A stretch of DNA of 64,000 bases, taken from contig NZ_BEGX01000077.1 in assembly GCF_002583555.1 (NCBI RefSeq), positions 178,217 to 242,216 on the forward strand, given 5' to 3'. The notes under the pieces were generated by a model. That model saw nothing but the letters and a program-made list of their open reading frames with translations, was not told the DNA's origin and ran no database searches. The position numbers and the translations under genes are program-made. The stretch comes from Pseudonocardia sp. N23. Lineage in GTDB: Bacteria > Actinomycetota > Actinomycetes > Mycobacteriales > Pseudonocardiaceae. This document shows, piece by piece, positions 1-64,000 of the stretch (positions within the stretch are counted from its first letter, which is position 1; each line of letters starts with the position of its first letter).

Positions 1-7
1 GTGCTGA

Positions 8-1150
8 TCACCAGAGTTTCCCGGTCGCGATCTCGGCGCCCCGGACCAGCGAGCGCATCTTCTCCCAGGCGAGCTCGACGACGACCCCGCCCCAGCCCGC
101 GAACGTGCCGAACCCGCAGTCCGTGCCGGCCATCACGCGCTCGCGCCCGACGATGTCGGTGTAGCGGAGGATGCGCTCGGCGACGAGCCCCGGGTGCTCG
201 ACGAAGTTCGTGGTCGTGTCGATGACCCCGGGACAGAACACCTTGTCGTCAGGGATCTTCGCCGCCGCCCAGCCGGCCCAGTCGTGGCCGTGGCGGGGGT
301 TGGCGGCCTCGCACAGCAGCGTGCCCGGCTTCGCGCTCAGCACGACGTCGGCGATCTTCTCGACCTCGATGTCGAACGTGTGCGGGCCCTCGTAGTTGCC
401 CCAGCACAGGTGCATCCGCACCTTCTCGGCGGGGACGTCGCGCAGGGCGTGGTTGAGCACCTCGACCTGCACCTCGGCGCGCTTGAGGAAGTCGGCGTCG
501 GACAGGTCCTTGAACTTGTTGTGCCGCCCCATGCCGAGGTCGGGGGCGTCGATCTGCAGGTCGAACCCGGCGGCGACGATCGCGTCGTACTCGGTCTTCA
601 TCGTCTCGGCGATCGCGTTCAGGTACGAGTCCTCGTCGGGGTAGAACTCGTTGGGCTGGAACAGCGCGACGATCCCCGGCGAGGGTGCGTTCATGAACCC
701 GCCGACGACCCCGGCACCGTCCACGGCGGCGGTGAGGTTCGCCAGGTCGGTGTCGAGCGGCCCGCGGTCGGCGTAGGAGAGCTCGGCGCGGCAGATCGGG
801 CGCAGGTAGGCGACGGTGTCGCCGGAGGCGTGCAGGCGGTCGCGGTAGCCGGGGTACTTGTCCAGATCGGCGGGGGTGGCCCGCGGTGCGTCGCCGATCT
901 CGAAACCGGAGATGCGGTGCCGCAGGTAGGTGGCGTAACCGATCTTGCTCATCTCGCCGTCGGACACGACGTCGATCCCGACCTCGGCCTGCTGCACGAC
1001 CTGGTCACGAACGGCGTCGCGCACCGCGTCGGCGAGCTGGGTCTGGTCGACGTCCTCGCCGCGGTCGTCGGCGTTGAGCAGGTCGAGCAGATGCTCGGGC
1101 CGCGGCAGGCTGCCGACGTGCGTGGTCAGGATCCGATCGGTCTGGGGCAT
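8..1150 (-). CDS. MetE-like zinc thiol methyltransferase (COG0620)
   Basis: 380 aa, complete; the TGA lies at the window edge. The sequence resembles the C-terminal barrel of cobalamin-independent methionine synthase. It opens with 'TTHVGSLPRP', and the probable zinc ligands are in 'MHLCWGNYEG', 'CEAANPRHGH' and 'GTDCGFG'. These enzymes activate a thiol on zinc for alkyl transfer; the N-terminal half of true MetE is absent. Single-domain relatives include uncharacterised methyltransferases and epoxyalkane:coenzyme M transferases, so the substrate is open. The ATG has a good RBS (AGGAG, 5 nt spacing). It lies 76 bp downstream of a GntR gene on the same strand, probably co-transcribed, and next to an aromatic-acid catabolic block that it may serve. 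Family call is firm; substrate unknown. Confidence 0.85.
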   Translation of the reverse strand: MPQTDRILTTHVGSLPRPEHLLDLLNADDRGEDVDQTQLADAVRDAVRDQVVQQAEVGIDVVSDGEMSKIGYATYLRHRISGFEIGDAPRATPADLDKYPGYRDRLHASGDTVAYLRPICRAELSYADRGPLDTDLANLTAAVDGAGVVGGFMNAPSPGIVALFQPNEFYPDEDSYLNAIAETMKTEYDAIVAAGFDLQIDAPDLGMGRHNKFKDLSDADFLKRAEVQVEVLNHALRDVPAEKVRMHLCWGNYEGPHTFDIEVEKIADVVLSAKPGTLLCEAANPRHGHDWAGWAAAKIPDDKVFCPGVIDTTTNFVEHPGLVAERILRYTDIVGRERVMAGTDCGFGTFAGWGGVVVELAWEKMRSLVRGAEIATGKLW

Positions 1151-1226
1151 CCTTGCTCCTGTCCTCGATCTGGTTGTGCGGTGGGTCGGACGTGGCGCGC
1201 GGGGACCGTGACGACCCCGCCCGCGG

Positions 1227-1910
1227 TCACCACTGGTGCAGGTTGGCGTCCAGCTGCTGGAGGGCGTCGACGACGCTCATCAGGTGCGCGCGCATGGTCT
1301 TCTCCGCGAGGTCGGCGTCGCCGGAGCAGACGCTCTCGATGACCTCGATGTGCTCCCGCATCCCGACCGAGGGCCGGCCGGGCAGCAGCGCGACGGTGTA
1401 GTGGTAGCGCACGCTCTGGGTGCGCAGCCGGTCGAGCATGTGGGCCGCGGTCTCGTGCCGGGAGATGTCGCGGATGGCGCGGTGCACCTCCTGGTTCGCG
1501 CGCGTGTAGGCCATGACGTCGCCGGCCTCGACGGCCGTGCGCAGCTCGTCGCTCAGCGCGCGCAGGCTCTTCTTCTCCTCGGTGGTGATGCGCTGTGCGG
1601 CTTTCGCGGCACACAGCCCCTCGACGACCGCGCGGGCCTCGGTGATCTCGACCGCCTCGTCGAGGGAGATGGGGCGGACGCGGGCGCCGCGGTTGCGTTC
1701 GCGCAGCACGATGCCCTCGTTCTCCAGCTGGGCCAGCGCGGTGCGCACGGCGCCGCGGGAGGCCTGGTAGAGCGAGACCAGGTCGGCCTCGGGCAGCCGT
1801 TGTCCGGGTGCGTAGCGCCCCTGCATGATGCCGTCGCGGACGGCGGTGACGACCCCGTCGACCGTCGCGGTCGACGGCTCGTCGGACGCCGTCCCATTGC
1901 TCACGGCCAT
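1227..1910 (-). CDS. GntR family (FadR/FCD type) transcriptional regulator
   Basis: 227 aa. Residues ~10-75 form a winged helix-turn-helix ('RLPEADLVSLYQASRGAVRTAL', 'LENEGIVLRERNRGARV'), followed by an all-helical FCD effector domain to ~220 with conserved Arg, Glu and His ('EVHRAIRDISRHE', 'EHIEVIESV'). The ATG at 1910 has GGAGG 5-6 nt upstream; longer readings start inside the divergent promoter region. It is divergent from the galB-like/ligK/Rieske genes and upstream of the MetE-like gene. FCD regulators usually respond to organic acids, so control of this catabolic block by a pathway acid is a reasonable inference. A perfect palindrome in the intergenic gap is the likely operator. Confidence 0.9.
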   Translation of the reverse strand: MAVSNGTASDEPSTATVDGVVTAVRDGIMQGRYAPGQRLPEADLVSLYQASRGAVRTALAQLENEGIVLRERNRGARVRPISLDEAVEITEARAVVEGLCAAKAAQRITTEEKKSLRALSDELRTAVEAGDVMAYTRANQEVHRAIRDISRHETAAHMLDRLRTQSVRYHYTVALLPGRPSVGMREHIEVIESVCSGDADLAEKTMRAHLMSVVDALQQLDANLHQW

Positions 1911-1972
1911 GCGGTGCCTCCTGGTCGGACCCGGGGTCGGGCTTCGTTCCGGGCACACGCTACTCGTAACCA

Positions 1973-1988
1973 AGATTGTTAACAATCT
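1973..1988. promoter_or_regulatory. 16-bp palindrome, probable GntR operator
   Basis: AGATTGTT/AACAATCT is a perfect dyad without spacer, AT-rich in a GC-rich gap between the divergent GntR gene and the galB-like gene. Its core TTGT-TA-ACAA has the T-x-G-T...A-C-x-A shape of FadR-subfamily sites. It lies 63 bp upstream of the regulator start and 190 bp upstream of the galB-like start. Autoregulation plus control of the divergent operon is inferred. Confidence 0.6.
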
Positions 1989-2178
1989 AGTTGCCACTAT
2001 CGCGAACACGGGGCTATGGTCCGAGCCACACCGAGACGACGCCGAGCCCGTCCGCGACGGGCCCGCACCGGCCGACCACGTGGTCGCGCCGCCCGGTGGA
2101 GGGCCGGGCGGCCCACTCGTGGCTGCCCGCCGGAACGGTACGACGGCAGCACAACTGCACGCCGGGGAGAGGACGTCG

Positions 2179-2922
2179 ATGAGGACTTCCGTCGAGAACG
2201 GCGGACCGCGGGTCGTGGTCGTGAGCGCCCACGCAGCGGACTTCGTGTGGCGCGCGGGCGGGGCCATCGCCCGATGCGTGGAAGACGGCGGCTCGGCCAC
2301 CGTCCTGTGCCTGAGCTACGGGGAGCGCGGCGAGTCCGCAGCCCTGTGGCGCGAGCCCGGGGCGACGCTGGAGACCGTCAAGGCCGCCCGGCACCAGGAG
2401 GCGACGAGCGCGGCCGAGACACTCGGCGCCGACATCGAGTTCCTCGACGCCGGCGACTACCCGCTGACGGTCACCGACGCGGTGCTCGACGCCGTCGTCG
2501 CCCTGTTCCGCAGGGTGCAGCCCGACGTCATCCTGACGCACGCGGCGCGCGACCCCTACAACCTCGACCACGCGCTCACCCACGAGCTCGTGCTGCGGGC
2601 ACGGATGGTCGCCCAGGCCCACGGCCTGCCCGACCGGGACACCCAGCCGCTCGGCGCGTCGCAGGTGCTGGCCTTCGAGCCCCACCAGCCCGAACAGTGC
2701 GACTTCAAGCCCGACCACCTGCTCGACATCACCTCGGTGTTCGAGCGCAAGCACGCGGCGATGAAATGCATGGACGGCGCGCAGGGCCACCTCGTCGACT
2801 ACTACGTCGACCTCGCCACCCGCCGGGGCGTCCAGGCGGTGCGCAACGGCGCACCCAGGTCGGTCGTCCAGGCCGAGGCCTACATGCGGACCTTCCCGAC
2901 CGTGGGAAGCAGCATCTGGTGA
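2179..2922 (+). CDS. galB: PIG-L family 4-oxalomesaconate hydratase (GalB-like)
   Basis: 247 aa. It belongs to the LmbE/PIG-L metal-dependent fold, but the usual HPDDE motif reads H18-A-A-D21-F ('SAHAADFVWRAGGAIA'). The second metal segment is 'HAARDPYNLDH' (121-131). This wording, with 'SYGERGES' and 'FEPHQPEQC', is what I remember of the GalB hydratase from Pseudomonas gallate catabolism, which hydrates 4-oxalomesaconate to 4-carboxy-4-hydroxy-2-oxoadipate. The next gene encodes the aldolase that cleaves that product, which supports the call. ATG 2179 was chosen for its AG-rich RBS and because earlier in-frame codons lack the fold. The GTGA overlap with the next gene indicates translational coupling. 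A de-N-acetylase is the alternative, less likely. Confidence 0.8.
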   Translation: MRTSVENGGPRVVVVSAHAADFVWRAGGAIARCVEDGGSATVLCLSYGERGESAALWREPGATLETVKAARHQEATSAAETLGADIEFLDAGDYPLTVTDAVLDAVVALFRRVQPDVILTHAARDPYNLDHALTHELVLRARMVAQAHGLPDRDTQPLGASQVLAFEPHQPEQCDFKPDHLLDITSVFERKHAAMKCMDGAQGHLVDYYVDLATRRGVQAVRNGAPRSVVQAEAYMRTFPTVGSSIW

Positions 2923-3614
2923 GCCGCCACGTCGTCGTCCGGTCCTCCGCCGCGCCCGACGCGGCGGCGGTCAAGGAGCTGCGCACCCAGGGCGTCGCCA
3001 CCGTGCACGAGGCCCAGGGCCGCCGGGGGCTGCTCGACCCGCGCGTCGCACCCCGCCAGCAGGGCGCCGCGATCGCGGGCCGCGCCGTCACGGTGCTCTC
3101 GCACCCCGGTGACAACCTCATGATCCACGCCGCCGTCGAGCAGTGCGAACCCGGCGACGTCCTCGTCGTCACCACCACCTCCGACTCCACCGACGGCATG
3201 TTCGGCGAGCTGCTCGCGGTCTCGCTGGCCGCCCGGGGCGTCGTCGGACTCGTCACCGGCGCCGGCGTCCGCGACACCGCGGAGCTGCGCGCGATGGGCT
3301 TCCCCGTGTGGTCGCGCGCCGTGAGCGCGCAGGGCACCGTCAAGAACAGCCCCGGGTCGGTGAACGTGCCGATCGTCGTCGCCGGCGCCCGCGTCGAGCC
3401 CGGCGACGTGATCGTGGCCGACGACGACGGCGTCGTCGTCGTGGCCCGCGAGGAGGCCTCCGAGGTCGCCGCCGCAGGCAACGCCCGGCTGCGCTCGGAG
3501 GAGGAGAAGCGGGCCCGGTTCGCCGCGGGCGAGCTCGGCCTGGACATGTACGGGCTGCGTGCCGACCTCGAACGACTCGGCGTGACCTACACCGACGCCC
3601 CACCCGGTTCCTGA
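2919..3614 (+). CDS. ligK: 4-carboxy-4-hydroxy-2-oxoadipate aldolase / oxaloacetate decarboxylase (RraA fold)
   Basis: 231 aa, the usual length for LigK/GalC. The enzyme splits 4-carboxy-4-hydroxy-2-oxoadipate into pyruvate and oxaloacetate and can decarboxylate oxaloacetate, using a divalent metal. The RraA-like fold is evident: 'GDNLMIHAAVEQCEPGDVLV', then 'GVVGLVTGAGVRDTAEL' with the Arg-Asp pair that holds substrate and metal, and the C-terminal 'GDVIVADDDGVVVV'. The GTG start overlaps the galB-like stop by 4 nt. With the preceding gene it makes up the last two steps of the protocatechuate/gallate 4,5-cleavage pathway. Upstream steps (ring-cleavage dioxygenase, dehydrogenase, hydrolase) are not in this window. 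Confidence 0.88.
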   Translation: MSRHVVVRSSAAPDAAAVKELRTQGVATVHEAQGRRGLLDPRVAPRQQGAAIAGRAVTVLSHPGDNLMIHAAVEQCEPGDVLVVTTTSDSTDGMFGELLAVSLAARGVVGLVTGAGVRDTAELRAMGFPVWSRAVSAQGTVKNSPGSVNVPIVVAGARVEPGDVIVADDDGVVVVAREEASEVAAAGNARLRSEEEKRARFAAGELGLDMYGLRADLERLGVTYTDAPPGS

Positions 3615-3692
3615 CGTTCGGCCGGCCGGCCGCGACCCGCGGACGACCGGCCCCACCACCGGCCGACCACCGATCCGGAAAGAAGGACGACG

Positions 3693-5048
3693 ATGCTGTC
3701 AGCGGAGGACAACGACCTCATGTGCCGGGTCGGCCCCGGCACGCCGATGGGTGACCTTCTGCGCCGCTACTGGACCCCCGCGCTCCTCGCCAGCGAGGCG
3801 CCCACCCCCGACGGCGACCCCGTCCGGGTCCGTCTGCTCGGCGAGGACCTGGTCGCGTTCCGCGACACCGACGGGAAGATCGGCCTGATCCAGGAGAACT
3901 GCCCGCACCGCGGCGCCTCGCTCTGGTTCGGGCGCAACGAGGAGTGCGGGCTGCGCTGCCCGTACCACGGCTGGAAGTTCGACCGCGACGGCAACTGCGT
4001 CGACATGCCCAGCGAGCCGCCGCAGAGCGTCTTCAAGGACAAGGTCAAGATCACCAGCTACCCGACTCACGAGTCCGGTGGCGTCGTGTGGACCTACATG
4101 GGCCCGCGCGAGCAGATGACGCCGTTCCGCGACTTCGGCACCGAGACGCTGGCGCCCGAGCACGTCTCGGCCACCAAGCTGCACACCACCTGCAACTGGG
4201 TGCAGGCCATGGAGGGCAACCTCGACACCTCGCACATCTCGTGGCTGCACCAGTTCCACTCCGTCCCGGACATCCCCGACGACGGCAGCGACAAGCCCGG
4301 CTACCCCTCGAACCCGCAGTCGTGGAAGTTCTGGCTGCACGACCGCGCGCCGCGCCTCGAGATCGAGGACACCTGGTACGGGTTCAAGTACGTCGGCGTC
4401 CGGACCACGCCCAACGGGCACAAGCACGTCCGGATGAGTGCGTTCTGCTTCCCGTACATCACGGCGATCGCCACGGTCCCCTGGGGCTGCCGGCTCGGCA
4501 TCTTCGTCCCCATCGACGACGAGAACTGCTGGCGCTACAGCATCACCACGCGTGAGGTCATCAACCCGCGCGACATCGGTGGCCCGAACCTGTTCTCGGT
4601 GAGCCCCTTCAAGTTCGGCCGCGCGGAGGTCAACGGGAACGGGATCATCCCGCGCGAGTACACCGCCGAGAACGACTACGGCATCGACCGCGAGCACCAG
4701 CGGGAATTCAGCTTCTCTGGTGTGGCGGAGTTCGTCAGCCAGGACCTCATGGTCACCGAGTCCATGGGCCCGATCTACGACCGCAGCCAGGAACGCCTCG
4801 GCACGTCCGACAAGGCGATCATCCGGATGCGCCGCCAGCTGATCGCGGCCGCGAAGAAGGTCCGCGAGGGTGGCGAGGCACCCGCCGTCGCCGGCGACCT
4901 CGACTACCGCAGCATCCGGTCGGCCGAGAAGATCCTCGAGACCGACGAGGACTGGCGCATCCTCGGCACCAACGAGGACCCGACAGTGGTCGAGATGGAC
5001 GTCGACGGGATCCGCGACCGCAACCCGCTGCCCTCGGCAGGCACCTGA
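3693..5048 (+). CDS. Rieske non-heme iron aromatic ring-hydroxylating oxygenase, large subunit
   Basis: 451 aa. The Rieske [2Fe-2S] site is C70-P-H72 and C89-P-Y-H92. The mononuclear iron site is D178-x2-H181-x4-H186 in 'NLDTSHISWLH'. Length and order match single-component-oxygenase members of the phthalate 4,5-dioxygenase group, which need a separate reductase or ferredoxin. It hydroxylates or O-demethylates an aromatic acid; the substrate cannot be read from sequence, though phthalate-type dihydroxylation or methoxybenzoate demethylation would both lead toward the 4,5-cleavage products handled by the two preceding genes. The start has a GGAAAGAAGG leader. A ferredoxin gene lies 1.8 kb downstream; no reductase is present locally. 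Confidence 0.88.
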   Translation: MLSAEDNDLMCRVGPGTPMGDLLRRYWTPALLASEAPTPDGDPVRVRLLGEDLVAFRDTDGKIGLIQENCPHRGASLWFGRNEECGLRCPYHGWKFDRDGNCVDMPSEPPQSVFKDKVKITSYPTHESGGVVWTYMGPREQMTPFRDFGTETLAPEHVSATKLHTTCNWVQAMEGNLDTSHISWLHQFHSVPDIPDDGSDKPGYPSNPQSWKFWLHDRAPRLEIEDTWYGFKYVGVRTTPNGHKHVRMSAFCFPYITAIATVPWGCRLGIFVPIDDENCWRYSITTREVINPRDIGGPNLFSVSPFKFGRAEVNGNGIIPREYTAENDYGIDREHQREFSFSGVAEFVSQDLMVTESMGPIYDRSQERLGTSDKAIIRMRRQLIAAAKKVREGGEAPAVAGDLDYRSIRSAEKILETDEDWRILGTNEDPTVVEMDVDGIRDRNPLPSAGT

Positions 5049-5059
5049 CCCCCGCGGAC

Positions 5060-5094
5060 GGGGGACCGCCTCGCGCAGCGCGCAGGCGTCCCCC
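5060..5094 (+). terminator. Stem-loop after the Rieske gene
   Basis: GGGGGAC...GTCCCCC arms close a long GC hairpin whose inner stem pairs GCCT/AGGC and GCGC/GCGC with two small bulges, 12 nt after the oxygenase stop. There is no U-run, as is common in high-GC actinobacteria. It could terminate or attenuate before the binding-protein gene. Confidence 0.5.
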
Positions 5095-5209
5095 GTTCCG
5101 GCACCCGGACCGGACGGCCCCTCGCGGGCCGGGGCTGCCCGGTCGTACCCGCCTCATGCACCACCCGACCCCGCGCGCGGTGCGCGCGACGAACTCGATG
5201 GAGAGTCAC

Positions 5210-6835
5210 ATGCGGATCCGTCCCGTGCGGACCCGGTCGGCCGGGAGAGTCGTCACGATCCTCGTGGCGCTGCTCGGCCTGCTCGTTGTCGCGGCCTGCG
5301 GCGCGGCGCCCGGCGGCAAGCCCAACGACGGTGGCCCGATCGCCGCGGTCGACCCCTACGGCTCCGACCTCGCCGCCGACGGCACGCCGAAGAACGGCGG
5401 CACGCTCGTCCTGGGCATGGACCGCGAGATCGTCAGCTACGACCCGACGACGCAGAACTCGAACATGGCCGCGATGGCCGTCTACGACTCGCTGATGAAG
5501 CTGACCCCGGACGGCAAGGCCGTGCCGTTCATGGCGAAGTCGATGGACTCGCCCGACAACGGCACGACGTGGAACCTCGCGCTGCGTCCCGAGGTGAGGT
5601 TCTCCGACGGCACCCCGCTCGACGCCCAGGCCGTCATCACCAACGTGCAACGCCACATCGACAAGGTCTCGTCGCCCGCGCACGCCTACGCGGCGCAGAT
5701 CGCGTCGATGACCGCGACCGACCCGTACACCGTGACGTTCACGCTCAAGGCGCCGCTGGGCGTGTTCCCGACCGTGTTCGCCCAGCCGATCACCTACGGC
5801 AGCCTCGGGCTCATCGTCTCGCCGGCTGCGCTGCAGCAGTACGGCAACGACATCGGCCGCCACCCCGTCGGCGCGGGGCCGTTCACCTTCGTGGAGTGGG
5901 TGCCGGACTCGCACGCGACGTTCCAGAAGAACCCGACCTACTGGCAGCAGGGCCTGCCGCACCTCGACAAGCTCGAGTTCCGGCCCATCCCCGACACCGA
6001 CTCGCGGCTCGCCTCCATCCAGAACGGTGACGTCGACGTCGCGTTCGGCGGCTACAGCCAGGAGCTCGTCCCGGCGCTGGCCAACCCGAACCTGAAGGTC
6101 TACTACGGCCCCGGCAACGCGGGGGAGTACCTGTACTTCAACTTCGCCAAGGCGCCCTTCGACGACCGCCGCATGCGTGAGGCCGTCATCCGCGGCCTCG
6201 ACCTGAACGCGATGGGCGCGAGCATGTACAACAACCGCCTCGTCAAGGCCAACAGCCTGTTCGAGTCGGCGAGCCCTTACCACACCGACGCCGCCTCCCA
6301 GGAGTGGCCGACCTACGACCCGGCCAAGGCGAAGGCGCTCATCGACGAGTACAAGGCCTCCGGCGGCAACCCGGTCTTCACGTTCAAGACGACGACCGCG
6401 CGCCGCGCGATGGGCGAGTTCATCCAGGCGCAGATGGCCGCGATCGGCGTCACCATCGACGTCCAGTACTTCGACCTGGCGCAGTTCTCGTCGAAGGTCG
6501 TGCAGAGCAACGACTTCCAGCTCACGACGTGGGTCGGCGGCTTCGACTCCGCCTACCCCGGCACCTCCCGGCTGCTGCGCACCGGCGGCAACACCAACTA
6601 CGGCAAGTACTCGAACCCGCAGGTCGACCAGCTGCTCGACCAGGCGGCCTCGACCAGCGACGACGCGGCCCGCACCCAGGCCTACCAGCAGGTCGAGATG
6701 ATCGCCGGCAAGGACCTGCCGGTGGCGTTCTTCAGCCGCAGCTACCTGTCCACGATCACCAAGCCGCAGGTCAAGGGCATCGACCGGTACACCTCGCGGG
6801 ACATGTTCTACGCGAACACCTGGCTCGACCGATGA
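5210..6835 (+). CDS. Peptide/nickel-type ABC transporter substrate-binding lipoprotein (SBP family 5)
   Basis: 541 aa. An N-terminal basic stretch and hydrophobic segment end in a lipobox 'LVVAAC' with Cys near residue 28, so it is a lipid-anchored extracytoplasmic receptor. The rest is the family 5 binding fold: 'YDPTTQNSNMAAMAVYDSLM', 'WNLALRPEVRFSDGTPL', 'HPVGAGPFTFVEW', 'MREAVIRGLD'. It precedes both permeases and both ATPases, so this is a complete DppABCDF-type importer. Given the neighbouring aromatic-acid genes the cargo may be an aromatic or its conjugate rather than a peptide; that is inference. ATG 5210 is preceded by GGAGAG; an in-frame ATG 12 nt upstream is possible. Confidence 0.88.
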   Translation: MRIRPVRTRSAGRVVTILVALLGLLVVAACGAAPGGKPNDGGPIAAVDPYGSDLAADGTPKNGGTLVLGMDREIVSYDPTTQNSNMAAMAVYDSLMKLTPDGKAVPFMAKSMDSPDNGTTWNLALRPEVRFSDGTPLDAQAVITNVQRHIDKVSSPAHAYAAQIASMTATDPYTVTFTLKAPLGVFPTVFAQPITYGSLGLIVSPAALQQYGNDIGRHPVGAGPFTFVEWVPDSHATFQKNPTYWQQGLPHLDKLEFRPIPDTDSRLASIQNGDVDVAFGGYSQELVPALANPNLKVYYGPGNAGEYLYFNFAKAPFDDRRMREAVIRGLDLNAMGASMYNNRLVKANSLFESASPYHTDAASQEWPTYDPAKAKALIDEYKASGGNPVFTFKTTTARRAMGEFIQAQMAAIGVTIDVQYFDLAQFSSKVVQSNDFQLTTWVGGFDSAYPGTSRLLRTGGNTNYGKYSNPQVDQLLDQAASTSDDAARTQAYQQVEMIAGKDLPVAFFSRSYLSTITKPQVKGIDRYTSRDMFYANTWLDR

Positions 6836-6878
6836 CCGCGGCCCGCACCACCCGACAGCACCGGAGAGGAGTGGCGCC

Positions 6879-7223
6879 ATGACCTACCTCATCGCCGAGC
6901 CGTGCGTCGACCTGATGGACCGCAGCTGCGTCGACGTCTGCCCGGTCGACTGCATCTACCAGGGCGGACGCAAGCTCTACATCAACCCGGCCGAGTGCAT
7001 CGAGTGCGGCGCGTGCGAACCGGAGTGCCCGGTCGACGCCATCGTGCTCGAACAGGAGCTCACCGACGACGAACGCGTGCACCTGACCGACAACGCCACG
7101 TTCTTCTACGACACCCTGCCCGGCCGCGACGCCCCCCTGGGCGACCCCGGCGGGGCGAGCACGGTAGGACCCGTCGACATCGACACCCCGCTGGTCGCAG
7201 CGTTGCCGCCGCGGGAGAGCTGA
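6879..7223 (+). CDS. fdxA: Seven-iron-type ferredoxin
   Basis: 114 aa. The N-terminal half carries two iron-sulfur clusters: Cys residues in 'EPCVDLMDRSCVDVCPVDCIY' and 'CIECGACEPECP', the arrangement of actinobacterial FdxA with a [3Fe-4S] and a [4Fe-4S] cluster. The C-terminal ~40 residues are an acidic, proline-rich tail. RBS GGAGAGGAG precedes the ATG. It sits between the binding-protein gene and the first permease, an odd place for an electron carrier. The simplest reading is that it donates electrons to the Rieske oxygenase of the same cluster, with a reductase encoded elsewhere. Confidence 0.88.
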   Translation: MTYLIAEPCVDLMDRSCVDVCPVDCIYQGGRKLYINPAECIECGACEPECPVDAIVLEQELTDDERVHLTDNATFFYDTLPGRDAPLGDPGGASTVGPVDIDTPLVAALPPRES

Positions 7224-7230
7224 GGCCGTC

Positions 7231-8274
7231 ATGGCAGAGATGACCATCGCGACACCACCGACCACGACCGCGCCACCCGGCGAGACGCCGGGCAAGGCGC
7301 CACGCGGGGGCAGGCGCAAGGCGGCCGTGCGGCGGATCCGGCGCCGGCTGGTCCACCTGCTCATCGTGCTGATCGCGGTGACGTTCCTGTCGTTCGTCGT
7401 GATCGACCTGCTCCCCGGCGACGCCGCGGTCGTCGTCGCCGGTGACAACGCCACCCCCGCGCAGGTCGCGCAGGTGCGCATCGACCTCGGCCTCGACCGG
7501 CCGATGATCGTGCGCTACGTCGACTGGCTCGGCGGCGTCGTCACCGGCGACCTCGGCCGCTCGTTCCGGACCGGGCAGCCCGTCACCGAGGCACTCGCGC
7601 AGCGCATCCCGGTGACGTTCGAGCTGACGATCATCGCCCAGGTCCTGGCGCTGCTGATCGCGGTGCCGCTGGCCATCTACTCGGCCTACCGGCCGGGCCG
7701 CTTCGTCGACCGCACCTCGATGACCATCGGGTTCGGCGCCGCCGCGATGCCGCAGTTCGTGTTCGGCATGGTCCTGATCGTCGTGTTCGCCGGCGGCCTC
7801 ACCAGCATCCTGCCCGCCACCGGGTACACCAGCTTCTTCACCGACCCGCTGGACAACCTGAGAACGATCATCCTGCCGTGCCTGACGTTGATGATCGCGG
7901 AGGCCGCGGTCTACCGACAACTGCTGAGGTCGGACATGATCTCGACGCTGCAGGAGGACTACATCCTGATGGCGCGGTCCAAGGGCCTGGGACCGCGGAC
8001 GATCCTGCTGCGTCACGCACTGCGGCCCTCGTCGTTCTCGCTGATCACCCTGTCCGGGGTGAACATCGGGCGGCTCCTGGGCGGGACCGTGATCGTGGAG
8101 ACGCTCTTCGCGATCCCGGGGCTCGGCCAGATGATCGTGCAGGCGGTGTTCAACCGCGACTACATGCTGCTCCAGGGCGGACTGCTGTTCGTCGCGGTGG
8201 CCTACGTCGTGATCAACATGATCATCGACCTGCTCTACCTCGTCCTCGACCCACGGGTGCGTCGCGATGCCTGA
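7231..8274 (+). CDS. ABC transporter permease, DppB/OppB type
   Basis: 347 aa. An unusually long cytoplasmic N-terminus (~45 residues, Thr/Pro then Arg/Lys-rich) precedes six predicted membrane helices ('LLIVLIAVTFLSFVVIDLLPGD', 'VTFELTIIAQVLALLIAVPL', 'FGMVLIVVFAGGL'). The ATPase-docking EAA loop is 'YILMARSKGLGPRTILLRHA'. The motif 'LPGD...LGLDRP' is typical of DppB. It starts 7 bp after the ferredoxin stop and overlaps the next permease by 8 nt, so the two inner-membrane subunits are translationally coupled. Confidence 0.9.
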   Translation: MAEMTIATPPTTTAPPGETPGKAPRGGRRKAAVRRIRRRLVHLLIVLIAVTFLSFVVIDLLPGDAAVVVAGDNATPAQVAQVRIDLGLDRPMIVRYVDWLGGVVTGDLGRSFRTGQPVTEALAQRIPVTFELTIIAQVLALLIAVPLAIYSAYRPGRFVDRTSMTIGFGAAAMPQFVFGMVLIVVFAGGLTSILPATGYTSFFTDPLDNLRTIILPCLTLMIAEAAVYRQLLRSDMISTLQEDYILMARSKGLGPRTILLRHALRPSSFSLITLSGVNIGRLLGGTVIVETLFAIPGLGQMIVQAVFNRDYMLLQGGLLFVAVAYVVINMIIDLLYLVLDPRVRRDA

Positions 8275-9232
8275 CCTCCGGAAGACGACCACACCGAGCC
8301 TCGAGAAGGCGGCCGTCGCCGACCTCGACGCGACCGACTCGGAGATCACCTCCGCCGACCTCGACCTCGTCGAGCCCCTCACCGGGGCGACGCCCACGGA
8401 GCCGGCCAAGGGCCGCCGCAGGCGCACGCCGTTCGGCTGGTACCTCGCCTGGTTCTGGATCGCGGCCATCGTGATCTCGGCGATCTTCGCCCCGCTGCTG
8501 CCGCTGTGGGACCCCGCCGTCCCCGACTACAACAACGTGTTCGGCGGCATCACCCCGCAGCACTGGCTGGGCGGGGACACCCTCGGCCGCGACAACCTGT
8601 CGCGCATCATCTACGGCGCCCGGGCCTCCCTGCTCGTCGGCCTGTGCGCCGTGCTGCTCGGCGCGGTCGCCGGCGGCATCCTCGGCATGGTCGCGGGCTA
8701 CTTCAGGGGCCGCACCGAGCGCGTCCTCGCCCTCGTCACCGACGTCGTCCTCGCGTTCCCGGGCCTCGTGCTGATCATCGCGATCGTCGCGATCCTCGGC
8801 GCGAGCCTGACGAACCTGATCGTCGGACTGGCGATCCTGTCGGTGCCGACGTTCATCCGGCTCGCCCGGGCGACGACGCTCGTCGTCACCCAGCGCGAGT
8901 TCGTGCAGGCCGCCCGCGCCTACGGGTGCCGGCCGATGCGGATCATCCTGCGCGAGATCGCGCCCAACGTCGTGATGCCGGTCGCCGCGTACGGCTTCAT
9001 CATGGTCGGCGTGTTCATCGTCGTGGAGGGCTCGCTGAGCTTCCTCGGCCTGGGCATCCCGCCGCCCACCCCCTCGTGGGGCGGGATGATCGCCGGCGGC
9101 CGCACCCAGCTGATCGAGTACCCGCACATCTCGCTGATCCCCGCCGCGGTCATGTTCCTGACCGTGCTGGCCATCAACTACGTCGGCGAGCGGAGCCGCA
9201 AGCTGTTCGAGGTCAGGGAGAGCAACCTGTGA
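8267..9232 (+). CDS. ABC transporter permease, DppC/OppC type
   Basis: 321 aa. The N-terminal ~55 residues are cytoplasmic and acidic; then a lead helix, a periplasmic loop containing 'HWLGGDTLGRDNLSR' (the OppC_N signature) and five further helices. The EAA loop is 'REFVQAARAYGCRPMRIILRE'. It pairs with the preceding DppB-type subunit to make the transmembrane pathway. It overlaps the preceding gene by 8 nt and the following ATPase gene by 1 nt (TGATG), consistent with a single transcript for all transporter genes. Confidence 0.9.
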   Translation: MPDLRKTTTPSLEKAAVADLDATDSEITSADLDLVEPLTGATPTEPAKGRRRRTPFGWYLAWFWIAAIVISAIFAPLLPLWDPAVPDYNNVFGGITPQHWLGGDTLGRDNLSRIIYGARASLLVGLCAVLLGAVAGGILGMVAGYFRGRTERVLALVTDVVLAFPGLVLIIAIVAILGASLTNLIVGLAILSVPTFIRLARATTLVVTQREFVQAARAYGCRPMRIILREIAPNVVMPVAAYGFIMVGVFIVVEGSLSFLGLGIPPPTPSWGGMIAGGRTQLIEYPHISLIPAAVMFLTVLAINYVGERSRKLFEVRESNL

Positions 9233-10401
9233 TGCGCCCGACGACGCCCACGGCCGAGAAGGCCCCCACCACCACGGACACCACCACCGGTCGGCATGCC
9301 CGTCGCGAAGGTTTCGAGGACGGCGCACTGCTCACCGTCGACGACGTCCACGTCCGGTTCCACACCCGCAACGGCGTCGTGCACGCCGTCGAGGGCGTCT
9401 CGATGGCGCTCAGCGAGGGCGAGGTCCTCGCCGTCGTCGGAGAGTCCGGATCGGGCAAGACCGTCTTCACCCGACGGGTCATGGGCCTGATCTCCGGGAG
9501 CCGCGACACCGACGTCGAGGGCACCGTGACCTTCGACGGGATCAGGCTCTCCGAGCTCGACGCCAAGGGCCTGTCCAAGGTGTGGGGCAAGGAGATCGCG
9601 CTGGTCCTGCAGGACCCGATGACCTCGCTCAACCCGGTCAAGCGGATCGGCACCCAGATCACCGAGACGCTGCGGCTGCACCAGAACCTCACCAAGCAGG
9701 ACGCGAACGCCCGCGCCGTCGAGCTGCTCCGCTCGGTCGGGCTGAGCGAGCCCGAACGCCGGGTGCGCCAGTACCCGCACGAGCTCTCCGGCGGCATGCG
9801 CCAGCGCGTCACCATCGCGATCGCGCTCTCGTGCAGCCCGCGGCTGCTGCTCGCCGACGAGCCCACCACCGCACTCGACGTCACCGTGCAGGCCCAGATC
9901 CTGGACCTGCTCGGCGACCTGCAGTCGCGACTGGGCATGGCGATGCTGCTGGTCACCCACGACCTGCGCGTCGTGCGCAGCCGCAGCGACCGCATCGCCG
10001 TCATGTACGCGGGGCGGATCGTGGAGACCGCGGCGACGAAGGACCTGTTCGACGCGCCCCGGATGCCCTACACCGAGGCACTGATGAACGCGGTCCCGCC
10101 GATCACCGGGCCCAACCACGTCCGGCTCGCCGTCATCCCGGGCCGCCCGCCGGACCTGCTGGCCCCACCGAAGGGGTGCCGGTTCAGCCCGCGCTGCCCG
10201 TACGCGCAGGACCGCTGCCTGACCGAGGAGCCGCCGCTGCGCGACGCCGCCGAGCTCCCCGGTGGGGCGACAGGCGACCACTCGTTCCGCTGCTGGTACC
10301 CGGTGGGGACGGCGGAGAACGTCGAGGCCCGCAGGGTCAACGTCGAACGCGGCGAGACCGCGGCCGGGACGCCGGTGACGGGGGAGATGGTGCCCGCATG
10401 A
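9232..10401 (+). CDS. ABC transporter ATP-binding protein, DppD/OppD type
   Basis: 389 aa. Walker A is 'GESGSGKT' (70-77), the Q-loop 'LQDPMTSLNP', the signature 'LSGGMRQR' and Walker B 'LLLADEPTTALD', followed by the H-loop 'VTHDLRVV'. The C-terminal oligopeptide-transporter tail has the usual cysteine cluster ('GCRFSPRCPYAQDRC' and a later Cys) and ends with a disordered ~35-residue extension. ATG 9232 overlaps the permease stop; about 30 low-complexity residues precede the domain. It overlaps the next ATPase by ATGA. Confidence 0.9.
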   Translation: MRPTTPTAEKAPTTTDTTTGRHARREGFEDGALLTVDDVHVRFHTRNGVVHAVEGVSMALSEGEVLAVVGESGSGKTVFTRRVMGLISGSRDTDVEGTVTFDGIRLSELDAKGLSKVWGKEIALVLQDPMTSLNPVKRIGTQITETLRLHQNLTKQDANARAVELLRSVGLSEPERRVRQYPHELSGGMRQRVTIAIALSCSPRLLLADEPTTALDVTVQAQILDLLGDLQSRLGMAMLLVTHDLRVVRSRSDRIAVMYAGRIVETAATKDLFDAPRMPYTEALMNAVPPITGPNHVRLAVIPGRPPDLLAPPKGCRFSPRCPYAQDRCLTEEPPLRDAAELPGGATGDHSFRCWYPVGTAENVEARRVNVERGETAAGTPVTGEMVPA

Positions 10402-11507
10402 GCAGCACGGAGATCACCCGCGAGACGAGCGCGGTCATGGACGAGCCACGCGAACAGCCGGCCACCGACGACGTCGTCCTGCGACTGGAGGACCTCGTCG
10501 TCGAGTTCCCCGCGGGCGCGGGCCAGATCGTCCACGCGGTCTCGGGGATCAACCTCGAGGTCCGCCGCGGCGAGACCCTCGGCCTGGTCGGCGAGTCCGG
10601 CTGCGGCAAGTCGACGACCGGGCGCGCGATCATGCAGCTGCCCCGGCCGACGAGCGGCTCGGTCCACTTCGACGGCCGCGACCTCGCGTCGCTGTCGGCC
10701 GAGGAGGTCCGCAAGCTGCGGCCCAAGCTGCAGATGATCTTCCAGGACCCGATCTCGTCGCTGAACCCGCGACGGCGGATCCCCGACATCGTCGGCGACC
10801 CGCTCGTCGTGTGGGGACGTGGCTCGGAGAAGGCGAAGGTCGTCCCCGAGGTGCTGCGCGCCGTCGGGCTCGACCCCGACCAGGTCGCCGACCGGCGCCC
10901 GCACCAGTTCTCCGGCGGCCAGTGCCAGCGCGTCTCCATCGCCCGCGCCCTGGTCCTCGAGCCGGAGGTGCTGATCTGCGACGAGCCCGTGTCGGCGCTC
11001 GACGTGTCCGTGCAGGCCCAGATCCTCAACCTGCTCGAGGACATGAAGGCCCGCTACGGCCTCACGCTGGTGTTCATCGCCCACGACCTGGGCGTCGTGC
11101 GCAACATCAGCGACCGCGTCGCCGTCATGTACCTCGGGCGGATCTGCGAGCTCGGGCCCACCGAGGCGCTGTTCGACGCGCCCGTGCACCCGTACTCACG
11201 GCTGCTGGTGTCGTCGATCCCATCGATGGAGGGCGCCCAGCGCGGGGAGGTCGGTACGGGCGAGATGCCGTCGCCGGTCTCGCCGCCCAGCGGCTGCCGG
11301 TTCCGCACCCGCTGCCCGCTGGCCACCGAACGGTGCGCCTCCGAGGTGCCCGAGATGCGGGAGGTGGCCCCCGACCGGTTCACCGCCTGCCATCACCCGA
11401 TCCTCGACACGCCCGTCGAGGCGTCGTTGCCGGTCGCCGGGGCGGCCCCGGCGGGCGCGGGTGACCCGTCGACCAACGGGTCCGCGCCGGCCCCCGCGGA
11501 CAGCTGA
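10398..11507 (+). CDS. ABC transporter ATP-binding protein, DppF/OppF type
   Basis: 369 aa. Walker A is 'GESGCGKST' (65-73), the Q-loop 'FQDPISSLNPR', the signature 'FSGGQCQRVSIARAL' (Cys where Arg is usual), Walker B 'VLICDEPVSALD' and the H-loop 'IAHDLGVV'. The C-terminal oligopeptide/dipeptide tail again has paired cysteines ('GCRFRTRCPLATERC') and an Ala/Pro-rich end. It forms the second half of the heterodimeric ATPase with the previous gene. The 4-nt ATGA overlap marks coupling. It is the last transporter gene before the MFS gene, which begins within 100 nt. Confidence 0.9.
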   Translation: MSSTEITRETSAVMDEPREQPATDDVVLRLEDLVVEFPAGAGQIVHAVSGINLEVRRGETLGLVGESGCGKSTTGRAIMQLPRPTSGSVHFDGRDLASLSAEEVRKLRPKLQMIFQDPISSLNPRRRIPDIVGDPLVVWGRGSEKAKVVPEVLRAVGLDPDQVADRRPHQFSGGQCQRVSIARALVLEPEVLICDEPVSALDVSVQAQILNLLEDMKARYGLTLVFIAHDLGVVRNISDRVAVMYLGRICELGPTEALFDAPVHPYSRLLVSSIPSMEGAQRGEVGTGEMPSPVSPPSGCRFRTRCPLATERCASEVPEMREVAPDRFTACHHPILDTPVEASLPVAGAAPAGAGDPSTNGSAPAPADS

Positions 11508-11605
11508 GCACCGCCGGGCGTACCCGGTCCCCCCGGTCGTCGCCGGGAGGACCGGGCCGCGTCGGTGGGCGTGGCAGCGGCTGGGGCGTCGTCGTCGCCG
11601 GAGCG

Positions 11606-12907
11606 GTGCTGCTCACCGTCCAGACCGGGTGCGTGATCAGCGCGTTCGGTGCCTATCTCGTCGCGATCACCGCGGACACCGGATGGACACCCGGGCTCGT
11701 CGCCGTCGCGTTCGCGATCATCCAGCTCGGCAACGGCACGATCTCCCCGGTCACCGGCTGGGCCTGCGACCGGTTCGGCACCCGCGCCGTCGCCGCGCTG
11801 GGCACCCTGCTCACCGCGGCCGGCTGCGCGATGGTCGCGCAGGCGGGCACCACCGGCGGGTTCATCGGCGCCGTCGTCGTCGTGTCCCTGGGCTGCTCGG
11901 CGGCCGGCATCACCCCGCTCACCGTCGCCGTCGTGCAGTCGCTGACCGACCGGCGCACCCTCGCCCTCGGGCTGCTGCCCAGCGGGATCGCGCTCGGCGG
12001 GCTGCTGGTCCCGGCCGTCGTCTGGCTGCTGGACGCGGTCGGCTGGCGCACCACGTTCCTCGTCGTCGCGGCGGTGACGCTCGTCGTCGGGCTGGTGGCG
12101 ACGCTGTGGCTCCCGGGCCCGGTCGCGCGGCCCGCCCGGTCCGGCCAGGGCATGCGCTGGGGACGTCGCCGCGTCGCCGTGGCCGCACCCGAGGCACCCG
12201 TCGTCGGACCCGACCCCGGCACCGGGCCCGACATGGACCTGCGCGCCGCGATCCGCACCTCCGCGTTCTGGCTGCTGATCGTCGGGCACGGCTGCGCCCT
12301 CGTCGCCGTCGGCGCGATGAACCTGCACCTCGTCCCGCTCATGACCCACGGCCGCGGCTTCGACCTCGCGATCGCGGGGCTCGCCGTCGCAGGCATGTCG
12401 GTCACCCAGCTCGTCGGCCAGATCGTCACCGGGGTCGTCGGCGACCGGTTCGACAAACGCCGGCTCGCCGTCGGCTGCATGGTGGTCCAGACCGCGGTGC
12501 TCGTCGTCCTCGCGACGGCGTCGAGCCTCGTGCTGGTCGTCGCCGCCGCGCTGGTCCACGGCCTGGCCTGGGGGCTGCGCGGGCCTGCGATGAACGCCAT
12601 CCGCGCCGACTACTTCGGCACCCGCGCGTTCGGCACCATCACCGGCTGGTCGATGGGGTTCGTGTCGCTGGGCATGGTGGGTGGGCCGCTGCTCGTGTCG
12701 GTGTTCGCCGAGGGCTCCGGCGGCTACCCGGCCGGGTTCCTCGCCGCGACGGTGGCGACCGTCGCGGGTCTCGTCGCGTTCCTCGTCGTGCGTCCGCCGC
12801 GGCCGCGCGAGCCCGCCGGGACGCGGGCCGCCGCCGGGACGGACCTGGCCGCGACGCAGCGCGACGGCGGCTGCGGCTGCGCGGCCGCGCCCGGGTCGGC
12901 GGCGTGA
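11606..12907 (+). CDS. MFS transporter
   Basis: 433 aa from the first canonical start (GTG 11606). The fold is a 12-helix major facilitator with the loop 2-3 motif 'GWACDRFGTRAV' and its repeat 'VTGVVGDRFDKRRL'. Hydrophobic residues of the first helix ('GWGVVVAGAVLLTVQTG') begin before this GTG, and the open frame reaches back to 11465 without ATG, GTG or TTG. The true start may therefore be a CTG at 11504 that overlaps the preceding ATPase stop. The C-terminus has a 'CGCAAAP' tail. Position at the end of the catabolic block suggests uptake or efflux of an aromatic acid; relatives include oxalate/formate-type carriers. Confidence 0.82.
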   Translation: MLLTVQTGCVISAFGAYLVAITADTGWTPGLVAVAFAIIQLGNGTISPVTGWACDRFGTRAVAALGTLLTAAGCAMVAQAGTTGGFIGAVVVVSLGCSAAGITPLTVAVVQSLTDRRTLALGLLPSGIALGGLLVPAVVWLLDAVGWRTTFLVVAAVTLVVGLVATLWLPGPVARPARSGQGMRWGRRRVAVAAPEAPVVGPDPGTGPDMDLRAAIRTSAFWLLIVGHGCALVAVGAMNLHLVPLMTHGRGFDLAIAGLAVAGMSVTQLVGQIVTGVVGDRFDKRRLAVGCMVVQTAVLVVLATASSLVLVVAAALVHGLAWGLRGPAMNAIRADYFGTRAFGTITGWSMGFVSLGMVGGPLLVSVFAEGSGGYPAGFLAATVATVAGLVAFLVVRPPRPREPAGTRAAAGTDLAATQRDGGCGCAAAPGSAA

Positions 12908-12922
12908 CCACCGGGCGTGGGT

Positions 12923-13624
12923 TCAACGACGGTGCGCACCACGCCGGGGCGCCGCGCGCCGGGCGCCGGGCTTCCTCGTGGGGGCGGGCGTCGCGGGACC
13001 CTCGCTGCGGCGGGGGGTGCGCGAGCTGTTGACGGTGCGCCCGCGGACGACCCCGATGAACTCCTCCATCAGCTCCGTGTTCGGCGCGTCCGGCCAGGCG
13101 AGCGCGACGTCCGAGCCCGGCGCGTCGGTCAGCGGCCGGTAGGTGAGGTCCTTGCGGTGGTGCAGGCGCGCCAGCGACTGGGGGACGACCAGCAGGCCGA
13201 CACCGGCGGCGACGTACTCGACCGCCTCGGCCGTCGTCGCGGGGTCGAAGGCCGCCGCCCGCCCCGGCGGGTCGGCGGGCCAGTCGAGCTCGTCGTCCTG
13301 TGGGCGCAGGACGACCTCGTCGGCCAGGTCCGCGACCGTGGCCTCCTCGGCCGCGGTGACGACGTGCTCCTTCGGGACGACGGCCACCGTGGTCTCGGTG
13401 TAGAGCGGGATGGTGTGGAGGCCGACCCGGTCGATCGGCAGCCGGAGGACGGCGGCGTCGACCGCGCCCGTCCGGATCAGCTCCACGGCCACGTCCGTGG
13501 TCGCCGCGACCAGCTCGAGTGGGACGTGCGGACGGCGCTCGGCCCAGATCCGCACCCACTTGCCCGGCGTGACGCCCGGGACGTAACCGAGCCGGAACAC
13601 TGCGGTCTCGCCCGGTCCTGTCAC
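12923..13624 (-). CDS. LysR-type substrate-binding domain protein lacking the HTH
   Basis: 233 aa. The whole length matches the effector-binding half of LysR regulators ('FRLGYVPGVTPGKWVRIW', 'AVELIRTGAVDAAVLRLP', 'EAVEYVAAGVGLLVVPQSLAR'). No wHTH precedes it: upstream of GTG 13624 the frame has no LysR DNA-binding sequence, and a divergent gene begins 44 bp away. This looks like a stand-alone ligand sensor rather than a broken gene, since the domain is intact. It is divergent from a DUF5997 gene, an arrangement I recall as recurrent in actinobacteria. The last ~25 residues are Arg/Ala-rich. The start could lie ~20 codons further upstream. Confidence 0.78.
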   Translation of the reverse strand: MTGPGETAVFRLGYVPGVTPGKWVRIWAERRPHVPLELVAATTDVAVELIRTGAVDAAVLRLPIDRVGLHTIPLYTETTVAVVPKEHVVTAAEEATVADLADEVVLRPQDDELDWPADPPGRAAAFDPATTAEAVEYVAAGVGLLVVPQSLARLHHRKDLTYRPLTDAPGSDVALAWPDAPNTELMEEFIGVVRGRTVNSSRTPRRSEGPATPAPTRKPGARRAAPRRGAHRR

Positions 13625-13632
13625 CCACCCAC

Positions 13633-13659
13633 GATATCGGCTGGTCCGGCCCCGATATC
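13633..13659. promoter_or_regulatory. Inverted repeat between the LysR-domain and DUF5997 genes
   Basis: GATATCGG at 13633-13640 and CCGATATC at 13652-13659 form a perfect 8-bp dyad with an 11-bp spacer. It fills the 43-bp gap between the two divergent starts, so a protein bound here would touch both promoters. The half-site spacing suits a dimer on one face of the helix. GATATC may also contribute to the -10 elements. Likely operator of the pair; inferred. Confidence 0.55.
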
Positions 13660-13667
13660 CTCGGCAC

Positions 13668-14132
13668 ATGACGCGGCAGAGGTCCACCCAGACGATGAAG
13701 CCCGCGACCGCGGCCAAGAAGCTCGGCGTGTACCTCGACGCGACACCCGAGGAGTTCCGGGAGGGGGTGGTCTCGCGCGACGAGCTCGACGCCCTGCAGG
13801 CCGATCCGCCCGAGTGGCTGCGCGAGCTGCGACGCAACGGCCCGCATCCGCGCCAGGTCGTCGCCGACCGGCTGGGGGTGTCGATCTCCGGGCTGGCCCG
13901 GGCCGAGATCACCGAGCCGCTCACCACCGCCCAGATCACGACGTTGAAGGAGGAGCCGCCGGAGTGGCTGGTCCGTGAGCGGGCCACCCGGGCCGAGGCC
14001 CAGCGCGAGGAGGCGCGGGTGCGGGCCCAGCGGACCGAGCAGGCCACACAGCCCGCGCGGACGCCGCAGCCCGAGCGGACCAGGCAGCCCGCGCGGGCCG
14101 CGAAGCGTCGAGGTCCTCGGGTCGGGAGCTGA
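13668..14132 (+). CDS. DUF5997 family protein
   Basis: 154 aa. I recognise the actinobacterial DUF5997 pattern: 'MKPATAAKKLGVYLDATPEEF', 'VVSRDELDALQADPPEWLRELRRNGPHPR', then 'VVADRLGVSISGLARAEI', which looks like a helix-turn-helix, and a repeat of the ppEWL motif ('KEEPPEWLVRERA'). The C-terminal ~40 residues are Arg/Gln/Pro-rich and probably disordered. Function is not established. The HTH-like segment and the divergent LysR effector-domain gene suggest the two act together, one binding DNA and the other a ligand. The first ATG (13668) was taken; an internal ATG at 13695 starts the conserved part. Confidence 0.78.
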   Translation: MTRQRSTQTMKPATAAKKLGVYLDATPEEFREGVVSRDELDALQADPPEWLRELRRNGPHPRQVVADRLGVSISGLARAEITEPLTTAQITTLKEEPPEWLVRERATRAEAQREEARVRAQRTEQATQPARTPQPERTRQPARAAKRRGPRVGS

Positions 14133-14144
14133 CGGGGAGTCCGC

Positions 14145-14633
14145 TCAGCGTGTTTCGGCGGTCCGGTCGAACCCGTCGGCGAGGTCCTCCATCGCCGGCA
14201 GCGCCGCGAGCAGCGCGGCCGTCATCGTCGCCGGCATGTCCGCCAGGACCGCGGTGACCGTCGCCGACCGCTTCTCCCGGATCCGCTGCGTCGCCGCGCG
14301 GCCGGCGTCGGTGGCCTCCAGCAGCGCCGCGCGCTGGTCGGTCGGGTGCGGGGTGCGGCGGATCAGTCCCGCCGAGTCGAGCTTCGTGACGATGCGCGAC
14401 AGCATCGTCGGGTTGATGCCCTCGAAGCGTGCGACCTCGGTGGGCCCGATCGGCCCGCGGAACCCGATGATCGCCAGCACCGACGCCTGGCTCGGCGTCA
14501 GGTCCTCGCTGATCGCCGACGCGTTGAGCACACGGGCCAGCCGGACGATCGCCCGCCGCAGGCGCGCGACGGACTCCGGATCGAACGTCACGGGGTCGCT
14601 CACGCGGCGCTCCTCTGGGGCTGCATCCGTCAT
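14145..14633 (-). CDS. MarR family transcriptional regulator
   Basis: 162 aa. The central winged helix is clear: 'LTPSQASVLAIIG', 'VARFEGINPTMLSRIVTKLDSAGLIRRTPHPTDQR' with the recognition helix and the beta-wing. A helical C-terminus handles dimerisation. It starts 5 bp downstream of the GNAT acetyltransferase stop, so the two form a short operon in which the regulator follows the enzyme. Its 3' end meets the DUF5997 gene 12 bp away. Ligand unknown. Confidence 0.88.
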   Translation of the reverse strand: MTDAAPEERRVSDPVTFDPESVARLRRAIVRLARVLNASAISEDLTPSQASVLAIIGFRGPIGPTEVARFEGINPTMLSRIVTKLDSAGLIRRTPHPTDQRAALLEATDAGRAATQRIREKRSATVTAVLADMPATMTAALLAALPAMEDLADGFDRTAETR

Positions 14634-14638
14634 GACTA

Positions 14639-15199
14639 TCAGGGCCGCTCGGCGGGCGTGTCTCCCGGGGCGATCGACCTGCTCATCCGGGCGAGGGGGA
14701 CCACCACACCGGTCGAGGTGTCGTCGAGCTCCTCGTCGACGGTGTAGCCCGCCGCCGCGTAGAGCGGCCGGCCCGCGACGGTGGCCATCAGCTCGACGCG
14801 GGTGAAGCCCTCCGCGGCGGCGGCCGCCTCACACAGCCGCAGCACCAGCGACCCCACACCACGTCGGACGTGGTCGGGATGGGTGTACATCGCCCGGATG
14901 CGGGCGGGCTGCGTCGCGGGGTCGAGGAGGGCGTCGTCGCGGCCGGCGGTGTGGTCGCCCCCGTAGAGCGTGGCCCGTCTGCTCCAGCCGCCGCACCCGG
15001 CGAGGACGGTCCCGCCCGTGAAGACCACGAAGTAGGTGCCGTCGTCGACCAGCCGGGTGTCGACGCCCATGATCGCCCGGCTCGCCTCGACCTGCGTGGC
15101 GTCGAGCCACGGCGAGAGCAGCCTGCCGATCGCGGCGTCGACGAGTGGCGCGAGCGCGGGCAGGTCGGCAGGGGTCGCGAGCCGGCTCGTCAGCGCCAT
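14639..15199 (-). CDS. GNAT family N-acetyltransferase
   Basis: 186 aa. The acetyl-CoA binding segment is '[24 protein letters not shown]' (motif A, R/Q-x-x-G-x-G/A), followed by '[19 protein letters not shown]' (motif B). The N-terminus begins '[17 protein letters not shown]', normal for GNAT. Start at ATG 15199 (MALTS) was preferred over an upstream ATG at 15265, which adds an Arg-rich leader not typical of the family. It is the first gene of a pair with the MarR regulator. Substrate unknown. Confidence 0.85.
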
Positions 15200-15452
15200 G
15201 CCGAGATCATGCCACCGGCCCTCTCGTGCCCACCTCGCGCCGGACCGGCCTGTCCGGCTCGTCACGCGGACGTGCTGCCCGGGCCGGCCGGTGCGCCCGC
15301 ACGGTCAGGTCGGGACCCGCAGCGCGAACCACAGCTCGGCGCGGACGCCGGGGGAGTCGAGGTCGCGGTCGCCCTGGCCTGGCTGTGAGGTGGTCCGACC
15401 GGTCCCCGGGGCCGACGGTGCCGGGGCGGCGGGGTGCGGGAGGATCACCGTC

Positions 15453-15902
15453 GTGACCACGTCCACGCAGCCGACGGTCCTCGTGCTCAACGGCCCCAAC
15501 CTGAACCTGCTCGGCACCCGCAACCCGCAGGTCTACGGGTCGGCGACGCTCGACGACGTCGCCGCGCTGTGTCGTGACGAGGCGGCGGCGCACGGCTGGG
15601 CCGTGGACCTCCGGCAGACCAACCACGAGGGAGCACTGGTCGACTGGCTCCACGAGGCCGGCGCCACCCGGGGCTGCCCGGGTGTGGTGCTCAATGCGGG
15701 CGCCTACACCCACACCTCGGTCGCGCTGCACGACGCGATCGAGGCGATCGACGTCCCTGTCGTCGAGGTGCACATCTCCAACGTGCACCGTCGCGAGACC
15801 TTCCGGCACCACTCCTACGTCTCGCCGGTGGCGGCGGGGATCGTCGTCGGCTTCGGCGTCGCCGGGTACGCGCTGGCCGTGCGGGGCCTCGCCACCCGCT
15901 GA
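15453..15902 (+). CDS. aroQ: 3-dehydroquinate dehydratase, type II
   Basis: 149 aa, family-typical. It dehydrates 3-dehydroquinate to 3-dehydroshikimate in the shikimate pathway. Signatures: '[19 protein letters not shown]' with the catalytic Tyr loop, '[15 protein letters not shown]', '[17 protein letters not shown]', and '[20 protein letters not shown]' with the catalytic His. GTG 15453 has GGGAGG upstream and gives the standard start just before 'VLVLNGPN'. The gene stands alone here; aroE lies 41 kb away in the same window. Confidence 0.93.
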
Positions 15903-15916
15903 CCGCCCGACACCCC

Positions 15917-15976
15917 GCCGAGTTCGACCCCTGCCGAGTTCGACCCCTGCCGAGTTCGACCCCTGCCGAGTTCGAC
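15917..15976. repeat. 16-nt tandem repeat, 3.75 copies
   Basis: The unit GCCGAGTTCGACCCCT is repeated exactly at 15917, 15933 and 15949, with a 12-nt partial copy at 15965 followed by GTTCGAC. It lies between the convergent ends of aroQ and the SDR gene, is untranslated, and may be a slippage product near the 3' ends. No inverted symmetry strong enough for a terminator was seen. Confidence 0.85.
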
Positions 15977-16070
15977 GTTCGACTGGTTCCACCCATGATC
16001 GAACCAGGTCCCACGTCGACGTCGGCGGAGCGTGGCGTGAGCCCGCGGGACCCACAGGCCGGTGCGACGG

Positions 16071-16802
16071 TCAGTGCGGCGGGTCGAAACGGCGGGAGAG
16101 GCGGGCGAAGGTTGCGGGGACCGCGCCGTGCACCCGGGAGCCCAACGTCAGCCAGCGCGGCACGAACACCTCGGACCTGTTGCGCCCCACGGCGTCGACG
16201 ACTGCGGCCGCCACCCGGTCGGCGCTCACCGGCCGCGGGAACGAGCGGTGGTAGGCCGTGCCGCGGCGCGCGAAGTAGGGGGTGTCGACGGCGCCGGGGA
16301 GGATCGTCGTGACCCGCACCCCGGACTCCAGGCGCACCGCGTCGGCGAACCCGCGCAGCCCGGCCTTCGTCGCCGAGTAGACCGCCTCGCCGCCGACGCC
16401 GACCGCAGCGACGGAGGCGATGAACACGACGTGCCCGTCGCGGGTGCGCAGGGTGGGCAGCAGGGCCGTGGTGAGCCGGATCGGGGCGGCGAGGTTCACC
16501 GCGAGCATGGCGTCGGCGGTGGGGGCCGGGGTGTCCTGCACCGGACCGGCCCAGCCCAGGCCGGCGCCGTGCACCAGCAGCCGGACCCGGCCGTCGGCGG
16601 CGGCGCGGACCGTCCCGACCCCCTCGGCGGAGGCGAGGTCGGCGACGACGGCGCTGCCCCCGCAGGCGGCGGCGACGGCGTCGAGCCGGACCCGGTCACG
16701 CCCGCTGACGACGACGTCCCAGCCGGCGTCGGCGAGCCGCAGTGCGACCGCCGCACCGATGCCGGACGAGCCACCCGTGACCAGCGCGGTGCCGCTGCTC
16801 AC
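16071..16802 (-). CDS. Short-chain dehydrogenase/reductase
   Basis: 243 aa. The NAD(P) Rossmann motif is 'TGGSSGIG' near the N-terminus, and 'GRDRVRLD' suggests NADPH preference. The catalytic residues are in 'VFIASVAAVG' (Ser) and 'YSATKAGLR' (Tyr-x3-Lys). The C-terminal part ('FVPRWLTLGSRVHGAVP') resembles SDRs acting on lipids or hydrophobic substrates, but that is weak. It starts 4 bp after the DMT transporter stop on the same strand, so they are likely co-transcribed. Confidence 0.88.
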   Translation of the reverse strand: MSSGTALVTGGSSGIGAAVALRLADAGWDVVVSGRDRVRLDAVAAACGGSAVVADLASAEGVGTVRAAADGRVRLLVHGAGLGWAGPVQDTPAPTADAMLAVNLAAPIRLTTALLPTLRTRDGHVVFIASVAAVGVGGEAVYSATKAGLRGFADAVRLESGVRVTTILPGAVDTPYFARRGTAYHRSFPRPVSADRVAAAVVDAVGRNRSEVFVPRWLTLGSRVHGAVPATFARLSRRFDPPH

Positions 16803-16806
16803 GCGC

Positions 16807-17742
16807 TCACCCCGGCGCGGGGCCAGCGGGCCGGGCGCCGACGGCCTCCATGGCCTCGAAGCGGTGCAGCAGGTGGGTGCCGCGCGCGGTGATCAGTGCG
16901 ATCCCGGCGACGACCACCAGCGCGGCGATGCACTCCCCGACGAGCTTGCCGGGGGAGGTGTCGAGCTGCTCGCCCAGCCAGCCGACCCCGATCAGGACGG
17001 CGACGACCGGGTCGACGCTGGTGATCACCGCGACCGCGGGCGAGATCAGCCTGCCCTGCTGGAACGTGTTCTGGCTGAGCAGGAACCCGAGCGGCCCGAT
17101 CACACACACCACGTAGAGCGCCATGTGCCCGAACGGCTCGGTCCAGCCGATGCGCAGCTGCCCGGTGACGACCTTCATCAGCCCCGCGGTGACGCCGTAG
17201 AGCACCCCGGTGGCCAGGGCGAGTGCCAGCACCCGCGACGGGTGCGCGACCACCGCCGCGTAGACCAGGCAGCCCACGACGAGCGCGGCGAGCGCGATCC
17301 CCAGCGGCAGCCCGTCGGACAGGTCGAGGCTCTCGTGCGTCCCGCCGGGGATCGGCCGGGCCAGCAGCAGGAACGCCGAGAGGCCCGCGGCGCAGCACAG
17401 CGCGCCGAGCAGGATCACGACGTCGGGGCGGCGCCGGGCCATCAGCGCGGAGAACCCGGCGGCGAACGCGACGCCGGTGACCAGCAGCGGCTGCACGACG
17501 GCGATCGGCCCGAACGCGAGCGCGACGAGCTGCAGCAGCAACGCCGCGATCGTCGCGACGAGACCGAGCAGCCACATCGGCCGGCCGAACAGCTCGACCA
17601 GCAGCCGCGGGCTCAACGTCGGGGTGACCTCCACCTCCTTGGTGGCCCGCTGCTGGGCGGCCGTGGCCAGGCCGAACCCCGCGGCCCCCAGGACGGCAGC
17701 GGGGACCGCGATGAACATGCCCATCGAGGCGTCCAACGCCAC
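16807..17742 (-). CDS. DMT (EamA-like) family transporter
   Basis: 311 aa with about nine or ten hydrophobic helices in two EamA-like halves: 'WLLGLVATIAALLLQLVALAFG', 'PIAVVQPLLVTGVAFAAGF', then 'VLALALATGVLYGVTAGLMK' and 'AVITSVDPVVAVLIGVGWLGE'. The 'VQPLL' and 'DPVVAVLIGV' segments are the repeated EamA signature. This subgroup is an integral-membrane carrier of unknown solute. It is 27 nt downstream of the glycosyltransferase-acyltransferase fusion gene on the same strand, so it could share its transcript. An internal ATG at 17724 is an alternative start. Confidence 0.82.
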   Translation of the reverse strand: MALDASMGMFIAVPAAVLGAAGFGLATAAQQRATKEVEVTPTLSPRLLVELFGRPMWLLGLVATIAALLLQLVALAFGPIAVVQPLLVTGVAFAAGFSALMARRRPDVVILLGALCCAAGLSAFLLLARPIPGGTHESLDLSDGLPLGIALAALVVGCLVYAAVVAHPSRVLALALATGVLYGVTAGLMKVVTGQLRIGWTEPFGHMALYVVCVIGPLGFLLSQNTFQQGRLISPAVAVITSVDPVVAVLIGVGWLGEQLDTSPGKLVGECIAALVVVAGIALITARGTHLLHRFEAMEAVGARPAGPAPG

Positions 17743-17769
17743 CCCCAGCCACTGCTCCCCGGTGTGCGG

Positions 17770-20304
17770 TCACCCCCGGCCGCACACGTCACTCATATCG
17801 CGCAACGACGCGTGGAGACAATCAGGTATTCCCCCGATCCCGCGGACGATACCGGCGTCCACCGACACTCCCAGCGTCGTCCACCGCCCCCAGTTGAGGG
17901 CCCCGACGGCGAGCCCGACGCCCTCGGCCAGCGGCAGGACGGGGTAGACCTCGCTGATCAGGGCGCCGCGCATGTGCAGCGGCCGGCGCGCGCCGGGCAT
18001 GACCGAGGCGAGCAGATGGAAGAACCGCCGCCCGTACACGCCGCCGACCAGTGGCCCCTGCGCGCGGCCGGGCAGCACACCGAGCAGCCGCAGCACGGCG
18101 GCGGCGCCCTCGGGCTGCCCGCTCGTCGTGCCGCGGTCGAGGAGCTCGGCCACCCGGGCGACCCGCGCGGCGGGCGTCATCACCCCCGTCGGGAGGTCGA
18201 GCGACACCGCGGCGGTGCGGTTGCCGGCCGACCGGCTGCCGACACCACGGGCGGTGCGTGTGGTGAGCGGCACCATCGCGCGGACGCGGTCCGGGGCCCC
18301 GCCGGGGGCGTTCGCGTCGAGATGGCGGTGCAGGAACTCGGCGATGACGGCGAGCACCAGCGCGGTGGTGCCGACGCCGTGGCCACGCGCGGTCTCGCGG
18401 ACCTGCTTGCCGTCGAGCCGCACCCCGACGCGGTGGTGGCCGGGACCGCCGACCCGTCCGGTGAGCGGGGACCGGCCCGCGGTGCCCGCCGTCGCGAGGC
18501 CCGCGACGCCGCGGACGATCCGCGCCGCCGCGCGCACCCGGTCGCGGACGGTCGGCGGGCCGCCCGCGTCACCGGGGCCACGGCCGGAGGGACGACCGGG
18601 CAGCGCGGCCTCCTCGTCGGTGAGCAGCCGGATGAGGGCGTCGGTGACCGCGAGCCCGTCACCGAGCGCGTGGTGGACCTTGGCCAGCACCCCGATGCCC
18701 TCGCCACCGGTGTGCCGGGCGATCAGGATCTGCCAGCCGGTCCGCTCGGGGTCGACGGGGTCGGTGAAGAACGCGGTCAGCGCGTCGTCCCAGGTCGCGT
18801 GGTCGCCGCCGGGGCCGACGGAGACCGTGTCGGGGCGGACGTGGCGGGCGGGGTCGGGTGCGGGGTCGACGACCCAGCGCCGCGCCCGGCCGGGTTCGAC
18901 CGGCGCGAGGCGGCGGGTGAGCAGCTCGATGCGTCCCGCCCGCTCGGTGACCAGCTGCGCGACGTGGGCTTGCCACGCCGCGGCGACCCCGGGACCGGCG
19001 CCGGGCCCGGTGACGTCCTCGACCAGCAACCGGGCCCCGACCTGCTGCGGGACGTCGGCGGTCGCGGCGTGCAGGAACAGGGCGTCCTGGGCCCGGACCC
19101 GCTCGCCGGGAACGGTGTCGGGCCGGGCCGGGACGAGCGCGGCGACGTCGGCGGCGAGGTCGGCACCGGCGAGCCGGGCCCGCAGCGTCGCCGCGGTGTC
19201 GGCGCGGACGCCGGGGTCGACGAGCGCGGCGACGGCGTCGCGCAGCTCATCCGGACCGGGGCACACGGTCGCCAGGCCCTCGCGGGCGAGCAGCTCGGCG
19301 TTGGCGCGGCCGTGCCCGGGGATGGGGGCGAACAGCAGCAGCGGCCGCGCGCACGCCAGCGCCTCCAGCGCGGTGGCCCCGCCGGCGTTGGTGACGACGG
19401 CGTCGCAGTCGCGGGTGGTGGCAGCCGGGTCGGACACCCAGTCGACGACGCGCATCCGCACGCCGCGTGGGTGGTGCCCGGCGAGGCGTTCGAGCCGGGT
19501 CCGGACCGACGGCACCCGGCCCGCGCTGACCAGCACGTCGCCGCCGCCGTCGAGCACCGCGGCACAGGCCCCGGCGACGTCGCCGAACGCGAGCGACCCG
19601 CACGAGACGTACACCAGCGGCCGGGCCCGGACGGGCGCGTCGTCGGCGGGCGGTGCGAACGCGCCCGTCACGGGTAGCGCCGCGACCCGGACGGCGGCGC
19701 CGGGCACGGCGCGGCGCAACAGCCGCGCACCGCCGGGAGTGCTCACGAGGTGCAGGTCGAGGGCCTTGTCCCCCCACAGCGGGTGGGGTGCGGGGTCGGC
19801 GACGAGCGCGGCGGCCGGCACGGTCAGCCTGCCCGTGCGGCGCAGCCGGCCCAGGCCCAGCACCGCCTCGGGAAAGGTGGCGACGACGAGGTCGGGCTCG
19901 TGCGCGGCCAGCGCCGTCGCGATGCCGCGGGCGCTCCAGCGGGACACGACCGCGCGGGTCCCGGCCCGGAACGGCGGCACGTGCCACAGCGCCCGGAAGT
20001 ACAGCTCGTAGAGCCAGGGCAGGCGGCGCACGCACCCGGCGTAGATCGCGGGGAACAGCGACCCGGCGGCGGGCCCCATGGCGTCGAGTGTCTCGGTCCA
20101 GACGACCTCGACGCCGGGCCACAGTGCGCGGGCCTGCTCCTCGACGGCGCGGGCGGCGGCGTGATGGCCCTCGCCGAGGCTGCCGGTGACGAGCAGGACC
20201 CGCCGGGGCGCGCCGGGCGGCGGCGCCGGGGGAGCGGGAGGGGACGCGACCGCAGGGCGGGTCCCGGTGCCGGTTCCGACGGACGTGCTCGTGCCGGTGC
20301 TCAT
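17770..20304 (-). CDS. Fusion: MGDG synthase-like glycosyltransferase + WS/DGAT acyltransferase
   Basis: 844 aa in one uninterrupted frame. After a ~33-residue Thr/Pro leader, residues ~34-400 are a GT28/MGDG-synthase-like glycosyltransferase: 'SLGEGHH' (42-48), 'VYVSCGSLAFGDV' and the nucleotide-sugar segment 'VTNAGGATALEAL...APIPGHGRANAELL'. Residues ~405-844 are a wax ester synthase/diacylglycerol acyltransferase domain: 'RVRAQDALFLHAAT', the catalytic HHxxxDG as HHALGDG (544-550), 'VPLTTRTARG', 'GNRTAAVSLDLP' and 'GGIPDCLHASL'. Known families imply a sugar transfer to a lipid and an acyl-CoA ester-forming step; joining them suggests an acylated glycolipid. Divergent from a second glycosyltransferase of the same family and adjacent to the hopanoid block. 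The product is not predictable. Confidence 0.88.
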   Translation of the reverse strand: MSTGTSTSVGTGTGTRPAVASPPAPPAPPPGAPRRVLLVTGSLGEGHHAAARAVEEQARALWPGVEVVWTETLDAMGPAAGSLFPAIYAGCVRRLPWLYELYFRALWHVPPFRAGTRAVVSRWSARGIATALAAHEPDLVVATFPEAVLGLGRLRRTGRLTVPAAALVADPAPHPLWGDKALDLHLVSTPGGARLLRRAVPGAAVRVAALPVTGAFAPPADDAPVRARPLVYVSCGSLAFGDVAGACAAVLDGGGDVLVSAGRVPSVRTRLERLAGHHPRGVRMRVVDWVSDPAATTRDCDAVVTNAGGATALEALACARPLLLFAPIPGHGRANAELLAREGLATVCPGPDELRDAVAALVDPGVRADTAATLRARLAGADLAADVAALVPARPDTVPGERVRAQDALFLHAATADVPQQVGARLLVEDVTGPGAGPGVAAAWQAHVAQLVTERAGRIELLTRRLAPVEPGRARRWVVDPAPDPARHVRPDTVSVGPGGDHATWDDALTAFFTDPVDPERTGWQILIARHTGGEGIGVLAKVHHALGDGLAVTDALIRLLTDEEAALPGRPSGRGPGDAGGPPTVRDRVRAAARIVRGVAGLATAGTAGRSPLTGRVGGPGHHRVGVRLDGKQVRETARGHGVGTTALVLAVIAEFLHRHLDANAPGGAPDRVRAMVPLTTRTARGVGSRSAGNRTAAVSLDLPTGVMTPAARVARVAELLDRGTTSGQPEGAAAVLRLLGVLPGRAQGPLVGGVYGRRFFHLLASVMPGARRPLHMRGALISEVYPVLPLAEGVGLAVGALNWGRWTTLGVSVDAGIVRGIGGIPDCLHASLRDMSDVCGRG

Positions 20305-20353
20305 CCCGCCACCCGTTCCGTGCTCGTGCCTGCGCGGGCGGCACTGCGCGCCG

Positions 20354-20369
20354 GGCGGGACGTCCCGCC
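20354..20369. promoter_or_regulatory. 16-bp palindrome between two divergent glycosyltransferase genes
   Basis: GGCGGGAC/GTCCCGCC is a perfect dyad with no spacer, centred in the 101-bp gap between the two glycosyltransferase starts (20304 minus, 20406 plus). The position suits a shared operator. GC-rich palindromes occur by chance more often here, so moderate support only. Confidence 0.4.
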
Positions 20370-20392
20370 GGACGCCGCGCCGGTGACCGCGC

Positions 20393-20398
20393 TAGCGT
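20393..20398 (+). promoter_or_regulatory. -10 element of a probable leaderless promoter
   Basis: TAGCGT fits the TAnnnT actinobacterial -10 and ends 7 nt before GTG 20406, so transcription would begin at or near the start codon. No Shine-Dalgarno sequence precedes that GTG, which agrees with a leaderless mRNA. Confidence 0.5.
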
Positions 20399-20405
20399 TC
20401 GTGTC

Positions 20406-21551
20406 GTGGAGATGATCGGCCCGCACGACGGGCCGGGCAGGGTCCTGGTGCTCTCCGCACCGGTCGGGGAGGGCCACGTCGCCGCGGCCCGGGCACTGGC
20501 GGCGCGGATGCGGGCGTTGTGGCCGCGCACGGTGGTGCGCGAGGTGGAGAGCACCGGCAGCGCGCACCGCGACGCCACCCTGGCCCGCAGCTACGCGGCG
20601 ACGATGCGCTGGGCGCCAGGCCTCTACGGCGTCGCCTACGACGCGCTGCTGCACGCCCCGCGGGCCGCCGGGCCGTTCAAGGCGGTGACCGCGGCCCGCA
20701 TCGGCCACGACCTCGCCGGACTCGTCGACGCCGAGCACCCCGACCTCGTCGTGTCGACCTACCCGATGACCAGCGGCGGGCTGGCGTGGCTGCGCCGCCA
20801 CGGCAGGCTGCCGGGGCGCAGCGTCGCCGTCGTCACCGACATGGCCGTGCACCCGTACTGGGCGTGGCGCGACGTCGACGAGACGTGGACGCTGCTGGAG
20901 TCCTCCCGCGACCAGGCACTGGCCGCGGCCCCCGGCGCCGACGTGCGGGTCGCGCCCGCAGCCGTCGACGTCCGGTTCGCCCCGTGCGACCGGGTCGAGG
21001 CCCGCGCCGGCCTCGGCTGGCCGGGAGACGGGTTCACCGTGCTCGTGTCCGGGGGGTCCCTCGGCTTCGGGGACGTGACGGAGGTCGTCGACGCGGTGCT
21101 CGCCGCGCGGCCCCCCGTGCGGGTCGTCGTGCTCTGCGGGCGCAACGAGCGGCTGCGCACGGAGCTGGCGGCCCGCGGTCTGCCGGAGGCGACGTTGCGC
21201 GTCGTCGGCTGGACCGACCGGGTGCCCGACCTCGTCGCGGCGAGCGACGTCGTCCTCACCACCGCGGGCGGAGTCATCGCGACCGAGGCGCTCGCGGTGG
21301 GGCGTCCGGTCGTGTTCGCCGCGCCCGTCGCCGGGCACGGCCGCGCCGGGGCGCGGCTGGCCGAGGAGGCGGGCCTCGCACTGGTGTGCCCGCGCCCTGC
21401 CGACGTCACCACCACCATCGCCCGGCTGGCTGCCGACCCCGGGGTCACGGCGCCGCTGCGGGCGCGGGCCGCCGAGTTCGGGGCCCGTGACCTCGACGCC
21501 GCACTGCGGGACCTGGCCGTGCGGGTCCGTACCCCCGCTGCGCGGGCCTGA
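20406..21551 (+). CDS. MGDG synthase-like glycosyltransferase (GT28 superfamily)
   Basis: 381 aa. Same fold as the N-terminal half of the divergent fusion protein: 'VLSAPVGEGHVAAARALAARM' at the N-terminus, 'HPDLVVSTYPMTSGGLAWL', the strand-loop 'VLVSGGSLGFGDVTEVVD', and the sugar-nucleotide site 'TTAGGVIATEALAVGRP...APVAGHGRAGARL'. Relatives transfer a hexose to diacylglycerol at the membrane (MGDG_synth plus GT28 C-terminal domain). No acyltransferase domain is attached here. GTG 20406 is probably leaderless; ATG 20412 is possible. Sharing a promoter region with the fusion gene suggests the two sugars are added to the same lipid or related lipids. Confidence 0.85.
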   Translation: MEMIGPHDGPGRVLVLSAPVGEGHVAAARALAARMRALWPRTVVREVESTGSAHRDATLARSYAATMRWAPGLYGVAYDALLHAPRAAGPFKAVTAARIGHDLAGLVDAEHPDLVVSTYPMTSGGLAWLRRHGRLPGRSVAVVTDMAVHPYWAWRDVDETWTLLESSRDQALAAAPGADVRVAPAAVDVRFAPCDRVEARAGLGWPGDGFTVLVSGGSLGFGDVTEVVDAVLAARPPVRVVVLCGRNERLRTELAARGLPEATLRVVGWTDRVPDLVAASDVVLTTAGGVIATEALAVGRPVVFAAPVAGHGRAGARLAEEAGLALVCPRPADVTTTIARLAADPGVTAPLRARAAEFGARDLDAALRDLAVRVRTPAARA

Positions 21552-21565
21552 GGCGAACCCGCAGG

Positions 21566-22246
21566 TCAGCCCACGCGGACGGGACCGGCGACGGGCAACC
21601 CGACGCGCAGCCGGATGCCCTGCCCGCGCATCGAGCGGCGGAACCACCACAGCGATGTCACGATCCCCAGACCGACCAGCGAGTACGAGCCCGCCGTGGA
21701 CACCATCAGATAGTTGCCGACGGTCTGGGTCGCGAGCACCGTGAGCGTCGTCGCCCCGTTGATCAGGAACACGATCGCCCACAGCAGTGACACCCGCTTG
21801 AAGAACCGCTTCATGTGCGGGTGCGCGGTGAGGCTGTCGGGGAAGGCGCAGAAGTCGTCGGCCAGCTTGGCCAGCAAGGGACGGTCGAAGCCGAGGGTGG
21901 CCAGCAGCAGCAGGGCGAAGACGAAGTTCTGCACCGTCGGCTGCAGGAAGTACAGGAACGCGCTTCCCGTCCACAGCCCGATGACGGTGCGCGCCACCAG
22001 CAGCACCGTGCTGATGACGAGGATCGCTGGGACGCGGCGTCGCAGGACCAGCCGGCGCCCGATCGCCACCGCCGACCAGGACAGGGCCGCGAGCAGTCCG
22101 GCGTCGAAGCCCGCGTGGGTGAACAGCACCCAGAACAGGGCAAGCGGGATGAGCGTCGACTCGAGAAGTGGACGCCCGGCCTGCCGCAGGAGCGACCCGA
22201 TCGGAGGGAGGTGGATCAGGGTCGTCACGCGGGGGTGGTCCGGCAT
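21566..22246 (-). CDS. VC0807-like integral membrane protein
   Basis: 226 aa with about six hydrophobic helices. The conserved stretch 'WTGSAFLYFLQP' and 'FFKRVSLLWAIVFLINGATTL' is what I remember of the VC0807 family, membrane proteins of unknown function distantly like septation protein A. Start ATG 22246 was chosen; a GTG at 22228 is the alternative. It follows hpnH on the same strand after 118 bp and ends 14 bp from the convergent glycosyltransferase gene. Its place downstream of a hopanoid operon hints at a membrane-lipid role, but nothing more can be said. Confidence 0.75.
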   Translation of the reverse strand: MPDHPRVTTLIHLPPIGSLLRQAGRPLLESTLIPLALFWVLFTHAGFDAGLLAALSWSAVAIGRRLVLRRRVPAILVISTVLLVARTVIGLWTGSAFLYFLQPTVQNFVFALLLLATLGFDRPLLAKLADDFCAFPDSLTAHPHMKRFFKRVSLLWAIVFLINGATTLTVLATQTVGNYLMVSTAGSYSLVGLGIVTSLWWFRRSMRGQGIRLRVGLPVAGPVRVG

Positions 22247-22364
22247 TCGCGCGGTCCGCCTCTCCTGTCGGGGTCGCCGAAGCATAACGACCCCGGTAAC
22301 GAGGAGATAACGGGGCCGACGCCCGAATTGTGGCGCCCCGGGTCGCGCGGAACGTGGCGACCCC

Positions 22365-23369
22365 TCAGCTTCCGGTCGCCGCGCGGAGTGACTCGCGCAG
22401 CGACCCCATCGTCGCGAAGACTGCTGACGGCTCGTATCCGCAGTGCGCCATGCAGTTGGCGCACCGTTCGTCCTTGCCCCGGCCGAACGCGTCCCAGTCC
22501 GTCTCGTCGATGAGTTCCCTGTACGTGGAGACATACCCGTCGTCGAGCAGATAACACGGCTTCTGCCAACCGAGCAGAGAATATGACGGAATGGCCCAGG
22601 CCGTGCAGTTCAGATCGACCTTGCCCTCGAGGAAGTCGAGGAAGACCGGCGAGTGGTTGAGCCGCCACTTCTTCCGCCGCCCGCCGTCGAACGCCTTGCG
22701 GAACAGCTCCCGGGTCTGCTCGACGCCGAGCCAGTGCTCCTGGTCGGGCGCCTTCTCGTAGGCGTACCCGGGGGAGATCTGCATGTTGTCGACGCCGAGG
22801 TCGTCGTTGAGGAAGTCCAGCACGTCGATGACGTCCTGGGGGGTGTCGGTGTCGAAGAACGTCGTGTTGGTGTTGACGCGGAAACCGAGCTTCTTGGCCT
22901 GCTCGATCGCGGCCACCGCCTGGTCGAACACGCCGTCCTTGCTCACCGACGCGTCGTGGCGCTCACGGAGACCGTCGATGTGCACCATCCACGCGAAGTT
23001 CTTGTGCGGCGAGAACTTGTGGATGTGCTTGGGCAGCAGCACCGCGTTCGTGCACAGGAACACGATCTTGTTGCGGTCGAGCAGCTCCTGGACGATCTGC
23101 TCGATCTGTGGGTGCATCAGCGGCTCGCCACCTGCGATGGAGACCATCGGGGCGCCGGACTCCATGATCGCGCCCACCGCCTGTTCGACGGGCATCCGCT
23201 GCTTGAGCAGTGCGGCGGGCTGCTGGATCTTTCCGCAGCCGTTGCACTTCAGGTTGCACGCGAACAGCGGTTCGAGCTCGACGAGCAGCGGGAACTTGTC
23301 GACACGCTTGATCTTCTGCTTCATCAGGTACGCGCCCAGCCGCACGGACTGTCGCATCGGCATCGCCAT
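22365..23369 (-). CDS. hpnH: Hopanoid biosynthesis radical SAM protein HpnH
   Basis: 334 aa. The radical SAM cluster is C38-x3-C42-x2-C45 in 'ACNLKCNGCGK', followed by 'GGEPLMHPQIEQI'. HpnH adds the adenosyl group to diploptene to give adenosylhopane, the first step of side-chain extension. The C-terminal Cys residues ('ERCANCMAHCGYEPSAV') match the family's SPASM-like tail. ATG overlaps the preceding stop by one base (TAATG) and has a strong GGAGG RBS. It is the last gene of the hopanoid operon proper. Confidence 0.93.
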   Translation of the reverse strand: MAMPMRQSVRLGAYLMKQKIKRVDKFPLLVELEPLFACNLKCNGCGKIQQPAALLKQRMPVEQAVGAIMESGAPMVSIAGGEPLMHPQIEQIVQELLDRNKIVFLCTNAVLLPKHIHKFSPHKNFAWMVHIDGLRERHDASVSKDGVFDQAVAAIEQAKKLGFRVNTNTTFFDTDTPQDVIDVLDFLNDDLGVDNMQISPGYAYEKAPDQEHWLGVEQTRELFRKAFDGGRRKKWRLNHSPVFLDFLEGKVDLNCTAWAIPSYSLLGWQKPCYLLDDGYVSTYRELIDETDWDAFGRGKDERCANCMAHCGYEPSAVFATMGSLRESLRAATGS

Positions 23370-24898
23370 TACCGGCTCACCTCCTTGGGAAGGGTGAATC
23401 TGATGTTCTCCGAACCGGTCGAGGTGGCCGTGACGGTCACCGGGCCCAGCCCGGACACACAGGAGACGACCTCGTCGACGAGGTCGTCGGGGGCGGACGC
23501 GCCCGCCGACAGCCCGATCCGCCGCACCCCGGCGAACCAGGCCAGGTCGAGCTCGCCGACGTCCTCGACGAGATGGGCGGGCACGCCGTCGCGCGCGGCG
23601 ACCTCGGCGAGGCGCCGCGAGTTGGACGAGTTCGGCGACCCGACGACCACGACGAGGTCGACGTCGGCCGCGACCGCGCGGACGGCCCGCTGGCGGTTGG
23701 TCGTCGCGTAGCAGATGTCGTCCTGGCGGGGGGCGCGGATCGCGGGGAACCGCTCGCGCAGGATCGTCGCGATCCGCATCGCCTCGTCGACCGCGAGGGT
23801 CGTCTGCATCGCGTAGGCGACCCGGCTCGCGTCGGGGACCTCGACGGTGCGGGCGTGCTGCTCGTCCTCGACGACCGTGACCTGCGACGGTGCCTCACCG
23901 ACGGTGCCCTCGACCTCCTCGTGGTCGGAGTGCCCGATGAGCAGGACCGTCTGGCCGCGGCCGGCGTGCCGTCTCACCTCGGTGTGCACCTTGGCCACGA
24001 GCGGGCAGGTGGCGTCCACGACGGCGAGGCCGCGGGCGTCGGCGTCGGCGCGGACGGCGGGGGAGACCCCGTGCGCGGCGAGGACGACGTGGGCGCCGCG
24101 GGGGACCTCGTCGACCTCCTGGACGAACACCGCGCCGCGCTCGGTGAGCCGCCGCACGACGTGGGCGTTGTGCACGATCTGGCGGCGCACGTAGACGGGT
24201 GCGCCGAACTGGTCGAGCGCCCGGTCGACGATCTCGATCGCCCGCTCCACCCCCGCGCAGAACGACCGTGGCTCGGCGAGCGTGACGGTGCGCGGACCGG
24301 TGGCGTCGAGCCAGGCGCGCAGCGCGGGTGCCGTCCTGCGCAGTGTCCGCAGTGCGGTGAGGCCGCGGGCGGGGGTGCCGGGCCGCAGCAGCGGCGCACC
24401 CGGGGTGTCGACGACGACGCGCACCACCGCGAACGGTCCGCCCGCCGCGGCGGCGGCGAGGACGGCGGACTCCATGTCGACGGCCAGCGCGCCCGTCGTG
24501 GCCAGCGCGATCCGGCGGTCGCCGTCGACGACCTGCGCGGTGGTGACGACCGGCCCGACGTGCACCCGCAGCCCCTGCGCGCGCAGCGCGGCGGCGAGCG
24601 GGCGGGCCGTCGGGACGGTGACGGGGCCGCGGGCGCCGGTGGCGTCGCGGACCTCGTCGGCGACGACGACGTCACCGGGCCGGACCTGCGGCGCCAGCGC
24701 CCCCGCCACGCCCGCGACGAGGACGGGTCGTGGCCCGTCGGCGGCCAGCGCCGCGACGGCACCGCCGGCACGGCGGCCCATCCCGGTCCGCACGACCCGC
24801 ACCCCGCGCAGCGCGCCGACGTCGAGGGCGCGGCGCTCGACCCCGAGCGGCGCACAGACCACCGGGGGGCCGAGGGTCGCCGGGAGCGGCGTGGTCAC
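23369..24898 (-). CDS. ispH: Fusion: HpnG-like hopanoid phosphorylase + IspH (HMBPP reductase)
   Basis: 509 aa in one frame. Residues 1-~203 are a nucleoside-phosphorylase fold ('VAGVAGALAPQVRPGDVVVADEV', 'LAVDMESA' at 139-146), the HpnG family that removes adenine from adenosylhopane to give ribosylhopane. Residues ~205-509 are a full IspH with its three cluster cysteines C214 ('FCAGVERA'), C298 ('DATCPLVAK') and C396 ('DICYATTNRQ') and 'AAHGVSP'; this makes IPP and DMAPP from HMBPP. There is no visible linker. Both halves look intact. One polypeptide thus joins the last isoprenoid-precursor step to hopanoid tailoring. GTG start overlaps the cyclase stop by 4 nt. Confidence 0.92.
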   Translation of the reverse strand: MTTPLPATLGPPVVCAPLGVERRALDVGALRGVRVVRTGMGRRAGGAVAALAADGPRPVLVAGVAGALAPQVRPGDVVVADEVRDATGARGPVTVPTARPLAAALRAQGLRVHVGPVVTTAQVVDGDRRIALATTGALAVDMESAVLAAAAAGGPFAVVRVVVDTPGAPLLRPGTPARGLTALRTLRRTAPALRAWLDATGPRTVTLAEPRSFCAGVERAIEIVDRALDQFGAPVYVRRQIVHNAHVVRRLTERGAVFVQEVDEVPRGAHVVLAAHGVSPAVRADADARGLAVVDATCPLVAKVHTEVRRHAGRGQTVLLIGHSDHEEVEGTVGEAPSQVTVVEDEQHARTVEVPDASRVAYAMQTTLAVDEAMRIATILRERFPAIRAPRQDDICYATTNRQRAVRAVAADVDLVVVVGSPNSSNSRRLAEVAARDGVPAHLVEDVGELDLAWFAGVRRIGLSAGASAPDDLVDEVVSCVSGLGPVTVTATSTGSENIRFTLPKEVSR

Positions 24899-26796
24899 GA
24901 GGAGTGCCCGTTCACGTAGCGGCCGAGCGCCGAGATCGGGAAGACCATCCGGTACAGGTGGTAGCGGATGTAGAACGCGCCGGGGAAACCGGTCCCGGTG
25001 TAGAGCGTCTCCTCCCACGACCCGTCGGGCAGCTGGGTGTCGACGAGGTACCGCACGCCGCGTTCCACGGCGTCGGAGCTCTCCCCGGCCGCCAGCAGCG
25101 CGAGCAGTGCCCACGCCGTCTGCGACGGGGTCGAGGCGCCCCGCCCGATCCAGGACGGGTCCTCGTAGGAGCGCAGGTCCTCGCCCCAGCCGCCGTCGTC
25201 GTTCTGGTGACGTTCGAGCCAGCCGACGGCCCGGCGGACCGGCGGGGCATCGGCATCGATGCCCGCGGCGACGAGCGCGGGGACGACACCGCCGGTGCCG
25301 TAGACGTGGTTGGCGCCCCAGCGGCCGAACCAGGAGCCGTCGCGCTCCTGAGCGGCGAGCAGCCAGTCGACGCCGCGGCGGCACTCCTCGGTGGCGGCCA
25401 GCCCCTCGGCGGCCATCATCTCCACGACGTGCGCGGTGACGTCGGCGGACGGCGGGTCGATGACGGCGCCGAAGTCGCAGAACGGCAGCTTGGTGACGAG
25501 CACACGGGTGTTGTCGGCGTCGAAGGCGCCCCAGCCACCGTCGCGCGACTGCATGCCGATCGTCCAGGCGACGCCGCGGTCGACCGCCGCCCGGAGCCGC
25601 TGCGGGTCGGGGTGGGTGACGCGGCGCAGCGCGAGGACGACCTCGGCGGTGTCGTCGGTGTCGGGGTAGCCGTCGTTGTCGAACTCGAACGCCCAGCCGC
25701 CGGGGGCGAGGTCGGGGCGGCGCACGGACCAGTCGCCGCGGACGTCCGGGATCTCCTCGGCGAGCATCCAGTCGGTGGCGGCCAGGACGTCGGGGTCGTC
25801 GGCGGGGACACCGGCGTCGAGCAGCGCGGTCACGGCCAGGCACGTGTCCCACACCGGCGACTGGCACGCCTCGAGCCGCCGCACGGTGCCCTCGGGGGTC
25901 TCCTCGCGCACCAGGAACCGGTCGAGGCCCCGGATGCCCGCGGCGACGGCGGGGTGGTCGAGCGGGTAGCCCAGCAGGTGCAGGGCCAGCAGCGAGTACA
26001 CCCACGGCGGCTGGATGCCGCCCCACGAGCCGTCGGCCTCCTGGCGGGCCAGCACCCACTCCGCGGCCCGGCGCATCGCGAGCCTGCGGACGCCCCGCAG
26101 AGGGCGCCGCGAGTAGGCGTGCAACACCCGGTCGAGCCGCTGGAACGCCCCCGTCCAGGTCCACGGCTTGGCGAGCGGTTCCGCGGCCGCGCCGGTGCGC
26201 AGCTCGTCGACACCGAAGGGCAGCGGGCGGCAGGGCCGCAGCGTTGCGACGACCGTGAGCGGGACGACGGTCTGGCGGGCCCAGCACGCCCAGTCGTAGA
26301 CGTTGAGCGGGAACCACGTCGGCAGGAAGATCAGCTCGGGGGGCATGTCGGGGAGCTCGTCCCACGACCACGCGCCGAACAGCGCCATCCAGATCCGGGT
26401 GAAGACGCGGCTGCGTTCGAGCCCGCCCTCGGCCCGCACGAACGTCTGCGCCGACCGCATGTGCGGGTCCGCGGGGTCGTCGCCGGCAAGCCGCAGCGCC
26501 ACCCACGCCTCGATGGTCGTCGACAGGTCGGCGGGACCGTCCTGGAAGGTCGCCCAGCTGCCGTCGGCGCGCTGCCGGGACCGGATCCAGCGGGCCGCCT
26601 CCAGGGTCTCGGTGTCGGTGCGGATGCCGAGGAACTCGCGCAGGAGGAGGTCCTCGGCGTCCATGGTCACGTTGGTCTCGAGCTCGCCCTGCCACCAGCC
26701 GTCGGGGTGGCGGCCGGCGCGCAGGAACGCGACGGCCGCGTCCAGCGAGGCCTGCGGCGTGCGGGTCGCGAGGTGCTCCGGCGCCGTGAGGGTCAT
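24895..26796 (-). CDS. shc: Squalene-hopene cyclase
   Basis: 633 aa, normal length. It cyclises squalene to hopene/hopanol at the membrane. The protonating motif is D379-T-D-D382-T-A. QW repeats are spread through the protein ('GSWATFQDGPADLST', 'GSWGGIQPPWVYS', 'GGWGAFDADNTRV', 'GSWFGRWGANHVYG', 'GGWGEDLRSYED', 'GSWEETLYTGTGFP'). Start ATG 26796 overlaps the prenyl synthase stop by one base. It lies between the prenyl synthase and the HpnG-IspH fusion, so the squalene route runs through the operon in order. Confidence 0.96.
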   Translation of the reverse strand: MTLTAPEHLATRTPQASLDAAVAFLRAGRHPDGWWQGELETNVTMDAEDLLLREFLGIRTDTETLEAARWIRSRQRADGSWATFQDGPADLSTTIEAWVALRLAGDDPADPHMRSAQTFVRAEGGLERSRVFTRIWMALFGAWSWDELPDMPPELIFLPTWFPLNVYDWACWARQTVVPLTVVATLRPCRPLPFGVDELRTGAAAEPLAKPWTWTGAFQRLDRVLHAYSRRPLRGVRRLAMRRAAEWVLARQEADGSWGGIQPPWVYSLLALHLLGYPLDHPAVAAGIRGLDRFLVREETPEGTVRRLEACQSPVWDTCLAVTALLDAGVPADDPDVLAATDWMLAEEIPDVRGDWSVRRPDLAPGGWAFEFDNDGYPDTDDTAEVVLALRRVTHPDPQRLRAAVDRGVAWTIGMQSRDGGWGAFDADNTRVLVTKLPFCDFGAVIDPPSADVTAHVVEMMAAEGLAATEECRRGVDWLLAAQERDGSWFGRWGANHVYGTGGVVPALVAAGIDADAPPVRRAVGWLERHQNDDGGWGEDLRSYEDPSWIGRGASTPSQTAWALLALLAAGESSDAVERGVRYLVDTQLPDGSWEETLYTGTGFPGAFYIRYHLYRMVFPISALGRYVNGHSS

Positions 26797-27839
26797 CAGA
26801 ACTCCCTGTCGACGAGGTGGTGGGCCAACGCGACGAGCTCTCCCGTGGGTACGGGTGCGAGCCCGGCGCCGGTCACGGCGCCGAGGGCCAGGTCGCGGCG
26901 GCGGCGTGCCTCGGCGGCCGCCCATTCCCGGCCCCCGCCCGCCGCGACCAGCCGCGCCGCGGCGTGCAGCTCGTCCTCCGCGGGTTCGCCCTCCGTCGCC
27001 AACCAGCGCGCGAGCTCCCGGCCGGCCTCGCCGCCGTTGCGGATCGCGAACGTCACCGGCAGCGACTTCTTGCGCGACCGGAGATCGGACAGCACAGGCT
27101 TGCCGGTGACCGCCGGGTCGCCCCAGATGCCCAGCAGGTCGTCGACCAGCTGGAACGCCGTCCCGACCTCGTGGCCGTAGGTGTGCAGTGCCTCGGTCTG
27201 CGCGGCCGGGGCACCGGCCAGCACCGCACCGATCGACGCGCTCGCCGCGAGCAGCGACCCGGTCTTGCCCGACGCCATCGACAGGCACTCGGCCACACCG
27301 ACGTCGTCGCGGGTCTCGAACGCCAGGTCCTCGGCCTGGCCCCGGATCAGCTCCCGGGTGGTGACGGCCAGCAGTGCCGCGGCGGCCGCGGCATGCGCCG
27401 ACGGCGCCTCCAGCAGCACCTCCTGCGCGAGCGCGAGCATCGCGTCGCCGCACAGGATCGCCGACGACGCGCCCCACTGCACCCACACCGTGGTGCGGTG
27501 CCGCCGCTCGGCGTCGCCGTCCATCAGGTCGTCGTGCAACAGCGAGAAGTTGTGCACCAGCTCGACCGCGACCGCACCCGGGACACCCGTGTCGACGTCG
27601 GCGCCCGCCGCGGTGGCCGAGAGCAGCGCCAGCGCAGGCCGCACGGCCTTGCCCCCACCGGCGCCGGGCGAGCCGTCGAGCTCGGTCCAGCCCAGGTGGT
27701 AGCGGGCCTGGGTGCGGCTGGCGTCGTCGAGCCGGTCGACGGCGGCCTGCAGGGCCGGGGTGACGACGTCGCGGCCACGGCGCAGCACCTCGGTGGCGAC
27801 ATCGCGGTGGTCGCTCGACCGGCCCAGGGTCGCGGTCAT
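26796..27839 (-). CDS. Polyprenyl diphosphate synthase (FPP/GGPP type)
   Basis: 347 aa. The first aspartate-rich motif is 'DDLMD' (103-107), the second 'DDLLG' (233-237) with a further Asp at 241, and the basic residues 'GGKAVRP' lie upstream. These enzymes condense IPP with allylic diphosphates; within a hopanoid operon the product is most likely farnesyl diphosphate for squalene. The Ala-rich residues before the first motif do not allow a firm chain-length call. Start ATG 27839 overlaps the hpnE stop (ATGA). The C-terminus ends one base into the cyclase start. Confidence 0.9.
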   Translation of the reverse strand: MTATLGRSSDHRDVATEVLRRGRDVVTPALQAAVDRLDDASRTQARYHLGWTELDGSPGAGGGKAVRPALALLSATAAGADVDTGVPGAVAVELVHNFSLLHDDLMDGDAERRHRTTVWVQWGASSAILCGDAMLALAQEVLLEAPSAHAAAAAALLAVTTRELIRGQAEDLAFETRDDVGVAECLSMASGKTGSLLAASASIGAVLAGAPAAQTEALHTYGHEVGTAFQLVDDLLGIWGDPAVTGKPVLSDLRSRKKSLPVTFAIRNGGEAGRELARWLATEGEPAEDELHAAARLVAAGGGREWAAAEARRRRDLALGAVTGAGLAPVPTGELVALAHHLVDREF

Positions 27840-29248
27840 GCCGCCACCCCCGCGGCGACGACGGGCCGGGCGAGTGCGGCCGCGGCGGCCGCATCCCCGC
27901 TGCGGACCGCGCCCTCCATCGTCGCGGGCCAGCCGGTGGCGGTCCACGCCCCGGCGACGCTCAGGCCGGGCAGGTTCGTGACCGGCCCGGGTCGCAGCGC
28001 GGCCTGCCCGGGCCCGGCGCGGAAGGTGGCGTGCGGCTCACGCGTCACGAAGAAGTCCAGCACCCGTGCGTGTGCCGCGGCCGGGAGGACGGCGGTCAGC
28101 GCGGGCAGCATCAGCTCCCGCAGCGCCGCCAGCGGGAGGCCGACGAGATCGTCGGCCGCCGACAGCGACACCGCCACGTACTGGGCGCCCGGCGGGTGCG
28201 CGGCGCGTGCCCCCGACGACGCGGTGCGGTCGAACATCCACTGCACCGGGCTGTCGACGGCGGCGGCGAAAGGGTGGTGCAGCACCCGGCGGTCGTAGAC
28301 GACGTGCACGTCGACGATCGGGGAGCTGCCCAGGCGATCCGCCCACTCCGCGGGGAGACCGAGCGCGCCCTCCGGCAGCAGCCGGGCGGCGACGCTGGGC
28401 GGGACGGCGGACACGATCCGGTCGACCACGAGCTCCTCCTCTCCGCCGGGCCCGGGATCGCCGGGTCCGGCCTGCGCGTGTGCGGCCTGCGCGTGGGTGA
28501 GGGCGATCCGCCACCCGTCGTGGCCCCTCGTGAGCGTCCGGACCTTCGCCGAGGTCCGGACGTCGACGCCTGCGGTGACCAGGGCCCGGCGGGCGGCGTC
28601 GTCGTGGAGCCGGCCCAGCGGGACCCGTGCCCAGCCGACGTCGCCCGCGGCTGCGTCGGTGAGCAGGCCCAGCTGGAACACCGTCGCGGCCAGGGCGAGC
28701 GAGGCGTCGGCGGCGCGGGCGTTGAGCGTCGCGACGCCGACGAGGTCCCACAGCGTCTGCACGGCCCGCGGCCGCTGCCCGTGCGCGGCGAGCCAGTCAC
28801 CGAAGCTGCGGGCGTCGACGGCCGGGTCGTCCGGGTCGACGCGGCCCAGCGCGAGCGCGCCGCGCAGCACCCGCAGCCGGTCGGCGAGCGGCATCGGGCC
28901 GTAGCGCGCCAGCGCGGCGCCCAGGTGCAGCGGCGCGGGCAGCCCGGACCGGCGCAGCCGCGCGGGCCGGGCACCCGGGGCGAGGACCGGGATGTCGAGG
29001 CGGTCCTGCAGCTCCACGTCGTCGCGGACCCCGAGGCGGTCCAGGAAGGCCAGGTAGGAGGTGCAACAGCGCAGGACGACGTGCTGGCCGGTGTCGACGT
29101 CGAGCTCACCGCGACGGAACGACCCGGCGACGCCGCCGAGCCGCGCCCGCGACTCCCACAACGTCACCGCTGCGCCGGCGTCCGCGCAGCGCAGCGCAGC
29201 GGCGACCCCGGCTAGCCCGCCTCCGACCACCCCCACGTGCACGGTCAC
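27836..29248 (-). CDS. hpnE: Hydroxysqualene dehydroxylase / squalene-associated FAD oxidoreductase HpnE
   Basis: 470 aa. The N-terminal dinucleotide-binding motif 'VGVVGGGLAGVAAAL' with 'WESRARLGGVAGSF' marks the FAD-dependent amine oxidase/desaturase superfamily. 'DTGQHVVLRCC' and the C-terminal 'LSVAGAWTATGWPATMEGAVRSG' are typical of HpnE, which reduces hydroxysqualene to squalene after HpnC and HpnD. GTG 29248 puts the FAD motif three residues from the N-terminus and overlaps the hpnD stop by 4 nt. Confidence 0.92.
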   Translation of the reverse strand: MTVHVGVVGGGLAGVAAALRCADAGAAVTLWESRARLGGVAGSFRRGELDVDTGQHVVLRCCTSYLAFLDRLGVRDDVELQDRLDIPVLAPGARPARLRRSGLPAPLHLGAALARYGPMPLADRLRVLRGALALGRVDPDDPAVDARSFGDWLAAHGQRPRAVQTLWDLVGVATLNARAADASLALAATVFQLGLLTDAAAGDVGWARVPLGRLHDDAARRALVTAGVDVRTSAKVRTLTRGHDGWRIALTHAQAAHAQAGPGDPGPGGEEELVVDRIVSAVPPSVAARLLPEGALGLPAEWADRLGSSPIVDVHVVYDRRVLHHPFAAAVDSPVQWMFDRTASSGARAAHPPGAQYVAVSLSAADDLVGLPLAALRELMLPALTAVLPAAAHARVLDFFVTREPHATFRAGPGQAALRPGPVTNLPGLSVAGAWTATGWPATMEGAVRSGDAAAAAALARPVVAAGVAA

Positions 29249-30177
29249 GCCCGCACACCCCCCGGCGCCCGCCCGGCCAGCGCACGCACCGCGACGCCGA
29301 TCTTCTGCCGGCCCGACAGGGACCGGCGCTGGTGGTAGACCGACGGCGGGTCGGCGGCGATGTCCTCGAGGAGCTGCCGGTAGATCCCGGCCATCGCGGT
29401 CGCGCAGGCGGCGCTGCGCCGGTCGAGCAGGGGGACCAGCCGCAGCCCGTCTGCGTACCAGCCGCGGGCCCGTTCGGCGGCGAACCGGACGAGCTCCGCG
29501 AGCGCGCCGTCCGGGTCGGTCAGGTTGCCGTGCTCGTCGAGGCGCAGGTCGACGCCGAACCGGGCGAGCTCGCCGGTCGGCAGGTAGATGCGGCCGTTCT
29601 GCAGGTCCTCGCGGATGTCGCGCAGGATGTTCGTCTGCTGCAGCGCGATGCCCAGCGCGTCGGCGAACGCGGGTGCCTGCGGGTCCGGCCGGGAGCCGAA
29701 GATGCCCAGGCACAGCCGCCCCACCGAGCCCGCCACCTGCCGGCAGTAGCCGGCCATGTCGTCGAAGGTGGCGTAGGGCGCGCTCGCGCCGGGTTCGTCG
29801 TCCATCCGCACGTCGGCCTCGACACCGTCGACCAGCTCGTCGAACGCTCCGAGCGGGATCGGGTAGTGCCGGGCCGCGTCGGTGACGGCGACCAGCACCG
29901 GGTCGTGCGGGTCGGGGTCGGCCTCACGGGCGTGGCGCACCGAGTCGCGCACCTGCTCCAGGGCAGCGAGCTTCCCCGCGGTCGACGGGTCTCCACCGGC
30001 GTCCCCGTCGCCGATGTCGTCGATGCGTCTGGCCAGCGCGTAGACCGCCGAGAGCGCCGCACGCTTACCGGGGGGCAGCAGCCGGATGCCGTAGTAGAAG
30101 TTCCGCGCCTGGTCCCGGGTGATCGCCTCGCTCGCCGCGTAGGCGTGGTCGAGGGGGCTGGACGGGCTGCGGCTCAT
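29245..30177 (-). CDS. hpnD: Presqualene diphosphate synthase HpnD
   Basis: 310 aa, trans-isoprenyl diphosphate synthase (squalene/phytoene synthase) fold. The two aspartate motifs are 'RRIDDIGDGD' and 'NILRDIREDLQNGRIYLP', with 'SVGRLCLGIFG' between. HpnD joins two farnesyl diphosphates to presqualene diphosphate. The start ATG 30177 overlaps the hpnC stop by 4 nt. The second motif is complete here, unlike in the partner HpnC. Confidence 0.92.
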   Translation of the reverse strand: MSRSPSSPLDHAYAASEAITRDQARNFYYGIRLLPPGKRAALSAVYALARRIDDIGDGDAGGDPSTAGKLAALEQVRDSVRHAREADPDPHDPVLVAVTDAARHYPIPLGAFDELVDGVEADVRMDDEPGASAPYATFDDMAGYCRQVAGSVGRLCLGIFGSRPDPQAPAFADALGIALQQTNILRDIREDLQNGRIYLPTGELARFGVDLRLDEHGNLTDPDGALAELVRFAAERARGWYADGLRLVPLLDRRSAACATAMAGIYRQLLEDIAADPPSVYHQRRSLSGRQKIGVAVRALAGRAPGGVRA

Positions 30178-31193
30178 ACGGCGCTCCGGTCTCGTCGTGT
30201 GTTCCGGTCTCGTCCTGTGCTCCGTGCTACGGCACGTCGTACGGCAGCCGGGGTCACCGTGCCGGCGAGGTCGCGCGCCAGGTGCCGGACGACGTCGCGG
30301 CGCTGCGTCTGCGGGCTGCCGGCCAGGACGTCGAAGTCGTTGCGCCGCAATGCATCGGCGGCGGCACGGCCGCCCGCCGCATAGCCTGCGACGGCGACCC
30401 GGGCCCAGCCCCGCAGTCCGGCGATCAGCGGCGCGCCGTCGTCGAGCAACGCGCACGCGCGGCCGGTGACCTCGGCCAGCAGGGCCCGCAGCCCCGGGGA
30501 GGTGTGCGGGTCGTCCAGATCGGACTCGGCCACGCCGAACGCCTCCAGGTCGGCGACGGGCAGGTAGACCCGGCCCCGGGCACGGTCCTCCGCGACGTCC
30601 TGGCAGTGCTCCAGGATCTGCAGGGCCGTGCAGATGCAGTCGGACCAGCGCTGCAGGTCGGACCCGGGAGGCGCGTCCACACCGAACACCGCCAGCACCA
30701 TGCGCCCGATCGGGTCCGCCGAGAGCACGCAGTACCCGAGCAGGTCGTCCCACGTGCGGTACCGCGTGACGTACTGGTCGGCGAGGTTCGCCGCGACGAG
30801 CCGTTCGAACGGTTCCCGCGTCAGCCCGCACGCCCGCGCCGTCGGCACCAGGCGGCGCAGGACCGGCTCCCCGGGGCCCGCACCGTCGTCCCAGACCCGG
30901 CGCAGGTCGGTGCAGAACCCGTGCAGCCGGGCCGTCCGGTCGGCGGCCTCCTCCGGCGTGACCGGGCGCGGACCCCCTTGGGCGGAAGGGGATTCGTCGG
31001 GTCTGTCGTCGCCGTCGCCGATGTCGTCGATGACCCGGACGACGTCGTAGACCGCTCGCAGATGCGCACGGGTGGCTCCCGGCAGCACCCGCAGTGCCAC
31101 CGGGAAGTTCTCGGACCGCTCCGCGTGCCGCAGCCGGGCCTCCGACGGCCCGGTCGCGGTCACCGGCGCCGCCCCCGTCCGCCGATCTCCCAC
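30174..31193 (-). CDS. hpnC: Hydroxysqualene synthase HpnC
   Basis: 339 aa, paralogue of HpnD. Motifs: 'ENFPVALRVLP', 'VRVIDDIGDGDD' and 'EHCQDVAEDRARGRVYLP' (the second motif is QDVAED). HpnC converts presqualene diphosphate to hydroxysqualene. GTG 31193 was chosen because a -35/-10 pair lies just upstream; GTG 31163 is an alternative. It is the first gene of the operon that runs through hpnH. A short Pro/Ser-rich insert follows the first Asp motif. Confidence 0.9.
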   Translation of the reverse strand: MGDRRTGAAPVTATGPSEARLRHAERSENFPVALRVLPGATRAHLRAVYDVVRVIDDIGDGDDRPDESPSAQGGPRPVTPEEAADRTARLHGFCTDLRRVWDDGAGPGEPVLRRLVPTARACGLTREPFERLVAANLADQYVTRYRTWDDLLGYCVLSADPIGRMVLAVFGVDAPPGSDLQRWSDCICTALQILEHCQDVAEDRARGRVYLPVADLEAFGVAESDLDDPHTSPGLRALLAEVTGRACALLDDGAPLIAGLRGWARVAVAGYAAGGRAAADALRRNDFDVLAGSPQTQRRDVVRHLARDLAGTVTPAAVRRAVARSTGRDRNTRRDRSAV

Positions 31194-31238
31194 GGGTCGA
31201 ATCCTGCTCCCGTGATCAGTCGATCTCTGCGCACCTGC

Positions 31239-31277
31239 GGTTAATTCTGGACGTCCGGTCTTGTCACATCCTGATAA
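31239..31277. promoter_or_regulatory. Divergent promoter region of the hopanoid operon and PucR-type gene
   Basis: On the minus strand GTGACA (31267-31262) and TTAACC (31244-31239) are separated by 17 bp and would give a ~40-nt leader for hpnC. On the plus strand TGGACG (31248-31253) and TGATAA (31272-31277) are 18 bp apart and would start transcription at GTG 31283, a leaderless mRNA. An 8-bp palindrome GGACGTCC (31249-31256) lies inside both. The regulator may therefore control the hopanoid operon. All inferred from consensus. Confidence 0.45.
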
Positions 31278-31282
31278 ATCAC

Positions 31283-32512
31283 GTGAGTGAAGTAGCCCGA
31301 CAGGCGTACAAAAGATGCGTGGACGTTCAGGACCCGTCCCTGACCGAGTTGCTGCCGGTGCTGGCGGACCGCCTTCCCGTGCTGCTCGCCGAGGTGCGCT
31401 CCGCACTCGGCGAGGAGTGGCCCGACTACGCCGATTTCCTCGACGAGCACGAGGTCGAGGTCGCCGTCGCCGCGGACGCCGCGCTGCGCCGCCTCGTCAC
31501 CATGGCCGAGTCCCCGCCCACCGACGACGGCATCGGTCCCGAGTTGTTCGAGGAGATCGGCCGCATCCAGTGGCGTGAGGGCCGCGACCTGTCCACGCTG
31601 CTCGGGGCCTACCAGGTCGGGGCCCGGGTCTGCTGGCACCACGTCTCCGCCGCCGCCGTCGAGATCGGCGTCGAGCCCCGCACGTTGGCCTCGCTGGCCG
31701 AGGCCGTGTTCTTCTTCGTCGACAGGCTGTCCTCGTCGTCGGCGCGCGGCTACGTCCTCGAACAGTCCGAGGAGTCCGCCACCCGCGAACGCCAGCGCGA
31801 CGAGCTGGTCGGGCTGCTGCTGTCCGACCGCGCGGACCAGGCGGCCGTCCGCGCCGCCGCCGCCCGCGCGGGCTGGACGGTGCCGACCGAGGTCGGGGTC
31901 GTCCTCATCCAGCGCGACAGCCCGATCGGGCACCGGGTCCTCGCCCGCATGGACGCCTCCTGTCTCGTGTTCAGCCGGCCGCCGCTGCTCGGCGCGATCG
32001 TCCCCGACCCGTCGCGACCCGGCCTGCGCCGCCGGCTCGGGCTGCTGCTGCGCGGCGCGGACGCCGTCATCGGCGTGGCCGTGCCGCCCCACCAGCTGCC
32101 CGCGAGCCTGCACGTCGCCGAGATCGCCGCCCGGCTGCAGCGCACCGGGCTCCTCACCGACGACCCCGTCTTCACCGACGAGCACCTCGACGCGATCATC
32201 GTCCACCGCGAACCCCGGCTCCTCGAGGCGCTGCGCAGGCAGGTGCTGAGCCCGCTGGAGGAGTCGACGCCGTCGTCGCGGGAACGGCTCGTCGAGACCC
32301 TCGAGGCGTGGCTGCGGCACATGGGCGACCGCCAGGCCATCGCCGCCGAGCTGCACGTCCACCCGCAGACCGTGCGCTACCGCCTCGCGAAGCTGCACGA
32401 GCTGTTCGGCGCCGACCTCGACGACCCAGAGGTGCGCGCCCGGCTGATGCTGGCCCTGTCGTGGGGGGAGCCGCGGTCGGTGCCGTCGCCGGAGCCGGTC
32501 ACCCCGGCGTGA
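31283..32512 (+). CDS. PucR/CdaR-type helix-turn-helix regulator
   Basis: 409 aa. The N-terminal ~170 residues are a RsbRD-like helical sensor ('GRIQWREGRDLSTLLGAYQVGARVCW'), the middle a GGDEF-like CdaR segment, and the C-terminal ~60 residues a PucR HTH ('RQAIAAELHVHPQTVRYRLAKL'). Such proteins are one-component transcription activators. It is divergent from hpnC with a shared promoter region, so it is the local candidate for control of hopanoid synthesis. Start GTG 31283 is chosen with the leaderless promoter; GTG 31319 is also possible. Its last 14 nt overlap the convergent aldolase gene. Confidence 0.85.
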   Translation: MSEVARQAYKRCVDVQDPSLTELLPVLADRLPVLLAEVRSALGEEWPDYADFLDEHEVEVAVAADAALRRLVTMAESPPTDDGIGPELFEEIGRIQWREGRDLSTLLGAYQVGARVCWHHVSAAAVEIGVEPRTLASLAEAVFFFVDRLSSSSARGYVLEQSEESATRERQRDELVGLLLSDRADQAAVRAAAARAGWTVPTEVGVVLIQRDSPIGHRVLARMDASCLVFSRPPLLGAIVPDPSRPGLRRRLGLLLRGADAVIGVAVPPHQLPASLHVAEIAARLQRTGLLTDDPVFTDEHLDAIIVHREPRLLEALRRQVLSPLEESTPSSRERLVETLEAWLRHMGDRQAIAAELHVHPQTVRYRLAKLHELFGADLDDPEVRARLMLALSWGEPRSVPSPEPVTPA

Positions 32513-33161
32513 CCTCGCCCGGACGCTGCCCGTAGCCGCGGAGCAGGGCGGCGACCCGGTCGATCTCCTCGGGAGGCAGCAGTCGTGGCGTTCCCGCCAG
32601 GCTGGCCTGGTGCCACAGCCGGCACAGCCACTCCAGGTACAGGCTCCGCGTGTACGCCGTCGGCAGGTCGGGGCCGTACGTCGTCGCGCCGTGGTTGCGC
32701 AGGATCACCGCGGTGCGCCCGGCCATCGCCACGACGCTCGCCTCCGCCAGCTCGGACGTCCCGTACGTCGCGTACGGCGCCACGCGCACCGGGCCGCCCA
32801 GCGCCGCGACCATGTAGTGCACCGCGGGCAGCTCGTCGAGCAGCAGCGACACCGTCGTCGCGTACAGGGGATGGGTGTGGACCACCGCGCCGGCGTCGGT
32901 GCCCCGGTAGACCGCGAGGTGCATCGGCAGCTCGCTCGACGCCACCACCCCGGCCGTCGCGGCGTCGGCCGGGTGCCCGTCCATGTCGACGACACACACC
33001 CCCGCCGCCGTCAGCGACTCGTAGGCCACACCGCTCGGTGTGACCGCCACCAGGTCGCCCACCCGCACGCTGATGTTCCCCGACGTCGCGACGGTCAGGT
33101 CGTCGTCGCGCATCCGCAGGCAGTGCTCGACGACGGCCTCGCGCGCTTCCCGCAGCAGCAT
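32499..33161 (-). CDS. Class II aldolase (FucA/AraD type)
   Basis: 220 aa, the size of L-fuculose-phosphate aldolase. 'TSGNISVRVGDLVAVTPSG' is the phosphate-binding segment; zinc ligands are in 'VVHTHPLYATT' and 'NHGATTYG'. The enzyme would cleave or epimerise a phosphorylated sugar. It is divergent from an FGGY sugar kinase with start codons that abut, so the pair likely catabolises one sugar: the kinase phosphorylates, the aldolase splits. The exact sugar is not readable. The ATG has no clear Shine-Dalgarno sequence. Confidence 0.87.
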   Translation of the reverse strand: MLLREAREAVVEHCLRMRDDDLTVATSGNISVRVGDLVAVTPSGVAYESLTAAGVCVVDMDGHPADAATAGVVASSELPMHLAVYRGTDAGAVVHTHPLYATTVSLLLDELPAVHYMVAALGGPVRVAPYATYGTSELAEASVVAMAGRTAVILRNHGATTYGPDLPTAYTRSLYLEWLCRLWHQASLAGTPRLLPPEEIDRVAALLRGYGQRPGEVTPG

Positions 33162-33164
33162 GGT

Positions 33165-33172
33165 CGATATCG
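33165..33172. promoter_or_regulatory. CGATATCG dyad between abutting divergent starts
   Basis: The symmetric 8-bp element lies 4 bp upstream of the aldolase ATG (33161, minus) and 8 bp upstream of the kinase GTG (33181, plus). Neither start has an RBS. GATATC could serve as a -10 element in both directions for leaderless transcripts. Weak but position-specific. Confidence 0.35.
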
Positions 33173-33180
33173 TCGCCGCC

Positions 33181-34635
33181 GTGACGGTGGACGGGGACGG
33201 CGGGCCCGTGTGGGTGGGGATCGACCTCGGCACCCAGGGCGTGCGCGCGGTCGCCGTCGACGCGGCGGGGGCCGTCGCCGGGGCGGGCCAGGCGCCGCTG
33301 CACCGCGACGTCCGCGACGGCCCGCGCCACGAGCAGGACCCTGCCGAGTGGTGGACGGCCACGTGCGCCGCGGTGCGCGGGGCCGTCGCCGGCCTGCGGG
33401 GGCGCGCGGTCGCCGCGGTCGCCGTCGACTCCACGTCCGGCACCCTCGTCGTCCAGGACCGCCGCGGGCTCCCCGCCGGCCCCGCCCTGATGTACGACGA
33501 CATCCGCGCCGCCGCCCGCGTCCCCGCCGTGCAGGAGGCGGGTGAGGCAGTCTGGACCGCGCTCGGCTACCGGATGCAGGCGGCATGGGCGCTGCCCAAG
33601 CTCGTCGAGCTCTGCGCGACCGGCGCCGTCCCCGCCGGGCACACCGTCGTGCACCAGGCCGACCACGTCGTCGCCCGGCTCGCCGGCAGGCCCGTCGCCA
33701 CCGACACCAGCCACGCCCTCAAGACCGGCTACGACCTGCTCGCCGACCGCTGGCCCACCGACGTCCTCGACCGCCTCGGCGTCGCCTCCGCCGTGCTGCC
33801 CGCTGTCGTCATCCCCGGGACCCGCATCGCCACCGTCTCCGCCGCCGCGGCGGGCGAGTGCGCGATCCCCGCCGGGACGCCCGTCGTCGCCGGGATGACC
33901 GACGGCTGCGCCGCCCAGGTCGCGACGGGTGCCCTCGCCCCCGGCCGGTGGTGCTCCGCGCTCGGGACGACGCTCGTCCTCAAGGGGGCCACACCCGCGC
34001 TCGTGCGCGACCCCGGCGGCGGCGTCTACTGCCACCGCCATCCCGACGGCGGCTGGCTGCCCGGCGGCGCCTCCAACGTCGGCGCCGCGATCCTGTCCCG
34101 CGACCTGCCCGGCGCCGACCTGGCCGCGCTCACCCCCGCCGCCGCGGCTCTCGGGGTGCCGCCCGGGGCGACGTACCCGCTGGTCGGGCCGGGGGAGCGG
34201 TTCCCGTTCACCGATCCTGCCGCGACCGGGTTCGACGTCGGCGGGCCCGATGCGCCCACCCCCGCCGAGACGTTCGCGCGGGTCGCGCACGGGGTCGCCT
34301 ACGTCGAGAAGCTGGCGTTCGAGACGCTGGCCGGGCTGGGGGCCGACGTCTCGGGTCCCGTCGTCGCGACGGGTGGGACGAGCCGCAACGACTGGTGGTG
34401 CAGACTGCGCGCCGACGTCCTCGGGCGGCCGGTCTCGGTGCCGGAGCAGGCGGGGTCGGCGTTCGGTGCGGCGGTGCTGGCCGCGGCGCCACCCGGTTCT
34501 CTGGCCCGCACGGCCGCGGACATGGTCCGGCTGCGCGCGACGTTCGACCCCCGGCCCGGCCGCGCCGCCGAGCTCGCCGACGGATACGCCCGCCTCCGCG
34601 CCGAACTGGCCACCCGCGGCCGGCTGCCCGTGTGA
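33181..34635 (+). CDS. FGGY family carbohydrate kinase (xylulokinase-like)
   Basis: 484 aa. The N-terminal ATPase motif is 'VGIDLGTQGVRAVAVD'; 'VAVDSTSGTLVV', 'AGMTDGCAAQVATGA' and 'VVATGGTSRNDWWCRLRADVLGRPV' are the later FGGY signatures, and 'EQAGSAFGAAVLAA' closes the C-terminal domain. It phosphorylates a sugar or polyol; length and wording are nearest xylulokinase/ribulokinase. It is divergent from a class II aldolase. The start is uncertain: GTG 33181 avoids overlapping the aldolase, while an in-frame ATG at 33160 would overlap its start codon by 2 nt. Confidence 0.87.
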   Translation: MTVDGDGGPVWVGIDLGTQGVRAVAVDAAGAVAGAGQAPLHRDVRDGPRHEQDPAEWWTATCAAVRGAVAGLRGRAVAAVAVDSTSGTLVVQDRRGLPAGPALMYDDIRAAARVPAVQEAGEAVWTALGYRMQAAWALPKLVELCATGAVPAGHTVVHQADHVVARLAGRPVATDTSHALKTGYDLLADRWPTDVLDRLGVASAVLPAVVIPGTRIATVSAAAAGECAIPAGTPVVAGMTDGCAAQVATGALAPGRWCSALGTTLVLKGATPALVRDPGGGVYCHRHPDGGWLPGGASNVGAAILSRDLPGADLAALTPAAAALGVPPGATYPLVGPGERFPFTDPAATGFDVGGPDAPTPAETFARVAHGVAYVEKLAFETLAGLGADVSGPVVATGGTSRNDWWCRLRADVLGRPVSVPEQAGSAFGAAVLAAAPPGSLARTAADMVRLRATFDPRPGRAAELADGYARLRAELATRGRLPV

Positions 34636-34689
34636 GCGACCGGCGCGGGCCGACCCTGCGCCGAGTTCGAGTTGCTCCTGTGTCACGCA

Positions 34690-35130
34690 GCGGCGGGCTC
34701 GGTGATCGTGGTGGCTCGGTCGTGGCGGAGTCGGGTGAACCGCCGCCGGCTGCGCTCCCAGCCATGCGGTGAGCTCGTCGATCACCCGGGCCCGGCCCAG
34801 GGTGCGGGCGAGGATGTCGAGCTCGGGGTCGAGCTCGTGCAGGTGCCGGCGGACCCGGTTCTGCGCCCGGGTGCGCTCGGCGACGAGGTCCTCACGGTGA
34901 TCGACCAGCAGTTTCCGATCCCGCGAGGTCTGGTCGTGGGTCGCGGTGGGCAGGTCGGGCCCACGCTGGGGGGCGCGGGCGATCGCGAGGGCGTCGATCG
35001 GATCGGGCTTGCCCCGGGTGCGGGCTGAGGCGCGGATGGCGGCCATCAGTTTCGAGGGGGACCCGCACCACCTGCTCGCCGGCGGTGAGCAGGGCTCGTT
35101 GTCGATCCCGAGGGTCACCGTGACCAGGTC
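34690..35130 (-). pseudogene. IS110-family transposase remnant
   Basis: On the minus strand one frame reads 'KLMAAIRASARTRGKPDPIDALAIARA', then 'DRKLLVDHREDLVAERTRAQNRVRRHLHELDPELD', the DEDD/RuvC-like region of IS110 transposases. The preceding 'LLTAGEQVVRVP' lies in another frame, so there is a frameshift near 35060. The first ~60 residues and the C-terminal ~200, including the Tnp domain with its catalytic Ser, are missing. It is therefore an inactive fragment of what was probably a ~400-residue protein. Borders are approximate. Confidence 0.7.
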
Positions 35131-35467
35131 TCCTCTTGTCTGGGAGGGACGGCTGGGTCGGCCGGCGGACACATCTCAGTGGGGGCGCAGCCACGCTCCT
35201 GTCAACTCACGCCGGTCGGCCTGACCAGCAGCGATCGGCACAACTCGAACAGCCAACCCCGCCAACACGACGGGGCGGCAACAGGACTGCGAGCCAGATC
35301 GCCACAGGTCGGGAACCTGACCACCGCGACAGCGGCGACACCACCCTGACACTGACACAGGACTGGTTCCGACGGTGCTCGGACCAGCGTGGTGTCGGGC
35401 TCGGCGGCGGTCTGTGCGCCTGACGGCAGGGTCCGGTGTGCGCGGCGGGCGCGGCGGCTGCGGCAGG
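35131..35467. other. Non-coding stretch beside the IS110 remnant
   Basis: 337 bp with no credible gene on either strand. It is less GC-rich than its surroundings and lies on the 5' side of the transposase fragment, where intact IS110 elements carry the non-coding end that encodes the bridge RNA. It may be a decayed element end. No terminal repeat or target duplication was visible. Confidence 0.4.
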
Positions 35468-36025
35468 TCAGGCGCCGGTCCAGCAACCGATGATCGTGCG
35501 GGCCACGAGCAGCGCGACCTGCGACGGGGTCAAGGGCGGGGTGCCCAGCCCCGGGGGCAGGGCGGTGTCGTCGACGACGAGGACCTTGAAGTCCTTGCGC
35601 ACCACGACCGACCCGCCGGTGGTGACGAACGCGCCCTCACCGAGCCCGTCGAGGGTGTGGACCGACCCGAGCCGGCGCGCGGTCTCGTCGAAGAACGCCG
35701 TGGTCTCCAGGACCGACGACAGCTCCTTGACCGACAGCGTGAAGGCGCCGTCGGCGAAGCGGTACCGGCACGAGTAGACGTGGTCGGACCAGGTCGGGGT
35801 GTCGATGCCCTGCGGCGGCAGCGCGAGGGCCTCGGTGATGTCCTCCTCCGCCTCGTCGGAGCAGACGAGGACCGCGCTGGCCGACGGTGTGTCCCCAGCA
35901 GGTTCGGCCGTCGCGGGGGCGAGCGCGGAGGGAAGGGGCTGCGCCGGGGCAGCCGGTGCCGAGCAGCCGGCGAGCACCGTCGCACCGAGGACGGCCGTGA
36001 GCACGGCGCGGGGGAGTCGGCCCAT
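35468..36025 (-). CDS. Putative secreted lipoprotein
   Basis: 185 aa. The signal peptide 'MGRLPRAVLTAVLGATVLAGC' ends in the lipobox LAGC, with the lipidated Cys at residue 21. A Pro/Ala-rich linker to ~50 is followed by a compact domain with two cysteines ('VLVCSDEAEEDI' and 'VYSCRYRFADG') that may form a disulfide, and later 'GLGEGAFVTTGGSVVVRKDFKVLVVD'. This layout resembles small actinobacterial lipoproteins such as DUF3558-type proteins, but I do not assign a family. It stands alone downstream of the IS110 remnant. Confidence 0.75.
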   Translation of the reverse strand: MGRLPRAVLTAVLGATVLAGCSAPAAPAQPLPSALAPATAEPAGDTPSASAVLVCSDEAEEDITEALALPPQGIDTPTWSDHVYSCRYRFADGAFTLSVKELSSVLETTAFFDETARRLGSVHTLDGLGEGAFVTTGGSVVVRKDFKVLVVDDTALPPGLGTPPLTPSQVALLVARTIIGCWTGA

Positions 36026-36242
36026 GCGGGGAGGCTAGAGGTGGCCGGCGGAGCGAGGCCGCGGGGCCGCCGTGCAGGGCCGCGTCGTCGGCCGCGGATC
36101 GTGACGTGCATCGCCTACTCTCGGTTTCGGTAACGATTCAGAAGATCGAGTCGTCGTACAGGGTGAGCGCGACGACGCGCCCCGGCCGAGCCCCGTGACC
36201 CGGCCGGAATCCGGAACGCCGACCAGACATCGGAGGAACACC

Positions 36243-36365
36243 ATGGCAGTGATCGACCGCCGCACCGTGTGGGCCGCGATGGTCCGCACCGCACGCCGCT
36301 TCGACGAGTGGACCCTCGTGACGTTCAACCCCCGCATCCCCGTGGGGTCGCGCGAAGAGCGCTGA
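36243..36365 (+). CDS. Small 40-aa protein with strong RBS
   Basis: ATG 36243 to TGA 36365 encodes 40 residues, beginning 'MAVIDRRTVWAAMVRTARR' and ending 'NPRIPVGSREER'. A GGAGG lies 6 nt before the ATG, and a perfect 14-bp stem-loop follows 43 nt after the stop, so it has the outline of an independent gene. The peptide is basic (several Arg) with two Trp, no signal peptide and no membrane segment. I do not recognise it. It could be a small regulatory or membrane-associated peptide. Confidence 0.6.
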   Translation: MAVIDRRTVWAAMVRTARRFDEWTLVTFNPRIPVGSREER

Positions 36366-36408
36366 CGCGAGACACCCCCCGGCGCACGACCCCGGGGGAG
36401 CACGACGA

Positions 36409-36442
36409 ACGGGCCGGTACCGCAGCAGCGGTACCGGCCCGT
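36409..36442. terminator. Strong bidirectional hairpin
   Basis: ACGGGCCGGTACCG and CGGTACCGGCCCGT form a perfect 14-bp stem around a 6-nt loop. It lies between the convergent 40-aa gene and the minus-strand membrane gene ending at 36475, and probably ends both transcripts. Only a short TT run follows on the plus side. Confidence 0.8.
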
Positions 36443-36474
36443 CCGGTGTTTCCGGGAGTGCCCGTCAGTGCCCG

Positions 36475-36825
36475 TCAGTGCCCGAGCGGCCGGTCGCCCT
36501 CGGCGGCCTCGGCGAGCTGCTCGGGCGTCGGCGGCTTGAGCGGGCGCATCAGCACCCACGCCCCGAACAGCACCGCGACGACGAGCATCCCGATGCCCAT
36601 GTCGAGGTTGATGTTCGAGCCGCCGGTCTTCATGCGGTCGGCGTCGTCGGTCGACACCAGTCCCATGATCAGCAGCACGATGCCGTAGACCAGGAACAGC
36701 ACGGCGATGATGGTGCGCAGGTCGAACAGGTTGGCCGCGGCCGACGGCGGTGCGTCGGTCCCGGCCCGTGGCGCGTCGGCAGGGCCCGTCCCGGCATCGT
36801 TGCTGCCTTCGGGGGAGTCGGTCAT
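36475..36825 (-). CDS. Small two-helix membrane protein
   Basis: 116 aa. A disordered acidic/Pro N-terminus (~30 residues) precedes two membrane helices, 'TIIAVLFLVYGIVLLIMGLV' and 'MGIGMLVVAVLFGAWVLM', separated by a short polar loop, with a charged C-terminal tail. It starts 25 bp downstream of the SSS symporter stop on the same strand, so it is probably co-transcribed and may assist the symporter. Function unknown. Its stop lies inside a 10-nt direct repeat GTGCCCGTCA. Confidence 0.75.
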   Translation of the reverse strand: MTDSPEGSNDAGTGPADAPRAGTDAPPSAAANLFDLRTIIAVLFLVYGIVLLIMGLVSTDDADRMKTGGSNINLDMGIGMLVVAVLFGAWVLMRPLKPPTPEQLAEAAEGDRPLGH

Positions 36826-36850
36826 CCGTCTTCCTCCTTCGGTCTCGGGC

Positions 36851-38548
36851 TCAGAAGAACAGGATGTAGAGGATCACGACGAGGATCAGCACCAGCACGC
36901 CCAGGAGCTTCGGCGAGCGGTACCAGCCGGCGTCGTCACCCTCGACGGAGTGCGTCCGGCTCGCGCGCGGTGTCAGGCTCCATACGAGGCCCGTGAGCTC
37001 GGCCTCCGGCTTCGGCTGACCCGAGAGCGACACCAGCGCGGCCACACCGACACCGACGATGAACGCCGCGCTCGCACCGACGAAGCTGCCCGCCTGGTTC
37101 GACAGCTGCAGCACGTCGAAGCGGACCAGGACGTCGATGGTGACCGCCGCGACCGTGCCCGACAGCAGGCCGATCCACGCCGCCGAGCCCGTCATCCGCT
37201 TCCAGAACAGGCCGAGGATGAAGATCGCGAACAGCGGGGCGTTGAAGAAGCTGAACAGGGCCTGGATGTAGTCCATCAGGTTCTGCGAGCCGGACGCGAT
37301 GAACGCCGTACCGATGGCCAGGATGCAGCCGATGACCGTGACCCAGCGGCCGACCTGCAGGTAGTAGCGGTCGGGCTTGCCGGGCTTGATCCAGTCCTGC
37401 CACAGGTCATAGGTGAAGACCGTGTTGAAGGAGCTGATGTTGGCCGCCATGCCCGCCATGAATGCGGCGAGCAGGCCGGCGATCGCGACGCCGAGTATGC
37501 CGTTGGGCAGTAGTTCCTTCATCAGCAGCGTCAGCGAGTCGTTGTAGGTGATCCCGTCGACGGAGCCGCCCGCGGCCTTGACCGCCTGGATCTGCGGGAG
37601 CAGGACGGCGGCGATCATGCCGGGGATGACGACGACGAGCGGGATGAGCGCCTTGGGGAACGCGCCGATGATCGGCGTGCGCCGGGCGGCGGACATGCTC
37701 TTGGCCGACAGCGCGCGCTGCACCTCCGCGAAGTTCGTCGTCCAGTAGCCGAAGGACAGCACGAAGCCGAGGCCGAAGACGATGCCGATGACCGACAGCA
37801 CCGGGTTGGCGATCTCGGTGAGCTCGGTTCCCGGCCAGGACGACAGCTGCTCCGCTCCGCCGGGGCCCGCGCTGACCTTCTCCTTCAGTCCCTCCCAGCC
37901 GCCGATGCGGTTGAGGCCGACCAGCGTGAGCGGGATCAGCAGGGCGAGGATGACGAAGAACTGCAGGACCTCGTTGTAGATCGCGGCCGAGAGGCCGCCG
38001 AGGGTGGTGTAGGCGAGCACGACGAGTGCGGCGACCGGGATCGCGACGACCAGCGGCCACCCGAGCAGGGCCTCGATGATCAGGCCGAGGGCGAAGAGGT
38101 TGACGCCGGCGATCAGGATCGAGGCGACCGCGAAGATCACGCCCTGGATGCGCTGCGTCGTGCGGTTGAAGCGTTTGGCCAGGAACTCCGGAACGCTCCT
38201 GGCCTTGGAACCGTAGTAGAACGGCATCATCACCAGGCCGAGGAACACCATGGCCGGGATGGCGCCGATCCAGTAGTAGTGCACCGTCGCGATGCCGTAC
38301 TGGGCGCCGTTGGCCATCATGCCGATGAGCTCGAGCGCGCCGAGGTTCGCGGAGATGAACGCGAGGCCGGTGACCCAGGCGGGCATCGAGCGGCCCGACA
38401 GCAGGAAGTCGAGGCTGGAGGAGACGGACCGGCGGGCCATGTAGCCGATGCCGAGGACCAGCAGGAAGTAGAAGGCGACGAGCAGGTAGTCGACGAGGTG
38501 GGCGTCGAGCCGTACGTCGGCGTTGGCCTGGGCGAGGATGCTGGTCAT
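36851..38548 (-). CDS. Sodium:solute symporter (SSS/SGLT-like)
   Basis: 565 aa with about 13-14 membrane helices. 'FLLSGRSMPAWVTGLAFISANLGALELIGM' is the SSS core with the unwound first helix, 'TLGGLSAAIYNEVLQFF' and 'MAANISSFNTVFTYDLW' match SGLT-like transporters. It imports a solute with sodium. It is divergent from the deoR-galT-galK operon, so galactose or a galactoside is the most likely substrate; this is inferred from context. ATG 38548 has a strong GGAGGGTGG RBS. The last helix ends at the C-terminus ('LVLILVVILYILFF'). Confidence 0.88.
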   Translation of the reverse strand: MTSILAQANADVRLDAHLVDYLLVAFYFLLVLGIGYMARRSVSSSLDFLLSGRSMPAWVTGLAFISANLGALELIGMMANGAQYGIATVHYYWIGAIPAMVFLGLVMMPFYYGSKARSVPEFLAKRFNRTTQRIQGVIFAVASILIAGVNLFALGLIIEALLGWPLVVAIPVAALVVLAYTTLGGLSAAIYNEVLQFFVILALLIPLTLVGLNRIGGWEGLKEKVSAGPGGAEQLSSWPGTELTEIANPVLSVIGIVFGLGFVLSFGYWTTNFAEVQRALSAKSMSAARRTPIIGAFPKALIPLVVVIPGMIAAVLLPQIQAVKAAGGSVDGITYNDSLTLLMKELLPNGILGVAIAGLLAAFMAGMAANISSFNTVFTYDLWQDWIKPGKPDRYYLQVGRWVTVIGCILAIGTAFIASGSQNLMDYIQALFSFFNAPLFAIFILGLFWKRMTGSAAWIGLLSGTVAAVTIDVLVRFDVLQLSNQAGSFVGASAAFIVGVGVAALVSLSGQPKPEAELTGLVWSLTPRASRTHSVEGDDAGWYRSPKLLGVLVLILVVILYILFF

Positions 38549-38773
38549 GCCACCCTCCCCGCGGAATGGCGTGGTCCGTGCCGTCCGCTTCGCATCATCG
38601 CGACTCCCACAGTTCGTCGACGTCGGGGCAGAGTTGTTCGCCGTACATCGTTGTGGGGTGCAAGGTACCGGGTTCGGACACAATCCAACAATTGTCGACG
38701 TAACGATCCGGCACTGATGCGGCCCCTGTGGCAGGATCGGTGACCGCTACCACATAGAAGCCGTCCGTGCGCG

Positions 38774-38802
38774 TTGACGGTTGGGTGATCACGTTGCATT
38801 CT
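38774..38802 (+). promoter_or_regulatory. Promoter of the deoR-galT-galK operon
   Basis: TTGACG (38774-38779) and CATTCT (38797-38802) are spaced 17 bp, placing the start about 20 nt before the GTG at 38829. An AT-rich segment upstream contains ACAATTGT (38688-38695), a palindrome that may bind the DeoR protein and lies toward the divergent symporter gene. The 280-bp gap holds nothing else recognised. Confidence 0.5.
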
Positions 38803-38828
38803 GTGCGAAGTCGTGCGGAGGAGGTGTC

Positions 38829-39635
38829 GTGGGCCTGCTCGCGCAGCAACGGCGGGAGCTGATCCTCGAGCAGGTCCGTGCCCGTGGCGCAGTGCGCGTC
38901 AGCGACCTGGCCGGGCACTTCGGCGTGTCCGACATGACCGTCCGGCGCGACCTGGATGTCCTTGCGCGCCAACGGCTCGTCGACAAGGTGCACGGTGGGG
39001 CCACTGCCGTCGGCGCGCCCAGCACCGAGGAGCCGGGCTTCCTCGTGAAGTCGCAGCGCCAGCTCGTGGAGAAGGAGGCCGTCGCGCGCGCCGCGGCCCG
39101 GCTCGTCGAACCGGGCTCCGCGATCGGGCTGTCGGCAGGCACCACCACGTGGGCGCTCGCCCGGCTGCTCGTCGACGTCCCGGGGCTCACGATCGTCACC
39201 AACTCGATGGCGGTCGCCGACGTCTTCCGTGCCGCCCCGCGCCCCGACCTCACCGTCATCCTGACCGGCGGGATCCGCACCCCGTCCGAGGCGCTCGTAG
39301 GGCCGGTGGCGGTGGCGTCGCTGCGCAGCCTCAACCTCGACGCGGTGTTCCTCGGTGTGCACGGGATGTCGGCCGCCGCCGGGTTCACCACACCCAACCT
39401 GACCGAGGCCGAGACCGACCGCGCGCTCGTCGAGGCCGGTCAGCGCCTCGTCGTCGTCGCCGACCACACGAAATGGGGGACAGTGGGCATCTCGACGATC
39501 GCGGCGCTCTCCGACGCCGACGTACTCGTCACCGACGACGGGCTGGCCGACGACGCCCGGGCGGTGCTGGCGGGGGAGGTCGACGAGCTGGTCATCGCCC
39601 CCGTGGCGGGCACAGCGGGCGAGGCCGGCGCGTGA
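38829..39635 (+). CDS. DeoR/GlpR family transcriptional regulator
   Basis: 268 aa. The N-terminal DeoR HTH is 'VRVSDLAGHFGVSDMTVRRDLDVLARQ' with 'VHGGATAV', and the C-terminal sugar-phosphate sensor (DeoRC) has 'GLSAGTTTWALARLL' and 'VVVADHTKWGTVG'. It probably represses the gal genes and symporter until a phosphorylated sugar binds. GTG 38829 has GGAGGAGG upstream. The 4-nt GTGA overlap with galT means the regulator is translated with the enzymes it controls. Confidence 0.92.
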   Translation: MGLLAQQRRELILEQVRARGAVRVSDLAGHFGVSDMTVRRDLDVLARQRLVDKVHGGATAVGAPSTEEPGFLVKSQRQLVEKEAVARAAARLVEPGSAIGLSAGTTTWALARLLVDVPGLTIVTNSMAVADVFRAAPRPDLTVILTGGIRTPSEALVGPVAVASLRSLNLDAVFLGVHGMSAAAGFTTPNLTEAETDRALVEAGQRLVVVADHTKWGTVGISTIAALSDADVLVTDDGLADDARAVLAGEVDELVIAPVAGTAGEAGA

Positions 39636-40711
39636 GACGCACCGACGGGACGCTCGCCGACGGCCGCCACATCATGTGGTTCGACGAGGACGGCACGCCC
39701 GCCCGCGACCCCGCGACCCTGGTCGACCACCGCGACCTGCCCCGCACCACCTCGGCGTCCCAGCTTCGCTACGACACCCTCGCCGGGGAGTGGGTGGCCG
39801 TCGCCTCGCACCGCCAGGACCGCACCTACCAGCCGCCCGCCGACCAGTGCCCGCTCGACCCGACCCACGGCGAGCACCACACCGAGATCCCGTCACCGGA
39901 CTACCAGGTCGTCGTGTTCGAGAACCGGTTCCCGTCGTTCGGCGGCAACGCGCCGCTGTCGGGCGGGCCCGGGCCGGACCCGGCGGCCGGGCGCTGCGAG
40001 GTCGTCTGCTTCACCAGTGACCACTCGTCGTCGTTCGGCGAGCTGACCCCCGCCCGGGTACGGCTCGTCGTCGACGTGTGGGCCGACCGCACGGCCGAGC
40101 TCGGCGCACTCCCCGGTGTGGCGCAGGTGTTCCCCTTCGAGAACCGCGGCGCCGAGATCGGCGTGACGCTGGCCCACCCGCACGGCCAGATCTACGCCTA
40201 CCCCTACGTGCCGCCGATCCCTGCGCGGATGCTCGACCGCGCCCGCAGCCACCTCGCCGCCACCGGCCGCAACCTGTTCGACGACGTGCTGCGCGCCGAA
40301 CGGGCGGGCGAACGCGTCGTCGTCGCGGGGGAGCACTGGACGGCCTTCGTACCGGAGGCGGCGCGATACCCGGTGGAGGTGCACCTCTACCCGCACCGGC
40401 GGGTCCCCGACATCCCGGCGCTCACCCCCGCCGAACGCGACGAGTTCGCCGGGATCTACCTCGACGTCCTCGGCCGCCTCGACGCGCTCTACGGCGATCC
40501 GCTGCCCTACGTCGCCGGCTGGCAGCAGGCGCCCGTGCGGCCCGAGCACGAGGGCGACCGCGAGCTCGCCCACCTGCACCTGCGGGTCTCCTCGATCCGC
40601 CGCGCACCGGGCAAGCTCAAGTACCTCGCGGGGTCCGAGACCGGGGCGGGGGCGTTCGTGTCCGACGTGCTCGCCGAGTCCGTGGCCCAGCGGCTCCGGG
40701 ACGCCCGATGA
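39632..40711 (+). CDS. galT: Galactose-1-phosphate uridylyltransferase
   Basis: 359 aa. The active-site His-x-His-x-Gln is 'HPHGQIYAYPY'; 'ENRFPSFGGNAPL' is the nucleotide site and 'AGWQQAPV...LHLRVSSIRRA' lies in the C-terminal half. It exchanges UMP between UDP-glucose and galactose-1-phosphate in the Leloir pathway. GTG 39632 overlaps deoR by 4 nt; ATGA overlaps galK. No galE was seen in the window, so UDP-galactose epimerase must be elsewhere. Confidence 0.94.
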   Translation: MRRTDGTLADGRHIMWFDEDGTPARDPATLVDHRDLPRTTSASQLRYDTLAGEWVAVASHRQDRTYQPPADQCPLDPTHGEHHTEIPSPDYQVVVFENRFPSFGGNAPLSGGPGPDPAAGRCEVVCFTSDHSSSFGELTPARVRLVVDVWADRTAELGALPGVAQVFPFENRGAEIGVTLAHPHGQIYAYPYVPPIPARMLDRARSHLAATGRNLFDDVLRAERAGERVVVAGEHWTAFVPEAARYPVEVHLYPHRRVPDIPALTPAERDEFAGIYLDVLGRLDALYGDPLPYVAGWQQAPVRPEHEGDRELAHLHLRVSSIRRAPGKLKYLAGSETGAGAFVSDVLAESVAQRLRDAR

Positions 40712-41868
40712 CCTTCCCCGGGGCCTTCGGCGGGGAGCCCGACGTCGTGTGGCGCGCACCGGGCCGGGTCAACCTGATCGGCGAGCACACCGACTACAAC
40801 GACGGCTTCGTGCTGCCGTGGGCGCTTCCGCTGGGGGTCACCGTGGCGTTGCGGCGCAACGACTCCGGGCTGCTGCGGATGGTGTCGCGCCAGCACGGCG
40901 CGGACGTCGTCGAGGCCCGGGTGGCCGACCTGGAACCCGGGTCCGTCGACGGCTGGGCGGGCTACCCGGCGGGCGTCGTGTGGCGGCTGCGGGAGGCCGG
41001 TCTGCTCCTGGCCGCGACGGGGTTCGACCTCGTCGTCGACGGTGACGTGCCCGCGGGGGCCGGGCTGTCGTCGTCGGCGGCGCTGGAGTGCGCCGTCGTA
41101 CGCGCGGTCGACGACGTGCTCGGTCTCGGCCTCTCGGGTCCCGAGGCCGCCGCGCACGCGCGCGGCGCCGAGAACGGCTTCGTCGGCGTGCCCAGCGGTG
41201 TGATGGACCAGATGGCCTCGCTGATGTGCGCCGAGGGCAGCGCCCTGTTCCTCGACACCCGCAGCATGGCCACCCGGCAGGTGCCCCTCGACGTCGCCGG
41301 GGCCGGGCTCGCGCTGCTGCTCGTCGACACCAACGCGCCGCACACGCTCGTCGACGGCGAGTACGCCGACCGGCAGCGGGCCTGCGCCGCCGGGGCCCGG
41401 GCCCTCGGCGTCGCGGCCCTGCGCGACGTCCCCCTCGCCGGCCTCGACGACACGCTCGCCCGGATCGACGGCCTCGACGACGCCGACGTCGTCCGCCGCC
41501 GGGTGCGCCACGTCGTCACCGAGAACGCCCGCGTCCTCGACGTCGTCGGCCTGCTCGACGACGGCCGCCCCGACGAGATCGGCCCGCTGCTCACCGCCTC
41601 GCACGCCTCGTTGCGCGACGACTTCGACGTGACCGTCCCCGAGCTGGACGTGTGCGTGGACGCCGCACTGGCCGCGGGTGCGCTCGGCGCGCGGATGACC
41701 GGCGGTGGGTTCGGCGGCTCCGTCGTCGTGCTGGCCCGGGCGGTCGACTCCGACGCGATCACCGACGCGGTCGCTGCGGCGTTCGCCACGCGCGGGTTCG
41801 CCACGCCGCGGCCGGTGCCCGCCACCCCCTCGGCGGGCGCCCGTCGGATCGGCGGGTCCCACGGCTGA
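40708..41868 (+). CDS. galK: Galactokinase
   Basis: 386 aa, GHMP kinase. The galactokinase signature is 'GRVNLIGEHTDYNDGFVLP', the ATP loop 'VPAGAGLSSSAALE', and the GHMP C-terminal motif 'GARMTGGGFGGSVVVL'. It phosphorylates galactose at C1. 'MDQMASLM' carries the catalytic Asp. Start ATG 40708 overlaps galT by 4 nt. It is the last gene of the operon; the 116 bp after it have no clear terminator. Confidence 0.95.
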   Translation: MTFPGAFGGEPDVVWRAPGRVNLIGEHTDYNDGFVLPWALPLGVTVALRRNDSGLLRMVSRQHGADVVEARVADLEPGSVDGWAGYPAGVVWRLREAGLLLAATGFDLVVDGDVPAGAGLSSSAALECAVVRAVDDVLGLGLSGPEAAAHARGAENGFVGVPSGVMDQMASLMCAEGSALFLDTRSMATRQVPLDVAGAGLALLLVDTNAPHTLVDGEYADRQRACAAGARALGVAALRDVPLAGLDDTLARIDGLDDADVVRRRVRHVVTENARVLDVVGLLDDGRPDEIGPLLTASHASLRDDFDVTVPELDVCVDAALAAGALGARMTGGGFGGSVVVLARAVDSDAITDAVAAAFATRGFATPRPVPATPSAGARRIGGSHG

Positions 41869-41984
41869 CCCGAGTGCAACTCCACGGTCGTCGTTGCGGC
41901 CCGGGCGAGCAGTCCGGCCCCGATGAGGACCGGGAGGTTGCGCCCGGGTGTGGCGGCTCCTGCGCGGCCGGCGGGCGCACCGGG

Positions 41985-43106
41985 TCAGCGGCGGCTGAGC
42001 GCCCCCGGGCGGGCGTCGAGCAGCCCCGTGTAGATCGACGCCAGCTCGCGTGCCCACCGCCCGGCCTCGAACCGGTCGAGGAACCGGCGCCGCGCGGCCG
42101 CACCCAGACGCTCGCGCCGGTCCGGGTCCGCGGCCAGCTCCGCGACGGCCGCGGCGATCCGCGTCGCCTCCAGCGGCACCAGGACCCCGGTGTCGCGGGT
42201 GACGATCTCGGGGATGCCGCCCGTCGTGCTCGCGACCGCGGGCACCCCCGCCCCCAGGCCCTCGACCAGCGCGCGCGGCATCGCGTCGTTGCGGGTGGTG
42301 TGCACCAGGAGGTCGGCGGCCTTCAGCAGCGCGAGCGGGTCGTCGACGAGATGGAAGACGATACGCGCGGCGAGCTCGTCGTCACGGTCGACGCGGGACT
42401 CCAGCCACGGCCGCAGCGGACCGTCACCGCCGAGGACGACGATGACCGGCGCACTGTCGGGCAGCGCGGCCACGGCGTCGAGCAGCAGGTCCTGACCCTT
42501 TCCGCGGCGCATCGGCGCGACGGAGGCGACCAGCACCTTCCCGGGGCCGACGCCGAGGCGCCCGCGCAGCCGCTCCCGTTCGCCCGTATCGGCGGGGCCG
42601 GGGTCGGTGACCCCGTTGGGCAGCACCACGAGGTCGGCCCCCGCCCCGGCGTACCAGTCACGCTGCAGCTGCGAGATCGCGATCGTGCGGGTGACGAACC
42701 GGCGCCGGGCCAGGATCTTCGCGGCCCGCTTCGCCCGGTCGGTGACGTCGGCGGGCTGGTCCTCGATCCGGTGCAACGTCGACACCACCGGAAGCCGCAG
42801 CCGGGCACCCGCCGCGCCCCCGACGACGTCGGCGTTCCCGACGTGGGTGTGCACGACCTCGCTGCGGTGCCGGCGCAGCACCTCGATCGCCCGGGTCACC
42901 GCCCGTGGGTCCCACGGGGCGCTCCCCAGGTCCTCCACCGGCACCCCGAGGCGGTGCAGCTCGGCCGCGACCGGCGAGCGCGTCGCCGTCGAGATCGCGA
43001 CGACGACCATCTCCATCCCCGCCGCGGGCGCCGCCCGGGCGAGGTCGACGAGACCGTTCTCGGGTTCGTCGGGATGGAGCGACGCGACGACATGGGCAAC
43101 GCGCAC
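41985..43106 (-). CDS. Glycosyltransferase family 4 protein
   Basis: 373 aa, GT-B fold. N-terminal acceptor domain 'RVAHVVASLHPDEPENGLVDLAR', middle 'VVHTHVGNADVVGG' and 'TIAISQLQRDWYAGAGADLVVLPNGV', then the nucleotide-sugar site 'VASVAPMRRGKGQDLLLDAV' and the E-x7-E region 'MPRALVEGLGAGVPAVASTTGGIPE'. It transfers a sugar from a nucleotide donor to an unknown acceptor. GTG 43106 has an AGGAGGTCAG leader. It converges with galK and stands alone. Confidence 0.88.
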   Translation of the reverse strand: MRVAHVVASLHPDEPENGLVDLARAAPAAGMEMVVVAISTATRSPVAAELHRLGVPVEDLGSAPWDPRAVTRAIEVLRRHRSEVVHTHVGNADVVGGAAGARLRLPVVSTLHRIEDQPADVTDRAKRAAKILARRRFVTRTIAISQLQRDWYAGAGADLVVLPNGVTDPGPADTGERERLRGRLGVGPGKVLVASVAPMRRGKGQDLLLDAVAALPDSAPVIVVLGGDGPLRPWLESRVDRDDELAARIVFHLVDDPLALLKAADLLVHTTRNDAMPRALVEGLGAGVPAVASTTGGIPEIVTRDTGVLVPLEATRIAAAVAELAADPDRRERLGAAARRRFLDRFEAGRWARELASIYTGLLDARPGALSRR

Positions 43107-43270
43107 GGGGCTGACCTCCTGCTCCGGCCGGTCGGCACCCGGGCCGGGGGAGCGTCGCCGCCGGGGGCGGCGTCGCTGTCACCCCGTCGGGTGATGTCCG
43201 TGGCGGACCCTACCGAGGTCGCCCCGGTGGGGCAGGGGCAGGCGGGGGCCGGCGCCGGCGCGGGTCCGGC

Positions 43271-43522
43271 TCAGGCGGAGCGTCGCCGCCGACGGGTCCG
43301 TCCGCGCGCGGAGCCGGCCACGACGGTGCACGCGTCGCACGGCTTCCCGTCGGGCGCCACGAGCGACGCCGGCGACACCACATGGCCGCAGATCGCCTGG
43401 TAGCGGCCGGTGTCGGCCGCGGTGGACCGGGTGAGCTCGGTGTCGGGGACGGCATGGGAGCGATCGTCGAGCCGGCACGTCACCGCGACCGTCACCACGG
43501 GGGACGGGTCGTCGACCGTCAT
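43271..43522 (-). CDS. Small conserved CGH/CxxC protein
   Basis: 83 aa. The middle reads 'RYQAICGHVVSPASLVAPDGKPCDAC', with CGH and CxxC that could hold zinc. It ends in an Arg-rich tail ('ARGRTRRRRR'). Short proteins with this pattern recur, as I recall, near DUF397/XRE modules of Pseudonocardiales; function is unknown. Start ATG 43522 was preferred to 43573. It is divergent from the DUF397 gene across a region containing a palindrome and an iteron-like array. Confidence 0.7.
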   Translation of the reverse strand: MTVDDPSPVVTVAVTCRLDDRSHAVPDTELTRSTAADTGRYQAICGHVVSPASLVAPDGKPCDACTVVAGSARGRTRRRRRSA

Positions 43523-43596
43523 CCCGACGACAGGGTCGGCGCCCTGAGCTCGTCCTGCACGTCCCACTGCCACGTCCTGTCCGTCCCGGCAATCGA

Positions 43597-43678
43597 CCGG
43601 ACCCGGGTCCGGACGCCGCGCACGCTATCGTTCCCGTCTCGACAGGTGTCTGCAAGGTCGTCTGCACGTGCATCTGCA
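43597..43678. promoter_or_regulatory. Operator-like region upstream of the DUF397/XRE module
   Basis: Three elements lie between the divergent small genes: a perfect 16-bp palindrome CCGGACCCGGGTCCGG (43597-43612); a -10 box TATCGT (43626-43631); and three direct copies of TCTGCA at 43649, 43661 and 43673, spaced exactly 12 nt. The array lies between the -10 and the DUF397 start (43716). Direct half-sites a little over one helical turn apart suggest cooperative binding, perhaps by the XRE protein of the module. Confidence 0.5.
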
Positions 43679-43715
43679 AGCACGAGTCGCCTGTCCGGCG
43701 GATCGGGGGACGAGC

Positions 43716-43985
43716 ATGACGACATCGGACACGGATGTGGACGAGGGCCCGGAGGGGAACGCGGCCTGGCTGCCCGCCGCCGCTCTCGCGGCCGTCACGT
43801 GGCGCAAGGCGACCGCCAGCAACCCCAGCGGCGACTGCGTCGAGGTGGCCGTCCTCCCGGACGGGGACGTTGCGGTCCGTAACTCCCGCGCCCCCCACGG
43901 CCCGGCGCTCGTCTACACCCGCGCGGAGATCGCCGCCTTCGTCGCCGGTGTCCGCGGCGGCGAGTTCGACGACCTGACCTGCTGA
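43716..43985 (+). CDS. DUF397 domain protein
   Basis: 89 aa. After an acidic N-terminus the DUF397 pattern is plain: 'VTWRKATASNPSGDCVEVAVLPDGDVAVRNS' and 'LVYTRAEIAAFVAGVRGGEFDDLTC'. DUF397 proteins are small partners of XRE-DUF5753 regulators in actinobacteria, in modules tied to development and secondary metabolism. The XRE gene follows on the same strand after 131 bp. Start ATG 43716; upstream in-frame ATG 43668 overlaps the repeat array. Confidence 0.88.
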   Translation: MTTSDTDVDEGPEGNAAWLPAAALAAVTWRKATASNPSGDCVEVAVLPDGDVAVRNSRAPHGPALVYTRAEIAAFVAGVRGGEFDDLTC

Positions 43986-44116
43986 TCGCCCGACCTGCCG
44001 ACAGCCGGAACCGGCGACGCCGTTCGGCGACGACCGCCGCTGCCGCCGCTCCGGAGCGCGCACACGTCGCTATGCTGCGTGACGACCGTGCGTTCCCGGC
44101 GTCTGGAGCCCGTCCC

Positions 44117-45007
44117 GTGACCACACCCGGACCACCGCCCCGGCTGCCCGATCCCGGCCACAGCGGCCCCACGGTCCTGCGCATCGTGCTCGGCACCCAG
44201 CTGCGGCGGATGCGGGAGGCCAACGGCGTCACCCGCGAACAGGCCGGAGACCACATCCGGGCCTCGCACGCCAAGATCAGCCGGCTCGAGCTCGGCCGCG
44301 TCGGGTTCAAGGAACGCGACATCGTCGACCTCCTCACCCTCTACGGCGTCACCGACGACCGCGAACGGGCCGAGTTCATGGAGCTCGTCACCCAGGCCAA
44401 CGCTCCCGGCTGGTGGCAGCATTACGGCGACATGCTGCCCAGCTGGTTCGAGATGTACCTGCGGCTCGAACAGGCCGCGTCGGTGATCCGCACCTTCCAG
44501 GTCCAGTTCGTCCCCGGCCTGCTGCAGACCGAGGACTACGCCCGCTCGGTCATCGTCGCCGGGCACCAGGGCGAGTCCGTCGAGGACATCGACCGCCGCG
44601 TCCAGCTGCGCATGACCCGGCAGAAGCTGCTGACCGAGCCGGGATCCCCGCGGCTGTGGGCGGTCGTCGACGAGGCCGCGCTGCGCAGGCCCTTCGGCCC
44701 GCCGCGTGTCATGCGCAGCCAGCTCGACCACCTGCTGCACATGGTCGAGATGCCCAACGTGTCGGTGCAGGTCCTGCCGTTCCGGTTCGGCGGGCACGCC
44801 GCCGCGGGCGGACCGTTCACGATCCTTCGCTTCGCCGAGCCGGACCTGCCCGACATCGTCTACCTCGAGCAGCTCACGAGCGCGGTCTACCTGGAGAAGC
44901 GCTCCGAGGTGGAGAGCTACCTCGCCGTCATGGAGCGGGTGTGCGTCCAGGCCGAGACCCCGGCCCGCAGCGCCGAGATGGTGATGCGGATCCGCCAGGA
45001 CCTCTGA
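44117..45007 (+). CDS. XRE regulator with DUF5753 domain
   Basis: 296 aa. The N-terminal HTH is 'LGTQLRRMREANGVTREQAGDHIRASHAKISRLELGRV'; the rest is DUF5753 ('FVPGLLQTEDYARSVI', 'VVDEAALRRPFGP', 'HMVEMPNVSVQVLPFRFGGHAA', 'ILRFAEPDLPDIVYLEQLTSAVYLEK'). These act as DNA-binding partners of DUF397 proteins. GTG 44117 was chosen because an upstream ATG (44072) lies inside a likely -10 box TATGCT (44071-44076) and adds non-conserved residues. It ends 15 bp from the convergent methyltransferase gene. Confidence 0.9.
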   Translation: MTTPGPPPRLPDPGHSGPTVLRIVLGTQLRRMREANGVTREQAGDHIRASHAKISRLELGRVGFKERDIVDLLTLYGVTDDRERAEFMELVTQANAPGWWQHYGDMLPSWFEMYLRLEQAASVIRTFQVQFVPGLLQTEDYARSVIVAGHQGESVEDIDRRVQLRMTRQKLLTEPGSPRLWAVVDEAALRRPFGPPRVMRSQLDHLLHMVEMPNVSVQVLPFRFGGHAAAGGPFTILRFAEPDLPDIVYLEQLTSAVYLEKRSEVESYLAVMERVCVQAETPARSAEMVMRIRQDL

Positions 45008-45012
45008 CGCCT

Positions 45013-45036
45013 GCCGGGCTCGTCAGCCCGCCCGGC
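45013..45036. terminator. Hairpin between convergent XRE and methyltransferase genes
   Basis: GCCGGGC (45013-45019) pairs with GCCCGGC (45030-45036), with an inner GGGCT/AGCCC option. It overlaps the last codons of the minus-strand methyltransferase gene and lies just after the XRE stop. No U-run. Confidence 0.4.
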
Positions 45037-45856
45037 GGCCGATGCCGCCCGCGTAGAGCGTGTGCACCGGGCTGTCGGTCGGCGTGGCCGCGTCGGGACG
45101 CCAGTCGTTCGCGTAGACCAGGCCCGGCTCGACCATGTCGAGGCCGTCGAAGAACCGGCGGATCTCGTCCCACGTGCGGAACCGGCCCGTGCCCAGCCCG
45201 CCCTGCAGGAAGCCGTTCTCCAGCTTCGCGGCGCGCGGCTCGTCGTCGTCGAGGAAGTGCGACAGCAGCATGTAGCTGCCGACCGGCAGCCGGTCGCGCA
45301 GCGTCGCGACGATCCCGTACGGGTCCTCGTCGTCGGCGAGGTGCTGCACGATGCCCGACAGCAGCAGCGCGAACGGCTGCGACAGATCGATCAGGCCGGT
45401 CACCGTCGGGTCGGCGAGGATCGCCGCCGGGTTGCGCAGGTCGGCGGTGATGACCTCCGTCGTCGCGTCCTTCGCGAGGAGCGCCCGCCCGTGGGCCAGC
45501 ACCCCCGGGTCGTTGTCGACGTAGACCACCCTCGTCGCCGGGGCGATCGCGTGCGCCAGCTCGTGGACGTTGCCCTCGGTGGGCAGGCCCGACCCGATGT
45601 CGAGGATCTGGCGGACGCCCGCCTCCTCGACCAGGTAGCGGACGCCGCGACGCAGCAGGTTCCGGTTGTCCTTCGCGATGACCGGCGCGTCCGGGAGCGC
45701 GTCGATGAAGCCCTGCGCGGCGCGCCGGTCGATCTCGAAGTGCTGCTTACCGCCGAGGACGTAGTCGTACACGCGGGCGATCGACGGCCTGGAGAGGTCG
45801 GGCTCGGCGGGGTCGTCCTGCGACGTCCCCGGGCGGCCGGCCGGTCGATCGTTCAC
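45023..45856 (-). CDS. SAM-dependent methyltransferase (PF04672 family)
   Basis: 277 aa. The family signature 'SRPSIARVYDYVLGGKQHFEIDR' opens the domain; the SAM loop is 'ILDIGSGLPTEGNVHE' and 'VVYVDNDPGVLAHG' is the second motif. 'LLLSGIVQHLADDEDP' and 'SYMLLSHFLDDDEP' follow. PF04672 enzymes are actinobacterial and of unknown substrate, commonly found beside XRE/DUF397 genes as here. GTG 45856 has GAGGAG 8 nt upstream; the earlier ATG at 45940 lacks a family-like sequence. Confidence 0.88.
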   Translation of the reverse strand: MNDRPAGRPGTSQDDPAEPDLSRPSIARVYDYVLGGKQHFEIDRRAAQGFIDALPDAPVIAKDNRNLLRRGVRYLVEEAGVRQILDIGSGLPTEGNVHELAHAIAPATRVVYVDNDPGVLAHGRALLAKDATTEVITADLRNPAAILADPTVTGLIDLSQPFALLLSGIVQHLADDEDPYGIVATLRDRLPVGSYMLLSHFLDDDEPRAAKLENGFLQGGLGTGRFRTWDEIRRFFDGLDMVEPGLVYANDWRPDAATPTDSPVHTLYAGGIGRRAG

Positions 45857-45976
45857 CGCGTGTACTCCTCGTGCTGGGTGTCGGCGCCCGGGGCCGAAAA
45901 GGCCGGTCCCGGGAGGTGCTGACCCTAGCGAGATCGTCACCGCCGCCTCACCGGCGGGCGGGGCGTGTCGGCGCGC

Positions 45977-47014
45977 TCAGCCTGTCGGGCCACCCTCGCC
46001 GCGCTCGCCGTCGGGATGCTGCGGCAGCCCGAACAGCGGGAACAGGCTGGTGTCGAGGAAGTGGCTGAAGCCGATGATCCGGCCGCCCTCGATGTGCAGC
46101 ACCTGGATCGAGAACGGCTGATGCAGCCCGCCCGGCCCGCTCGGCCGGTACGACGCGAACGCCGGCTGCCCGTTGGCCTCGAACGGCAGCAGCCGCGACC
46201 CGCGGCACTCGGCACCGGGCCGCCCGTCGGCCATCCACGTGATGATGTCGTCGCGGCCACGCATCCACAGCGCGAACGGCGGCATGACCTGCACCGCGTC
46301 CTCCGCGATGAGCCCGACGAGCGCTTCCATGTCGAACGCCTCGAAGGCCCTCACGTAGCGGTCGAGCAGGGCCCGCTGCCCGTCGTCCATCGGGTCGGGC
46401 CGGTCGTCGGTGGTGTCGCGGGAGCCCATCGTGGCCCGGGCGCGCTGCAGGGCGCTGTTGACCGAAGCGACCGACGTGTCGAGCAGCTCCGCCGTCTCCG
46501 CCGCCGACCACGCCAGCACCTCGCGCAGGATCAGCACCGCACGCTGGCGCGGCGGCAGGTACTGCAGGGCCGCGACGAAGGCCAGCCGGATCGACTCCCG
46601 CGCCACCGCCGTCTCCGCCGGGTCCGCCGCCGACGGCAGCACCCGCGTGTCGGCCATCGGCTCCACCCACGCCGTCGCGTCGAGCGGCTCGCCCAGCGCC
46701 TCGGCGACCGGCCGGCCCGCGGCCGTCAGGTCCATCGGCAGGGCGCGGCGCTTGCGGCCCTTCAGCATGTCGAGGCAGACGTTGGTGGTGATCCGGTACA
46801 TCCACGAGCGCAGCGACGACCGCCCGTCGAACTTCGCCAGGCCCCGCCATGCCCGGATCATGGCCTCCTGGACCGCGTCCTCGGCCTCGAACGCCGAGCC
46901 CAGCATCCGGTAGCTGTAGGCCGTCAGCTCCCGGCGGTGTTCCTCCAGGCGTGGGTCGAAGCCGCCCAGAGCTGCGGCGTCGGCGGCCGCCGGCTGCGTC
47001 GCCAGGTCGGTCAT
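45977..47014 (-). CDS. ECF RNA polymerase sigma factor, SigX5/SigG type with SnoaL-like tail
   Basis: 345 aa. Sigma-2 region: 'AYSYRMLGSAFEAEDAVQEAMIRAWRGL' and 'SSLRSWMYRITTNVCLDMLKGRKRRA'. Sigma-4: 'LPPRQRAVLILREVLAWSAAETAELLDTSVASVNSALQRAR'. Residues ~215-330 are a SnoaL/NTF2-like domain that in this group modulates activity in place of a classic anti-sigma. I recognise the TIGR02960 (SigX5) pattern. No partner anti-sigma gene is directly adjacent, though an RsbW-like ATPase lies 149 bp upstream on the same strand. Confidence 0.9.
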   Translation of the reverse strand: MTDLATQPAAADAAALGGFDPRLEEHRRELTAYSYRMLGSAFEAEDAVQEAMIRAWRGLAKFDGRSSLRSWMYRITTNVCLDMLKGRKRRALPMDLTAAGRPVAEALGEPLDATAWVEPMADTRVLPSAADPAETAVARESIRLAFVAALQYLPPRQRAVLILREVLAWSAAETAELLDTSVASVNSALQRARATMGSRDTTDDRPDPMDDGQRALLDRYVRAFEAFDMEALVGLIAEDAVQVMPPFALWMRGRDDIITWMADGRPGAECRGSRLLPFEANGQPAFASYRPSGPGGLHQPFSIQVLHIEGGRIIGFSHFLDTSLFPLFGLPQHPDGERGEGGPTG

Positions 47015-47125
47015 GGCTCGAACCCCCAGGGTCGGTCGGACACGGTCGACCCCGGCCGTGAGACGACCCGGGCCCTCGAGGAGCCAGCATAGGGACGGAC
47101 ACCGACGAAAACGCCCGCCCCGATC

Positions 47126-47146
47126 ACCCCGGGCGGCACCCGGGGT
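47126..47146 (-). terminator. Hairpin after the RsbW-like gene
   Basis: ACCCCGGG and CCCGGGGT form a perfect 8-bp stem around CGGCA, 16 nt beyond the stop of the minus-strand ATPase gene and upstream of the sigma factor start. It separates the two genes. Confidence 0.55.
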
Positions 47147-47162
47147 CCGGCGCGCGGGCCCT

Positions 47163-47567
47163 TCAGCCGGGTGGGTCGTGCGAGGTCAGATGGATGGTCG
47201 TGCCCGCGCTGCCGTGTTCGATGCGCACCTCGCCGGACAGCTCACGGATCATCGGCAACCCGAACCCGCGGGCCGGGCACCGCCGGGCGATGCCGTTCCA
47301 GTCGCCGCAGTCGTGCACCGTGCAGTCGACGCGGCGTGTCCCTCCGGTCGACGAGAGCCGCGCGTCGAGCCGCACCCCGCCGCAACGTTTCGCGCAGCCG
47401 TGCTCGACCGCGTTCGAGACGGCCTCGTTGACGGCGAGCACGACGTCGGCGGCGGCCTCCGCGGTCCAGCCGGCCGCCGCGAGCCAGCGACCGAGGTCGC
47501 GGCGCATGGGCTCCAGCGCAGCAGGGGTACAGGCGACCGGCCAGGACACCGCCCCCGCTGCACTCAT
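47163..47567 (-). CDS. RsbW-like ATP-binding protein (HATPase_c_2)
   Basis: 134 aa. The GHKL kinase fold is shown by the N-box 'VLAVNEAVSNAVEHGC' (E-x2-x-N) and the G-boxes 'VHDCGDWNG' and 'GFGLPMIRELSGEVRIEHGSAGTTIHL'. Such proteins are serine kinases/anti-sigma factors that hold a sigma factor or phosphorylate a STAS antagonist. Two STAS genes lie 2-3 kb away and an ECF sigma gene is adjacent. Start ATG 47567 fits the usual length; an upstream ATG at 47648 adds an Arg-rich leader. Confidence 0.85.
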   Translation of the reverse strand: MSAAGAVSWPVACTPAALEPMRRDLGRWLAAAGWTAEAAADVVLAVNEAVSNAVEHGCAKRCGGVRLDARLSSTGGTRRVDCTVHDCGDWNGIARRCPARGFGLPMIRELSGEVRIEHGSAGTTIHLTSHDPPG

Positions 47568-47765
47568 CGCCGCCCCGTCACCGCTTCGACCGTCCCCGGC
47601 CCTCGTGGTCGCACGAACTGCGGATACCCGCGGTGGTCGTGAACCCAAACCGGGAGCCCTGCCCGGTCCCGTGGGTGATCACCGGGAGCGGGACCCGTAG
47701 CGGCAGGGGTGACGTCCATGCCCGGTGGACGCCGATCACCGATCGGCGCCGCCCGGGCGACGGGG

Positions 47766-48281
47766 TCAGGCTCGCGCCGAGCGCTCCAGGACTCCGCGCA
47801 GGAGGGCGGCCTGGCCGGCGTGCTGGGCGTCGTCGTCGACGACGCTGACGAGCCGGACGCCGAGGGTCACCGGCGGGTCCCAGCGCTCGTCGACGACACG
47901 GTCGAGGTCGTCCGGGCCGACCGTGCGCAGGAACGCGAGCGTCCGCTCGGTGACGGCGGCGAGGTAGCCGCGCAGCAGGTCCGCGGACGGGCGGACGGCG
48001 GCGACGTCGTCGGGGGTGTGGCCGTAGCCGGTGGCGGCGTCGGCGAGGGGGAGGGCGAACCGGTCGGCCCAGCCGTCGGCGGTCCAGGTCTGCTCACGCC
48101 CGGCGACCTCGCAGACGTGGTCGTCCTGCACCCGGATCAGGTGCCACACCAGCCAGGCGATCGTGTTGCCCTCCGGGTCGGGCCGGCCGTACAGCACGGC
48201 GTCGCCGATCCCGTCGAGCGTGGCGCCCACGGTGTCGGGGATGCGGCCGAACGCGTCGGCGAGCAGGTCGGCTGGGGTCAC
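47766..48281 (-). CDS. DinB-like protein (DUF664 type)
   Basis: 171 aa, four-helix bundle. 'NTIAWLVWHLIRVQDDHVCEV' has the first metal His, and 'TLGVRLVSVVDDDAQHAGQAALLRGVLE' the C-terminal H-x3 of the DinB metal site. Members include thiol-dependent S-transferases and mycothiol-linked enzymes; here no substrate can be read. GTG 48281 has GGAGG 9 nt upstream. It lies alone between the RsbW-like gene and the remnant of a monooxygenase. Confidence 0.83.
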   Translation of the reverse strand: MTPADLLADAFGRIPDTVGATLDGIGDAVLYGRPDPEGNTIAWLVWHLIRVQDDHVCEVAGREQTWTADGWADRFALPLADAATGYGHTPDDVAAVRPSADLLRGYLAAVTERTLAFLRTVGPDDLDRVVDERWDPPVTLGVRLVSVVDDDAQHAGQAALLRGVLERSARA

Positions 48282-48465
48282 GGGGGCGGCCTCCTGTGTG
48301 GACGGCCGAGCGGCGGCGAGTCGTGCGGCGCGCCCGGGAAGGAGTGGACGGTCGGCGACGCTACGCACGATCCGGCGCCGCCGCAGCACGTCCCGGGACA
48401 CCGTGTCCGAGAGCGGCGGCGAGCGGACGGAGGCGGCGACGGCGGCGCGCGCGTCGGCGGCGATC

Positions 48466-48660
48466 CGGGAGCCCTGCTGCTCGACGCGACGTCCGACGGT
48501 TCGGTGTCCGCGGTCGCGGCCGGCAGGGCCGACGCCGTCAGGGTCGAGCCGGTCCGGAGAACCTGCTGGTGCGGCCCGACGGCGTCGTGGCCTGGGGTGG
48601 GCCGACGGCCGACGGTCTCGACACGGCGCTGACCCACTGGTTCGGCCCGCCGCGCTCACC
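48466..48660 (+). pseudogene. C-terminal remnant of an FAD-dependent aromatic hydroxylase
   Basis: Two frames carry pieces of the same family: 'GALLLDATSDGSVSAVAAGRADAV' to about 48550, then after a frameshift 'ENLLVRPDGVVAWGGPTADGLDTALTHWFG'. The latter is the thioredoxin-like C-terminus of PheA/rifampin-monooxygenase-type flavoproteins. The ~400-residue FAD domain is missing, so it is a decayed tail. The second piece runs in frame, without a stop, into the zinc-ribbon gene that follows. Borders approximate. Confidence 0.55.
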
Positions 48661-48676
48661 GGGGGACACTGGGGGC

Positions 48677-48910
48677 GTGGGCGACAGCGACCGGACCGGT
48701 GACGACGAGCAGCACGACGACGGCACGGACGTCGGGGGCACGGACGTCGGGGGCACGGACGTCGGGGGCACGGACGTCGGGGGCACGGACGTCGGCGGCT
48801 CACCCGCATGCTTCGCCCACCTGCTGTGCCCGGAGTGTTCCGCGGTCCCCGAGGACGGCGCGGCGCGGTGCTGGCGCTGCGGGACGACCCTGCCGGCCCG
48901 CGACGCCTGA
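48677..48910 (+). CDS. Small zinc-ribbon protein with GTDVG repeats
   Basis: 77 aa from GTG 48677. An acidic start is followed by five perfect Gly-Thr-Asp-Val-Gly repeats, then 'CPECSAVPEDGAARCWRC', a four-cysteine zinc ribbon, and a short tail. The ribbon resembles those of small actinobacterial nucleic-acid- or protein-binding proteins; no family is recognised. The frame is open upstream into a monooxygenase remnant, so the start is uncertain and part of the N-terminus may be recruited sequence. Confidence 0.55.
   Translation: MGDSDRTGDDEQHDDGTDVGGTDVGGTDVGGTDVGGTDVGGSPACFAHLLCPECSAVPEDGAARCWRCGTTLPARDA
48722..48796. repeat. 15-nt tandem repeat, 5 copies, in frame
   Basis: GGCACGGACGTCGGG is repeated five times without gap (last copy ends GGC) and encodes Gly-Thr-Asp-Val-Gly. 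The near-identity at nucleotide level indicates recent expansion and probable copy-number variation between strains. Confidence 0.9.
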
Positions 48911-48919
48911 ACGGCCCGG

Positions 48920-49192
48920 TCAGGCGCGGGGCGAGATCCGCACCCCGGCGCGCCGGGCGATGTGTGCCGAGGCGGCGGGGGAGAGGCCGCGGCGGCGGTC
49001 GTCCCAGTCACCGCGGTCGGGGACGTCGATCGGCGAGTGGCCGGACCCGGCCGGGGCACACGGCAGGTTGTGCACGTGGGTGTGGTTCCACAGGACCGTG
49101 CCGTCGGGCAGGACGCGGTCGATGTGCGCCAGCTCGAGGTGCGCGTCGTGGTCGGCCACGTAGCCGTAGCAGCGTTCGCAGATGCGGATCAT
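48920..49192 (-). CDS. Small CxxC protein
   Basis: 90 aa. 'IRICERCYGYVADHDAHLELAHIDRVLPDGTVLWNH' gives a CxxC followed by several His (H-x-H), compatible with a metal site. The C-terminus is Arg-rich ('SAHIARRAGVRISPRA'). No family recognised. Start ATG 49192; the longer frame upstream is low-complexity. It converges with the zinc-ribbon gene (9-bp gap). Confidence 0.6.
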   Translation of the reverse strand: MIRICERCYGYVADHDAHLELAHIDRVLPDGTVLWNHTHVHNLPCAPAGSGHSPIDVPDRGDWDDRRRGLSPAASAHIARRAGVRISPRA

Positions 49193-49518
49193 CGATCGGT
49201 CTCCAGCGGCCGGGCCCGCGCTCCCGCGGACGTGTCGGAGGGGGTGCCGCGTCGACGTCGACGGTGATGCCGGTCCACCCGTGTGGTTGCGGGTCGGGAC
49301 ACCGCAACCGAGTGGAAGTGTCTCATTTCGAGACGAGGTTCGGCTGTTGCCTACGCCACGCGCAAGGATGTCCGGCCGCGACTGGACCGATCCGGACGGC
49401 GTCGCGGTTGCCGCGGGGGTCGTGGTCGGCCAGAGTGGTCGTTGCAGGGACGCATCGTGTTGAGCAGGCAGCATGCGCGCCGTTCCACCCCACGACCATC
49501 TTTCGGCCGGGAGTGACG
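49193..49518. other. Intergenic region upstream of the STAS gene
   Basis: 326 bp between the divergent CxxC and STAS genes. It holds a short hairpin GTCTC/GAGAC around ATTTC near 49320 and no convincing gene. It probably contains both promoters; no clear -35/-10 pair could be assigned. Confidence 0.4.
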
Positions 49519-49917
49519 ATGAGTCCGATGATCAGCCCCGCCCCGGGCGGGTTCGAGGTGCGGGCACACGTGCCCGTCCCGACGGTGGCGGTGCTGCGTC
49601 CCGAGGGCGAGCTCGACATGGTCACCTCACCGGAGCTCGTCGTCCGCGTCGAGTTCCATCTCGACCAGGAGCGCCACGTCGTGGTCGACCTGCGCGACGT
49701 CGACCTGCTGACGTCCAACGCGCTCCACGCCCTGCTCGCGGTCCACGCGGCCGCTCAGCGCCGGGGGCTGAGGCTCCGGCTCACCGGCACCGACCACACC
49801 GCGGTCACGCGGGTGCTCGGCCAGACCGGTCTCGACGCGGTGCTGCCGATCTCGGCGTCGAGCACCGAGGAGGTCGTCGCCGCGCTGGCGCACCCGCGCC
49901 CGGTGCAGCGGGACTGA
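49519..49917 (+). CDS. STAS domain anti-sigma factor antagonist
   Basis: 132 aa. The STAS core is 'TVAVLRPEGELDMVTSPELVVRVEF', 'HVVVDLRDVDLLTSNALHALLAVHAAAQ', 'LRLRLTGTDHTAVTRVLGQTGLDAVLPI'. The phosphorylatable Ser/Thr of the family is at 'DLLTSNALHAL' (T-S pair). It would bind and inactivate an RsbW-type kinase, freeing a sigma factor. The candidate kinase is the gene at 47163-47567. ATG 49519 follows GGGAG; a GTG 6 nt upstream is possible. Confidence 0.85.
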   Translation: MSPMISPAPGGFEVRAHVPVPTVAVLRPEGELDMVTSPELVVRVEFHLDQERHVVVDLRDVDLLTSNALHALLAVHAAAQRRGLRLRLTGTDHTAVTRVLGQTGLDAVLPISASSTEEVVAALAHPRPVQRD

Positions 49918-50161
49918 CCGGACCGCACGCGGGGCGACCGACCGGGCGTTCCCGGGCTCGCCCGCGCCACGCCGCCCTACGTGGTCCGTCCGGCGCTGAC
50001 GGGTCGTTGGTCCCTACCGGACGGACGGGTGCCGGGTATGGACTCCGCCCAGGCAGCGACGCCTGGTCCATCGGGGGCCCTCTCCTCACAGGGAGGAAGG
50101 CGGACACCAGCGCGCGCCGCCCGTTCCGGGACGTTCCCGGCAGCTCGCCCTGGAGGACCTC

Positions 50162-50659
50162 GTGCGTTCCCCGCATCCCTTCGCGTCCCGTCCCGCGACG
50201 ACCGACCGTGCCGGGGCGCCCGTCCGGCCGGACACCGGCCGTGGCGTGGCGGTCACGTTCCACGGTGACGACGACGTGGTGGTGTCGGTCCGGGGGCCGC
50301 TCGACGACGCGACCGTGCGGCGCGCGACGCGACTGCTCGCCGTGGTCGACACCGAGGGGGTGCGCCACGTGATCCTCGACGCCGCGACCTCGCCCGAGGC
50401 GCCGGCCGCGCTGCGTGGGGTGCTGGACCCGTTGCGGGCGCGGCTGCAGGCCCGGGGCGGCTGGCTGCTCGTGGAGGGCGCTGCGGCGGTGCCGCACGAG
50501 CCGAGCCTGCTGGAGGTCTTCGCGGCCTACTCGCAGGCGGTGCGCGGCGCCGGCGGACCCTCGGCCCCCGCGGTCCCGGCCCCTCGCGAGCGGGCGCGAG
50601 GTGAGCGGACCGGACCCGGCCTGCTGCCGCGGGAATCGGTCCCGGCGCTCACCGGCTGA
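50162..50659 (+). CDS. Divergent STAS-like protein
   Basis: 165 aa. After a ~30-residue Pro/Arg leader the pattern '[53 protein letters not shown]' and 'GGWLLVEG' resembles a STAS fold, but the usual Ser/Thr loop reads 'DAATSPEAP'. The C-terminal ~35 residues are disordered. GTG 50162 has GGAGG 5 nt upstream. It may be a second antagonist in the same partner-switching set. The 244 bp before it hold no gene. Confidence 0.65.
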
Positions 50660-50694
50660 CCGTCGCGGCCGCCGCAGGGGCACGGCCGCGACGG
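50660..50694. terminator. Bidirectional hairpin between STAS-like gene and ppgK
   Basis: CCGTCGCGGCCG and CGGCCGCGACGG form a perfect 12-bp stem with an 11-nt loop, starting one base after the plus-strand stop and 10 nt from the ppgK stop. Convergent position supports termination of both. Confidence 0.7.
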
Positions 50695-50704
50695 CGGGTC
50701 CGGG

Positions 50705-51466
50705 CTACTTGTCCGACGCCAGCAACGCGGCCCCGACGATCCCGGCCTCGTTGAGCAGCTCCGCGGGCACCATCTTCGCGTGGACGTCCACCTTGGACAT
50801 CCACTTCGACGACTTCTTGCTGACGCCACCGCCGACGACGATCAGGTCCGGCCACAGCAGCGACTCCACGACGCCGTAGTAGCGGGTGAGCCGCTCGGCC
50901 CAGTCGTCCCACTCGAGGTCCTCGCGCTCGCGGGCGGAGTCGGCGGCACGCTTCTCGGCGTCGTAGCCGTCGATCTCGAGGTGGCCGAGCTCGGTGTTGG
51001 GCCACAGCTTCCCGTCGATGACCAGCGCCGACCCGATGCCGGTGCCCAGGGTGCTGACCAGGACGACGCCGGAGTTGCCCTTGGCCGCCCCGAAGCGGAC
51101 CTCGGCCACCCCGGCGGCGTCGGCGTCGTTGACGACGAGCGCCTTGCGGCCGGTGGCCTTGTTCATCAGCTCGTGGGCGTCGGTGCCGACCCAGCTGTGG
51201 TCGATGTTGGCGGCGGTCCGCACGATGCCGTGCTGCACGACCGCGGGCAGGGTGCAGCCGAACTCGCGGTCCCACCCGAAGTGGTCGAGCACCTGGGTGA
51301 CGACCTCGGCGACGGCGTCGGGCGTCGCGGGCTGCGGGGTGGGGATGCGCAGCCGGTCGTCGGCCAGCTCACCCTTGCGCAGGTCGACGGGCGCGCCCTT
51401 GATCCCCGAGCCACCGATGTCGATGCCGAACCCGATGTGCTTGCCGAACTTCTTGTCACCGGACAT
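50705..51466 (-). CDS. ppgK: Polyphosphate glucokinase
   Basis: 253 aa, ROK family. The phosphate loop is '[18 protein letters not shown]', the catalytic Asp is in '[14 protein letters not shown]' and the third motif '[18 protein letters not shown]'; 'ELGHLEIDG' is present. It phosphorylates glucose to glucose-6-phosphate from polyphosphate or ATP, as in actinobacteria. ATG 51466 has GAGAGG 7 nt upstream; GTG 51472 would overlap the pgm stop by 4 nt. It follows pgm on the same strand, giving two consecutive glucose-phosphate steps in one operon. Confidence 0.93.
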
Positions 51467-51468
51467 GG

Positions 51469-53112
51469 TCACGCCTCTCCGAGTGCCGCGGAGACCACGT
51501 CGCGGGCCTCCTCCTGGATGCGCGCCAGGTGCTCCGCGCCGCGGAAGCTCTCCGCGTAGACCTTGTAGACGTCCTCCGTGCCGGACGGGCGGGCGGCGAA
51601 CCAGCCCGACTCCGTGGTCACCTTGAGGCCGCCGAGCGCCTCGCCGTTGCCGGGGGCGGTGGTGAGGCGGGCGGTGATGGGTTCGCCGGCGAGCTCGGTG
51701 GCGGTGACGTCGTCCGCCGCGAGCTTCCCGAGGCGGGCCTTCTGCTCACGGGTGGCGGCGACGTCGGTGCGCGCGTAGGCGGGGTCGCCGAAGCGGTCGG
51801 TGAGCTCGCGGTAGTGCTCGGTCGGCGTCGCGCCGGTGACGGCGGTGATCTCGGAGGCGAGCAGCGCCAGGATGATGCCGTCCTTGTCGGTGGACCAGGG
51901 CGAGCCGTCGAACCGCAGGAACGACGCGCCCGCGCTCTCCTCGCCGCCGAAGCCGACGGATCCGTCGAGCAGACCGGGCACGAACCACTTGAACCCGACC
52001 GGCACCTCCAGCAGCGTGCGGTCGAGGTCGGCGGTGACCCGGTCGATCATCGACGAGCTGACCGCGGTCTTGCCGACGGCCGCGCCGCCCGGCCAGCCGG
52101 GCCGGTGCGCGAACAGGTAGCCGATGGCCACCGACAGGTAGTGGTTCGGGTTCATCAGCCCGCCGTCGGCGGTGACGATGCCGTGCCGGTCGGAGTCGGC
52201 GTCGTTTCCCGTGGCGATCGTGAACTCGGGGTTCTCCGCCATCCGAGAGACCAGCGACGCCATCGCGTACGGCGACGAGCAGTCCATCCGGATCTTCCCG
52301 TCCCAGTCCAGCGTCATGAACGCGAAACGCGGGTCGACGTCCGGGTTGACGACGGTCAGGTCGAGACGGTGCCGGTCGGCGATCGCGGCCCAGTAGTCGA
52401 CGGCCGCACCGCCGAGGGGGTCGGCGCCGATGCGGACCCCCGCCTGCCGGACGGCCTCGAGGTCGACGACGGCGGGCAGCGCGTCGACGTAGGTGCCCAG
52501 GAAGTCGAAGGGGCGGGTCGTGGCCCGCGCGAGCGGGACGCGCTGCACACCTGCGAGCCCGGCCTCCAGCAACTCGTTGGCGCGGTTCGCGATCCAGCCG
52601 GTGGCGTCGGTGCCGGCGGGACCGCCGTGGGGCGGGTTGTACTTGAAGCCGCCGTCGGCGGGCGGGTTGTGCGACGGGGTGACGACGACCCCGTCGGCGA
52701 GCCCGGACGTGCGGCCCCGGTTGTGGGCCAGGATCGCGAACGACACGGCGGGGGTCGGCGTCCAGCGGTCGTCGGCGTCGACCAGGACGTCGACACCGTT
52801 GGCCGAGAACACCTCGACGGCGGTGGCCCAGGCGGGCTCGGACAGCGCGTGGGTGTCGCGTCCCAGGTAGAGCGGGCCGTCGGTGCCCTGGGCGGTGCGG
52901 TACTCGACGATGGCCTGGCTGGTGGCGGCGATGTGGTCGTCGTTGAAGGTGGTGACGAGCGACGACCCGCGATGGCCCGACGTCCCGAAGGCGACGCGCT
53001 CGGCGACGACCTTCGGGTCGGGATGACGGTCTCGGTATGCGGCGAACAGCTCGTCGAGGTCGACGAGGTCCTCGGGGCGCGCGGGGGTTCCGGCGCGCGG
53101 GTGCGGGGCCAT
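51469..53112 (-). CDS. pgm: Alpha-D-glucose-phosphate-specific phosphoglucomutase
   Basis: 547 aa. The phosphoserine loop is '[20 protein letters not shown]', the metal loop '[12 protein letters not shown]', the sugar loop '[12 protein letters not shown]' and the C-terminal phosphate loop '[16 protein letters not shown]'. '[13 protein letters not shown]' is the N-terminal signature. It interconverts glucose-1-P and glucose-6-P. It is the first gene of a pair with ppgK. Some 60 bp upstream a hairpin marks the end of the exporter operon. Confidence 0.95.
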
Positions 53113-53135
53113 GTGGCACAGCCTGCCGCAATAAC

Positions 53136-53163
53136 CCGGGCGCGCAAGGGCTGCGCGGCCCGG
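53136..53163 (-). terminator. Hairpin after the ABC-2 permease gene
   Basis: CCGGGCGCGCA and TGCGCGGCCCGG pair with a single bulge around a 5-nt loop, 10 nt downstream of the minus-strand permease stop and just upstream of the pgm start. It likely separates the exporter operon from pgm. Confidence 0.5.
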
Positions 53164-53172
53164 TCGCGGGTC

Positions 53173-54000
53173 TCAGCCGCGGACGAGCCGCGGGAGCAGC
53201 GACGACGCGATCGTGATCATGGCGACCGCGGCGAGCACCAGCACCCCGAAGTCGAGCCACAGCCGCGCCGGGGTCCCGATGAGCAGCCCGCGCAACGCCT
53301 CCACCTCGTAGCTGAGCGGGTTGACGTGGTTGACCACCTGCAACCACCCCGGCATGAGGTCGACGGGGTAGAGCGCGTTGGAGGCGAAGAACAGCGGCAT
53401 CGTGATCGCCTGCCCGATGCCCATCAGCCGGTCGCGCGACAGCACGAGCCCGGCGATCGTGATCGACAAGCAGCAGAAGAACGCCGAGCCCAGCAGCAGG
53501 GCGGTGACCACGCCGAGCCAGTGCAACGGGTTGGGCGACAACGACACCCCGAGGAGGAGCGCGAGCAGCAGCACGACGACGGCCTGCGCCACGGCTCTGA
53601 CCCCGGCGGCGAAGGCCTTGGCGGCGACGAGCGCGACCCGCGGCGTCGGCGTCACCAGGAGCTTGGAGAGCACCCCGGCGTCGCGTTCCCAGATGATCTG
53701 GATGCCGTAGAAGATCGCGATGAACAGGGCGGACTGGGCGAGGATGCCGGGCGCCAGGTAGTCGAGGTACGGGGTGTTCCCGGTCGGGATCGCGTGGATG
53801 CGGGTGAACACCTGGCCGAAGACGAGCAGCCACAGCGCGGGCTGGACGGCGCGGGTGAGCAGCTCGGAGCGGTCGTGGCGCAGGCGTTGCAGCTCCACCA
53901 GGCACATCGTCGCGATGCGGCGGACCGCGGTCGCGACGACACCGACCGGGCCGGGGTCCTCAGCCGAGGCGGCCGGCGGTACGACGGGCAGCACGGACAT
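53173..54000 (-). CDS. ABC-2 type exporter permease (DrrB-like)
   Basis: 275 aa, six helices. 'RSELLTRAVQPALWLLVFGQVFTR' is the N-terminal DrrB signature, 'GILAQSALFIAIFYGIQIIWERDAGVLSKLLVTPTPR' the loop contacting the ATPase, and 'LFFASNALYPVDLMPGWLQVVNHVNPLSYEVEALRGLL' the ABC-2 C-terminal signature. It pairs with the ATPase whose gene overlaps its start by 41 nt. Exported compound unknown; drug or lipid export is typical. Confidence 0.88.
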   Translation of the reverse strand: MSVLPVVPPAASAEDPGPVGVVATAVRRIATMCLVELQRLRHDRSELLTRAVQPALWLLVFGQVFTRIHAIPTGNTPYLDYLAPGILAQSALFIAIFYGIQIIWERDAGVLSKLLVTPTPRVALVAAKAFAAGVRAVAQAVVVLLLALLLGVSLSPNPLHWLGVVTALLLGSAFFCCLSITIAGLVLSRDRLMGIGQAITMPLFFASNALYPVDLMPGWLQVVNHVNPLSYEVEALRGLLIGTPARLWLDFGVLVLAAVAMITIASSLLPRLVRG

Positions 54001-54769
54001 CGCGCAGTCCTCCGGATCGTTCGTCGAGGGTGTCGCCGGTGTGGTGGCGGAAGACGTCGTCGAGTGTGGCGTCGGGCCCGATTGCGCTGCGCAGGTCGGC
54101 GGGGGTGCCGAGGGCGCGGACGCGGCCGCGGTGCATCAGCGCGATGCGGTCGCACTGCGCGTCGGCCTCGCCCATCGCGTGCGTGGTGACCAGGACGGTC
54201 ATGCCGGTGGCCTCGCGGATCGTGGTGATCCGGTCCCACACGCCGTCGCGGGCGACGGGGTCGAGCCCGACGGTCGGCTCGTCGAGGACGAGCACCCGCG
54301 GCGCGCTGACGAGGGCCTGCGCGAGCTCGAGGCGGCGCACCATGCCGCCGGAGTAGGTCTTGACCTGCCTGTCGGCGACGTCGAGCAGGTCGACGGCGTC
54401 GAGCACCGCGTCGACCTGGGCACGGCGGTCGCGGCGTGGGACGTCGAACAGCCGGGCGAACAGGGCGACGTTCTCCCGGCCGGACAGGGTGCCGTCGGCC
54501 GACAGCTGCTGCGGGACGTAGCCGAGCATGCGGCGGACGGCGCTGCGGCGGCGCGCGACGTCGACACCGAACACCTCGATCGCGCCGGGCGGTGCCGGGA
54601 GCAGCGTGGTGATCATGCGGATCGTGGTGGTCTTGCCCGCGCCGTTCGGGCCGAGCAGCCCGAACACCTCGCCGGGGCGGACCTCGAGGTCGATCCCGTC
54701 GACGGCGACGGTGTCGCCGAACTCCTGGCGCAGGCCGGTGCAACGGATCGCGGGTCCGGGGTCGGTCAT
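53960..54769 (-). CDS. ABC exporter ATP-binding protein (DrrA-like)
   Basis: 269 aa. Walker A 'GPNGAGKTT', 'YVPQQLSADGTLSGRENV', signature 'YSGGMVRRLELAQALV', Walker B 'VLVLDEPTVGLDP' and the H-loop 'VTTHAMGEADAQCDRIALMHRGRV' are complete. The C-terminus ends 'LDDVFRHHTGDTLDERSGG'. It couples ATP hydrolysis to the DrrB-like permease. The ATG overlaps the MarR stop by 4 nt (ATGA), so regulator, ATPase and permease form one operon. Confidence 0.9.
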   Translation of the reverse strand: MTDPGPAIRCTGLRQEFGDTVAVDGIDLEVRPGEVFGLLGPNGAGKTTTIRMITTLLPAPPGAIEVFGVDVARRRSAVRRMLGYVPQQLSADGTLSGRENVALFARLFDVPRRDRRAQVDAVLDAVDLLDVADRQVKTYSGGMVRRLELAQALVSAPRVLVLDEPTVGLDPVARDGVWDRITTIREATGMTVLVTTHAMGEADAQCDRIALMHRGRVRALGTPADLRSAIGPDATLDDVFRHHTGDTLDERSGGLRDVRAARRTAGRLG

Positions 54770-55272
54770 CCGGCCTCCTCCTCGTCGGGGACAGCGGGGA
54801 CAGCGGGGGCAGCGGGGACAGCGGGGTGCGGCTGGTCGGCGAGGAGATCGGTGAGCCGGGCCAGCGCGGGCAGGGCGGCGGCGAGGGCGGCCTGCTCCTC
54901 GGAGGTCAGCTCGCCGATGCCCGCGGTGACGAGCGCGCCGCGCGCGGCACGCCAGCGGGCGAGGCGGGCGCGGGCGGCGGCGGTGAGCTGGAGACGGGCC
55001 GCGCGGCGGTCGCCCGGGTCGGGCGTGCGCTCCAGCAGGCCGGCGCCCACGAGCTGGTTGACCAGGGTGGACACGGTGTTGGCCGCCAGGTGCAGGCCCC
55101 GGGCCGCGGCGGCCACACCGACGCCGGGGTCGGACTCGACGAGCTGCAGCAGCTCCAGCTGGGCGCCGCGCAGCAGGACGGGGTCGGTCGAGGTCTCGCG
55201 CACCCGGCGGCGAACGACGCGGCGCAGGCCCATGACGGCTGCCATCAGCTCGTCGCCACGGGGAGGGGTCAC
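54766..55272 (-). CDS. MarR family transcriptional regulator
   Basis: 168 aa. Winged helix: 'LELLQLVESDPGVGVAAAARGLHLAANTVSTLVNQLVGAGLLERTPDPGDRRAARLQLT'. The C-terminal ~18 residues are Ala/Pro/Val repeats then an acidic tail, produced by a 9-nt repeat. It is the first gene of the exporter operon and probably represses it until a toxic ligand binds. Confidence 0.87.
   Translation of the reverse strand: MTPPRGDELMAAVMGLRRVVRRRVRETSTDPVLLRGAQLELLQLVESDPGVGVAAAARGLHLAANTVSTLVNQLVGAGLLERTPDPGDRRAARLQLTAAARARLARWRAARGALVTAGIGELTSEEQAALAAALPALARLTDLLADQPHPAVPAAPAVPAVPDEEEAG
54791..54826. repeat. 9-nt tandem repeat in the MarR 3' end
   Basis: ACAGCGGGG is repeated four times (third copy GCAGCGGGG), in frame, encoding Pro-Ala-Val/Ala repeats at the MarR C-terminus. 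Probable slippage tract; effect on function unlikely. Confidence 0.8.
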
Positions 55273-55351
55273 ATCGGCGACTCTACCTCCGTCACAGAGC
55301 TATTACCGATGGCAAGAACCATGCCGGGCTGCTCAGGGCAAGGGCATCCAC

Positions 55352-55440
55352 TCGGGACAGGTGTCGCTGTTCGGGACAGGCGCCGCTGTTCGGGACAGGT
55401 GTCGCTGTTCGGGACAGGGGCCGCCGGTCAGGACAGCGAT
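55352..55440. repeat. 19-nt tandem repeat, about 4.5 copies
   Basis: The unit TCGGGACAGGTGTCGCTGT occurs at 55352, 55371, 55390 and 55409, with small changes (CGCC or GGCC for GTGT), and a partial copy enters the 3' end of the following minus-strand gene. It lies downstream of that gene and upstream of the MarR start. Not translated except at the edge. Confidence 0.85.
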
Positions 55441-55703
55441 GCGTAGTGCATCTGCATGACGACGCCCATGACGATCGCGCCGACGCCGATGACCAGCGGG
55501 ACGAGCCAGCGGGTGACCGCACCGCGGCGGCGCGCGAGCAGCGACAGCACGATCGCCGCCAGGCCGAACGCGTAGCCGGCGAGCGGCATGAAGTACCCGG
55601 CCACGGCGCCGGAGACAGCGATGACGGTGGCCGCGACGACCTGCGTCGATCCCTCGCCCAGTCCGCGCGGCTCGGTCTCGCCGGCTTTCCCGGTCCCACT
55701 CAT
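55428..55703 (-). CDS. Small integral membrane protein
   Basis: 91 aa with three hydrophobic helices: 'VVAATVIAVSGAVAGYFMP', 'LAGYAFGLAAIVLSLLA' and 'WLVPLVIGVGAIVMGVVM', joined by an Arg-rich loop. Charged N-terminus. Start ATG 55703 was chosen. It is divergent from a truncated winged-helix gene, and pairs of this kind (small regulator and membrane protein sharing a promoter) are common. No family recognised. Confidence 0.72.
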   Translation of the reverse strand: MSGTGKAGETEPRGLGEGSTQVVAATVIAVSGAVAGYFMPLAGYAFGLAAIVLSLLARRRGAVTRWLVPLVIGVGAIVMGVVMQMHYASLS

Positions 55704-55790
55704 CGCGATTCGCCCCTGCTCGTCGTCGGTCGTGTGTCCGCCACGGTACCGATGGCGTTCCGGGTGGCGGGGGTCGCCCGAAAAGATGTC

Positions 55791-55809
55791 ACTTGCGAAA
55801 GTGGAAAGT
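55791..55809. promoter_or_regulatory. GAAAGT direct repeat with ACTT/AAGT dyad
   Basis: ACTT-GCGA-AAGT (55791-55802) followed by GTGGAAAGT gives two GAAAGT copies 7 nt apart (55797 and 55804), unusually AT-rich for this gap. It lies between the divergent small membrane protein and the winged-helix fragment and could be their operator. Confidence 0.4.
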
Positions 55810-55826
55810 ATCCACACGGTGGAGGC

Positions 55827-55970
55827 ATGAGCGACTACGTGAGCGTCCGCAAGAGCGGCCGGGGCCGCGGCTCGACCACGACGTTCGCGCTGACCCCGCA
55901 GGGCCGCACGGCCTACACCGCACACCGCGACGCGCTGCGTGCCCTGCTCGACGGCCCGCACGTGGTCTGA
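55827..55970 (+). pseudogene. Winged-helix regulator C-terminal fragment
   Basis: 47 codons with a good RBS (GGAGG, 1-5 nt window). 'YVSVRKSGRGRGSTTTFALTPQGRTAYTAHRDALRALL' is the beta-wing and last helix of ~100-residue HTH_27/MarR_2-type regulators. The first ~50 residues with the recognition helix are missing, and the upstream frame does not supply them. It is either a remnant after an internal deletion or a micro-protein that dimerises with related regulators. Confidence 0.55.
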
Positions 55971-55981
55971 GTCACGCGTGG

Positions 55982-56791
55982 TCACGAGGGGGATCGGGCC
56001 AGGACCTCGCCGTGCAGGAGGGCGAACCAGCCATCGGGGTCGGCCGCCCATGCGCGCCAGCCGGCGGCCATCTCGTCCAGGTCGCCCCGGTCGGCGATCC
56101 CGCGGTCGAGGGCCTGTTCGGCGACCCGCGACGACGTGATCCGCTCCGCCCAGGCGCCGCCCCACCACGATCGTTCCTGCGGCGTCGAGTAGCACCAGAC
56201 CGACGCCGACGCCGTGACCTCGGCGAACCCGGCGCGCCGGGCCCACGCGTGCAGTCGCCGGCCCGCGTCGGGCTCGGCGCCGTTGGAGTGGGCGACGGCC
56301 CGGTAGGTCGCCAGCCAGGCGTCGAGCCGCTCGTCGGCGGGGAACCACGTCATCGCCGCATAGTCGGCGTCCCGGGCAGCGACGACACCGCCGTCGGTCA
56401 GCACCGAGCCCATCGCGCGCAGGGCCGCGACCGGGTCGGTGAGGTGCTGGAGGACCTGGTGGGCGTGCACGACGTCGTAGCGGCCCGCTGCCGGGTCGAG
56501 TGCATACACGTCGGCGACCTCGAAGCGCAGCGTCGCGATCCCGGCTCCGGTCGCGCGGGCCTCGGCCAGCGGGTCCTCGACCGGTTCGATGCCGACGACG
56601 GGTCCCGGCGCGACCGTCCGCGCCAGGTCGGCCGTGATCGTGCCCGGCCCGCAGCCGACGTCGAGCACCGACAGCCCTGGGCTCAGGTGGGGGAGCAGGT
56701 AGCCGGCGGAGTTGGCGGCGGTCCGGTTGCGGTGCGAGCGCAGGACGCTGTCGGCGTGGCCGTGGGTGTAGACGTCGGGCGTCTCAGGCAC
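55982..56791 (-). CDS. Class I SAM-dependent methyltransferase
   Basis: 269 aa. Motif I 'VLDVGCGPGTITADLA', motif II 'GIEPVEDPLAEAR', and 'YDVVHAHQVLQHLTDPVAALRAMGSVL' (motif III) are clear; the C-terminal half contains several Trp. It starts inside the last codons of aroE (8-nt overlap), so it is translationally coupled to it. The acceptor is unknown; the coupling does not itself imply a shikimate substrate. It ends 12 bp from the convergent fragment. Confidence 0.88.
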   Translation of the reverse strand: MPETPDVYTHGHADSVLRSHRNRTAANSAGYLLPHLSPGLSVLDVGCGPGTITADLARTVAPGPVVGIEPVEDPLAEARATGAGIATLRFEVADVYALDPAAGRYDVVHAHQVLQHLTDPVAALRAMGSVLTDGGVVAARDADYAAMTWFPADERLDAWLATYRAVAHSNGAEPDAGRRLHAWARRAGFAEVTASASVWCYSTPQERSWWGGAWAERITSSRVAEQALDRGIADRGDLDEMAAGWRAWAADPDGWFALLHGEVLARSPS

Positions 56792-57629
56792 GGGCGCTCA
56801 CCGCCTCGTCCAGCGCCGCGCGCATCGGTTCGACCGGCCCCGGCAGGCCCGTCATCAGCGTCACCTGTTCGACGGCCTGGTGCAGCAGCATCGACAGCCC
56901 GCTCACCACCCGGCAGCCGGCGTCGGCGGCCGACGCGGCGAACGGCGTCGGCCAGCCCGCGTACACGGCGTCGAGCACCGCCGTCGACGGCGACCACGCG
57001 GTGCCGACGAGGACGTCCGCGGCGCCGTGCGGCAGCGTCGAGATCACGACGCCCGCACCGGCCAGCGCACGCGTCGCCGTCCCGGGATCGGCGAGGTCGT
57101 CGCGGACGTCGGGGGTGACGCCGAGCCGCTCGGCCGCCTCCCGCAGCGCCGCGGCCCGGCCGGTGTCGCGGACCAGCACCCGCGGCGCCGGGTCGCCCAG
57201 CTCGCGCAACGCCGCCAGCGCCGCCCGGGCCGTCCCGCCCGCGCCCAGCACGACCGAGTTCCGTGCCGTGGTGACCCCGGCCTCCCGCAGCGCCGCGACG
57301 AGCCCGGCGACGTCGGTGTTGTCGGCGAACCGCCCGTCCGCGCCGAACACCAGCGTGTTCGCCGCGCCCGTGGCGGTGGCCAGCGGCGACACCCGGTCGG
57401 CGACGTCGATCGCGACCCGCTTGAGCGGCATCGTCAACGACAGACCGGCCCACGACCCGTCGAGACCGTCGACGAAGCCGGGCAGCCCCGCCTCGTCGCA
57501 CTCGTGCAGGCCGTAGGTCCAGCCGTCGAGCCCCAGCGCGTCGTAGGCGGCGCGGTGCAGGACGGGGGACAGCGAGTGCGCGACGGGGGAGCCGAGCACA
57601 GCGGCGCGGCGAGTCGGTTGCGCAGGCAT
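56784..57629 (-). CDS. aroE: Shikimate dehydrogenase
   Basis: 281 aa. N-terminal substrate domain 'VLGSPVAHSLSPVLHRAAYDALGL' and 'SLTMPLKRVAIDVAD' with the catalytic Lys; 'GAANTLVF' and 'ADNTDVAGLVAAL' with the catalytic Asp; the Rossmann 'VLGAGGTARAALAAL'; and the C-terminal 'GLSMLLHQAVEQVTLMTG'. It reduces 3-dehydroshikimate with NADPH. ATG 57629 fits the family. Together with aroQ at 15.5 kb the window holds two separated shikimate genes. A methyltransferase gene follows with an 8-nt overlap. Confidence 0.93.
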   Translation of the reverse strand: MPAQPTRRAAVLGSPVAHSLSPVLHRAAYDALGLDGWTYGLHECDEAGLPGFVDGLDGSWAGLSLTMPLKRVAIDVADRVSPLATATGAANTLVFGADGRFADNTDVAGLVAALREAGVTTARNSVVLGAGGTARAALAALRELGDPAPRVLVRDTGRAAALREAAERLGVTPDVRDDLADPGTATRALAGAGVVISTLPHGAADVLVGTAWSPSTAVLDAVYAGWPTPFAASAADAGCRVVSGLSMLLHQAVEQVTLMTGLPGPVEPMRAALDEAVSARA

Positions 57630-57664
57630 CCCGGCAGTATGCGCACCGCCGCCGACGCGCGTGA

Positions 57665-57994
57665 TCAGTACCCCTGCGGGGGACCCCAGCTGCGGAACCG
57701 TTCCAGCGTGACCTTGCCGTCCGCGTCGCTGTCGCCGGCCGCCTCGCGGGCCTTGAACCGCTTCACCCCGTACTCGACGCCCGCGAGCGTCATCGCCGAC
57801 TCCGAGCAGCCCATGCCGTACTTGGCGCGGACCCGCTCGTCGGCCAGCGTCATGCACTCGCGGGTGCGCGTGACGAAGTCGTCGAGGGTGTACTCGGCAC
57901 CGGCCTCGAAGTAGTCCTTGACGATCAGCGACGGCGAGTAGAACGACTGCGTCGACCCGTCCGGCCAGCGGACGTCGAACACAACATCGGGCAC
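57665..57994 (-). CDS. MSMEG_0570-like nitrogen starvation response family protein
   Basis: 109 aa. The pattern 'VRWPDGSTQSFYSPSLIVKDYFEAG', 'VTRTRECMTLADERVRAKYGMGCSESA' recalls the TIGR04042 family (MSMEG_0570), small proteins linked to nitrogen starvation in mycobacteria, often in clusters with other such genes, which are not present here. Function unknown. GTG 57994 has GAGGAG upstream. It precedes aroE by 35 bp on the same strand. Confidence 0.75.
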   Translation of the reverse strand: MPDVVFDVRWPDGSTQSFYSPSLIVKDYFEAGAEYTLDDFVTRTRECMTLADERVRAKYGMGCSESAMTLAGVEYGVKRFKAREAAGDSDADGKVTLERFRSWGPPQGY

Positions 57995-58115
57995 GGCTCT
58001 CCTCGAGGTGCGCGTGGTGAGGGGGATCCGATCGGCGACGTCGGCGATCACCCACAGGTTAATGCCCCGGGGCCCCGGCGGTGCTGCCCACCGCCCGTCA
58101 CGGGAGACTGCCCCC

Positions 58116-58862
58116 GTGAGATCGGGATCGACGGTGCTCGTGCTCGGCGGACGCAGTGAGATCGGGGTGGCCGTCGCCGAGCGGCTCTCGGCCGCCGGTG
58201 CGGGAACGGTGGTGCTGGCCGCGCGCCGCAGCGACGACCTCGACGACGAGGAGCGCCGCGTCCGTGCGGGCGGCGCCGAGGTGGAGCGGGTCGAGTTCGA
58301 CGCCGACGACCTCGCCTCCCACCGGCCCCTGCTCGACGAGCTCGTCGCCCGGCACGGCCGGCTCGACACCGTGGTGGTGGCCTTCGGCATCCTCGGGCAG
58401 CAGGCCCGCGCCGAGGCCGACGCCGCGCACGCCGTCGAGATCGTGCACACCGACTACGTCGCCCACGTCCACGTGCTGACCCACCTCGCGCAGGTGCTGC
58501 GGGAACAGGGCAACGGCACGCTCGTCGTGTACTCCTCGGTCGCGGGGTGGCGGGTACGGCGGGCCAACTACGTCTACGGCTCGGCGAAGGCGGGTCTCGA
58601 CGGCTTCGCGAGCGGGATGGCCGACGCGCTGCACGGCAGCGGGGTACGGATGCTGTTGGTGCGGCCCGGGTTCGTGGTCGGCCGGATGACCGCGGGCATG
58701 ACGCCCGCTCCGCTGTCGAGCACGCCCGAGCAGGTGGCCGACGCGACGGTCGCCGCGCTGGCGAAGGAGCGCCGCGAGCTGTGGGTCCCAGCCGTCCTGC
58801 GGCCGGTGTTCTTCGCGATGCGGCTGCTGCCTCGCGCCGTGTGGCGGCGCATCCCGCGCTGA
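58116..58862 (+). CDS. DprE2-like decaprenylphosphoryl-2-keto-ribose reductase (SDR)
   Basis: 248 aa. 'VLVLGGRSEIGVAVAERL' (NADH motif with the SEIG variant), 'VVAFGILGQQARAE', 'VYSSVAGWRVRRANYVYGSAKAGLDGFASGMADAL' and 'VLVRPGFVVGRMTAGM' match DprE2, which reduces the keto intermediate to decaprenylphosphoryl-arabinose for arabinogalactan. YxxxK is in 'YGSAK'. The partner DprE1 is not in the window. GTG 58116 has GGGAG upstream. If not DprE2 it is a close SDR. Confidence 0.75.
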   Translation: MRSGSTVLVLGGRSEIGVAVAERLSAAGAGTVVLAARRSDDLDDEERRVRAGGAEVERVEFDADDLASHRPLLDELVARHGRLDTVVVAFGILGQQARAEADAAHAVEIVHTDYVAHVHVLTHLAQVLREQGNGTLVVYSSVAGWRVRRANYVYGSAKAGLDGFASGMADALHGSGVRMLLVRPGFVVGRMTAGMTPAPLSSTPEQVADATVAALAKERRELWVPAVLRPVFFAMRLLPRAVWRRIPR

Positions 58863-58976
58863 CCGCCGGCGCACCGGCCCGTGCTGCGGCGGCCCCTCCG
58901 CGCCCTGGTCCCCGGGCGCAACGTCACTCTCGTCCGCCCCCTCCGCGGGAGCAATGAGGTTGCGGCCGTGGACGGA

Positions 58977-59228
58977 CTATCCGGCCAGTGGCGTGTCGGC
59001 GGCGGACGGCGCAGCGGCGGGCGGCGCCGTGGCGGGTGGCGCAGCGGCGGCAGGCGCGGCGGCCGGGTCGGCGGGGGTGTCCGGGTGGTCGTCGGCGCGC
59101 AGTTCCGCCTTGAGGATGCGGGTGGAGCGGCCGAGGCTGCGGGCGGCGTCGGGAAGGCGCTTCGCGCCGAAGAGCAGCACCGCCACCCCGATGACGATCA
59201 GCCAGTGCCACCAGCTCAGCTCGCCCAT
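58977..59228 (-). CDS. tatA: Sec-independent protein translocase TatA
   Basis: 83 aa. A single N-terminal helix '[30 protein letters not shown]' with the FG-x-KRLP hinge is the TatA signature, followed by an amphipathic helix and a long Ala/Pro-rich tail. It forms the pore for folded, twin-arginine substrates. Start ATG 59228. tatB and tatC are not adjacent. Confidence 0.9.
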
Positions 59229-59480
59229 TCCCGTGCCCTCCTCGCAGCCCTGCTTCTCATCTGCTTCTCGCAGCCGGGTTCGTTCTCCCGGCCCGGTGCG
59301 GTTCAGTCTGCCGCCCGCTCCGAATCCGCCCGGCACCGGTGTGACAATTCTCAGGCTGCTCTCAGTCTGTTCCGGGTGATTCCCGGAAATCGGTTCGGCG
59401 ATTTCCGGTGACAGGTCCGGAAGACTGTGCAATGAGGCTGTCGTCCGTTTTCGGAGTTCGGTCCGACACCTGGTCGCGCG

Positions 59481-61598
59481 GTGACCGTGGCGGGCGTCGT
59501 CACATCGTCCCGGCCTGGTAGACACGCACGGGTGAGAGCTCGAAAGGCGCTGGGCAGGCTCGTCGTGATGATCGTCGCGGCAGGCCTCGTGCTCGCCGCG
59601 GCGGTGTTCCCCGCCGTCGGCGGAGCGGGGGCGATGGCGGCCGAGGTCGCGCAGTCGGCGGAGGGCTCGACGAGTGATCTCGAGTCCGGTGTGCTGCCGT
59701 CGGCGTCGACCGTGACCGATTCGTCGGGAAATCCGATCGCCTATCTCTTCGACCAGTACCGCGTCCCGGTGAATGCGGCACAGATATCACCGGCGATGAA
59801 AGCGGCGATCGTCGCGATCGAGGACAAGCGCTTCTATCAGCACGGCGGATTCGACCCGCTGGGCGCGGCCCGGGCGTTGGTCAACAACTCGAACGGCGGC
59901 GCGACCCAGGGCGCCTCGACGCTGACCGAGCAGTACGTGAAGAACTACGACCTCTACGTCGCGGCGACCACCGACGCGCAGCGCAAGGCCGCCGTCGCAC
60001 CCAGCTACGCGCGCAAGCTCAAGGAGGCCGAGCTCGCGATCAGCCTCGACCACCGGGTCGGCAAGGACGACATCCTCGCCGACTACCTCAACGTCGTGTA
60101 CTTCGGCAACGGCGCGTACGGCATCGGTGCCGCGGCCCGCACCTACTTCGGGACCACCGCCGACCAGCTCACCGTCCCGCAGGCGGCGCTGCTGGCCGGG
60201 ATGGTGCAGAGCCCGTCGGACTACGACCCCGTCGTGCACCCCGATGCCGCGAAGGGGCGCCGGGATGTCGTGATCGGGCAGCTGCGTGACCAGGGGTCGA
60301 TCACGCCCGACCAGGCAGGCGCCGCCCTGCAGGCGCCGCTCGGGGTGGTCGGGACCCCGGCCGCCCCCGCGGAGGGGTGCATCGGCGCGGGCGACGCCGG
60401 CTTCTTCTGCGCCTACGTGCTGCAGTACCTCCAGCAGGCGGGCATCACGAACGACCAGCTGGTGTCCGGCGGGTACACGATCAGGACGACGCTCGACCGG
60501 GGTGCGCTCGACAAGCTCAAGGCGGCCGTCGACGGCCAGGTCCCGCCGACGCAGCCGCACGTCGCCGACGTCATCTCCGTCATCACTCCGGGCGCCGACG
60601 GGCACCACGTGCTGGCCATGGCCGCCAACCGCACGTACGGCAACAAGCCCGGCGAGTCCAGCTACGGGCTGCCCTACGTCCCCGAGAACATGGGCGCGGG
60701 CTCGGTCTACAAGATCTTCACCGCGGCGACGGCGATGGAACAGGGGAAGCTCGGCATCGACACGATCATCGACGTCCCCGCCAGCGGCTACACCTCGCCG
60801 ATCTACCGCGGGTCGAGCGGCACGCCGATCCCGGTCCGCAACGACGGAACCTACCCGCCGCAGCTGTCGCTGACCCAGGCGCTGGCCGAGTCGCCGAACA
60901 CGGCGTTCGTCAAGCTGGAGGAGACGACGGGCATCCCGCCGGTCGTCGACATGGCCGAGCGCCTGGGGCTCACCTCGCTCGCGACGACACCGGCGACGCG
61001 GACGCCGGGGTCGCCGTCGATCGGTGACGTCGCGAAGTCGCAGCGGCAGGCGTCGTTCACCCTCGGGGTGTCGCCGACGAGCTCGCTGGAGCTGGCGAAC
61101 GTGATGGCGACGCTGGCGAGCCACGGCGTGTGGTGCCCGCCGAGCCCGGTGCTGTCGGTGACCGACCGGTCGGGTGCACCGGTCACGGTCACGCAGCCCG
61201 CGTGCAAGCAGGTGCTCGACCCGGGGATCGCCGACAGCCTGATGAACGCGCTGAGCAAGGACGACCAGGCGGGTGGGACGTCGGCCGCGGCGGCGGGGGC
61301 GCAGGGCTGGGACCGGCCCGTCGCGGCGAAGACGGGGACGACGCAGCAGTACAAGTCGGCGGCGTTCGTCGGGGCGACGCCGCAGATCGCGGGGGCGTCG
61401 ATCGTGTTCGACGACAGCAGCTCGCCCCGGCCGATCTGCGACGGCAGCCCGCCCTTCAGCTGCGGGTCGGGCAACATCTACGGCGGCAAGGTGCCCGCCC
61501 GGACCTGGTACGGCGGGGTCGGCGACATCCTCGCCGGGCAGCCGGTGGCGCCGCTGCCGCCGCCGGACCCGCGTTACGTGACGGGCGCCACGCAGTGA
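59481..61598 (+). CDS. Class A penicillin-binding protein
   Basis: 705 aa. An N-terminal membrane anchor (~25-50) precedes the glycosyltransferase domain with the catalytic E114 in '[14 protein letters not shown]' and '[12 protein letters not shown]', '[18 protein letters not shown]'. The transpeptidase has S408-V-Y-K411, S471-P-N473 and K617-T-G. It polymerises and cross-links peptidoglycan outside the membrane. GTG 59481 is used; GTG 59532 is a shorter option that keeps the anchor. The 3' end overlaps the convergent HTH gene by 25 nt. Confidence 0.93.
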
Positions 61599-62269
61599 CC
61601 TGATCCCGGCGCCGGGGGCGGGACGAGGACGACGCAGCACCGGCCCGGTCCCGGGTCGAGGACGGCGCGTTCGGGCGGCTCGCCGCGGGCATCGAGGACG
61701 GCGCGGACCAGGTCGAGACTCATTCCGCAGGTCAGGGCCGGGTGATCGGCTGCGAGACGGTGGAACGGGCAGTTGGCCAGTGTGGTCATCGTGGTGCCGG
61801 GGCGGGGTTCGAAGCCGAGTCCGGAGAGCGTTGCGAGGAGGTCGCCGCCGATGTCGTGGGCAGCGCGGTCTCCGGCGGCGGCCGCGGCGGCGCGTACGGC
61901 GTCGGCCATCGGGGTGTCGTGGGTGAGGTTGTCCTCGGCCGCGGCGGCGAGCACCGCCGCGGCGAGTGCGTAGCGACGTTCGGGCAGGGTGACGTCGAAC
62001 TCGCGGGGTGAGCGGCGGTAGAGCTTGGCGGGGCGGCCCGCGCCGGGGCCGCGGCGGGTGCCGAGCCGGCGGAACTCGGTGACGAGCAGGCCGTCGTCGA
62101 CGAGCCGGTCGAGGTGGAACTTCGCGGTGTGCCGGGCGAGCCCGGTCGCGGTGGCGGCCTGGTTGCGGCTGACGGCGTCGGCCTGGGCCACGACGTAGCC
62201 GTAGAGGGTGCGGCGTTGCGGCTCGGCGAGCGCGCTGACGCTCTCGATCTGGGCGACCAGGTCGGTCAT
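61574..62269 (-). CDS. ArsR-type HTH regulator with Cys-rich C-terminal domain
   Basis: 231 aa. N-terminal winged HTH: 'ALAEPQRRTLYGYVVAQADAVSRNQAATATGLARHTAKFHLDRLVDDGLL'. The C-terminal domain has 'NCPFHRLAADHPALTCGMSLDL' and 'GRCCVVLV', cysteines and His that could bind a metal or an iron-sulfur cluster as in SufR-like regulators. RBS AAGGAGG precedes ATG 62269. It is divergent from folE and likely regulates it and itself. Confidence 0.85.
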   Translation of the reverse strand: MTDLVAQIESVSALAEPQRRTLYGYVVAQADAVSRNQAATATGLARHTAKFHLDRLVDDGLLVTEFRRLGTRRGPGAGRPAKLYRRSPREFDVTLPERRYALAAAVLAAAAEDNLTHDTPMADAVRAAAAAAGDRAAHDIGGDLLATLSGLGFEPRPGTTMTTLANCPFHRLAADHPALTCGMSLDLVRAVLDARGEPPERAVLDPGPGRCCVVLVPPPAPGSGHCVAPVT

Positions 62270-62290
62270 GCGCGCGACCTCCTTCTAACG

Positions 62291-62338
62291 GACACTGACA
62301 TTGACATTAGAGGGAGCGGGCCTCTAGCGTCCAGTGTC
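62291..62338. promoter_or_regulatory. Divergent promoter/operator of folE and the HTH gene
   Basis: On the plus strand TTGACA (62301-62306) and TAGCGT (62325-62330), spaced 18 bp, form a near-consensus promoter for folE. Overlapping it are two adjacent TGACAT copies (62296 and 62302) and a GACACTG (62291-62297)/CAGTGTC (62332-62338) dyad that flanks the promoter. The HTH protein probably binds here and blocks folE. Confidence 0.6.
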
Positions 62339-62389
62339 GTGTCCGTCGGAAGCCGGACCGCTGCGTGACGACCGGACTCCGGAGGATTC

Positions 62390-63028
62390 GTGCCGACTCC
62401 CGACATCGCCCTGGCCGACGCGGTCGTGCGGCCGCTGCGCGTCACCGCGCCCGAGTCCGGTGTGGACCTCGCGCGCGCCGAGCGCGCCGCCCGTGAGTTC
62501 CTCACCGCCCTCGGCGTCCCCACCGACGGGGAGGCCACCGCGGGCACGCCCGGACGGATGGCCCGCGCCTACGCCGAGATGCTCGCCCCGCGTCCGTTCG
62601 ACCTCACGACCTTCGAGAACGACGAGGGCTACGACGAGCTCGTCCTCGCCCGGCGGATCCCCGTCGCGTCGGTGTGCGAGCACCACATGCTGCCGTTCGT
62701 CGGGGTCGCGCACGTCGGCTACCTGCCCGGCGGGCGCATCCTCGGCCTGTCCAAGCTCGCCCGCGTCGTCGAGCTGTTCGCCCGCCGCCCGCAGGTGCAG
62801 GAACGGCTCACCAAGCAGGTCGCCGACTGGCTCGACGAGCACCTCGCGCCCCGCGGCGTCGGCGTGGTCGTCGAGGCCGAGCACATGTGCATGTCGCTGC
62901 GCGGCGTCCGCAGTGAGGGGACGAGCACGATCACGTCGACGCTGCTCGGGAGCCTGCGGGAGGACCCGCGCTCGCGCGCCGAGTTCCTCGCGCTGACGAT
63001 GCCGCGACCGGGCGGCGTCGCGGGCTGA
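62390..63028 (+). CDS. folE: GTP cyclohydrolase I
   Basis: 212 aa. The zinc and catalytic signature 'SVCEHHMLPFVGVAHVGYLP' (Cys and two His), 'ERLTKQVADWLDEHL' and 'VVEAEHMCMSLRGVRSEGT' with the third ligand Cys are complete. It converts GTP to dihydroneopterin triphosphate. GTG 62390 has GGAGG upstream. Unlike the usual folate operon, it stands alone under a dedicated Cys-containing regulator, so it may be a second copy for stress or another pterin product. Confidence 0.93.
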   Translation: MPTPDIALADAVVRPLRVTAPESGVDLARAERAAREFLTALGVPTDGEATAGTPGRMARAYAEMLAPRPFDLTTFENDEGYDELVLARRIPVASVCEHHMLPFVGVAHVGYLPGGRILGLSKLARVVELFARRPQVQERLTKQVADWLDEHLAPRGVGVVVEAEHMCMSLRGVRSEGTSTITSTLLGSLREDPRSRAEFLALTMPRPGGVAG

Positions 63029-63187
63029 GCGGCCGACGCCCCCCCCGCCCGCCGGGTCCGACACGAGCCCGGTTGCGCCATGGTCGAGCCGGGCCGGCGA
63101 CCGGCTCGGGGGTGGATGGCACCGGGCGCCGTGGTGGCATCGCGCGCGGTCTGTCTACCCTCGCGTGTCCGGACGGGAGGGGGCGCG

Positions 63188-64000
63188 GTGGCGGAGCGGC
63201 ACGAGTCCGTCGTCGAGGAACAGATCCGGCTCGCGGCCGAGCGTGGCGCGTTCGACGACCTGCCCGGCAAGGGCAAGCCGCTGCGCCTCGACGGCCCCGA
63301 CGACGACGCCTGGTGGGTCCGCGGCTGGATCGAGCGCGAGGGTCTGTCCGGCGACGCCCTGCTGCCGACGTCGCTGCTGCTGCGCAAGGAGATCCAGCAG
63401 CTGCCCGTCACGGTCGCGGGACTGGGTGAGGAGGCGCAGGTCCGGGCGACCGTGTCCGACCTGAACCGGAGGATCGCCGCGTGGCTGCTCGCGCCGACGC
63501 CGCCGCAGGTGCCGTTGGCGCCCGTGCGCGCCGACGACGTCGTCGCGGCCTGGTGGCAGGCGCGGGAGAGATCACAGAACGAAGTTCGACACCCGGTAGA
63601 AGGTGTTGGGTCGGCGTCGGGCACAGTGGTGCAGACCGCTGCAGACCCCGAGCCAGGAGCCGCGTCCGTGACCTCCCCGACCTCGCCCTCGATCCTGTCC
63701 GGTCCCGCCCGCGCCTTCCGTGCGGTCGCGATCGCGGAGGCCTGTTCCTGGACCGGCCTGCTCATCGGCATGTTCTTCAAGTACGTCGTCGTGTTCGACG
63801 ACATCGGCGTGAAGATCTTCGGCCCGATCCACGGCGCGCTGTTCGTCGCTTACCTGGTGGTCACGCTCGTCGCGGCCCGCCGCCTCGGCTGGACCCTGCG
63901 CACGACGCTGCTCGCGCTCGTCGCGAGCATCCCGCCGCTGTTCACGCTGTGGTTCGAACGCTGGGCGCTGCGCACAGGGCGCCTCCACGGCGCCGGCACC
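63188..64000 (+). CDS. DUF1992 (DnaJ-related) joined in frame to DUF3817 membrane domain, partial
   Basis: 271 codons to the window edge, no stop, so the C-terminus is missing or ends just outside. Residues ~1-130 are DUF1992 ('IRLAAERGAFDDLPGKGKPLRLDG', 'LLRKEIQQLPVTVAGL'). A ~30-residue low-complexity stretch follows, then 'VAIAEACSWTGLLIGMFFKYVVVFDDIGVKIFGPIHGALFVAYLVVTLVAARRLGW', the DUF3817 family with three helices. A GTG (63668) at the start of DUF3817 could begin a separate protein, but there is no stop between. RBS GGGAGGGG precedes GTG 63188. Either a fusion or two overlapping genes. Confidence 0.75.
   Translation, partial: MAERHESVVEEQIRLAAERGAFDDLPGKGKPLRLDGPDDDAWWVRGWIEREGLSGDALLPTSLLLRKEIQQLPVTVAGLGEEAQVRATVSDLNRRIAAWLLAPTPPQVPLAPVRADDVVAAWWQARERSQNEVRHPVEGVGSASGTVVQTAADPEPGAASVTSPTSPSILSGPARAFRAVAIAEACSWTGLLIGMFFKYVVVFDDIGVKIFGPIHGALFVAYLVVTLVAARRLGWTLRTTLLALVASIPPLFTLWFERWALRTGRLHGAGT

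Follow-up and report, generated by a model that had tools for sequence, protein, structure and literature searches.

A glycosyltransferase-acyltransferase fusion in the hopanoid gene clusters of Pseudonocardiaceae and its probable product, a glycosylated and acylated hopanoid

The fused gene and its domains

The window analyzed here, a stretch of 64,000 nucleotides from Pseudonocardia sp. N23, carries on its minus strand a single intact frame of 844 codons, with an ATG start and its sole stop at the end, which encodes a GT28 glycosyltransferase (GT) half joined to a WS/DGAT acyltransferase (AT) half (Table 1). A preliminary description made from the sequence had given this frame as free of stops and frameshifts, with SLGEGHH at residues 42–48 and HHALGDG at residues 544–550, and its coordinates and motif positions proved exact. 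Its assignment of an MGDG-synthase-like glycosyltransferase and a WS/DGAT enzyme to one protein is borne out by three Pfam domains above the curated cut-offs, namely MGDG_synth (PF06925) at residues 47–211 (E 9e-11, 42.6 bits against a cut-off of 25), WS_DGAT_cat (PF03007) at 405–605 (E 1.1e-13), and WS_DGAT_C (PF06974) at 694–837 (E 8.3e-13). NCBIfam and PDB sequence searches concur, the GT half resembling the UgtP-like diglucosyl-diacylglycerol synthase, PDB 9wde, and MGD1 (4wyi), and the AT half resembling WS/DGAT enzymes including PDB 6chj and 7nxg, and the two-domain nature of the enzyme is well supported. The GT28 C-terminal donor domain (PF04101) had no match in the window protein at E 0.001 and was matched in the related fusions L152, L153, and L079; the GGAT..E motif is kept across the fused proteins, and the PDB alignment extends through the C-terminal part of the GT half. 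The histidine in place of glutamine in the donor motif (GHGRAN) was considered as a signature of donor specificity and dropped, being common to paralogues.

A weak AlphaFold model (mean pLDDT 58.8, pTM 0.46) was built from six sequences; its best Foldseek matches, 6chj and 7nxg, agree with a predicted WS/DGAT fold, and no glycosyltransferase stood among the 50 matches listed, so the model lends the GT half no support. The same fusion recurs at full length in independent genomes, single-contig assemblies among them, with identities from 90% to about 35%; a frameshift, or two genes joined by an error of sequencing or assembly, is thereby ruled out as an explanation, with negligible probability left to it.

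Table 1. Features of the fusion and its surroundings in the window
Feature	Position	Strand	Basis or remark
GT28 (MGDG-synthase/UgtP-like) + WS/DGAT acyltransferase fusion, 844 aa	17770..20304	-	Domains, orthologues, motif conservation, dN/dS
GT half, residues about 32–392; GEGHH 44–48, NAGGATALE 306–314, PIPGHGRANA 327–336	19129..20211	-	Pfam, PDB sequence search, motifs
WS/DGAT half, residues about 401–840; HHALGDG 544–550	17785..19104	-	Pfam, NCBIfam, PDB searches, motifs, fold matches
DMT-superfamily transporter, immediately downstream of the fusion, 27 bp gap	16807..17742	-	NCBIfam DMT_1 above cut-off, Pfam EamA
SDR oxidoreductase, third in the presumed operon	16071..16802	-	Conserved order fusion-DMT-SDR
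Stand-alone GT28, divergent from the fusion	20406..21551	+	40% identical to GT half
Small membrane protein (DUF3159/IspA-septation like)	21566..22246	-	Homologue in 35/56 fusion loci
HpnH, adenosyl-hopene transferase	22365..23369	-	TIGR03470 above cut-off
HpnG-like phosphorylase fused to IspH, 509 aa	23369..24898	-	NCBIfam; below HpnG cut-off
Squalene-hopene cyclase (SHC)	24895..26796	-	
Polyprenyl synthetase	26796..27839	-	
HpnE-like amine oxidase family protein	27836..29248	-	Family by Pfam; presumably HpnE, a name given by position
HpnD-like squalene/phytoene synthase	29245..30177	-	Top NCBIfam match HpnD, slightly under cut-off
HpnC-like squalene/phytoene synthase	30174..31163	-	Top NCBIfam match HpnC, slightly under cut-off

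The stand-alone glycosyltransferase of the same family, from which the fusion had been noted as divergent, adjoins the fusion, among the loci examined, solely in the window's genus and in genus g42; it was rejected as half of a split homologue, as it forms a separate tree group and coexists with the fusion. The gene for the small membrane protein is the only one between this glycosyltransferase and HpnH, where the hopanoid genes start. Elsewhere in the same genome, away from hopanoid genes, lies a paralogous pair of overlapping genes for a stand-alone glycosyltransferase and a DMT protein.

Distribution, gene order, and selection

The fusion is present in 40 of the 120 sampled Pseudonocardiaceae genomes, which represent 16 of 46 genera; one carrier is the culturable species P. 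dioxanivorans CB1190 (L039). Two genomes from other families of the same order also have it; the remaining genomes of the class (127 searched at E 1e-45) gave no further fusion match. The window and 65 other loci were clustered as 66 regions and 56 were counted as fusion loci, the others being L072–L075 and L106 (GT only), L107 (AT only), L108–L110 (cut by contig ends or broken), and L131, a full-length fusion match whose gene call is missing. The N-terminal part of frame P0002 in L107 is noise.

Hopanoid genes lie within the fetched flank of 53 of the 56 fusion loci in varied relative arrangements, and chance adjacency is rejected by this recurrence across loci and arrangements; the hopanoid neighbourhood reported for the window thus gains far more strength than its own sequence could give it. 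In 51 of the 56 loci the next gene downstream, read from the fusion's own strand, is a DMT gene, which overlaps the fusion gene by 4 bases in 20 cases; in the other five loci the DMT gene is not immediately downstream (it is nearby and divergent in g12 and about 12 kb off in g40). The neighbourhood comparison across Pseudonocardiaceae that the preliminary description had called for finds hopanoid genes and the DMT gene recurring beside the fusion. The order fusion-DMT-SDR on one strand occurs in 46/56 loci, which is the stricter count, as SDR counts by similarity cluster may take in unrelated SDRs. The genetic link of the fusion to hopanoid synthesis and to the DMT and SDR genes is well supported.

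The fusion also co-occurs with SHC. In the family sample, SHC was found in 39 of 40 fusion genomes and the fusion in 1 of 68 genomes lacking SHC (Fisher p 4e-19, uncorrected for phylogeny); by genus, the fusion is present in 16/22 SHC-positive and 0/24 SHC-negative genera (p 8e-8, likewise uncorrected), and within the window's genus in 24/26 SHC-positive and 1/36 SHC-negative genomes (again uncorrected). The one SHC-negative fusion genome of that genus, G057 (L105), has both motifs altered, to GERYDA and HHALGDER. Genome G145 carries the fusion and has no SHC match. Six of the 22 SHC-positive genera are without the fusion, two of which, g24 and g26, retain one half. The SHC loci with no HpnH nearby (L136–L138 and L143) belong to genomes with no fusion match, as would be expected if the acceptor were a C35 polyol. 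The fusion and the hopanoid genes could also have been lost together merely through being neighbours.

Across the 56 fused proteins, H545, D549, and E314 are invariant and H544 is kept in 54; at the position of H47, 50 proteins have an aligned residue, which is histidine in 49. Purifying selection acts on both halves. Between the window and its nearest relative (L037), dN/dS is 0.134 for the GT half and 0.135 for the AT half, and against L039, L092, L093, and L095 it is 0.18–0.31 and 0.25–0.50, respectively, so that constraint is looser on the AT half than on the GT half once the pairs are more distant; the set leaves out L038, whose row is in the wrong reading frame (28% and 25% identity).

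Evolution of the two halves

The trees fit a single ancient fusion, after which one genus lost the GT half and a different genus the AT half (L105 and L106 are left out of the GT tree, L105 of the AT tree, L105, L080, and near-duplicate rows of the AT tree with PAP2-WS/DGAT proteins, and L105, L106, and near-duplicate or further rows of one further tree). Homologues are mostly fused rather than encoded as two genes with unrelated neighbours, the pattern named beforehand as telling against the fusion, and the exceptions nest inside fused groups, as expected from later losses. In g24, the hopanoid cluster retains the AT half and the SDR; of the GT half only a vestige of the N-domain survives, and the DMT orthologue is gone. 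The acyltransferase can thus apparently work without the glycosyltransferase, and the two reactions need not share one molecule. In g26, the GT and its DMT neighbour are kept elsewhere, the AT half is lost, and another WS/DGAT protein lies in the hopanoid cluster. An apparent extra N-terminal domain on the g26 glycosyltransferase (L072–L075) was discarded as a misjudged start, because the DMT gene just upstream fills that stretch in all four genomes.

The AT half forms its own clade in the AT tree, apart from the two other WS/DGAT proteins of the genome among the matches listed, to which it is 33% and 30% identical. Hopanoid clusters of g26, and likewise those of another family, contain a separate WS/DGAT lineage fused to a PAP2 domain (L139–L142, L154, and L156). 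Like the fusion described here, it puts a WS/DGAT enzyme among hopanoid genes, close to HpnC in g26 and adjacent to HpnH or to polyprenyl synthetase/SHC in f40, but its partner domain is different and its AT half falls outside the GT-fusion clade.

Relation to known enzymes

The preliminary description knew of no enzyme with this architecture, and none combining GT28 and WS/DGAT was found among the literature matches listed (open-licence PMC). UgtP and MGD1 use diacylglycerol as the acceptor. The GT half aligns with the UgtP/MGDG synthases (PF06925, PRK13609, PDB 9wde and 4wyi) over most of its length and retains the GxGH and GG.T..EA motifs; it differs from them in being fused to an acyltransferase within a hopanoid cluster and in its acceptor, which is probably a hopanoid, and it scores far under the NCBIfam equivalog cut-off (84 vs. 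500 bits). WS/DGAT enzymes by default make storage triacylglycerol or wax esters. The AT half shares with them (PF03007/PF06974, TIGR02946; 6chj and 7nxg, the top fold matches of the weak model) the HHxxxDG motif and both Pfam domains, but is divergent, C-terminal in a GT fusion, and below the TIGR02946 cut-off (163.1 vs. 309.95 bits), and is therefore not filed in that subfamily model.

HpnI is the known hopanoid glycosyltransferase. It belongs to another family (TIGR03472), which is absent among the NCBIfam matches returned for the window protein and was above the cut-off in none of the 120 family genomes, in a search that lacked a positive control because the 14 control genomes gave no match either. 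As presented in excerpts of a 2025 study of Alphaproteobacteria, the HpnI-HpnK-HpnJ route to BHT cyclitol ether likewise places a hopanoid-cluster glycosyltransferase downstream of HpnH/HpnG (PMC12583986). The same excerpts report fatty-acyl BHT in one species, state that the vicinity of the hpn cluster offered no obvious further candidates, and treat the enzyme converting ribosylhopane to BHT as not established (PMC12583986).

Proposed function and alternatives

With moderate confidence, the fusion is interpreted as a bifunctional hopanoid-tailoring enzyme that would glycosylate and esterify a C35 hopanoid polyol, the product being moved by the DMT protein, and this product is probably a sugar- and fat-decorated hopanoid. 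The N-terminal half would use a UDP-sugar to add a hexose to one hydroxyl of the polyol that SHC, HpnH, and the HpnG-like protein produce, and the C-terminal half, through the histidine of HHxxxDG, would transfer a fatty acyl group from acyl-CoA to a hydroxyl either on the sugar or on the side chain of the polyol. As candidate translocator, the DMT protein would then carry the completed lipid across the membrane; the SDR may prepare the polyol acceptor or an intermediate. We infer the acceptor, the sugar, the acyl group, the order of the steps, the transport role, and the placement of both steps on one molecule. The relatives of the GT half, UgtP and MGD1, suggest diacylglycerol as the default acceptor. 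The acyl-glycolipid first proposed for this protein, with both modifications on the same lipid, is supported in part, by the real fusion, the conservation of both halves, and the hopanoid neighbourhood. Gene order and co-occurrence link the protein to SHC and HpnH, however, which makes a hopanoid polyol a likelier acceptor than diacylglycerol.

It is possible, if somewhat unlikely, that the halves serve one pathway on separate molecules, the acyltransferase esterifying a hopanoid polyol to an acyl-BHT-type lipid and the glycosyltransferase producing either a separate glycosylated hopanoid or a glycolipid that the DMT protein exports. The divergent fates of the halves in g24 and g26 fit this, as do the PAP2-WS/DGAT proteins without a GT in the hopanoid clusters of another family, the weaker constraint on the AT half in more distant pairs, and the bacterial fatty-acyl esters of BHT described in the excerpted study (PMC12583986); yet a single polypeptide kept in 16 of 46 genera is easier explained by sequential steps, and purifying selection persists on both halves. 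An acylated glycosyl-diacylglycerol, an ordinary glycolipid co-regulated with hopanoids as both order the membrane, would suit the closest characterized relatives of the GT half and the paralogous GT-DMT pair distant from hopanoid genes, but it is improbable given the near-exclusive co-occurrence of the fusion with SHC, the hopanoid adjacency maintained in several arrangements, and the changed motifs in the SHC-negative G057. Storage triacylglycerol or wax ester synthesis with an incidental GT half, for which the default activity of the family and the TIGR02946 match would speak, is very hard to reconcile with a score of 163 against 309.95 bits, with the low identity to the genome's two other listed WS/DGAT proteins of a different clade, and with the location of the fusion in hopanoid clusters.

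A broader and decidedly tentative extension of the hopanoid-tailoring proposal is that actinobacterial acylated hopanoid glycosides may arise from a single-polypeptide glycosyl-acyltransferase and be exported by a dedicated DMT flippase, that WS/DGAT proteins, twice recruited into hopanoid clusters as GT and PAP2 fusions, may be the missing acyl-hopanoid synthases, and that the adjacent SDR may be the ribosylhopane-to-BHT reductase.

Significance

Hopanoids are bacterial sterol-like membrane lipids whose fossil forms serve widely as biomarkers of bacteria. Mass spectrometry is revealing composite hopanoids, but many of the genes behind them lack assignment. The GT-AT fusion, the DMT protein, and the SDR form a conserved candidate set for hopanoid modification in a culturable actinobacterial family, and the natural lineages in which either half has been lost predict where which hopanoid modification should be missing.

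Domain architecture and conservation of the fusion protein

The single 844-aa frame noted in the preliminary description, joining a glycosyltransferase (GT) half to a WS/DGAT acyltransferase (AT) half, was borne out on the minus strand, the motif positions given there were correct, and the divergent stand-alone GT of the same family was found beside it (table). MGDG_synth (residues 47-211), WS_DGAT_cat (405-605), and WS_DGAT_C (694-837) each scored over the curated Pfam cut-off. The GT half was matched best by diglucosyl-diacylglycerol synthase models of UgtP type and by structures 9wde and 4wyi; for the AT half, the matches were structures 6chj and 7nxg and, with a score under that model's cut-off, TIGR02946. 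The AlphaFold model of the protein was weak. H545, D549, and E314 are invariant in the 56 fused proteins, and H544 occurs in 54; of the 50 proteins with a residue aligned to the GT histidine H47, 49 retain the histidine. Purifying selection acts on both halves and is weaker on the AT half at distance, with dN/dS values (GT, AT) of 0.134 and 0.135 for the window against locus L037, 0.177 and 0.251 for L039, and 0.29-0.31 and 0.40-0.50 for L092, L093, and L095.

Locations of the fusion gene and related features (window positions unless a fetched locus, L, is named)
Feature	Location	Strand	Remarks
GT-AT fusion	17770-20304	-	844 codons, ATG start, single stop
Stand-alone GT, same family	20406-21551	+	divergent to fusion; 40% identical to GT half
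SDR	16071-16802	-	operon gene
HpnG-like/IspH (LytB) protein	23369-24898	-	509 aa
PucR-type (HTH_30) regulator	31319-32512	+	divergent from HpnC
IS110-type transposase fragment	about 34831-35049	-	Pfam DEDD_Tnp_IS110
PucR-type gene	L133:3659-4915
PucR-type gene	L141:15179-16393
AT-only gene	L107:about 76-1400	-	genome G055
Divergent GT-WS/DGAT frame	L105:8769-11063	+	genome G057
Stand-alone GT28	L159:13917-15032	+	G000:C63
DMT	L159:15032-16039	+	G000:C63
PAP2-WS/DGAT	L139:669-2630	+
PAP2-WS/DGAT	L140:831-2792	+
PAP2-WS/DGAT	L141:16394-18355	-
PAP2-WS/DGAT	L142:825-2885	+
PAP2-WS/DGAT	L154:9119-11212	-
PAP2-WS/DGAT	L156:2625-4628	+

Distribution and co-occurrence with squalene-hopene cyclase

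Within the window's genus, the fusion or pieces of it occur in 24 of 62 genomes (45-100% identity), including four fragmented assemblies (G028, G036, G047, G054) where it is broken or cut by contig ends; one further, divergent copy with altered motifs is present in G057. Across the family Pseudonocardiaceae, 44 of 120 genomes matched at E 1e-45, 40 of them (16 genera) over both halves and the remaining four, all of genus g26, over the GT half only. Among 128 genomes of the class Actinomycetes, none matched at that threshold except the window's own. At E 1e-30, 13 of 121 genomes of the order Mycobacteriales matched, comprising eight single-half matches and five full-length fusions, three in the window's family (window included) and two in other families (G307, G337), both halves of the latter two being confirmed by Pfam.

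Squalene-hopene cyclase (SHC; PF13243, E 1e-40), searched in apparently the same 120 family genomes, judging by identical handles and tallies among the listed rows, was found in 52, including 39 of the 40 fusion genomes; the sole exception is G145 (93% complete). Genomes with SHC and no fusion are G071 (74% complete), G089 (genus g29; weaker SHC match), G135 and G157 (g43), G152 (g31), and four each of g24 (G084, G121, G148, G168) and g26 (G086, G123, G150, G170). SHC loci lacking HpnH nearby (L136-L138, L143) belong to fusion-negative genomes. In the window's genus, SHC is present in 26 of 62 genomes, and the fusion occurs in 24 of these 26 (G046 and G055, the latter with the AT half only, being the exceptions) against 1 of 36 without SHC; by genus, the counts across the family are 16 of 22 against 0 of 24, all uncorrected for phylogeny.

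Genomic neighbourhood

About 20 kb was fetched around the fusion in many genomes and the neighbours were clustered, giving 56 loci with a counted fusion, their genes being called by our own codon-usage caller, which may miss or trim some. At least one hopanoid gene lies in the fetched flank of 53 of the 56 loci. Homologues were recovered for DMT (transporter superfamily; 53), SDR (oxidoreductase; 51), SHC (50), polyprenyl synthetase (49), HpnH (48), and an HpnE-like gene (47). The three loci without a hopanoid gene are L079 (G145, without SHC match), L083, whose hopanoid cluster lies further along and is visible in L144, and L105 (the G057 copy). In 51 of the 56 loci, the next gene 3' of the fusion is the DMT gene, transcribed from the same strand (the two overlap by 4 bases in 20 loci), and in 46 it is followed by the SDR.

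Most commonly, the fusion is convergent with HpnH; in the window's genus and g42, the divergent stand-alone GT lies between it and the hopanoid operon, and in L088, L103, L123, and L124 it lies on the HpnC side. Since the arrangement varies between genera, the fusion-hopanoid link has outlived rearrangement.

Several other features of the cluster were observed. The HpnG-like phosphorylase and IspH are fused in one protein, with homologues by similarity cluster in 39 of 56 loci (some called copies shorter); PucR-type genes also occur in other genera, next to either the AT gene or the hopanoid cluster; and the transposase fragment lies past the window's hopanoid operon.

Lineages retaining one half

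In g24, a WS/DGAT with intact HHALGDG occupies the position of the fusion, upstream of the SDR and convergent with HpnH, in 4/4. Three longer frames carry about 115-125 residues upstream of the AT that are a remnant of the GT N-domain, scoring 29.5-50.9 bits against the fused-GT-half profile (none of 600 shuffled versions exceeding 7.6 bits) and under the cut-off of Pfam MGDG_synth; the GHH motif and the entire donor domain are lost. The DMT orthologue is absent from g24 genomes, where the best matches are about 30%. In g26, the GT half and its DMT neighbour are retained at a site apart from the hopanoid cluster, and the cluster itself holds a PAP2-WS/DGAT in 4/4. The g26 GTs and g24 ATs nest among their fused counterparts (100/98 in each case), so both lineages appear to have arisen by secondary loss from a single old fusion. 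Retention of the AT in g24 argues that this half can act without the GT. Monophyly of all fused GTs hinges on rooting with other GTs (92/85 branch). Of the outside-family fusions, trees of either half place L152 within the fused group; the AT of L153 forms a long branch of uncertain position, and a domain swap or a history of its own is possible there.

Two isolated cases were also observed. The AT-only gene of G055 (72% complete) has HHALGDG intact and no GT half, nests among fused ATs, and adjoins two DMT-type genes. The G057 frame, in a genome without SHC, has both catalytic motifs altered and neither hopanoid nor DMT genes among its neighbours, and is perhaps a decaying orphan.

The PAP2-WS/DGATs of g26 and of another family, f40, group together in their own clade (99/93); in f40, L154 adjoins HpnH and L156 adjoins polyprenyl synthetase and SHC. 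They represent a second lineage of WS/DGATs found in hopanoid clusters of actinobacteria, and an independent WS/DGAT-hopanoid link.

Proposed pathway and relation to known hopanoids

The fusion gene encodes one polypeptide with two conserved active-site motifs and a genetic tie to C35 hopanoid synthesis, the GT being tied to the DMT gene and the AT to the hopanoid cluster. Lipid flippases exist among DMT proteins. SHC, HpnH, and the HpnG-like protein would supply a polyol; the GT half may add a hexose and the AT half a fatty acyl ester, perhaps both on one molecule, and the DMT protein would carry the lipid across the membrane. The SDR may work on the polyol or on ribosylhopane, and the operon SDR is a candidate ribosylhopane-to-BHT reductase. 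Elsewhere in the window's genome, stand-alone GT28 and DMT genes overlap, and this paralogous pair suggests that GT-DMT is an older glycolipid-making-and-moving module to which the AT was added later.

Two papers describe acyl-BHT in one alphaproteobacterium and N-acyl and glycosyl hopanoids in thermophiles, identify HpnI as the hopanoid glycosyltransferase already known, and leave the enzyme converting ribosylhopane to BHT unassigned (PMC12583986, PMC8537080). HpnI scored over the cut-off in 0/120 family genomes, a control set of 14 genomes giving no positive either, and the sole match under the cut-off was in G160. The preliminary description knew of no enzyme with this architecture, and no description of it or of its hopanoid-cluster placement was found in listings from the open-licence literature, a scope that makes this absence weak evidence. 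The parts belong to known families; what is rated as new is the joined architecture and a candidate branch of hopanoid tailoring.
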